From a virus: 28,829 bases of DNA. The stretch is taken from the IMG/VR virus record IMGVR_UViG_3300042691_010136, positions 1 to 28,829 of that record; one strand, 5' to 3'. A model generated the notes under the pieces. The model ran no database searches and was not told the DNA's origin. It was given only the letters and a program-made list of their open reading frames with translations. Below are positions 1 to 28,829 of the stretch, piece after piece (the stretch's first letter is position 1; each line of letters opens with the position of its first letter). A program made the position numbers and the translations under genes.

Positions 1-129
1 TTCGACGCCGTCCGCGTCGATGGCGTAGACCTGCAGCGTGCCGGTGAAAAACGGCCACGTCACCGCGAACGCCGTCGTCGAGCTGTTTCCGGCGTATTGG
101 AGCGGCGCGTAAGCCGTTGAAACCGTCAT
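1..129 (-). CDS. Tail fibre or tailspike, N-terminal fragment (cut by window edge)
   Basis: Only the first 43 residues are in the window, starting at an ATG at 129; the gene continues past position 1. The visible part begins MTVSTAYAPLQYAGNSS and has the pattern Y-x-G-N-x-x-T-T-x-F followed by a WPFF strand, L-x-V-Y and a D-x-D-G turn. This is the adhesin-anchoring N-terminal motif seen at the start of many podovirus tail fibres and tailspikes, which attaches the fibre to the tail while the distal part binds the receptor. The receptor-binding part is off the window, so specificity and enzymatic activity cannot be judged. It sits after the lysis genes, as some podovirus adhesins do. Confidence 0.6.
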   Translation of the reverse strand, partial: MTVSTAYAPLQYAGNSSTTAFAVTWPFFTGTLQVYAIDADGVE

Positions 130-136
130 GGTCGCC

Positions 137-217
137 TCAAGCCAGAATGAAGTAGACGACGAACGAGCCCGCCTGCATCGCCAGGATGATCAGCATGGCG
201 AAATGAAACCGCGTCAA
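137..217 (-). CDS. Putative 26-residue membrane peptide
   Basis: This is a very short reading frame starting with TTG at 217. That TTG overlaps the TGA stop of the preceding gene in a TTGA junction, the same coupled style used elsewhere in the window. The product would be MTRFHFA followed by about 19 almost purely hydrophobic residues (from MLIILAMQAGSF to the C-terminus), which is one transmembrane helix. Within 7 bases of its stop the next ATG (tail fibre) begins, so the peptide fills an otherwise empty gap. Placement in the lysis cassette suggests a holin accessory or small membrane lysis factor, but this is inference. An ATG seven codons in would leave only 19 residues. It could also be non-coding leader for the fibre gene. 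Confidence 0.4.
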   Translation of the reverse strand: MTRFHFAMLIILAMQAGSFVVYFILA

Positions 218-489
218 TGAAGCAGCGCGGTCTTCAAGGCGAGGGCGAGCTTGGGGAATTGCTCCTGCAGCAAGGCCGAGAACGCGATCGTCAGAAACAG
301 GATGGCCCGCTCGTGGACTTGCAGCTTCTCGCCGTGGCCCTTCACGATCATTTCCAGGCCGTACTGCTCGTCCCGCTGCCGGTCCTGCCCCGCCTCCAAG
401 TCCGTGAAGCGGTGCTCCACTTCCTTGGTGCTGTGTCCGTTGTCCGGACGCCCCGAGAAAAGCAGCCACTCGTTCGAGTTGCGCGTCAT
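214..489 (-). CDS. XhlA-like membrane protein (candidate holin or holin partner)
   Basis: The 91-residue product has a charged N-terminal half predicted to form a coiled coil (roughly residues 20-60, with heptad-like L/V/I spacing in EVEHRFTDLEAG). One hydrophobic segment follows near residues 62-75 (AILFLTIAFSALL), then a short amphipathic tail. Coiled coil followed by a single C-terminal membrane helix is the layout of XhlA-type haemolysin/holin accessory proteins, and no other multi-pass holin is visible in this lysis cassette. It lies 12 bases after the outer spanin stop. Family membership is inferred from topology and context, not from a diagnostic motif. A tail-associated membrane protein is the alternative. 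Confidence 0.45.
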   Translation of the reverse strand: MTRNSNEWLLFSGRPDNGHSTKEVEHRFTDLEAGQDRQRDEQYGLEMIVKGHGEKLQVHERAILFLTIAFSALLQEQFPKLALALKTALLH

Positions 490-501
490 TTGCCATGGCT
501 T

Positions 502-795
502 TCAGCTCGTTTTCTCGTCTGGTTTGGCGGCCTCGTTTTTCGGCTTGTCCGTGACGCACGGCGGCGCATACACAGTGACCTTGCCGGTGGCGGCTGTCCG
601 CTTGCGCGAGTTGTCCGCACTCCACCGCTTCTGCATCCAACACGGGGCGCCTTCGTAGACCGGCACCGGCCTTAACAATTCGGCCACCGCCTTACTCGGT
701 AACGGCGTTTGGGTCGCGGACCACTCCGCGCAGCCTGCCAGGAGCGGCATTGTCAGCCCGATCGCCAGCCTCGCGAATTTTTCCAGCTTTGACAT
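502..795 (-). CDS. Outer-membrane spanin lipoprotein (Rz1-like)
   Basis: The 97-residue product begins with a lipoprotein signal: a basic N-terminus (MSKLEKFAR), a hydrophobic stretch and a lipobox LLAG-C with Cys22 as the acylated residue. The next residue is Ala rather than Asp, so outer-membrane sorting is expected. The mature part is rich in Pro, Lys and Thr and holds two further cysteines, in APCW and PPCV. The first 104 bases overlap the inner spanin gene in another frame, the classic Rz/Rz1 arrangement. Together the two join inner and outer membranes and fuse them in the last lysis step. I chose the ATG at 795, preceded by AAAGGGCGG, over an upstream TTG at 810. Confidence 0.75.
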   Translation of the reverse strand: MSKLEKFARLAIGLTMPLLAGCAEWSATQTPLPSKAVAELLRPVPVYEGAPCWMQKRWSADNSRKRTAATGKVTVYAPPCVTDKPKNEAAKPDEKTS

Positions 796-937
796 TGTCC
801 GCCCTTTCAATCTTTGCGACGACCTTGGCCGCGCCGATCGACTGTTGCTGCGCGCCGAAGATGGTCGCCAGAATGATGATGCCGATAAATGCGATACCTG
901 CCCTGCCGAGCGGACTTAAGAGCGCCATTGCAGCCAT
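692..937 (-). CDS. Inner-membrane spanin (Rz-like, short)
   Basis: The 81-residue product has one N-terminal membrane helix (about residues 10-27, IAFIGIIILATIF) and then a charged, helix-forming periplasmic stretch (KVVAKIERADNVKAGKIREAGDR). The C-terminus, RGVVRDPNAVTE, resembles the short acidic ends I recall from small Rz-like proteins of alphaproteobacterial phages. It is shorter than lambda or T7 Rz. It overlaps the endolysin 3' end by 22 bases and the outer spanin 5' end by 104 bases. I chose the ATG at 937, behind a GAGGGAG; an alternative ATG lies three codons in. Role: inner-membrane partner of the lipoprotein spanin. The call rests on topology plus gene overlap. Confidence 0.65.
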   Translation of the reverse strand: MAAMALLSPLGRAGIAFIGIIILATIFGAQQQSIGAAKVVAKIERADNVKAGKIREAGDRADNAAPGRLRGVVRDPNAVTE

Positions 938-1677
938 GTGAACCGCTCCCTCATTTGGGGATAAAACCAGATGCCAGCAGCCCACAGAACGCAGAGCCCG
1001 GTCAGCGTGGGGTTGGTCATCACCCATGAGCCGACCGACCCGATCCGATCGCCGTAGGTCGTCCAGTCCGTCACCGGCCCGAGGTCTGGCGGCGAGGGGA
1101 ACGTGACAGGGGGAACGACGGGCGCGGCCACCGTGGCGACCGTTGCCGCGCCCACGGCCACGACCGGCTTTGACACCTCCGTCACCTTGGCCACCTCTTG
1201 CGGCATGTACGGTTCTTCGGGTTGCACGACCGGCTTCAGGAACAGCGCCGTCTCGCGCTCACGCCGGGAGACGAGGCCCGGCAGTACCCGGCCGCCGCCC
1301 CGGCGCCACTTGGCGAACTCGCGAGCCGCACCGATCTTGTCGCCCTTGTTGAGCTTTTTCAGCAGGGCAGATTTCTTCAGCGCGCCGAGCCCGCAGTTGT
1401 AGGCGAAGCTGGTCAGTGAATCGAACTCGTTCTGGTTGATCTCCGTCGTGACGAGGCGCGTCACGCCCGCCTCGAACTTCGCGATTTCTTTGCGCAGGTT
1501 CTCTTCCGCCTCGGCCTCGGTCCAGATCATGCCCTCTTTGACGCCCTCGGTGCAGCCGTAGCCGATAGTCCATTTGTTCGCCGGGCAGCGATAGGCAAGG
1601 CAGCGGCCGTCCGGAAGGCGCTTGTGGTAGCCCTCGAAGGACCGGATCAGACGATAGCCGTCGTCGGACAATTTCAT
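916..1677 (-). CDS. Endolysin: GH24 lysozyme with C-terminal membrane segment
   Basis: The 253-residue product hydrolyses peptidoglycan glycan strands. Residues 1-150 are a phage-type lysozyme (glycoside hydrolase 24). Glu15 lies in RSFEGY, Cys31 takes the place of the usual Asp/Cys, and Thr37 lies in WTIGYG, with exactly five residues between Cys31 and Thr37 as the family requires. The Glu-to-Cys spacing is about six residues longer than usual (insert around PDGRC). After the domain come a Pro/Ala/Val-rich linker (about 160-200) and a hydrophobic segment at about 224-240 (LTGLCVLWAAGIWFYP) with a basic end, a likely membrane anchor. The ATG at 1677 shares its A with the upstream TGA (TGATG); a GTG one codon earlier is possible. 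Spanin genes follow. Confidence 0.88.
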   Translation of the reverse strand: MKLSDDGYRLIRSFEGYHKRLPDGRCLAYRCPANKWTIGYGCTEGVKEGMIWTEAEAEENLRKEIAKFEAGVTRLVTTEINQNEFDSLTSFAYNCGLGALKKSALLKKLNKGDKIGAAREFAKWRRGGGRVLPGLVSRRERETALFLKPVVQPEEPYMPQEVAKVTEVSKPVVAVGAATVATVAAPVVPPVTFPSPPDLGPVTDWTTYGDRIGSVGSWVMTNPTLTGLCVLWAAGIWFYPQMRERFTWLQWRS

Positions 1678-2441
1678 CACCGCCCCCGATTTATAATGCG
1701 CTGCGTGAACCCGTCCCGCGCGGCCAACTGATTGCGGATGGCAGCGACCGCCGACGTCAGCGTGGCGACGTCCGACACGCAGCGCTCGACGACGGCGGCC
1801 AGACCGCCCTGCGCCAGTGCGGCGTGCTCGGCGGCTTGGCGCTGCAGCTCGGTCATGTCCTTGTTGCGCTTGTCCATGGCGTCCATGATCTCGCCCATCA
1901 GGCGCAGGTGATCCGACAGCGCCTTCGGTGCGGCCACGGCTTCGACGACCAGCTCCTCGACGGCGGACAGACGATTGGAGAGATCGCCCACATCGCCGGG
2001 CGACTGAAGGGGCAGAGGCGGGGGCGTGTAGACCCGCTTGCTGAGATCGCCGACAACGTCCTCCAGCGCCTTGACGCGGTTTTCTGCGACGCTCGGCAGC
2101 GGGACGAGACGGGCCTGCTTGCGCTGCAAGTCCGCCACCGACGCCTCCAGCGCGGCGAGCTGCTGCAACACGGGGGCCAGATCAGGAGGAGGGGCCACAG
2201 GCTGCAAGGCCACGGGCGGCTCGACGACGACGGCCGGGAGATTGCGGTCCTCGGCCTGGACCTCGCGCACGATCTCGTGCAGCACCTTGCGCGGCATCTT
2301 CTCGAAGGCTTTGATATCGGCGACGTGGCGGCGGATCTCTTCCAGCGCGCGCTCGGCCGACGTCTGCGCGGTGACAGCCGTCGACGCCGCTGCGGCAGCA
2401 ACGTCGATCGCGCTCCTCAACTGAGCTTCGGTAACAGCCAT
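1677..2441 (-). CDS. Coiled-coil protein of unknown function (tail-associated candidate)
   Basis: I do not recognise a family. The 254-residue product is almost all helix-forming, with an Ala-rich N-terminus and heptad-type coiled coils around residues 20-70, 85-135 and 150-235. These are separated by Pro-rich linkers (VVEPPVALQPVAPPPDL near 72-88 and YTPPPLPLQSPG near 137-148). There is no signal peptide or membrane helix. It lies between the repeat protein and the endolysin and is coupled to the endolysin by a TGATG junction. Long helical proteins in this position can be fibre-bundle or fibre-chaperone proteins, but that is only positional inference. The binding site before the ATG at 2441 is weak (TGGGGC). 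Confidence 0.65.
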   Translation of the reverse strand: MAVTEAQLRSAIDVAAAAASTAVTAQTSAERALEEIRRHVADIKAFEKMPRKVLHEIVREVQAEDRNLPAVVVEPPVALQPVAPPPDLAPVLQQLAALEASVADLQRKQARLVPLPSVAENRVKALEDVVGDLSKRVYTPPPLPLQSPGDVGDLSNRLSAVEELVVEAVAAPKALSDHLRLMGEIMDAMDKRNKDMTELQRQAAEHAALAQGGLAAVVERCVSDVATLTSAVAAIRNQLAARDGFTQRIINRGR

Positions 2442-2576
2442 TGCGCACAGCCCCAGGGATCGCCGGAAGGGACGCCAAACGCAACAGCACGGGCACGGGG
2501 GAAGGGCCGAGTATCGGCAAGGCCGGTCGGTGCTTCGGTTCTACCTGATTTGCCGCCCCGGTAAAAGCGCCGAAAA
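2442..2576 (-). other. 135-base gap between repeat protein and coiled-coil gene
   Basis: No convincing gene. On the minus strand it starts with TTTTCGGCGCTTTTACC after the repeat-protein stop. It contains a small perfect inverted repeat (GCCGA-GTA-TCGGC at 2506-2518) without a following T-run. It is one of the few true intergenic gaps in the window and is a reasonable place for a promoter or processing site. I cannot identify a sigma-70 or phage-type promoter with confidence. Confidence 0.4.
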
Positions 2577-3890
2577 TCAGGCCGCCAAGCGCTGCTTCAC
2601 CGCTTTCAGGATGGTCAGAATCTCGATGATCTCGGCACTGTCGTCGCGGCCCAATTTCGGGGCCCGAACGGTGGGGCGGCCGGTCGCCAGGGCGGGCACC
2701 GGGCCCAGGTGCGACGTCGGGATGATGCAGACAAGTTGCGGCGCGGACACGGTCGGCTTGCCGGTGACGAGATCCGGCGGGGTGCGCAGCCGGTGGATCT
2801 CGTCGCTCTTGTCCCAGACCCAGATGCCGGACCCGGCCCGGCGCCGGGGCTGGATCATCCCGCCACCGCCGCCCTCGCCTTGGTGCGGGATGGTGACCGG
2901 CACGGACAGAACCGGGCTGCCGACCGTGGGCGCCCCGGTCGCAATGCCATTGGCCGTCAGCTCGTCGGTGTTAGCGTCTAGCTCCGGATTGCCGACCGTG
3001 GGCGCCCCGGTGGCCAGGGCGGCGGCCGACAGGACATGCACCTGTCCGATGGCCGGAGAGCCAACAGACGGTCCGGTTGCGATCCCCGTGGCCGTCAGGA
3101 CGTGAATCTGGCCGAGCGCCGGGCTGCCGACCGTGGGCGCGCCCGTGAACAGGGATGGCGCGGTGAGGGCATGGCTGCCCTCCGCGAGCACGGGATTGCC
3201 GACAAACGGCGTCGCGGAAATGCCGGTTGCGTTAAGGACGTGAACCTGCCCGAGTGCGGGCGCACCAACATCCGGGCTCGCCGCGAGGCCCGTGGCCGTG
3301 AGGACGTGGACTTGCCCGATCGCGGGCGACCCGACGTCCGGCGTCGCCGAGATCCCCGTTGCCGTCAGGGCGTGGATTTGGCCGAGGGCCGGAGATCCCA
3401 CATCTGGCGTTGCGGAGATCCCCACGGCCACGCAATTGACGATCCGGGCGAGAACCGGCGTGCCGACAAACGGCGTCGCGCTAATTCCCGTCGCAGTCAG
3501 GACATGCACCTGCCCAAGCGCCGGGCTCCCCACATCCGGGGAGGCCGAGATCCCCGTGGCCACCAAGTTGACGACGCGAACCAAAGCCGGAGAACCGACA
3601 AACGGCGTCGCGGAAACGCCGGTCGCCGTCAGAACATGGATCTGGCCAATGGCAGGCGACCCAACATCAGGGCTCGCTGAGATCCCCGTGGCGGTGAGGA
3701 CATGCACCTGTCCGAGAGCAGGTGACCCGACGTCCGGCGACGCGGAAATTCCGGTCGCGGTCAGCGCATGAACCTGCCCGATCGCAGGCGCACTCACGTC
3801 CGGCGTCGCGGAAATGCCGGTCGCCGTTAGGTCGATGATGCCTTGGAACGCATTGCCCTGGAAGGCATCGCCCTGAAAGGCGTTGGCCAC
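2577..3890 (-). CDS. 22-residue tandem-repeat protein (virion fibre or tail component)
   Basis: The 437-residue product opens with a mini-repeat (NAFQGDAFQGNAFQG). About fourteen tandem copies of a 22-residue unit then run from residue 18 to about 330, consensus core TGISATPDVGSPALGQVH, with two degenerate copies after a Gly-rich spacer (GEGGGGG, about 345-350). Position 10 of the core alternates between SPDV/TPDV and TPFV forms, hinting at higher-order pairing. The C-terminus (DDSAEIIEILTILKAVKQRL) is a helix suitable for trimerisation. Units like these occur in structural proteins of other phages; their function is not established to my knowledge. The start is a GTG at 3890 behind AAGGGGG that overlaps the upstream stop. 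It lies between a fibre gene and a coiled-coil gene, consistent with an elongated tail appendage. Confidence 0.75.
   Translation of the reverse strand: MANAFQGDAFQGNAFQGIIDLTATGISATPDVSAPAIGQVHALTATGISASPDVGSPALGQVHVLTATGISASPDVGSPAIGQIHVLTATGVSATPFVGSPALVRVVNLVATGISASPDVGSPALGQVHVLTATGISATPFVGTPVLARIVNCVAVGISATPDVGSPALGQIHALTATGISATPDVGSPAIGQVHVLTATGLAASPDVGAPALGQVHVLNATGISATPFVGNPVLAEGSHALTAPSLFTGAPTVGSPALGQIHVLTATGIATGPSVGSPAIGQVHVLSAAALATGAPTVGNPELDANTDELTANGIATGAPTVGSPVLSVPVTIPHQGEGGGGGMIQPRRRAGSGIWVWDKSDEIHRLRTPPDLVTGKPTVSAPQLVCIIPTSHLGPVPALATGRPTVRAPKLGRDDSAEIIEILTILKAVKQRLAA
2890..3840 (-). repeat. Tandem 66-bp coding repeats
   Basis: In-frame tandem repeats of about 66 bp encode the 22-residue units of the repeat protein. 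On the plus strand a recurring element is GCGGAGATCCCCGTGGCCGT or close variants, followed by AGGACGTG or AGGACATG and then CTGCCCGA. Copies differ mostly at third positions, so the protein repeat is better conserved than the DNA. This suggests old duplication with selection, plus scope for copy-number change by recombination. Confidence 0.85.
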
Positions 3891-3901
3891 GGCTTGCCCC
3901 C

Positions 3902-4966
3902 TTACTGCAGCGCAGTTACGTGCAGATGCGAGAACGCGACACCATTGTTATGCTTGGTGATGTAGCAGAGAAATTCGTGCCCGTTCGTCGTCGTGAAAGC
4001 GTCGCCGGTCACCTTCGTAAAGCCGCTCGTCGTGATCGTTCCAGCCGATGCGCCATTGGCGTAGAGGATGATCAGCGTGCCGTTGTTGGTCGGCGGGGCG
4101 AGGGTATGGGCGCCGTTGTTCGTGGCGTACTGCAGATTGCCCAGGGCCTCGTCTGGCGTATAGGTGCCGCTCGACTTTGTGCCCGCGCTGTAGGGTGTCT
4201 GCGCAAACCCGGCCGTCAGTACGTCGGCAAGGTCGGCTTTCAAGGTGTCGACGTCATAGGCTTGCGTTATGGACCCCAGGCCGGAGGCCAGCAGGATATT
4301 GGAGCCCTCGATCGAGGCGACGCCCGCGCTGACCCTGGCCAGCGTCGTGTCCGTGGCATGGCCGATTTCCAGGGTGCCGACGCCGAGCGCTTCCGAGGTC
4401 GAATCGGTGACGCCGGAGAGCGGCAGGCCGGAGGCATTGGTCAGGGTCAGAGACGAGGGCGTGCCGCCTGCGCCGTTGAACGTCACGAATGCACCGGCCG
4501 ATCCGACCGCGACCGCCAGCGCCGTGGCGACGCCTGTCCCCGGGGTCACGCCCGCCCAGGTCGTCAGATCCGCGTCATAGGCTTGCACGTCGACGCCGAT
4601 TTCGAGATCCAGCAGCGCCTTCATCGCCGCATAATCTGCCGCCGTGACCAAGCTCTGCGCATTGGCGCTCGGCGTCAGACCGGCCCACGTCGTCAGGTCG
4701 GCGTCATACGCCTGGACGTCAACGCCGATCTCAAGGTTGACCGTCGCCTTGAAGGCCGCCTCGTTGGCATCGTCCAGGATCGAGCGGGCAAACGCCGTAC
4801 ACGTGATCTCCTCGGCCGCTCCGGCTCCGGCTGTTGAGCGGCCGAGAAGCCTGTCGGTGGCCGACAGCGACAGGGTATGCTCGGCGTTCCAGTCGGATGG
4901 CCGGACGAAAGTTGTGTCCCCGCCATCAGCGACGGCGGAGACCTTTTGATGTACGAGCGAAACCAT
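3902..4966 (-). CDS. Tail fibre-like protein
   Basis: The 354-residue product starts with VHQKVSAVADGGDTTFVRPS, then DWNAEHTLSL and LLGRSTAGAGAAEEI. This is the N-terminal signature I associate with many phage tail fibre or host-specificity proteins. A 22-residue segment beginning LEIGVDVQAYDADLTTWAG occurs twice (residues 78-99 and 121-142). The remainder is Thr/Ser/Gly/Ala-rich beta-type sequence, ending with a compact TTNGHEFLCYITKHNNG and LHVTALQ domain that could be the receptor-facing tip. No chaperone or endosialidase motif is visible. The gene lies 22 bases after the 125-residue gene and 11 before the repeat-protein gene. The ATG at 4966 has only a G-rich run upstream. Fibre identity is likely; receptor unknown. 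Confidence 0.72.
   Translation of the reverse strand: MVSLVHQKVSAVADGGDTTFVRPSDWNAEHTLSLSATDRLLGRSTAGAGAAEEITCTAFARSILDDANEAAFKATVNLEIGVDVQAYDADLTTWAGLTPSANAQSLVTAADYAAMKALLDLEIGVDVQAYDADLTTWAGVTPGTGVATALAVAVGSAGAFVTFNGAGGTPSSLTLTNASGLPLSGVTDSTSEALGVGTLEIGHATDTTLARVSAGVASIEGSNILLASGLGSITQAYDVDTLKADLADVLTAGFAQTPYSAGTKSSGTYTPDEALGNLQYATNNGAHTLAPPTNNGTLIILYANGASAGTITTSGFTKVTGDAFTTTNGHEFLCYITKHNNGVAFSHLHVTALQ
4541..4735 (-). repeat. Duplicated 22-residue segment in tail fibre gene
   Basis: Two copies at 4670-4735 and 4541-4606 encode the same segment (core GVDVQAYDADLTTWAG), 129 bases apart. The copies differ at silent positions, so the duplication is not fresh. Confidence 0.8.
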
Positions 4967-4988
4967 GTCAGCGCCCCCCGATCATGGA

Positions 4989-5366
4989 TTAGACGGCGTC
5001 GGGGATGGTGATGTCGAAGGCCCCCAGCGTGAACGTATTACCTGACGTGACGGCCTGCGATGCCGACAGCGGACCCGTCGCCATGAGCGTGGACCCCGTG
5101 GTTTTCGTGATCGCCCAATGCGTCGCCGTGCCGGTGCCGGTCACGCTTCCGTCCGTAATTGCGGCCACCGTCACCCGTCGACCGCTCGTTGCGCCGTTGG
5201 CCGGAGCGCCGACGCTCAAGGACGTTTTCACGCCCAGAGCATAGGTCGACGTCGCCTCGGTGAACGTCGTCGGCGCCTGCGAGCAGATATACAGGTGCGT
5301 CGCGTTGGTATCCAATTCGGCCAACGCGAGGTCGAAGATGTAGTCCGCGATAAATTCACCAGCCAT
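4989..5366 (-). CDS. Beta-rich virion-associated protein of unknown function
   Basis: The 125-residue product begins MAGEFIADYIFDLALAEL and then is dominated by alternating hydrophobic and Thr/Ser/Gly residues. Near the C-terminus it has TGTGTATHWAITKTTGST and SGNTFTLGAFDITIPDAV. I have seen this pattern in small hypothetical structural proteins next to tail fibre genes in many phages but know no assigned function. It has no signal peptide or membrane helix. The ATG at 5366 follows AAAGGTG at good spacing and sits 26 bases after the giant gene's stop. Its place at the head of the fibre block suggests a fibre-attachment or tail-tip role, which is inference only. Confidence 0.65.
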   Translation of the reverse strand: MAGEFIADYIFDLALAELDTNATHLYICSQAPTTFTEATSTYALGVKTSLSVGAPANGATSGRRVTVAAITDGSVTGTGTATHWAITKTTGSTLMATGPLSASQAVTSGNTFTLGAFDITIPDAV

Positions 5367-5392
5367 GAGTCACCTTTAAGGTTGTGGGTTGC

Positions 5393-8300
5393 TTACTGCT
5401 GACCGAACGCCGCGCCCAGGTTGGGCCCGCGCTCCGGGGAACTCTCGCCCGGACGCCAATAGAACTCATTGCCCCCGAGTTTTTTCTGATTCTTGATCTG
5501 GCGTCGCATGGCTTTATGCGCGTCCGGATCGAGCATTTCCTGCAGTTGGTCGAGGACCATGCGGTTGTAGGCGGTCCGGATGTACCAGGGGACGAACGCG
5601 CCCGGCGTGCGCTGGCGCAGGTAGTTGGTCAATTCGCGCCCGGCGTTGGTCGGCTCGCCCTGCCCGTACTCTAAGAGATTGCCGAGCGTCAGGTTGGTCA
5701 ACAGTTGGGCCTCCGACGCCAGCGGACCGGCCAGCGTCTGCGCCAGCGAGCCGCCCTGGCGGTTGATGTTGTTGGCGACGAAATCGCCGAAGATGCCGAG
5801 CCCGCCCGACTGCAGGAACGCCCGGACCCAGAACTTGTGGTCATCCATCGGCAGTGGGTCTTGGCCCTTGCCGAGCGCCTTCATCTGCATGGCCAGCGCA
5901 CCCAGCAGAACGCCCCCGACCAGGATCGCCGCTCCGGCCGCGATCGTGTTCGTCGAGAAGGCCCGGCCCGCCAGCCATTGATTGTGGAACCGGCCCAGGA
6001 TCAGCATCATGTAGCTGGTCGGGAACGACTTGAGCATCGCCATCGAGCGGGACATTTCGCCCATGACCGTGCCCGGCTTCGATTCCGATATGAACGCGGT
6101 CCGGCCCTGCAGCGTCGGCTCCAGCACGGCCATCGCCTGCTCGCGTAGGAGCATCCGCATGTAGCGTTCCGCGACGTCCGTCCCGACCGCCTTCTCGATC
6201 GCGGGCTTGGTCATCATCGGCACGCCCCGGTAGGTGTCTGGTGTGACCGTCTTCAGGGCAGCGAAATCGGCCTCGGTGAACCCGTGCCGGTCCATCATCT
6301 GACGGACCCACAGATCGAGGCTGCTCCAGCGCTTCGTTTTCGCCAGATCCGCCATCCACGACATGAAATCCGAGGCGAAGCCGATCTTGGCCGCCTGCGT
6401 CATCGGGGCCAGACCCGACAGCGCGTGCGTGCGGTCGGCAATGTAGCCGGTGACATGGGCGGTGTTGGCGATGCCCATGAACCGCTGCGACACGGCGAAG
6501 GCGTTCATGGCCTGATCGAGCCCGACCTGCGCCCGAAGCGCGAATTGCCGGTCCTGCTTGGTGAACGCCTTGACGAACGAGCCGAGCTGCCGTGTCACCG
6601 GCATCCCGATGAACGCCCGCGCGGCGAGCCCCGTCGCCTGATCGGTCACGGCCGACATGGGCGCGAACACGAGCATGGAGGACGAGATCCAGTTGCGCAG
6701 CCCGGACGTGGCGCCCGCGATGTTGCCGTCGACGGGCACGTTCGTCTGCCCGGCGTACAGCTTCCAGATCTCATCGGCGCGTCCGATCAGCCGCTGCGCC
6801 CGCTCGATCGGGTTACGGCTCATCACCGAATAGGCGCGGGCGATGTCGTCCATTTCTTCGGTGAGTGCAATGATCTCCTGCACCAAGGGCGCCGTCGCCG
6901 GGTTGGCCGAGCCGGGCATGAGGGCGGCCGACAATTCCTCGTTGGCCTTGAACAGATCGGTGTAGAGCTTTTCCCGCTCGGCATTGTAGCGCGGCTTGCC
7001 CCGGATCTCGTCGAGACGGGCGTGGATCTTGCCGATCTTGGCAATCGCCGCGTCGGCCGGAGTGGCAATCGACCCCATCTGCTTTTTCAGGTCCGACACG
7101 AGATCGGACAGGTCGTCGTACAGCGAGCGCGCCGTCCGCGACATGCGCGCGTCCTGCATGATGTGGTTCTTCAGGCGCTCGCGAACCACCTCCGGGTTGG
7201 CGCCGAAGCGCTCCATCGAGGCGATATCCCGACTCATCATCGAGATATGGCCGAGCATCATCGAGTAGGGGTCCGCGCCGCCGAACTCCTTCGTGTAGGC
7301 CAGATACGAATCGGCGTTCTTGAAGTGCAGAACCCGGTGCTCGGCGTGGCGCTTGTAGAGCGCGCCCTTGCCGAAGTGGTCGCCGATCTCCGCCTTGTTG
7401 GCGCCGTCCGTGGTGATCGTCTCCCAGATGTCGCGCAGGAGATCGCGCAGCGCCTGCTCGGTTAGCGGCTTGCCCTGCCGGTCCAGCATCCGCGCCCGAT
7501 CCAGGACGCCGTCACGTATCAGGTGCCCAACCCAGGCTTCGCGACCCGCGCGCAGCAGCCGTTCCGCGTCATGGAACTGCGGCGCATACCATCCCGACAG
7601 CTTGCCGATCGCGCCGCCCGCCGCATTGAACCGCTGGCGCAGGTATTCGGCCACATCCAGCCAAGCTTTTGCCATCTGGGCGGCCACGGCATCGCCGGTC
7701 TTCTCGCCAGCGGCCTCACGCATCATGTTCTCCATGCGCGTGCGGACGGCCTTGTTCTTGACGCGGCGCAGGTCGCCGGAGATCGCGCCCTTGCGCAGCT
7801 CCCACATGACCGAGCCCATGCGCCCGAGCGATTCCTTGGTGATCGTGTCGCGCTGGATCTTCAGATCCATGAACGGGGCTTGGTGAACGCCGAGCGATTC
7901 GTGCATCCGCAGGAAGCCGACCGCGATGTCGTTCTGGCCGCGCGGCGACTTGTATTTCATCATGTCGTCGATGCCCGCCTCGACCGCCGTTCCGTTCAGG
8001 AGCGTGGCGCGCTTGCGCTGTAGCGCCTCGAAATCCGGCAGGAGCGGCGCCTTGCCATCGGGCTGCTTGGAGAAATCGGCGGCGATCTCGGCGAAATCCT
8101 GCTGCAGATCGCGGACGCGCTGCTTGGCGCCGGGCTTCACCCGCCCGCGCTCGTCGCGCATGGCGTAGAGCGGCCCCATGTAGCCCTGCTGGGCAGGCGT
8201 CAGTCCTTCGTCGGCCAGATCTGCAGAGTCTTGTGCCCGCCCCGGCTGCGATCCTTCAGTTGCTGATCGCGCGCCTTCCGGGCCTCGTCCCACGACTCCT

Positions 8301-11300
8301 GTGAGATCGTCGGGTCGGCCAAGAACTCGCTCCATGTCCGGCCAGTTGCCGGACTGGATTTGTCGGAGGGTGTCGGCTTTTTCATTCAGTTGGGCCTTTC
8401 GGGCAAAGTTAGTATAGGCTTTCTCGTCTAGCACGTCAAGGTTGCTACCTCTTCCCCGAGCGATCGGGGTCGGCTTTGGACCGTTGGTGTCGTAGAGCAC
8501 CACGGAATCGGCATATTTGACATAGGCTTCAAAGCCTTGGCTGAAGCCCTTGTGAGCCTCCAGCAACGGGTTGAGGGGCACATAGCGCTTTTCCAGGCCC
8601 TTGGCGCGCTCGACCGCCCGCTTGATCGCTGTTGCCGGGTCCACGGTCACGCCGATCAGCCGGATCTCGTACCCGGCATCGCGCAGCATCTGCAGCTCGG
8701 CGATCGCCTTGGTCGGCGTTCCGAGCGTGCGATCGAGGATCATGTTATAGCCGCCTTCCATGCCCCGGCGCATGGCGGCCTTGAACAGCAGCGAGCTTTC
8801 TTCGTGGGTGACGTTGGCGGCGCGGCTGTCGCCACGGTCGACGATCGGCCAGTATTCCGGGATGCCCTCCCAGCCCTCCGTCTTGTCGCCGGTCTTGAAG
8901 CTGTCCGGGTCCAGCTCGACGTATTCGCCCGTGATCAGCCCCTGCTTGCGCAGCTCTTTGAGCACCGTGCCCTTGCCGGACGCTCCGCCGCCGCCCATGA
9001 CGATGGCGACCTTCTGCCCCTGCGCCGGGGCCTTGCCCGCAAAGCGCTGCTCGATCAGTTGGTCACGGATGACCTTGCGCTCCGCCGACGTGTCGGTGTC
9101 TCGGGGCTGCATGATCGGGTCGTCATCTGGGATCGCGCGCGAAGGCGGGTCCATGCCGAAGTAGGCCGCGTCAAGCTGGGCGTCCTCGAACATCTGCTGC
9201 GGCGACAGCTCCGGGCCTTCAAGGCCCGCGTTCTCCATGATCCGGGCGACGACCGACATTTCGCCGGGCTTCATGCCCTTGGTCACGCGCTGCATGATCT
9301 CGCGCGCAAAGCCCTCGTCGACCTCGGTCGGGAGCAGCCCGGCCACGCGGCCCTGATCGTCGCGGCTGATCGCGTAGCGCTCCCCACCCTGCATGACGTA
9401 GGTGATCGCCCCGTCCGGGTCACGCTCGAACACCGGGCCGGTGTCGTTGGCCGCGAGGTACGAGCGCATCTGCTCGACCATGCTCGGCTCGGCCGGTGTT
9501 TCACGTGAAACAACTTCGATTGCGCGCGGGTCGGGCCGGGCCAGCGCCGGGTCGTAGAGCACCGTGTTGCGATAACCGTTCGAGCTGTAGGTATGGCCCT
9601 GCAACCCGGCCTCGGCCAAGACCTGCGTTGCCGCCTCGTCCGACCCCAGCTTGCGCGAGAGGGATCGGTAAAAATCCTTGCCCGCCTGGAAAGGGCCGCT
9701 CCTCATGCCCTGCTCGGCACGGACAGCGTCGATGGCGCGGCGGGCCTCGTCCGGTTGCCGCCAGCGATCCCAGGCCATCGTCCGGTTGGGGTCAGCATCG
9801 ATCAGGACGGATTCGCCGCCCGCCGTCAGACCGTGGCCAGCATGGTCGGCACGGGCTGACAGATAGACCCCGGCCCCGGCCTTCTGCTTGGCCATGAAGG
9901 TGCGGTCGACGGGGTCGTCGCCGAATTTGAACCTCGGCCCGACCGGCTGACCATCGATGGCAACGATCTCAATCAGGTTGTCATCAAAGATGACGTAGTT
10001 CTTCGTGCCTTGACCCTTGCCACGGGACACACCGTCTAGATACTTAATGCCGGGGATGCCTGCTTCACGGAGCTTTGCCGTCGCTACTTCCGGCTTGTCT
10101 CTGAAATACAGGTCGCGCGCTAGAATGTTGCCTGTCTCAACCCCCTCGCGGAACTTCTTAATGAAGGCCGGTTCGCCCGTCGGCACCGTGTCGTAACGCG
10201 CCAGCTTGATGCTTTCCATCGTGCGGTCAATAGTCGGCTGTAAAGCGGCTTTGGCCTTCTCACTCTGCTGACTGAGAGGCTTATCCCAATCTAGAAACTG
10301 GTCCGGGTCAGCCTTGATGTTGACCTCGTACATGCGGCCAGTAGCCGGGTTCCAGTCGAACCGAAAGCTAGGGTTGCTCTTGACATAATCTAGAACGTCC
10401 TGCGCCTTCCTCGTCTGCACATCTCTTAACTGAGTGTTGATGACCGATTGCGCCCGCGCCAATTCCTGCTCTGCGGCTTGTACCAACTGTGCGTTTGATA
10501 GGTTTTCGCGTCTGTCTTGACGCAACCAGCCAAGCCCTGACGGAACATCGGTCATGTCAACGTCGCCAGCGTCATTTCTAAACCAGCCCGGCGTTGCGTC
10601 AGCGTCCGCTAATTTCTTCAAATACTGCCGCGCAACGTCATCATTCTCCGCAAAATACAACCCATGCCCGTAGGCCTGTGCCCCTTCCCCGCTGCCGATG
10701 TGGTCGAGAGAGAACTTGTCGAACGAGTGCGGCGACCCATGGAACGCTCGAATGCCGCGCGGGCCGTCGTCCCTCATCGAGAACAGCGGAATGCCGTGGA
10801 CCTTCACCCCGCCCGGAAGTTCGACGCCCTCGGCGCTCCGCTTGGCGGCTGCCGCCTTGAACCCGCTCTGCGCCACCTCGAAATCGAACAGCGCCGGATG
10901 GCCCGGTAGGCGCGTCAGTCGCGACGGGTCGATGATCCCGGCATCGATCAGCGCCTTGGCGATGGCCTCGCTGCCAAGGCCCGACCCGGCCTCGTCGAAA
11001 TTGCGGATGGGGTACTCCTGGAACCGCTCCAGCGCCGCCCGCGCGTCCTCGACCGCCACCGAGCCGAGCGTGCGGGCCTTCCACTTGCCGCCCGCCGGGA
11101 AGGACAGCGCCGCGCTGCCGCGTGCATTGGTGTAGCCGACCGTCGTCGACGCAGTGCCGTCCTGCGGCTTTCCGCCCGTATAGCCGACATACGGGCCGAC
11201 CGGCTCGTCGACGGTGACCTCGTAGGCGGTGATCGTGTTGGCCTCGGTCGCAAACGCCGCCTCGAAATCATCGTTGCGCTGCAGGATATCGGCCACCGCC

Positions 11301-14185
11301 ATCAGCCCGCCCGCGTTGCGGTTGTCCAGCGTCTCGCCTGCGCTGCCGACCCGGTAGACGACGAACGGCCTGCCCGGCTCCGGCGGGCGGCTGTCCAGCT
11401 CCTCCACGAATGCGAACAGGGCCGCGCGGGCCTCGTCCGGGGTCGCTTCCTGCCGCGCCAGCATCGGCGCCGTGTCGCCGTCGCCGTGCAGGCCCTGCAC
11501 CTGACGCGCCAACTTCGTCTCGCCGGGGTTGCCCCGCATCCATTCGGCCCGCGCCTCGCGCTTGGCGATCTCGCCGGTCAGGATCGCGTCCACCACGTCG
11601 CGGCTCGGATCGCGCGGCGTATCATCGGCCGGACCCCGGTAGCCCTGCTGCGTCAGCTTCTCGCGGACGCCGAAGAAGAACTCGCGGATGCGATCGACAA
11701 TGCCGCGCGCCTCGATCTGCGGCAGGGCGTCCGCCGGAACCTCGTTCTTGACCACCGAGTCGACAAAGTGGGCGGCGGCCTCCTCGTCGATGATCTCGTC
11801 GATGTTGCTCTGCGGACCGTAGGCGTCCCGGTACAGCGTCTCGCGAGCCTTATCGAACACGCCCGTATCGCGGGCGGCTTTCGCCAGGAGAGCCACTTCC
11901 TCCGGCGCGATCAGGCCCACCCGACGCAGCGCGTGGACGACCTCGTGCGCGATCGTCGCGCGCGGGTTTTCAGCGGCGGCGGCGATCCAGATCGTATCGC
12001 CGTCCGAAATCCCCTCGATACCCTCGCCCCGCTTGGCGGCTTCGAGCGCCATGCGCGCCTGCAGCCGCTCCCGCTCGGACGTGGCCGCCTGATACTTGCG
12101 CAGCGCCGTCTGGAACTTCACCGCGTTGCCCGCGCGCACCTGTGCCCGCAACGTCGGCGGCAGATCGTCCAGGGTGTCGAAGGACCGGATGGTCGTCCCG
12201 CGCGGGGCGGCAGGCGTCAGCTCTGCAATCGCCGCCTCGATCACCTGCGCCCGGGCCATCGAGGCAGCACGCCCCTCGGGCGTCGCGACCGCGTCAATCA
12301 CCTGCTGGGGGGCCACATCCTGCCCGGCAGCGGCCAGCTCCTCGCGCATCTTCGCTTGCAGCGCCTGGACCTGTGCCTTGGCCTCGGCCCCGTAGGGGTC
12401 ATCGATCAGGCGCGGCGAATTGGCCGCCTGCGACACCGGCCCCGGCACAGCGTCCGGCACCTTGACATAGTCCGGCGAGCGCAGCAGCTCGGCCAGCATG
12501 GCGCGAGCCTCATCCGGCCCCACCGGCCGCCGCCGGACGAGATCCCCGATCGCCCGGACCTGCATTTCCGGGTCGACGAACTCCGACACCATGGCCCCGA
12601 TCTCCGGGGACGCCTCGCCCCGGCGCACCACGTCGAGGGCTTCATCGGTCAGTTTGGACAGATTGCGGGCCGTGCGCACGCCGGGCGCGCTCAGATCCAT
12701 GTCGGCCGTCAGGAAGGCCGGGTCGTCGCGCAGCTTCTGGGCATCCGCGACCGGGTTGCGGCCGAAGGTGTCGATGGCCCGCATCTGGGCTTCGAGATCC
12801 GCGACCCGGGCCGCGATCTCCGGCGTGTCGCCGCTCTCGCGCAGCCGCGCGATCTCCTGCTGCAGCTTTTTGTAATTGCCTTCCGCGATTGCGTCGGTGT
12901 CGATGCGGCGGGGCATCGGCTCGAAATCCGGGTCGGCCGCATGGCGCAGCCCCTGCGTGATGGCCGCCGCGTGATCGGCATCGGCGATCGTATCCTTGGG
13001 CTTGATGGCCAGCGCCTCGTCGGCGATCGCCGTCTCGACCGTGCGGCGCAGCACCGGGTCGACGGCCGCTTCCCGTTCGAGAACCTTCTGCAGCGCGGCC
13101 GTGTCGCCGTTCATCGCGCGCGTGGCCACAGAGGCCGGGATGGCCCCCTCCTTGATCCCCAGCGCCTTCAGGATCTCGATCTGGGCCGCCTCGGCGGTTT
13201 CGGGGTTGCCCGCGCGCTGCAGCAGCTCGGGATCGATCGGCGGGGCAGGAGGCGGCTCGGCCGAACCCAGATCAAGCCCACCAGCTTCCGGCGCCCGTCC
13301 TGCCCCGCCAGGGCGATAGCCGACGACGATGCCATCGCGCACGACCGGGTCGAACCCGAAATTGCGGCGGCCTGCGCGCCACAGCCCTCGGCCAGCAATA
13401 TCCACGCCCGCACCGAACGCCCCCGCGATCGCCAAGCTCTTGGCCATTTCCGGCAGGCCGTAGTTGTTGCCGATGCGGTTCTGGTAGGCCGCGATCGACG
13501 GCTCCATCAGCGCCTGCGTGCCGATGTTGATGCCCGCCGCCTTGGCGCCCGCGATCAGCAGGCCCTTGGCTCCCAGGCCAGCGCCGAACCCGAACGGGAT
13601 CGACATATAGAAGGCCGGGTCGACGATCTGCGTCCCCATCGCGCCCGCGCCATAGGCGAACCACTCCGGAATGCCCTGTCGCGAGCGCTGCCACACGTCG
13701 GCGGCTTCCGCGCTCGACTCCAGCGCCAGCCCCTTGCCCTGCTCCTCGAAGGTCGCCTTGGGCAGAAACGCATCGCGCTGATCGGGAAACTTCTCGGCCA
13801 GCTTCTCGGCCCGTGCCCGCCACTCCTGTTCCGCCCAGCGGTCGCGGATGAACGGCATGTAGCCCAGCTCGCCGCCGTCGTTGCGGTAGGTGTCGAAATC
13901 CGCCCGGGCGCGCGCACGGTCCTCGTCGCTCATCCAGTCTTCGCCGAGCGAAATCCCCGGGTTGAACAGCTCCTCGCCGGTGATGCCCTTGATCCGCTTG
14001 TTGGCGTCGTCGTAGGCCGTATAGCGGTTGATGTTGTCGGAGATCCCCAGGCCGATCGAATTGCGCAGGCCCTCGACCCACGTCGAGCGGACAACGTCCT
14101 TCATGCCCGTCATGTCCTCCGGATCGGGCTCCGGGATGGGGGCATACGTGTTCTCGTCGGTCAGCTCGGGCTTCTTCCAATACAC
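5393..14185 (-). CDS. Giant polyvalent ejection protein: zincin, ADP-ribosyltransferase and zeta-toxin kinase modules
   Basis: A 2930-residue product on a GTG start (14185) behind GAGG. Regions in order: hydrophobic N-terminal stretches (about 185-230 and 245-268); helical, acidic linkers; zincin metallopeptidase HEVVH at 747-751 with candidate third ligand Glu801 or Glu802; a weak ADP-ribosyltransferase-like stretch (about 937-1060); a clear polyvalent-type ADP-ribosyltransferase (about 1146-1405) with His1149 in FHGSPH and Tyr1177 in GHGLYFAE; a further C-terminal half-like copy (1433-1550); a zeta-toxin kinase (about 1700-1900) with Walker A GGGGASGKGT at 1731-1740, Asp1759/Asp1761 in LDPD, and ILDRTL; then a roughly 1000-residue C-terminal region with membrane-like segments near 2500-2525 and 2747-2770. 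By position after gp14-like and gp15-like genes it corresponds to T7 gp16, the channel protein ejected with DNA. Delivery of the enzymes into the host is inference; so are their targets. Confidence 0.88.
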   Translation of the reverse strand: MYWKKPELTDENTYAPIPEPDPEDMTGMKDVVRSTWVEGLRNSIGLGISDNINRYTAYDDANKRIKGITGEELFNPGISLGEDWMSDEDRARARADFDTYRNDGGELGYMPFIRDRWAEQEWRARAEKLAEKFPDQRDAFLPKATFEEQGKGLALESSAEAADVWQRSRQGIPEWFAYGAGAMGTQIVDPAFYMSIPFGFGAGLGAKGLLIAGAKAAGINIGTQALMEPSIAAYQNRIGNNYGLPEMAKSLAIAGAFGAGVDIAGRGLWRAGRRNFGFDPVVRDGIVVGYRPGGAGRAPEAGGLDLGSAEPPPAPPIDPELLQRAGNPETAEAAQIEILKALGIKEGAIPASVATRAMNGDTAALQKVLEREAAVDPVLRRTVETAIADEALAIKPKDTIADADHAAAITQGLRHAADPDFEPMPRRIDTDAIAEGNYKKLQQEIARLRESGDTPEIAARVADLEAQMRAIDTFGRNPVADAQKLRDDPAFLTADMDLSAPGVRTARNLSKLTDEALDVVRRGEASPEIGAMVSEFVDPEMQVRAIGDLVRRRPVGPDEARAMLAELLRSPDYVKVPDAVPGPVSQAANSPRLIDDPYGAEAKAQVQALQAKMREELAAAGQDVAPQQVIDAVATPEGRAASMARAQVIEAAIAELTPAAPRGTTIRSFDTLDDLPPTLRAQVRAGNAVKFQTALRKYQAATSERERLQARMALEAAKRGEGIEGISDGDTIWIAAAAENPRATIAHEVVHALRRVGLIAPEEVALLAKAARDTGVFDKARETLYRDAYGPQSNIDEIIDEEAAAHFVDSVVKNEVPADALPQIEARGIVDRIREFFFGVREKLTQQGYRGPADDTPRDPSRDVVDAILTGEIAKREARAEWMRGNPGETKLARQVQGLHGDGDTAPMLARQEATPDEARAALFAFVEELDSRPPEPGRPFVVYRVGSAGETLDNRNAGGLMAVADILQRNDDFEAAFATEANTITAYEVTVDEPVGPYVGYTGGKPQDGTASTTVGYTNARGSAALSFPAGGKWKARTLGSVAVEDARAALERFQEYPIRNFDEAGSGLGSEAIAKALIDAGIIDPSRLTRLPGHPALFDFEVAQSGFKAAAAKRSAEGVELPGGVKVHGIPLFSMRDDGPRGIRAFHGSPHSFDKFSLDHIGSGEGAQAYGHGLYFAENDDVARQYLKKLADADATPGWFRNDAGDVDMTDVPSGLGWLRQDRRENLSNAQLVQAAEQELARAQSVINTQLRDVQTRKAQDVLDYVKSNPSFRFDWNPATGRMYEVNIKADPDQFLDWDKPLSQQSEKAKAALQPTIDRTMESIKLARYDTVPTGEPAFIKKFREGVETGNILARDLYFRDKPEVATAKLREAGIPGIKYLDGVSRGKGQGTKNYVIFDDNLIEIVAIDGQPVGPRFKFGDDPVDRTFMAKQKAGAGVYLSARADHAGHGLTAGGESVLIDADPNRTMAWDRWRQPDEARRAIDAVRAEQGMRSGPFQAGKDFYRSLSRKLGSDEAATQVLAEAGLQGHTYSSNGYRNTVLYDPALARPDPRAIEVVSRETPAEPSMVEQMRSYLAANDTGPVFERDPDGAITYVMQGGERYAISRDDQGRVAGLLPTEVDEGFAREIMQRVTKGMKPGEMSVVARIMENAGLEGPELSPQQMFEDAQLDAAYFGMDPPSRAIPDDDPIMQPRDTDTSAERKVIRDQLIEQRFAGKAPAQGQKVAIVMGGGGASGKGTVLKELRKQGLITGEYVELDPDSFKTGDKTEGWEGIPEYWPIVDRGDSRAANVTHEESSLLFKAAMRRGMEGGYNMILDRTLGTPTKAIAELQMLRDAGYEIRLIGVTVDPATAIKRAVERAKGLEKRYVPLNPLLEAHKGFSQGFEAYVKYADSVVLYDTNGPKPTPIARGRGSNLDVLDEKAYTNFARKAQLNEKADTLRQIQSGNWPDMERVLGRPDDLTGVVGRGPEGARSATEGSQPGRAQDSADLADEGLTPAQQGYMGPLYAMRDERGRVKPGAKQRVRDLQQDFAEIAADFSKQPDGKAPLLPDFEALQRKRATLLNGTAVEAGIDDMMKYKSPRGQNDIAVGFLRMHESLGVHQAPFMDLKIQRDTITKESLGRMGSVMWELRKGAISGDLRRVKNKAVRTRMENMMREAAGEKTGDAVAAQMAKAWLDVAEYLRQRFNAAGGAIGKLSGWYAPQFHDAERLLRAGREAWVGHLIRDGVLDRARMLDRQGKPLTEQALRDLLRDIWETITTDGANKAEIGDHFGKGALYKRHAEHRVLHFKNADSYLAYTKEFGGADPYSMMLGHISMMSRDIASMERFGANPEVVRERLKNHIMQDARMSRTARSLYDDLSDLVSDLKKQMGSIATPADAAIAKIGKIHARLDEIRGKPRYNAEREKLYTDLFKANEELSAALMPGSANPATAPLVQEIIALTEEMDDIARAYSVMSRNPIERAQRLIGRADEIWKLYAGQTNVPVDGNIAGATSGLRNWISSSMLVFAPMSAVTDQATGLAARAFIGMPVTRQLGSFVKAFTKQDRQFALRAQVGLDQAMNAFAVSQRFMGIANTAHVTGYIADRTHALSGLAPMTQAAKIGFASDFMSWMADLAKTKRWSSLDLWVRQMMDRHGFTEADFAALKTVTPDTYRGVPMMTKPAIEKAVGTDVAERYMRMLLREQAMAVLEPTLQGRTAFISESKPGTVMGEMSRSMAMLKSFPTSYMMLILGRFHNQWLAGRAFSTNTIAAGAAILVGGVLLGALAMQMKALGKGQDPLPMDDHKFWVRAFLQSGGLGIFGDFVANNINRQGGSLAQTLAGPLASEAQLLTNLTLGNLLEYGQGEPTNAGRELTNYLRQRTPGAFVPWYIRTAYNRMVLDQLQEMLDPDAHKAMRRQIKNQKKLGGNEFYWRPGESSPERGPNLGAAFGQQ
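9497..9512. promoter_or_regulatory. parS: Perfect chromosomal-type parS (ParB-binding) palindrome
   Basis: The 16 bases TGTTTCACGTGAAACA form a perfect palindrome identical to the canonical bacterial chromosomal parS site bound by ParB/Spo0J. It lies inside the giant gene, encoding V1559-S-R-E-T1563 plus the last base of Val1558, in a linker just after the last ADP-ribosyltransferase-like module. The codons used (GTT, TCA, CGT, GAA, ACA) are A/T-ending in a gene that prefers G/C-ending ones. A random 16-mer match in 28.8 kb has an expectation near 7 in a million under equal base use. Whether ParB binds it is untested. No parA or parB gene is in the window. Confidence 0.8.
9960..10650. other. 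Lower-GC block inside the giant gene (ADP-ribosyltransferase module)
   Basis: Hand-counted 60-base lines here give about 52-57% G+C, against 67% in a line from the same gene at 12541-12600. The block coincides with the main ADP-ribosyltransferase module. Long antisense open frames, which shadow the rest of the gene, disappear here. This fits recent import of the module, though the reading frame stays intact at both ends. Confidence 0.65.
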
Positions 14186-14193
14186 CTATGGCC

Positions 14194-17100
14194 TCACTTC
14201 CAGAACGCGGACGGGTAGCGCGCCTTCAGGGCTGGCGACAGCTTGTCCAGATCGAGGACGAACAGTTGCCCGCCCCCCTGCTTCATGGAGGCCGCCACGT
14301 CGCCGGTCGTGATCTCGTCGGGGCTCTGCTTCGGCGCGGCCGCCGTCATCAGAAAACGGTCCTGCCCCGGCTTGCCCGGCTCGTCGTGCGAGATCGCGTA
14401 CTGCCGGGGGCCGACCTGGACGAACCGGCCCCGCGACAGCGCGCGCAGGATGGGCATCGGAGTGCCGTACCTGTCGGCCGGGACGGGGTGCCCGACCTCG
14501 ACCAGATCCGTGTCGCGGATGCCATCGAGCACCGTGTTGAACATATCCTGCCGAATGTCGGACGGGATCTGAACGGCGTTGCCGGTGTCGCTGGCATTCC
14601 AGCCCGCCCCGCTCTGCGCCATCACGCCGCCGAACACCGCGCCCTTGGCATCCTTGCGCTGGCCCAGCGCGAGGGCGACCGACTCGCGGAACAGCTCGGC
14701 ATTGTAGTCGGCCGGATCTTCGACACGGGCCTCGTAGATCGCCTTCGCCGACGCCATGATCTCATCGGTCCGTCTGGCATCGCCAGGAAACAGGTTCAGC
14801 GCCACTTTCTTGTAGTCGGCCTGCAGCTCGGTTTTCTCGAACTTCGGCGGCCCTTGGTAGTTCTCATCCTTGCGCCGCGCGACCGTCTCGGCAATGTCGT
14901 CGACCGCCTGCGTGTCGCCGTCCGTCGTCATCAGATATCCCGCCCGGACCAGCTCCGGGTTTTTCGGCGCGATCTCGGCAATGGCGGCGGGCATGTCCTC
15001 GCCGAACGCCTCGTACATGAAGCCCAGCATTTGCGTGGTCTGGGAGCCGCCCGCCAGGATTGCACCCTCCAGCTTCTTCTTTTCCTCGGGGTCAAAAAAT
15101 GTTCCGTACTGCTCGCCGTAGGTCTGCTGGACGACCTTGCGCTGCTCGGCCCGCGCGGTCAGCATTTTCGGCGACAGCGTCTCTAGGTCAATCTCGCTCT
15201 TGCCCGGGAGCACGCCCGCCTCGACCGCGTAGGAATACGGGTCGTTGCTCAGAGCTTCCGCGCCGCGCTTGGCCTGCTTCTCGACCGCCTCGACCAGCGC
15301 CATCCGCTCCGGCGTAGCCCCGCCCGCTGCGATCTGTGCCCGCATCCCCGTCGCGATCCGGCCGACAGCCTCCGGTGCCATCGCCTTCAGGCCGTGCCGA
15401 TATTCCTGCGTTTGTAGCGCGGCCTGAAAACGGGCCTTCTGCTCCGGCGTGCCGGATTTCTCGACGCGCAGCCGGGTCGCTTCTTTTTCTTCATCGGGCA
15501 GGGAGACGCCATCCCCGGCCACGCCCTCGGCGCGCTGAATGAGCCCATCCAACTGTGCCGCTGCCGCCTTGCGCAGCGACGGCAATTGCTCGGCAATCCC
15601 CTCGATCGCGTAGGACCGGATCGAGGGCTTTTTCCAGCGCGGCGTTGCCGGAGCGGGCGGGGCGGTCCCGCCGCTCGCATCCGCCGTCTGTGTCGGGGCC
15701 GGGCCGGGGATGGCGTTTTCGCCGCGCTCGCCCGCATCAGCCTGCGCTTGTCCAGCCACCGCCTCGCTGGGGATCTTGCCCTGCTCCGGCGTTGCTGTGC
15801 TGCCCGGCTTGGTTAGGCCGTAGAACGAGGTGAATGAGCGTTCGGCCACGGGCTTGGGAGCCTCGGGCTGCGGGGCGGACTGCGCCGGGGCAGCCTCAGC
15901 CACGGGCTGACCAGCCTTGCCCATGCGGCCGGAGTAGTATCCCTCCATATCCGCGATCGACGTCGATCCGAGTCGCTTGGCCTGCGGTGCCGTCGTGACC
16001 GGCGTTTTCGTGTCGCCCTGCGCCAGCCGCTTGATCCACTCGCCATTCGGCGCGAACTGGAACGCCTGCAGGATGGCCGCTTGGCGGGCCGGGGGCAGCG
16101 TCGAAAGATCGACGCCAGCCGCCTGCATCTTCTCCGAAAACTTATAGTGATCGAGCCACTTGCCGTAGAAGGCCGCCTGCTCGGCTTGGCTCATCTTTTG
16201 ATATTCGGCTTTCGAGACGCCCATTTCGGCCAGCGTGTCGGGGCCAATTTGCGACAGGCCCATGTAGCTGCCCGTGCGCGTCTTCGGATTCCACCCCGAC
16301 TCCATGCTGAAGATTTCGCCCACAGCGCGCGGGCTCACCCCGATCTTGCCCGCCACGGCCACGGCGTTCTCGACAGCCTTCGGATCGGCATCCTTCGGGG
16401 CGCCAATGTCGGCAGCCGACCCTGGACCGCCGAGCGCCATCTGCTGCTGGCCCGTGCCCGCATACTTAGCATAATAGCTGTCGCCCTTGGCGTAGTTACC
16501 GCCGTAGCGCTTGCCGCCCTCGCGCGCCTCGACCGGCTCGATGTGCCAGTCCTCGTGCCCCAGCGGGAACGTCAGGCCGAACTTCTTGGCGTTGGCGTGC
16601 GCCCACTTGACGGACTCTGTGCGCTTGCCGCCGAGCCCGGCGCCGCGATCCTGGAACTGCAGATCGACCGCCTCGCCAGAGTTGTGCGATGACCCGCCGG
16701 GCGGCGCCACCCACTTGCGAGCGGCGGCCGGTGAGCCGTATTTCTTGACGGCGTTCTTCCACAGCGCGGCCTGACGCTCGGGCGAGCGATAGCCGGACAC
16801 GACACGGATATCGTGACCCTCGTCTTCCGCCGCTGCCAGGAAGGCACCCAGACGGTCCTTCGTTGCCGGATGGAGATCCTTGACGTCGCCGACGCGCTGC
16901 TCGTAGCCCGGCGCCAGCTTCGCGGTCAGGAACTCGACCGGGTCAGCCGGACGGCTCGACTGCTTCTCCGGCGTGCCCAGCTCCGGCTTGATCGGTGGCG
17001 CGGGCTGCGCTCCCGGTGCGGCTCCTGCTCCCGGAGGAGCGCCTACGGCCGGAGCCTGTTCTGCAGGCGGCGGGTCGGCCTTGAGCTGATTGCCCCAATC

Positions 17101-17781
17101 CGTGACGATCTTCTCGGCCGCCTCCAGAGCTTTGCCGGGATCTTTGCCCGCTGCCTCCTGCAGCTTCTCCTTAACGGTGTCGCTGGCCTGCTTGCGGACC
17201 CACTCGCGCTGCTCCGGCGACGCGCCGGGGATGCGGTCGATCTGCTCGTCCAGGCGATCGACGGAGGCGATGAAGGCCGGGTCTTCCGGCGACAGGGTCG
17301 CGATCGTCCCCTTGAGCGTCGAGGCCGTGCTGTTGACCGTGCCCTTGATGGTTTCGTTGGTGCCGAACTCGGTCGCGCTGCCGTAGAGCGGCCCCTTGAG
17401 CCGTTCCGTCTGCAGCATGTAGCCCTGCCGGATCTTCGGATGGCCGGGCAGCTTCTCCTGATATTCCGCGCGCTTCTGCTCGTACCACTCCTGATACCCG
17501 GGACTGAACTCGGCCGGGCTCTGGTCGGGCGTGTAGGTGGCCTTGCGACGGTCCAGCTCGGCGCGCGCCTCGTTGTCGAACTGCAGCGTCGTCATCTGGG
17601 CTTGGAACTTCTGATCGTCGCTCGGCTCGCTCGCCGCCTCGAACGCGCCCTGCAGGCCGGAGATCGCGCCGCCCAGGCTCTGCAGCGCACGGCCGGGCCC
17701 CGACAACGCGTCGATCGGCATCGTCGGCTGGTTCTGCATTTGCAGTTGGCCGGTTTCTTGGGTGCGCGGAATAATCGGCAT
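14194..17781 (-). CDS. Ejection protein with M15 peptidase and lytic transglycosylase domains
   Basis: The 1195-residue product takes the place of T7 gp15/gp16 core proteins. Residues 1-235 are helical, followed by a Pro/Ala linker. Residues 282-418 form an M15-type D-Ala-D-Ala carboxypeptidase/endopeptidase-like domain. SGYRSPERQ is followed by the zinc motif SSHNSGEAVD with His366 and Asp373, then Glu410 and His413 in EDWHIEP. Residues 470-580 form a lytic transglycosylase-like domain with catalytic Glu494 in SMESGW and the substrate motif MGLSQIGPDT at 507-516. A second Pro/Ala linker (620-715) leads to a helical C-terminal half with no recognised fold. Expected role: local peptidoglycan opening during DNA entry. 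The ATG at 17781 lies 3 bases after the upstream stop. Both enzyme motifs are complete. The stop is 8 bases before the giant gene's GTG. Confidence 0.87.
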   Translation of the reverse strand: MPIIPRTQETGQLQMQNQPTMPIDALSGPGRALQSLGGAISGLQGAFEAASEPSDDQKFQAQMTTLQFDNEARAELDRRKATYTPDQSPAEFSPGYQEWYEQKRAEYQEKLPGHPKIRQGYMLQTERLKGPLYGSATEFGTNETIKGTVNSTASTLKGTIATLSPEDPAFIASVDRLDEQIDRIPGASPEQREWVRKQASDTVKEKLQEAAGKDPGKALEAAEKIVTDWGNQLKADPPPAEQAPAVGAPPGAGAAPGAQPAPPIKPELGTPEKQSSRPADPVEFLTAKLAPGYEQRVGDVKDLHPATKDRLGAFLAAAEDEGHDIRVVSGYRSPERQAALWKNAVKKYGSPAAARKWVAPPGGSSHNSGEAVDLQFQDRGAGLGGKRTESVKWAHANAKKFGLTFPLGHEDWHIEPVEAREGGKRYGGNYAKGDSYYAKYAGTGQQQMALGGPGSAADIGAPKDADPKAVENAVAVAGKIGVSPRAVGEIFSMESGWNPKTRTGSYMGLSQIGPDTLAEMGVSKAEYQKMSQAEQAAFYGKWLDHYKFSEKMQAAGVDLSTLPPARQAAILQAFQFAPNGEWIKRLAQGDTKTPVTTAPQAKRLGSTSIADMEGYYSGRMGKAGQPVAEAAPAQSAPQPEAPKPVAERSFTSFYGLTKPGSTATPEQGKIPSEAVAGQAQADAGERGENAIPGPAPTQTADASGGTAPPAPATPRWKKPSIRSYAIEGIAEQLPSLRKAAAAQLDGLIQRAEGVAGDGVSLPDEEKEATRLRVEKSGTPEQKARFQAALQTQEYRHGLKAMAPEAVGRIATGMRAQIAAGGATPERMALVEAVEKQAKRGAEALSNDPYSYAVEAGVLPGKSEIDLETLSPKMLTARAEQRKVVQQTYGEQYGTFFDPEEKKKLEGAILAGGSQTTQMLGFMYEAFGEDMPAAIAEIAPKNPELVRAGYLMTTDGDTQAVDDIAETVARRKDENYQGPPKFEKTELQADYKKVALNLFPGDARRTDEIMASAKAIYEARVEDPADYNAELFRESVALALGQRKDAKGAVFGGVMAQSGAGWNASDTGNAVQIPSDIRQDMFNTVLDGIRDTDLVEVGHPVPADRYGTPMPILRALSRGRFVQVGPRQYAISHDEPGKPGQDRFLMTAAAPKQSPDEITTGDVAASMKQGGGQLFVLDLDKLSPALKARYPSAFWK

Positions 17782-17784
17782 GGC

Positions 17785-18267
17785 CTATCCGTTGATCAAA
17801 AGACTGTTGCCGCCACCGCTGCCCATGCCCTTCACGGCCCCGCCGAGGCCGCCCAGGAACGACCCGGCCGCGTTCAGCGCGCCAGCGGTGCGCGCCGCCT
17901 TGGCCTGCGCCTCCTGCTGCTTGGCCTCGTTCTCGTGCGCCACCGCCTTGCTCTCGGCGTTGATGTAGGCCGTGTTCGTGTCCAGCGACTTGTTCGTGCC
18001 GCCCTCCTCGAAGATGACCAGCGCCGCGCTGCCATAGCCGGGGTCGACGCCCGCCTTAGCCGCGCTGGCGATCGCCTCGCCCTGAATGCGGGCGTACTTG
18101 TCGCGGATCTGCTCCTGCTCCTTGTGGCCCTCGAACCGCTTCTGCCGGGCGTTGATCTTCTCCACCACGGCGTTGTGCTCGGCCGTCGCCGCCTGCGAGC
18201 TGGCCTGCGCCATCGCGCCAGCGGCCGACACCGCAGCTCCGATCAGCCCTATGGCGGCGATGCACAT
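17785..18267 (-). CDS. Internal virion protein, T7 gp14-like
   Basis: The 160-residue product begins MCIAAIGLIGAAVSAAGAMA, a hydrophobic, Ala-rich helix (residues 2-22) starting Met-Cys like T7 gp14. A long polar helical region (30-140, rich in Gln, Lys, Ala and Glu) follows, then a Gly-rich hydrophobic end (SFLGGLGGAVKGMGSGGG). In T7, gp14 leaves the capsid first and forms a pore in the outer membrane, with gp15 and gp16 following. The same order of genes is seen here: gp14-like, wall-degrading protein, giant protein. It lies 2 bases after the nozzle stop and 3 before the next ATG. Identity rests on length, composition, N-terminus and synteny. Confidence 0.7.
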   Translation of the reverse strand: MCIAAIGLIGAAVSAAGAMAQASSQAATAEHNAVVEKINARQKRFEGHKEQEQIRDKYARIQGEAIASAAKAGVDPGYGSAALVIFEEGGTNKSLDTNTAYINAESKAVAHENEAKQQEAQAKAARTAGALNAAGSFLGGLGGAVKGMGSGGGNSLLING

Positions 18268-18269
18268 GG

Positions 18270-20987
18270 TCAGCCCACCGTTGAGATTTCAGCTATGATG
18301 GCGGTTATGAACAGGGGAAGCGGGTCGTCGTGCTCGATGCGGATCTGCGCCTCGCGGTCGTGATCCCCCTTGAAATCGCACTCGATCAGCCCGGAATAGA
18401 GCGGCGGCGTCGAACCCATCGGATCGGCCGGTGTCCGGTACTTGATCGGCTCCAGGTCGCCCGAATCGCCCGGCTGGCCGATCGTGCCCCCCAGGCTGTC
18501 CAGCACCCGCACGTAGACCTGAGAAATCCGCTTGTTGCGCGATTGGGCCGTCCCGGCCTGCGCGCCCGCTTCCAGGTCTTCCGTCTCCAAGATGCCGGTG
18601 TAGCCGTAGCCGATGTGAGCCTTCGTCGTGGCGCGCGCCAGCGTCAGGCTGCCCGTCGCCGAGACGGTGCCCTCTTCCACGTTGCCATTGTTCAGGATCT
18701 TCACGTCCTCCCCCCGGAGGTGCCATAGGCCCGTGATCGTCGACGTCGAAGCCCCCTCATACGTCAGGGACGAATCAAGCAGGACAGCATCTTCCTTATC
18801 ATGCAGAACTGATTCGTAGGGCGGCCGGAACACCTCCAGCGTCCGTACCGTGCCGCCGTTTACTGTCCTCTCCGCCTCGATCCAGACGTCGTCGCCGGAC
18901 GCGCCGGGGCAGACTGCCACGACCTTGGCCACCGCATCCGTGCCGCCGAGCCGGTGCCGCTGCCACGCGATCACCTCCTGCAGCCGCTCGTAGGTGCACA
19001 CCGCCATCTGGCCGTCGACGCGGGTCGCCCAGATCATCGGGTCGGGCTGCATGGTGTAGCCCATGCGGTTGATCCCCGAGCCGGTGACGTGCTCGGCAAA
19101 CACCGTCAGGTCCACCGAATTGAACACGTCGGCCGTGAAATCGTAGCTGAACTCGCGCAGCTTGCGGCTGGCATTGGCCGGTGAGCCGTTGCGCTGGGGA
19201 TACAGCACGGCCTCGTTGACCCGGACCGGCGGGCAGTCGCTCGCCCCGTAGGTCGTCTGCAGCAACATGCGCAGGTTCGACGGGGTCAGCGCCTCGTTCT
19301 GATTGCTCGCCGCGATGGCATACTCGCCCTGCGACGTGCCAGCCGTCAGCACGCGCCCGCCGGACAGCCACCGGATGACGTCGGCCAAGCCGGACGCGGC
19401 CCGGTAAACGATCGCGTGATCGTCCTCCTCGCCGTCCTCGAAGTTTTCAAACCGGCTCGACCGGCTGGCCCACACCACGGTCGGCTCGCTGTCCGACCCG
19501 GCCGCCCATAGCCGCTGCTCGAAGAACGCGCAGCACCGTGGGTAGCCCCGGTAGTCAGACCACGCGCCTTCCTCCCAGAACGACGTGCCCTGGCTCAAGA
19601 CGCTTTGCGGCATCTGGTAGCGAACGATCGTCGCGTAGGCGCTCGTTGCGGAGTTGACCGCCGTGATCTGCACAATGCAGTAGCCGGGATGCAGAAAGTT
19701 GGCGTCAAACGACGTATCCGTCGCCCCCTTGGTGCCGATCACCCGGACGACGCCGGTCGTGTGCTCCGGCACGCGGTTGATGTTCTTCCAGTCGTTGCGG
19801 CCGGTCCGGTTGGAAATGCCGTAGATGTAGCCGCCCGACGTGTAGACAAGGCCGTTCTGCAACGTGTTGTCCGTATTATCCCCGAATGTCGGACCGTTGA
19901 TGCCGGTGCCGTTGCCCGCCTCTTGCAGTCGGTACAGCGCCCCGACGTGGTCGGCACTGAACTCGCTCCACGACGTCGCGAGTTCAACCGACGCGCCCTT
20001 TTCGAGCGTGCTCCAGATCGTCTGCGCGAACGAGATCGTGCCGCCGGAGGTGTAGGCTGTAAACGCCGACGAGTTGACCGATATCGTCAGCGTGTTCGAC
20101 GTCACCGCCGTCACGTCATAGGCATTGCCATTGAGCTGCACCATGCCGCCGACGCCGGAGAACGACACCGTCGCCCCGACCGAGAACGCGTGCGCGCCGT
20201 TGGTTGTGATCACGCACGGATTGGCCCGCGTCGCCCCGGTCACGCCGATCGAGCGGACGGTGATCGTCATCACCTTTTCATCATCACCGTTGATCTGCCG
20301 GAACGGCCCCGTCGTGAACTCCACCGTCGTCAGCGTCCACGAGGTATTCGACACCCGCGACAGCTTGCGGATCGGATGGTTCTTGTGCGTGATATACATC
20401 ACGTCGTTATACTGAGCGACCGACAGCTCCTGCAGCTCGTCGGCAGCATAGGTCGTCGAGACGATGATCAGCTCGTTGACCGTGCCGCCCGACGTGTAGG
20501 TCGTGTAGGAGGTGGTGTTGATCCCAGACAGCTCGAAGGTGTTGGTTGTCTTGTTGGCGACCGTCACGATGCGGTTGTTCAATTCCACCATGCCGCCGAT
20601 CGAGCGCAGCAGCACCTTGTCGCCGTTCTCAAGGCCGTGGGCCGCCGCTGTCACCACGCCGGGGCTGGCCTTCGTGACCCCGGTAATCGTGACCGCCGCC
20701 TGCGTGACGAGCCCCCGGTCCTTGGCGATCCAGATGTAGCCCGGCCCGAACAGGAGCATGTAGCTGTCCTCGGTCGAATACTGGAACGGCCACAGGACGT
20801 GCTCATCGGCGGGCAGCTCGGCGACGAACTGCGTTCCCGACCGCTTGCGCGCGCCGCCGTGCACCACGATCTGCATGTTTTCGACGGCACGCAGGCCGTT
20901 GCGCTGCTTGGCGACGTCCGGGCGGCCGTCCAGGCGGGGAGAAACCTCGCCGCCGGTCATGTTGACGAGCGCGTGCTGAACCTTCAT
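18270..20987 (-). CDS. Tail nozzle / tail tubular protein B (gp12-like)
   Basis: The 905-residue product starts MKVQHALVNMTGGEVSPRLD and GRPDVAKQRNGLRAVENM, then GGARKRSGTQFV, the hallmark N-terminus of podovirus tail tubular protein B, which forms the hexameric nozzle of the short tail. Two FCCH-like beta modules are inserted at about residues 100-170 and 245-320. Both contain the same GGMV-x-LN and YTSGGT motifs, so one arose by duplication. A central region has SRSSRFENFEDGEEDDHAI and GLADVIRWLSGGRVLTAGT, also typical of the family. The start overlaps the adaptor stop as ATGA. It partners with the adaptor just upstream and with fibres encoded downstream. Confidence 0.88.
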   Translation of the reverse strand: MKVQHALVNMTGGEVSPRLDGRPDVAKQRNGLRAVENMQIVVHGGARKRSGTQFVAELPADEHVLWPFQYSTEDSYMLLFGPGYIWIAKDRGLVTQAAVTITGVTKASPGVVTAAAHGLENGDKVLLRSIGGMVELNNRIVTVANKTTNTFELSGINTTSYTTYTSGGTVNELIIVSTTYAADELQELSVAQYNDVMYITHKNHPIRKLSRVSNTSWTLTTVEFTTGPFRQINGDDEKVMTITVRSIGVTGATRANPCVITTNGAHAFSVGATVSFSGVGGMVQLNGNAYDVTAVTSNTLTISVNSSAFTAYTSGGTISFAQTIWSTLEKGASVELATSWSEFSADHVGALYRLQEAGNGTGINGPTFGDNTDNTLQNGLVYTSGGYIYGISNRTGRNDWKNINRVPEHTTGVVRVIGTKGATDTSFDANFLHPGYCIVQITAVNSATSAYATIVRYQMPQSVLSQGTSFWEEGAWSDYRGYPRCCAFFEQRLWAAGSDSEPTVVWASRSSRFENFEDGEEDDHAIVYRAASGLADVIRWLSGGRVLTAGTSQGEYAIAASNQNEALTPSNLRMLLQTTYGASDCPPVRVNEAVLYPQRNGSPANASRKLREFSYDFTADVFNSVDLTVFAEHVTGSGINRMGYTMQPDPMIWATRVDGQMAVCTYERLQEVIAWQRHRLGGTDAVAKVVAVCPGASGDDVWIEAERTVNGGTVRTLEVFRPPYESVLHDKEDAVLLDSSLTYEGASTSTITGLWHLRGEDVKILNNGNVEEGTVSATGSLTLARATTKAHIGYGYTGILETEDLEAGAQAGTAQSRNKRISQVYVRVLDSLGGTIGQPGDSGDLEPIKYRTPADPMGSTPPLYSGLIECDFKGDHDREAQIRIEHDDPLPLFITAIIAEISTVG

Positions 20988-21649
20988 GTGCGGGCCAGCA
21001 GGTAGGCGTCGGTGTTGATGATCTCGCGCGCCGAGCCTTCCTGCGCGTCGACGGACCGGGCCTCCGACAGCTTGGCCGCGTAGAGGTCCATGAGCGTTTT
21101 GGTCACGCTCTGGTTATCGGTCATCGCGATCGCGATCTCGGCCGCCAGCCGGGCCGACAGGGCATCGACGAACAGGGCGTCGTACTGCGCGACGTCCGTG
21201 ATCCGGGCGATGTATTCGATCTTCAGGGCGCTTTCGTTGCACAAGAGCGCGCGGACGTCGGTCCCGTTGATCCGCACCGATTCGATCCGGTACTCGATCG
21301 CCATCGGCGAGATCCCGTGCATCCCGGGGAAGCCATAGACCGCCGTGCTCGCGAACCCGACCGCCTCGTAGTCCGTCCGGATCACCTTGAGGCAATAGGG
21401 CTCGGTCGGGAGCGCGTAGGCGTAATCGAACTCGAACGCGGGCGTGAACACGAGCTGCGCCAGGGCCACCCGCCGGATCGCGAAATTCCACGGATGGGCC
21501 CGCAGCACCACGTCGCGCAGGACGGGATAGTGCAACCGGCAGCGGTCGCCACCCTTGCCCCGCTCCGTCTCGGCCGCCATGGGCTCGTGCCCGATGCGGG
21601 TCAGGGCGAGGTTGTAGATATCGAGGACCGAGGTGACGACGCCGCTCAT
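20984..21649 (-). CDS. Tail adaptor / tail tubular protein A (gp11-like)
   Basis: The 221-residue product begins with a helical segment carrying LDIYNLALTRIGHEPM, then HYPVLRDVVLRAHPWNFAIRR and LPTEPYCLKVIRTD. These are characteristic stretches of the gp11-like adaptor family: ALxxIG near the N-terminus, HPWNFA, and a LP-x-D/E-x-L/Y-C-L-x-V-I motif. The protein forms the ring between portal and nozzle. It is coupled at both ends by 4-base ATGA overlaps, to the 77-residue gene upstream and the nozzle gene downstream. Length is close to the T7 protein (196 residues). No unusual features were seen. Confidence 0.87.
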   Translation of the reverse strand: MSGVVTSVLDIYNLALTRIGHEPMAAETERGKGGDRCRLHYPVLRDVVLRAHPWNFAIRRVALAQLVFTPAFEFDYAYALPTEPYCLKVIRTDYEAVGFASTAVYGFPGMHGISPMAIEYRIESVRINGTDVRALLCNESALKIEYIARITDVAQYDALFVDALSARLAAEIAIAMTDNQSVTKTLMDLYAAKLSEARSVDAQEGSAREIINTDAYLLART

Positions 21650-21879
21650 GTTGGCAAGATCCCCTGTGTGCGCAGTGCCGCCAGCAGCGTGTTCAGTGTC
21701 GTGCGCGCCTGAGTGTCCACCGTGTCGCCCCCGCTCACGTCAGCAATCGGGGTCGCATACTCAAGATCGCTGATCTGCGCGCGCGTGATCGTCGTGGACT
21801 GTACGACCAGCGCGGTTTCTATCCGCTGCTTGTCGGCAGCACGGGCGGCCCGCAGCCGCTCCCAGCGTCGAATACCCAT
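21646..21879 (-). CDS. Small virion-type protein of unknown function
   Basis: The 77-residue product has a basic N-terminus (MGIRRWERLRAARAAD) and a C-terminal segment DVSGGDTVDTQARTTLNTLL ending in ALRTQGILPT. This C-terminal pattern, an acidic turn followed by an A-R-x-x-x-N-x-L-L-A-x-L-R helix and a short hydrophobic end, recurs at the ends of small phage head-fibre or decoration-like proteins. No function is established. It lies 3 bases after the glycosyltransferase stop and overlaps the tail adaptor start by 4 bases, so it belongs to the same transcription unit. Confidence 0.6.
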   Translation of the reverse strand: MGIRRWERLRAARAADKQRIETALVVQSTTITRAQISDLEYATPIADVSGGDTVDTQARTTLNTLLAALRTQGILPT

Positions 21880-21882
21880 GGT

Positions 21883-22590
21883 TCACTCCGCCGCTTCGCG
21901 CTGCAGGATCTCACTCACGGGCAGGACTTCGGCATAGCAACCGGAAAACGCCTTCTGCCCGATATGCTTGAAGTGCAGGAGCGTGTCGGCAAAGATCTGC
22001 CCGCCGATCGCCCGCCACTTGCGGCAGAACGAGAAATCTTCGCCCCAGATCGTGTTGATCGACGGATCGTCGGGGTCCGGCGCCAGATCGAACCAGAACA
22101 GCGCATGGGCCTGCTTGTTGGGCAGATCATAGTCGCGGTAGGCCAGATCCGGATACGAGGCGACCATCCGCTCCAGGCACGACCGCGTCATGCGCAGGAA
22201 GCCGGTCGGGACCAGCTCCATTTCCAAGAGACCCGTGACGGGATCGAACGGCGCCCCCGGCTTGCGGCGGCACGGAAAGACCAGCGTCTCCTCGCGCTTG
22301 GGATAGAGCCCGGCCACGACCTCGCACTTGTGCGACAGGAGCCGGTTGACGGCCCCCTCCTCCCACACAACATCATCGTCGAGCATGATCAGGTCGGTGT
22401 AATCCGAGGCCAGAAACTTGGCCACGAAGGCGTTGCGCGTCTTGGGCAGGATGCTGTCGCCGACCGTGTAGAGGATCTTGTGGGGAATGCGCGCCTTGTC
22501 GAACCCCCGCTGCATTTCCAGGAGCGAGAAGGACGTCTCCGCCTGCGGCCGGTCCCGCATCGGCATTCCGATCATCACCTTCTGCGTCAT
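21883..22590 (-). CDS. GT-A family glycosyltransferase
   Basis: The 235-residue product has the features of a GT-A (GT2-like) nucleotide-sugar transferase: N-terminal strand VMIGMPMRD, a core LIMLDDDVVW with Asp71-73 as the metal/nucleotide-sugar DxD site, the acceptor-side VPTGFLRM at 127-134, and GEDFSFCRKWRAIGG at 183-197 with Glu184/Asp185 as likely catalytic residues. A final LLHFKHIG supplies a candidate metal-binding His. There is no membrane helix, so it should act in the cytoplasm on a protein or soluble acceptor. It overlaps the methyltransferase stop as ATGA, so the two are co-translated. The acceptor could be the capsid, cement or fibre protein, or a host molecule; the sequence does not decide. 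Confidence 0.8.
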   Translation of the reverse strand: MTQKVMIGMPMRDRPQAETSFSLLEMQRGFDKARIPHKILYTVGDSILPKTRNAFVAKFLASDYTDLIMLDDDVVWEEGAVNRLLSHKCEVVAGLYPKREETLVFPCRRKPGAPFDPVTGLLEMELVPTGFLRMTRSCLERMVASYPDLAYRDYDLPNKQAHALFWFDLAPDPDDPSINTIWGEDFSFCRKWRAIGGQIFADTLLHFKHIGQKAFSGCYAEVLPVSEILQREAAE

Positions 22591-23111
22591 GCCGTCCTCG
22601 CGGGCTTATGGGCCTTGAGCCCATATTCAAACTGTCGTTCGGCCGTGATCTTGATGTGGAACGGCTCGAAATCCGCCTTGTAGACCGAGCGGTAATCCGT
22701 CATCGGCGACACGCCCACCTGCGCGGCGTACTGCGTCTGATCCAGGAACGTGATGATCTCCGGCCCGTACACGCGGCGGTGGCCGGGGTCCATCCAGGCC
22801 CACGGGCTCGACCAATGCGGACTGACACCGCAAAACACGCCGCCCGGCTTCAGGATGCGCCACCACTCGGACCACTCCTCGAAGAACGACTGCCAGCACC
22901 CCTGGCGGCCCAGGTGCTCCAGCACGTCATAGGCGTGGATCTCGTCGAAGGCGTCGTTGTCGAACGGCAGCGGCCGGTTTTCCAGATCCCAAACGACGTC
23001 GGGATTGTGGGCCTCGAACATATCGAGGGTGACCAGATGGTCCCACGCATCGCGGCCCGGCGGCGCCAGCTTCTTAATGCGCGATTGACCGGCCCCGACC
23101 AGCAATTCCAT
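22587..23111 (-). CDS. Class I SAM-dependent methyltransferase
   Basis: The 174-residue product is a compact Rossmann-type methyltransferase of the Methyltransf_11 kind. Visible motifs are an N-terminal LLVGAGQS (short motif I, residues 3-10), Asp30 in TLDM for the ribose, DLENRPLPFDNDAFDEIHA (42-60), YDVLEHL (61-67) and LKPGGVF (87-93). Motif I starts right at the N-terminus, so the usual leading helix is missing. The target is not recognisable, and the DPPY/NPPY motifs of DNA adenine or cytosine N4 methylases are absent. The gene follows a terminator-like hairpin and is coupled to the glycosyltransferase. That pairing suggests methylation of a sugar or glycosylated product, as in other surface-modification pairs. 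This is inference. Confidence 0.8.
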   Translation of the reverse strand: MELLVGAGQSRIKKLAPPGRDAWDHLVTLDMFEAHNPDVVWDLENRPLPFDNDAFDEIHAYDVLEHLGRQGCWQSFFEEWSEWWRILKPGGVFCGVSPHWSSPWAWMDPGHRRVYGPEIITFLDQTQYAAQVGVSPMTDYRSVYKADFEPFHIKITAERQFEYGLKAHKPARTA

Positions 23112-23119
23112 GCACGCCC

Positions 23120-23161
23120 CCGGTATGAGAAAGAGGCGGAGTTTTCAGCCCCGCCCCTCTT
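23120..23161 (-). terminator. Hairpin resembling an intrinsic terminator after the cement gene
   Basis: Arms at 23149-23161 and 23131-23141 pair as AAGAGG...CCTCTT plus CGG...CCG, with a 2-base bulge and a loop containing GAAAA. On the minus strand the 3' arm runs into CTCTTTCTCAT, a short T-rich tail. It lies between the cement gene stop and the methyltransferase start, so it would lower, probably not abolish, transcription into the following genes. There is no long T-run, so efficiency is uncertain. Confidence 0.55.
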
Positions 23162-23175
23162 GCGTCTTGGCCCGC

Positions 23176-23682
23176 TTAGTCGCAGGCGTAGTCGATCTCG
23201 ACCGTGATCGTGCCCGCGCCCGACGACAGATGCACCGAGCCCTCGATCACGACCTTGATATCGAGGTCGCATTTGGGATCGTTGGTCTGGCCGTTGACGA
23301 ACTCGTACAGGCGCTTGCCCCACAGCGACCGATCGGACAGCAAGTCCTTCGTGCCAGCCGTGGAAGCGACGATCGCCGTGTTGATCGCGTCGGCGTCGTT
23401 GGTGATGTAGCTGTAGGAGCCGGTGTTATAGACACCGATCCCCAGAGCCGCCGTTGTGGCGCCGAGCGCGTCGTGCGAGATCTTGGACGACCCGAAGATG
23501 CGCGCGTTGCTCGGCAGCCGAGCCACCAGATACGTCGACGTTGCCGAATCGGCAGCGGACGTTTCCAGCGTCTCGACCCATTTCTTCATTCGACCGCCGC
23601 CCTCGCCAGCATCCGCCAGCACCGGGGGGGTCGATACGAGGCCGGTCATGATCCGGCTACCGTATGACGTGACTACAGCCAT
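23176..23682 (-). CDS. Probable capsid cement/decoration protein (Bbp16-like by position)
   Basis: The 168-residue product lies directly after the major capsid gene and has the strong binding site AAGGAGA six bases before its ATG, implying high expression. The sequence is beta-rich and Ser/Thr/Ala-heavy (SAADSATSTYLVARLPSN, GIGVYNTGSYSYI) and ends in a strand-rich KVVIEGSVHLSSG and TITVEIDYACD. In phage BPP-1 the gene after the capsid gene encodes the jelly-roll cement protein that clamps capsomers, and this product has a similar length and composition. No motif is diagnostic, so the call is by synteny. It is also a candidate acceptor for the glycosyltransferase encoded just downstream. Confidence 0.65.
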   Translation of the reverse strand: MAVVTSYGSRIMTGLVSTPPVLADAGEGGGRMKKWVETLETSAADSATSTYLVARLPSNARIFGSSKISHDALGATTAALGIGVYNTGSYSYITNDADAINTAIVASTAGTKDLLSDRSLWGKRLYEFVNGQTNDPKCDLDIKVVIEGSVHLSSGAGTITVEIDYACD

Positions 23683-23688
23683 TGTATT

Positions 23689-23695
23689 TCTCCTT
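23689..23695 (-). promoter_or_regulatory. Strong ribosome binding site for the cement gene
   Basis: AAGGAGA sits six bases upstream of the ATG at 23682. It supports that start and suggests high expression, as expected for a capsid-stoichiometric protein. Confidence 0.7.
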
Positions 23696-23709
23696 CACTT
23701 CCTGCCCGC

Positions 23710-23730
23710 AGCAGCGAGCGTTGCGCTGCT
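23710..23730 (-). promoter_or_regulatory. Hairpin immediately after the major capsid stop
   Basis: A perfect 7-bp stem AGCAGCG/CGCTGCT with a 7-base loop begins one base after the capsid gene's TAA. There is no T-run, so a terminator is unlikely. An mRNA-stabilising or attenuating structure between two highly expressed genes is possible. Confidence 0.4.
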
Positions 23731-23731
23731 A

Positions 23732-24643
23732 TTAGGCGTCAGTGGTCGGCGAGGCGCCCGGATCGCACTCGATGTAGCCCACGCGGGCTTCTTCGAGGCG
23801 CGTGGCGCCGATGCTCATCGACGCAAACACCTGCGTCGCGTAGTTCTTGTCGGGCCTTTCGGTGATTTTGGTGCTGATGTCCTTGCCGATGCCGAGAGCG
23901 ATGCCGCCCTTGGCCCAGAACAGCACCTTGTCGTCGGAGTTGGCGTCGACCCCGATGCGGTTACACGGGATGATGGTGAACCCCATGTACCGGCTGACCT
24001 GACCCTCGACGAGCGGCTTGACCACGTTGTAGTCGTGGCTCGACAGCTTCTCGTCCTTCAGGAGCGAGGAGATCTGCCGCGCGTTGGGAACTAGAAACTT
24101 TTCCTCGTCGGCATCGACGTCGTTGGTGCCGAGCAGCCGTGCGGCCGAAATCAGCTTGGCGACGTTGAGGCCCGTATCGGCGGCCGACACACCCGGCCAG
24201 ACCGTCTGGACGTCGACGATCATGTTGGTGTCGAACGACGTCGACGTGCCGCCAGCCTCGCCCGTGTAGGCCGTGCCGTCAGCCGCCGCGATAATCACGT
24301 CGTCCATCGACCGGCCCATCGCCATGGCGGCGGCCTGCGCGTACTTCGAGGCCGGGTCGATCAACATGCGGATCAGATCCTCGTCATCGACGAGGTCTGC
24401 CCAATCGTAATCGGACAGAGAGAGCCGCCTGCGGGCGTGCGGGGTATCCATGCGCGGCGTGTCGGCGTGCCGAGACGTGCGCTGGCGGGCGGAGGTCGAA
24501 CCGAGCTGGTCGATATACTTGTTCTTGCCGGTGACCTGCTCCATTTCCACGGCAGAGCGGAGCTTGGAGCCCTTTTGCTGCGTCAGGTGGTACACGTTGT
24601 TTTTATACATTTCCACCATAGCGGTGGTGATCTGGACGCTCAT
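23732..24643 (-). CDS. Major capsid protein (BPP-1-type, HK97 fold expected)
   Basis: The 303-residue product begins MSVQITTAMVEMYKNNVYHL and has QQKGSKLRSAVEMEQVTGKN, RRRLSLSDYDWADLVDDED, MAMGRSMDDVIIAAADGTAY and NARQISSLLKDEKLSSHDYN. It ends with GFTIIPCNRI, then ISTKITERPDKNYATQVFASM and SIGATRLEEARVGYIE. These stretches are typical of the phage capsid group that includes BPP-1 Bbp17. It follows the scaffold gene, as in T7-like order, and precedes the cement gene. The start at 24643 is fixed by a near-ideal binding site, AAAGGAG seven bases upstream. No protease domain is present here, so maturation probably does not involve a fused protease. Confidence 0.88.
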   Translation of the reverse strand: MSVQITTAMVEMYKNNVYHLTQQKGSKLRSAVEMEQVTGKNKYIDQLGSTSARQRTSRHADTPRMDTPHARRRLSLSDYDWADLVDDEDLIRMLIDPASKYAQAAAMAMGRSMDDVIIAAADGTAYTGEAGGTSTSFDTNMIVDVQTVWPGVSAADTGLNVAKLISAARLLGTNDVDADEEKFLVPNARQISSLLKDEKLSSHDYNVVKPLVEGQVSRYMGFTIIPCNRIGVDANSDDKVLFWAKGGIALGIGKDISTKITERPDKNYATQVFASMSIGATRLEEARVGYIECDPGASPTTDA

Positions 24644-24747
24644 GGCGCCTCTCCTTTCGATTGCGGGTTAATAGTGCGTCATCCGCCGTGCGAAAGGGTG
24701 TCCGCTCAAGCGCGGGCCTGTTCTCCGGGTCGTGCCTACTCGGGGGA
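24644..24747 (-). promoter_or_regulatory. Capsid gene leader with strong ribosome binding site
   Basis: A 104-base gap in an otherwise gapless block. AAAGGAG lies at 24651-24657, seven bases from the capsid ATG. An AT-rich CACTATTAA about 20 bases further upstream could serve as a -10 element, but no good -35 is visible. A capsid-specific promoter or a processed leader would fit the high demand for this protein. Promoter function is inference. Confidence 0.5.
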
Positions 24748-24963
24748 CTAGAGAATGCCGGGCGCTGACTCAGCGGTTTCCGGACTTGAGCGTCGCGAAG
24801 CCTTTTTCGTCTTGGTTTCCGCCGGGGCCTCGTCGGCGTGACCGGCACCAAAGACGTAGGCTTCGAGCAAGGCCGCGTTTTCGGTCCACCTATTGATGTC
24901 GGGGACGGAAACCTGCGGCCTTGCCAATTCCAAGATCTTCAAACGCGCCTCAACGCGATCCAT
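24748..24963 (-). CDS. Small hypothetical protein between scaffold and capsid genes
   Basis: The 71-residue product has an N-terminal helical part (MDRVEARLKILELARPQ, then INRWTENAALLEAYVFGAG) and a disordered, charged end (ETKTKKASRRSSPETAE). I do not recognise a family. Short helix-plus-tail proteins at this position are common in podovirus head modules, with no assigned role. The ATG at 24963 lies three bases after the scaffold stop and behind GAGG embedded in the scaffold 3' end. It is followed by the capsid leader. A scaffold accessory role is possible by position only. Confidence 0.65.
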   Translation of the reverse strand: MDRVEARLKILELARPQVSVPDINRWTENAALLEAYVFGAGHADEAPAETKTKKASRRSSPETAESAPGIL

Positions 24964-24966
24964 GGG

Positions 24967-25854
24967 CTACCTCTGCTCCGGATACGCGGTGTGGTACATG
25001 CGCTCCAGCTCAGACACCACCCGGCTGTGTTCCGGATGGGCCTTGTCCATGAGCGCCTTGTCATGGCGCTGACGATAGTCACTGATTTGCGCCCGCATGT
25101 CACCCTGATTTGGTGCAGGCGGCGCAGCCCCCTTCAGCCGGACGTCGCCGTTCATGTCCTTATGGATCTTCGCCAGCACCCGGACCATGCGCGGGTCGTT
25201 GCCCAGGCCCGTCTCGTTCAGGTACTGCCGGAACTGGTCGTCGCCGTACTTGGCCATGACGTTCATGGCGCCCTGCTTGACGCCTTCGATGTTGCCGCCA
25301 TGCTCGCGCAGCAGCGCCGCGTCCAGCTCGGCCCGCTCGTTCTTGCGGCTGTCGTTCCAGGCGGCGTGCTTCTCGACCCGGGTCTTGACCACGGCATCGT
25401 AGAGGTTCGCGGCCTGCTTCTTGTTGAACCCGTTCTGGTGCGCCCACTGGCGGAAATTCTTCTCTTCCGCCTCGTCATAGGGCAGATCGGGCGGCAAAGT
25501 GGGCCGCTTGAACTCGTAGTCGTCGGGCTTCTCCGGCCGACCGGCGGCCCTAAACCACATTTCGACCTGCTCGGGGTTGTCCCAATCGGTCACCACCGGA
25601 GCTTTGTCTTTCGACAGGTAGCTCTCGGCCGAGCGGTAGCCCTGGCTCACCTTGGCCCCGTACTCGTCGCGCCAGAACTTGATGTCGTCAAAGCGCGCCG
25701 GGTCGGGCTCGGCGTACTTCGGCACGTACCACTCTGGCCACTGCGTCTGGCCTCCTGCTTGGCCATCGGCCACGGCGCCAGCAGGTGCGGCGCCAGCAGC
25801 AGGATCGGCTGCCGGGGTGCCGCTCGTAAGGAACGATCCGGATTCATCAGACAT
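24967..25854 (-). CDS. Scaffolding / capsid assembly protein
   Basis: The 295-residue product has a disordered Ala/Gly/Pro-rich N-terminus (residues 1-40), a middle segment with aromatic motifs (PEWYVPKYAEPD, FDDIKFWRDEYG, PDDYEFKRPTLP), then a long charged helical region (130-295). That region contains HQNGFNKKQAANLYDAVVK, LDAALLREHGGNIEGVKQGA, and a C-terminal helix (VSELERMYHTAY) of the type that contacts capsid subunits. Helical, charged and located two genes before the capsid gene, it fits a scaffold that drives procapsid assembly and then leaves. The start at 25854 has GAGGGA upstream. I see no protease motif. Confidence 0.8.
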   Translation of the reverse strand: MSDESGSFLTSGTPAADPAAGAAPAGAVADGQAGGQTQWPEWYVPKYAEPDPARFDDIKFWRDEYGAKVSQGYRSAESYLSKDKAPVVTDWDNPEQVEMWFRAAGRPEKPDDYEFKRPTLPPDLPYDEAEEKNFRQWAHQNGFNKKQAANLYDAVVKTRVEKHAAWNDSRKNERAELDAALLREHGGNIEGVKQGAMNVMAKYGDDQFRQYLNETGLGNDPRMVRVLAKIHKDMNGDVRLKGAAPPAPNQGDMRAQISDYRQRHDKALMDKAHPEHSRVVSELERMYHTAYPEQR

Positions 25855-25875
25855 GAGTTTTTCCCTCGGTGTGTG

Positions 25876-26178
25876 TTATACGCGCCACTCACTCGGCGAC
25901 TGCGGCGGCGGCTCGGGCCCATCAAACATCCGTTCGATGTCCACCCGCTCCTCGACGTACTCTTTCGGCTTCACGGCGATCAGCTCCGCCAGCCACGCCC
26001 CGATGTTGCGCTCCCCGATGGCAATGCCACCGCTGAACCCGTCCGTGGCGACGACCTGCGCGTAGACCCCGCACCGATCCATGAGGGCGGCGATCGCAAT
26101 GCGCCCCTCGACCGTGCTGTAGAACTCCTTCCAGGCGGCCTCGACCTTGGCCCGTGACGGCTTACGCGGCTGCCGCAT
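25876..26178 (-). CDS. Bbp19-family protein
   Basis: The 100-residue product contains FYSTVEGRIAIAALMDRCGV, then DGFSGGIAIGERNIGAWLAE, matching the pattern of the small Bbp19-like domain (F-x(4)-G-R-x-x-L-x-x-L-M-x-x-C-G-V ... G-x-R-N-x-G-x-x-L). This domain is commonly encoded right after the portal gene in BPP-1-like and related podoviruses. Function is not established; it is a head-module protein by position. It overlaps the portal gene's 3' end by 17 bases in another frame. The C-terminus is Pro/Glu-rich. Confidence 0.75.
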   Translation of the reverse strand: MRQPRKPSRAKVEAAWKEFYSTVEGRIAIAALMDRCGVYAQVVATDGFSGGIAIGERNIGAWLAELIAVKPKEYVEERVDIERMFDGPEPPPQSPSEWRV

Positions 26179-28009
26179 CTATTGCCCCCGCACCCTGTAG
26201 CTGTTGAACGGCCTGCTTGGCGGCCGGTGATTTCTGGACGCCCTGCGTCGCGGCGCCGATCAGCTTCTGGACGTCCAGGCCGCCCTCGACCTGCGTCTTG
26301 CCCAGCGCCTGCGCCGTGCCGCCCAGGTTCTTCGCCCCGGCCGTGACCTTCTGGATAATGTCGGCGATCGACACCCCGGCCGGGATCATGGCCATGAGCT
26401 GTTCCATCTGGCCCCGGTTCTCCTGCTCCTCGTCGTCGACGAGCAGGTCCGGGTCGGCGTTGAACAGATCCCAGAGGTAATCGACCAGCTTGTTGGGGTC
26501 CAAGCGCTTCTGCAGGATCTGCGGCGCCAGCTCCGGGCCCGCCATCATCGCCAGCACGTTGGCCACCTGGACGAGCGCGTTCGATTCCATCTGCTTCTGC
26601 GCCGTGGCGATCGGCGACACGTATTCGACCAGGAACTCCTGCCCCTGGATCTCGGGCGGGGCGATCGGCATCACGCCCGCGTCCCGCGACAGCATTCCGA
26701 AAATGCGCTCGATCATCGGACCCAGCGCCTCGCCCTCCAGGCGGCCGATCAGCGGGCCGAGCAGCCGCATCCTCTCGGCCACCCGCTGCATGTACTCGGT
26801 CGCCGTCATGTCCACTTTTTCAGGCTGCTGCAGCATGTCGGCGAAGAACGTCACCCTGATCCGCTGGCGGACCTGATTTTCGTCTTCGACCAGGAACTGA
26901 ATGCCCTGCAGCGACACCGGCTGCATCATCACGCCGTCATTCGGATTGCCGCGCGTGTAGGTGATGCCGCCCGGCATGGTCCTGGCGCCGCCCACGACTC
27001 CGTCGTCCTTCAACCACAACGGCGGATCAGCGGCCTTCTGCAAGAGCTTGATCTTCGACAGCTCCATCGCCTGCAACATCTTGATGTCTGGGAGTGCCGT
27101 CATCGCGGGCGAGCGGCCGTAGACCTCGCCGCAGTATTTCGACCAGCGCGCCACGAGGTACGGGAACTCGGGGAAGCCGCCCTCTTCCAGCTTCTGCCCG
27201 CCCTCATGCTCGAAATAGCACGAGGCCCACGGCATGTTGCGTGGGCCCTTCAGGTTCGGGTCGCGCTCGCTGTCCTTGCGGGGGTGAACGCTATGGATCA
27301 CCTTGATCTTGTCGTCGAACTTGCGATTGTTGTAGAGATCCTTCACCCGGTCCGACACGTCCCAACCGTCCGGGTTGTCCTTGCTCTTGGCCATCTGCAT
27401 CATCTGCCGGACCGTGAACTCGGTCGTGCGCATGACCGTATCGACGCGCCCATCCATGTTCTCCGCGATGACGCACTCGGCCAGCGGCCGTGTCTCGAAC
27501 AGCAAACCCCCGTTCGACCGCTTGCCGATGAACATGATGGCCGTGCCAAACGCGCCGAGGTCCAGATAGAACTCGTGCAGCGCGGTCGTGAAATTCGTGC
27601 CCGGCTGATAGATCCGCTGCCACATCACCCCTTCAGCATCCGACAGATACTTGCGGACGTGGGGCAGGTCGCCGACGTCGATCTCTTCCTCTTCCCCGGT
27701 CGGGTCGGGGATCTTCTTGCCCACCATCCGCAGGCTGAACCACTTGCTCGCCGGGTTGGTCGCCAGCCCATGCAGACCGGCCGCCAGCAGCTCGTTCGCG
27801 TGTATGCCCGTGGGGTCGTAGACCTTGGTCATCCTCTTGTCGCCGGGAGTGCGGACCCCGACGAAATCCACCTTGCGCGGACTGACCAGCTCCGCGACCT
27901 CCTGGCAGTGCGCCTCGTAATTGGCCCGCTCGGAGCATGTCTTGAGCCCGTCGTACCTCTGGATCAGGTGATCGAGCTTGGCCGCATCGCTATTGCTCAC
28001 CGCGTCCAT
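26162..28009 (-). CDS. Portal (head-to-tail connector) protein
   Basis: The 615-residue product forms the dodecameric portal ring through which DNA is packaged and ejected. It has the N-terminal pattern of the head-tail connector family: LDHLIQRYDGLKTCSERANYE, then ELVSPRK, YDPTGIHANELLAAGLHGLA and NPASKWFSLRM. Further on come FGTAIMFIGKRSNGGLLFET, KMLQAMELSKIKLLQKAADP and PGGITYTRGN. The C-terminal part has RIRVTFFADMLQQPEKVDMT, then ATEYMQRVAERMRLLGPLIG, the clip/wing region signature. The tail end is Ala/Gln-rich. It is somewhat longer than T7 gp8 (536 residues). The ATG at 28009 shares its A with the upstream TGA; a GTG one codon earlier is the alternative. Confidence 0.9.
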   Translation of the reverse strand: MDAVSNSDAAKLDHLIQRYDGLKTCSERANYEAHCQEVAELVSPRKVDFVGVRTPGDKRMTKVYDPTGIHANELLAAGLHGLATNPASKWFSLRMVGKKIPDPTGEEEEIDVGDLPHVRKYLSDAEGVMWQRIYQPGTNFTTALHEFYLDLGAFGTAIMFIGKRSNGGLLFETRPLAECVIAENMDGRVDTVMRTTEFTVRQMMQMAKSKDNPDGWDVSDRVKDLYNNRKFDDKIKVIHSVHPRKDSERDPNLKGPRNMPWASCYFEHEGGQKLEEGGFPEFPYLVARWSKYCGEVYGRSPAMTALPDIKMLQAMELSKIKLLQKAADPPLWLKDDGVVGGARTMPGGITYTRGNPNDGVMMQPVSLQGIQFLVEDENQVRQRIRVTFFADMLQQPEKVDMTATEYMQRVAERMRLLGPLIGRLEGEALGPMIERIFGMLSRDAGVMPIAPPEIQGQEFLVEYVSPIATAQKQMESNALVQVANVLAMMAGPELAPQILQKRLDPNKLVDYLWDLFNADPDLLVDDEEQENRGQMEQLMAMIPAGVSIADIIQKVTAGAKNLGGTAQALGKTQVEGGLDVQKLIGAATQGVQKSPAAKQAVQQLQGAGAIDAAAA

Positions 28010-28248
28010 CACGCCCCCAGCTCGTCGAGCAGCTTCTGCATGTCCGCCCGGACCGCTTGCACGTACCGGGCGATGTTGCGGTCGATCTGCAGCCGCCGCT
28101 TGGCCTGATCAGGCAAGGACCGGCGAACCGCAATGTCGTCATCGAGACGCAGCACAGGTGCGGTCCACTCCAGCGACCGCAGGAAACGCAAATGCTCGGG
28201 GTCGTCCAACCGCCGGGCTTCGGCGATCAGCCAGTTGGTGTCGTTCAT
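28009..28248 (-). CDS. Hypothetical helical protein upstream of the portal gene
   Basis: The 79-residue product is highly charged and helical (LIAEARRLDDPEHLRFLRSL, then RSLPDQAKRRLQIDRNIARY and ADMQKLLDELGA). I recognise no family and see no membrane or signal sequence. It is joined to its neighbours by TGATG on both sides, so it should be translated together with the portal protein. A DNA- or portal-associated head role is possible from position only. Confidence 0.65.
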   Translation of the reverse strand: MNDTNWLIAEARRLDDPEHLRFLRSLEWTAPVLRLDDDIAVRRSLPDQAKRRLQIDRNIARYVQAVRADMQKLLDELGA

Positions 28249-28439
28249 CACCCGCCCAGCGTGGGAGAGGCGACGGTCGCGGCCGGGCCGCCCGACGAGG
28301 ACGACAGCATCGTCGACTGCACACCGCCCTGCTCGGACGCGGCAGCAGCTTGCTGGCGATCACGACGGCCGTCGATCTGGCTCTCGCGCTCGGGGATCGG
28401 GGCGGGCGGGGCAACGGGTTTCGGCGGCTTCGAGCACAT
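28248..28439 (-). CDS. Small Met-Cys protein, third of three tandem paralogues
   Basis: The 63-residue product starts MCSKPPKPVAPPAPIPE and continues with a polar, Gln/Ala/Arg-rich middle (DRQQAAAASEQGG) and a Ser/Gly/Pro end. It has the same length as the gene before it (63 residues) and the same plan: Met-Cys, Lys-Pro-Pro segment, R-Q-x-A-A stretch, disordered Ala/Pro/Thr end. It is therefore a diverged paralogue. In T7 the genes before the portal include gp6.7 (starting MCFSPK) and gp7.3, small virion proteins that are ejected. The start, composition and position here agree with that group, though homology is not proven. Start ATG at 28439, four bases beyond the previous gene's stop region. 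Confidence 0.6.
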   Translation of the reverse strand: MCSKPPKPVAPPAPIPERESQIDGRRDRQQAAAASEQGGVQSTMLSSSSGGPAATVASPTLGG

Positions 28440-28441
28440 GA

Positions 28442-28633
28442 TCACAATCCCCCATTCGTCGGTGCAGGCGCGGCTGTCGTCGACAGCTCGGACCCGTAGC
28501 TCGCGGCAGCCTTGTCGGTTTCGACGGCTGCAGCCTGTCGCTGTGTGTTGGACCGATCGGAGGGGCTGTACGTGTAGCCCATCTGGACCGGAGGAGCGGG
28601 CTTCTTCGAGCCGCCACCGCCACCGCCGCACAT
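28442..28633 (-). CDS. Small Met-Cys protein, second of three tandem paralogues
   Basis: The 63-residue product begins MCGGGGGGSKKPAPPVQ, has a polar middle (SDRSNTQRQAAAVETD) and ends AASYGSELSTTAAPAPTNGG. The segments G-G-S-x-K-P-x-P-P-V-Q and Y-G-S-E-L-S are shared with the truncated gene on its right, so the two are clear paralogues. Low complexity and the lack of hydrophobic segments suggest an intrinsically disordered protein. I infer a small ejected virion protein like T7 gp6.7/7.3, based on position before the portal and the Met-Cys start. The ATG at 28633 shares its A with the upstream TGA; a GTG at 28636 is the alternative. Confidence 0.6.
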   Translation of the reverse strand: MCGGGGGGSKKPAPPVQMGYTYSPSDRSNTQRQAAAVETDKAAASYGSELSTTAAPAPTNGGL

Positions 28634-28829
28634 CACCCACCCCCTGTTGCTGTTGGCGTCGTCGGAGCCGGAGCGGCCGGAGCACCGGACAGCTCGGACC
28701 CGTAGTTGGCCGTGTTCGTGTAGCCGAGCCGTTCGTATTCACCGGCCTGCCGCGCGACACTGTCCTGCTCGCCCCCGTAGACGAACTTGTTCGGCTGCAC
28801 CGGAGGCGGCGGTTTCGTCGATCCTCCAC
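28633..28829 (-). CDS. Small protein, first of three tandem paralogues (5' end off the window)
   Basis: The visible 64 residues begin GGSTKPPPPVQPNKFVYGGE and continue with RQAGEYERLGYTNTANYG and SELSGAPAAPAPTT before a Gly-rich end and a TGA at 28635-28633. The start codon lies beyond position 28829; from the next paralogue, a Met-Cys-Gly-rich start a few codons away is expected. G-G-S-x-K-P-x-P-P-V-Q and Y-G-S-E-L-S match the second copy closely. Same inferred role: small, disordered, possibly ejected virion protein. Confidence 0.6.
   Translation of the reverse strand, partial: GGSTKPPPPVQPNKFVYGGEQDSVARQAGEYERLGYTNTANYGSELSGAPAAPAPTTPTATGGG

What the first reader, a model, noticed from the sequence alone, without database searches (positions are those of the whole stretch)
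21883..23111. Coupled methyltransferase and glycosyltransferase between head and tail genes
In an otherwise strictly structural block, two enzyme genes joined by ATGA follow the capsid and cement genes behind a terminator-like hairpin. Co-translation suggests one pathway, for example O-methylated sugars placed on the capsid, cement or fibre protein. A decorated virion could evade host surface recognition or change adhesion.
Basis: inference. Interest (0 to 1): 0.58.

Follow-up and report, generated by a model that had tools for sequence, protein, structure and literature searches.

The report
Phage sugar-and-methyl cassette beside capsid genes
A virus of bacteria carries, between its head and tail genes, two coupled enzyme genes that probably attach a methylated sugar to one of its own coat proteins, and related viruses seem to gain and lose such enzymes together with a particular coat protein.

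Summary
On the minus strand a 174-aa class I methyltransferase (MT, 22587-23111) and a 235-aa GT-A glycosyltransferase (GT, 21883-22590) overlap by ATGA, between capsid/cement and tail-tube genes of a T7-like phage. The GT has no Pfam match. Its family profile finds STIV A197, an archaeal-virus glycosyltransferase, in the PDB (E 1.6e-9), and its model matches A197 best (Z 18.1). DxD, ED and the last His are invariant in 29 of 29 sequences. MT-GT adjacency recurs between capsid and connector genes in unrelated phages, in both gene orders. In T7-like relatives the cement type tracks GT/MT presence (60-77% identity among carriers, 22-54% between carriers and non-carriers), the tail-tube gene barely. 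In P22-like phages a small Thr-rich protein and a GT come and go together (24 both, 4 one only, 45 neither; 9:0 tree-independent pairs). Best reading: the GT glycosylates a virion surface protein, most likely cement, and the MT caps the sugar, as PBCV-1 A064R does. Glycosylation of this virion, the acceptor and the O-methylation are inferred, not shown. The MT family also occurs without GT in replication blocks, so its sugar role is the weaker half. New variant of a known kind.

The parts
22587..23111 (-). methyltransferase (MT), 174 aa, class I SAM-dependent, Methyltransf_11
   Evidence: PF08241 24.5 bits, cut-off 21.2; model pLDDT 95.6; class I fold matches, best Z 13.8
21883..22590 (-). glycosyltransferase (GT), 235 aa, GT-A fold, A197-like, phrog_1574
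   Evidence: phrog_1574 E 1.4e-14; profile E 1.6e-9 to 2c0n; model pLDDT 94.2; Z 18.1 to 2c0n
22587..22590 (-). ATGA overlap of MT stop and GT start (translational coupling inferred)
   Evidence: sequence
23176..23682 (-). cement-type protein, 168 aa; candidate acceptor
   Evidence: position after the capsid gene; no Pfam or PHROG hit; identity tracks GT/MT presence among relatives
23130..23160 (-). 12-bp hairpin between cement and MT, terminator-like with a short U tract
   Evidence: fold; not listed by the terminator scan
21646..21879 (-). 77-aa protein after the GT, head-fibre-like C-terminus (weak)
   Evidence: phrog_1954 E 0.007, phrog_6994 E 0.09; relatives occur without GT
23732..24643 (-). 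major capsid protein (context)
   Evidence: PF19821 E 7.6e-87
20984..21649 (-). tail tubular A-type protein (context)
   Evidence: phrog_394 E 5.4e-48

Best explanation
The pair is a late-expressed virion-glycosylation cassette. The soluble GT-A enzyme uses a host sugar nucleotide (donor unknown) to put a sugar on a phage surface protein in the cytoplasm during assembly; the most likely acceptor here is the cement protein encoded just upstream. The co-translated methyltransferase then methylates that sugar, probably on oxygen, and so caps it. Shown: both genes and their overlap, the A197-like GT-A identity with an intact catalytic set, the recurrent MT-GT pairing beside capsid genes, and co-inheritance of the GT with a neighbouring virion protein type. 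Inferred: that the virion is glycosylated, which protein is the acceptor, that the MT acts on the glycan, and what the glycan is for. Parts: GT acts on a virion protein about 0.7; cement as acceptor about 0.4; MT acts on the glycan about 0.5.
For: GT homologous to STIV A197 by profile (E 1.6e-9) and top by structure (Z 18.1), with R52, D71, D73, G130, E184, D185 and H209 invariant in 29 of 29 sequences. A GT lies in 33 of 83 MT loci, on either side of the MT, often overlapping it by 4 nt. Structural neighbours dominate where a GT is present. In P22-like phages GT and a small virion-type protein come and go together: 24 both, 1 GT only, 3 small protein only, 45 neither; tree-independent pairs 9 to 0, p 0.004. 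In the window's own group cement type tracks GT/MT (mutual cement identity 60-77% among 4 carriers, 22-54% carrier to non-carrier; label statistic rank 6 of 1820). No membrane segment in GT or MT. Precedent: PBCV-1 A064R, GT domains plus an MT domain that O-methylates the capsid glycan (PMC9614988 passages).
Against: No chemistry. 51 of 81 MT loci have no GT within 1.5 kb and their neighbours are mostly replication genes, so the MT is not tied to sugars as a family. L195 has cement and GT but no MT. The small-protein association is in P22-like relatives; the window lacks that protein, and only 4 of the 20 P22-like loci with an A197-like GT have this MT. Cement-GT co-inheritance could follow from adjacency alone; non-carriers also share cement types, up to 88%. 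The fold of the MT names no substrate.
Confidence: 0.52

Rival explanations
1. The GT glycosylates a virion protein, but the MT is a separate enzyme that methylates protein side chains, nucleic acid or a small molecule and only shares the insertion slot.
For: MT relatives at 45-55% identity sit without GT among replication and recombination genes; L195 keeps the GT without the MT; MT fold is generic.
Against: 4-nt overlaps in both gene orders; the window's MT clade is 10 of 11 GT-adjacent; GT proteins with a probable C-terminal MT domain of another type exist in the same slot (L006, L151; below Pfam cut-offs).
Confidence: 0.2
2. GT and MT modify host surface glycans (lipopolysaccharide or capsule) during infection, for superinfection exclusion or to help release of progeny.
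For: Small soluble GT-A enzymes also act on cell-surface glycans (established knowledge); some fold matches are of that kind, such as TarP and WrtF.
Against: Position inside the late structural block; co-inheritance with virion proteins; no GtrA-type gene in 8 records, some of them fragments; no membrane segment; no integrase in the window or its T7-like carriers.
Confidence: 0.14
3. The pair hypermodifies phage DNA.
For: Phage glycosyltransferases that modify DNA are known (PMC12619734 passages).
Against: No thymidylate synthase or hydroxymethylase family member (PF00303) in 8 records, some of them fragments; structural-block location.
Confidence: 0.04
4. The pair is passing cargo in a variable slot and has no selected role in the virion.
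For: 45 of 80 fetched T7-like loci have cement followed directly by the tail-tube gene, and close relatives hold different inserts.
Against: Catalytic residues invariant across divergent GTs; repeated joint gain and loss with a virion protein in P22-like phages, with two GT types.
Confidence: 0.08

Closest known systems
A197 glycosyltransferase of Sulfolobus turreted icosahedral virus (PDB 2c0n)
   Same: GT-A fold, DxD and GED motifs aligned, best PDB match by profile and by structure; virus-encoded; suspected to glycosylate the capsid protein (PMC10551542 passages)
   Different: Archaeal virus with another capsid type; no coupled methyltransferase named in the passages read; about 21% identity
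PBCV-1 A064R (with A061L)
   Same: Glycosyltransferase and methyltransferase of one virus work on the capsid glycan; methyl capping of the last sugar shown in vitro (PMC9614988 passages); domain 1 is among the fold matches of the GT
   Different: One fused protein with two GT domains, algal virus, N-glycan; here separate overlapping genes and unknown linkage
Mycobacteriophage virion glycosylation (Che8, Corndog, Myrna)
   Same: Phage-encoded GTs glycosylate capsid and tail-tube proteins (PMC12363180 passages; original paper not held)
   Different: In a related F1 phage the GT genes lie near the 3' end of the genome (PMC11256854 passages), not between capsid and connector; no coupled methyltransferase named in the passages read
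Collagen glycosyltransferases LH3 and ColGalT1, Mimivirus R699
   Same: GT-A domains that glycosylate protein side chains (recalled for the substrates); Z 15.2-17.8
   Different: Multidomain, 11-12% identity, hydroxylysine acceptors (recalled); fold likeness only

Membership tests
A197-like viral GT-A glycosyltransferases | GT-A fold closest to A197 | tested here: met
   Z 18.1, rmsd 2.5, 163 aligned; tied within 1 with LH3
A197-like viral GT-A glycosyltransferases | sequence homology to A197 | tested here: met
   family profile E 1.6e-9, next hit 0.01
A197-like viral GT-A glycosyltransferases | DxD motif and catalytic Asp (A197 D151) | tested here: met
   D71, D73, E184, D185 invariant in 29 of 29; D185 aligns with A197 D151, counted back from the end of the alignment
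A197-like viral GT-A glycosyltransferases | sugar transfer activity | not testable with these tools
   needs an assay; not settled for A197 either
Class I SAM methyltransferases (Methyltransf_11) | Pfam score over cut-off | tested here: met
   24.5 against 21.2 bits, profile positions 47-94 of 95 only
Class I SAM methyltransferases (Methyltransf_11) | GxG motif I and Rossmann-type fold | tested here: met
   G6 and G8 invariant in 40 of 40; fold matches
Virion glycosylation system | glycan on a virion protein that depends on the GT | not testable with these tools
   needs MS of virions of wild type and deletion mutant
PBCV-1 A064R type | GT and MT fused in one polypeptide | tested here: not met
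   separate overlapping genes here
Serotype-conversion Gtr systems | GtrA flippase (PF04138) | tested here: inconclusive
   0 of 8 records, several of them fragments
Serotype-conversion Gtr systems | polytopic membrane glycosyltransferase (recalled) | tested here: not met
   highest 19-residue hydropathy mean 0.72 for the GT
DNA hypermodification | accompanying base hydroxymethylase (PF00303) | tested here: inconclusive
   0 of 8 records, several of them fragments

The most novel reading that the evidence does not exclude
Many tailed phages carry an 'acceptor plus glycosyltransferase' cassette just behind the capsid gene: a dedicated surface protein (a small Thr-rich protein in P22-like phages, a particular cement type in the window's T7-like group) that is gained and lost together with an A197-like or MptE-like GT, optionally extended by a methyltransferase, radical SAM-SPASM enzyme, GT4 enzyme or sugar-nucleotide epimerase. 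The window's version makes a methyl-capped glycan on its cement protein, with a GT homologous to that of an archaeal virus.
Probability: 0.33. Interest if true: 0.72.

Novelty: new variant of a known kind. Interest (0 to 1): 0.52.

Why it matters
Virion glycosylation is considered rare in phages. If the co-inheritance is functional, it names the acceptor (a decoration-type protein) before any chemistry is done and predicts a large uncultured class of phages with glycosylated, sometimes methylated, heads. It also ties a family of unknown function (phrog_1574) to an archaeal virus glycosyltransferase whose own acceptor is still open.

Tried and rejected
Single-protein searches were weak: the MT had no match in 50,697 phage records; the GT scan of viral contigs gave none; GT and MT alone found no convincing PDB homologue. 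The GT alignment had no conserved stretch to scan with, so the MT alignment was used to gather loci.

Rejected: the window's 77-aa protein as the counterpart of the P22-like small protein (hhalign probability 0.5%), and as a GT-linked protein (relatives without GT in L196, L198-L200 and L204). The hairpin as a conserved regulatory part. Recent foreign origin from base composition: GC3 of MT 84.6 and GT 86.9 against cement 83.4 and capsid 86.8.

Rows dropped before counts: of 80 P22-like coat loci, 4 had no complete coat ORF, and 3 more with under 1.5 kb after the coat gene were left out of the 73. Of 81 T7-like loci including the window, 75 had capsid and cement, 44 remained after dereplication, 16 of these had capsid identity of at least 60% to the window. 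Of 146 MT relatives only the best 80 were fetched; L007 and the window were left out of the 81. The structural clusters were chosen by me after seeing GT-adjacent loci (27 of 30 against 0 of 51), so that contrast is biased. The PHROG tallies are only partly fairer: A9 held 60 of the 181 non-GT neighbour proteins listed, the nearest ones, near-identical loci left out by hand; A10 held 51 GT-side proteins, 50 picked by hand from the 145 plus one capsid protein of L014, with capsid and connector neighbours preferred over enzymes, so it leans structural.

Literature: 10 searches found no report of an A197-like phage GT paired with a methyltransferase beside capsid genes. Only open-licence papers are held; the papers cited were seen as listings or passages, none in full.

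Full report
WHAT IS THERE. On the minus strand of this 28,829-base IMG/VR virus record the order is portal (PF12236), scaffold-like, major capsid (PF19821), a 168-aa cement-type protein, MT, GT, a 77-aa protein, then tail tubular A (phrog_394) and B (phrog_376). MT (22587-23111) and GT (21883-22590) overlap by ATGA at 22587-22590. The hairpin at 23130-23160 exists but has a poor U tract, and the relatives L195, L205 and L210 have at most about 25 nt there.

WHAT THE GT IS. It has no Pfam match and only phrog_1574, unknown function. A family alignment of 29 sequences keeps R52, D71, D73, G130, E184, D185 and H209 in every row. The model is confident (pLDDT 94.2). As a profile the family finds A197 of Sulfolobus turreted icosahedral virus in the PDB with E 1.6e-9, far ahead of the next hit (0.01). 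In the structural re-alignment A197 is again first (Z 18.1, rmsd 2.5, 163 aligned, 21% identity), tied within 1 with LH3, followed by Mnn9, Mimivirus R699 and ColGalT1. Foldseek's own order puts LH3 first and also lists PBCV-1 A064R domain 1. A review states that A197 is essential, that D151E delays replication and that STIV's capsid protein is glycosylated, with donor and acceptor unknown (PMC10551542 passages); A197 D151 aligns with the phage D185 (counted back from the end of the alignment).

WHAT THE MT IS. A short class I methyltransferase (PF08241 just over cut-off; model pLDDT 95.6) whose fold matches many class I enzymes about equally (best Z 13.8), so the fold does not name a substrate. 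An alignment scan gave 146 relatives in viral contigs, of which 80 were fetched. Among bacterial and archaeal genome contigs 24 stretches matched, only 2 of them at 51% identity and the rest at 25-40% over parts: within the reach of these patterns it is mainly a viral family.

THE PAIR RECURS BESIDE CAPSID GENES. A GT of this family lies in 33 of 83 loci with an MT, upstream or downstream, often with 4-nt overlaps. With a 1.5-kb limit, and L007 and the window left out, it is 30 of 81. Of 51 neighbour proteins in such loci, 13 match one major head family and 10 a head-tail adaptor (that list was picked by hand and leans structural). Neighbours of MTs without GT match mostly exonucleases, polymerases, helicase and primase, with a few terminase and portal hits (60 proteins). 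On the MT tree the window sits in a clade of 11 (SH-aLRT 97), 10 of them GT-adjacent; overall the label changes 9 times. Extra genes in such blocks are a radical SAM-SPASM enzyme, a GT4-type enzyme and an NAD-dependent epimerase.

CO-INHERITANCE IN P22-LIKE RELATIVES. Between coat gene and GT often lies a 66-97-aa Thr-rich protein with an FYGATPV motif. From a coat-protein scan, 73 of 80 loci were usable: 24 had both the small protein and a GT (A197-like or MptE-like), 1 GT only, 3 small protein only, 45 neither (Fisher 5.8e-15, loci not independent). With the A197-like GT alone and 76 loci it was 19, 1, 9 and 47. Pairs on separate starred branches of the coat tree: 9 same direction, 0 opposite, 3 no difference; p 0.004. 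The enzyme start overlaps or lies within 10 nt of the small gene in 20 of 24 (starts chosen among in-frame start codons). Of the 5 MptE-like enzymes scanned, 4 matched PF01973 and only L162 passed the cut-off, so their GT role is an inference. Only 4 of the 20 loci with an A197-like GT also had this MT.

CO-INHERITANCE IN THE WINDOW'S OWN GROUP. In 80 loci with a related capsid, 45 have cement followed directly by the tail-tube gene (counted from the listing). L205 and its copies L207-L209, L210 and the window have cement-MT-GT; L195 has cement-GT without MT. Among 16 dereplicated lineages with capsid at least 60% identical to the window, 4 carry GT/MT. Their mutual cement identity is 60-77%, carriers against non-carriers 22-54%; capsid means are 74 and 68, tail-tube means 54 and 46. 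The label statistic ranked 6 of 1820. Some non-carriers also share cement types at up to 88%, so cement simply comes in types, one of which goes with GT/MT; physical adjacency alone could do this. In non-carriers the same slot can hold spike- or fibre-like genes (L211, L214).

MECHANISM. The reading that fits best is cytoplasmic glycosylation of a surface protein during assembly, followed by methylation of the sugar. The strongest precedent for GT plus MT on a capsid glycan is PBCV-1 A064R with A061L, where the methyl transfers were shown in vitro (PMC9614988 passages). Mycobacteriophages glycosylate capsid and tail-tube proteins with their own GTs (PMC12363180 and PMC11256854 passages; the original paper is not held). 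In this phage the acceptor, the sugar and the methylation are not shown. DNA modification and serotype conversion are less likely: no PF00303 or PF04138 in 8 records, some of them fragments, no membrane segment, and no integrase in the window or its T7-like carriers (the records of L016 and L203 have one).

VERDICT. Real, and more than chance; an inferred virion-glycosylation cassette of a known general kind with new features: the coupled MT, the A197-like GT in tailed phages beside capsid genes, and co-inheritance with a surface protein.

Noticed in passing
window 5393-14185 (-): A 2930-aa protein, by position an ejected internal virion protein, holds a zeta-toxin (UDP-sugar kinase type) domain, PF06414 E 3.5e-30 at residues 1719-1900, and a sub-threshold ART-PolyVal match.
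   Followed up: no
window 14194-17781 (-): The 1195-aa protein carries a VanY D-Ala-D-Ala carboxypeptidase domain (PF02557 E 6.5e-21).
   Followed up: no
L115-L194, downstream of the coat gene: A small Thr-rich protein with an FYGATPV motif is gained and lost together with a glycosyltransferase behind the P22-like coat gene.
   Followed up: yes
L117:5579-6319, L120:5476-6213, L144:5476-6180, L162:4036-4704: MptE-like proteins (PF01973; only L162 over the cut-off) take the GT's place directly after the small protein.
   Followed up: partly
L038:6534-7391 and its cluster (9 members, e.g. L041, L044, L063, L081): A radical SAM-SPASM enzyme sits next to the GT-MT pair in several capsid blocks.
   Followed up: no
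L014:4881-7489: A GT4-type glycosyltransferase and an NAD-dependent epimerase/dehydratase flank the MT in a capsid-connector block.
   Followed up: no
L037-L060, L066-L072: The same MT family, about 47-55% identical to the window's, sits without GT among RusA, ERF and PD-(D/E)XK nuclease genes; its role there is unexplained.
   Followed up: partly
L006:19962-21239, L151:5608-6876: Proteins of about 425 aa join the GT domain to a probable, different methyltransferase domain (weak Pfam matches).
   Followed up: partly
window 18270-20987 (-): The tail tubular B-type protein carries two stretches of the E1 FCCH domain family (PF16190, E 5.7e-26).
   Followed up: no
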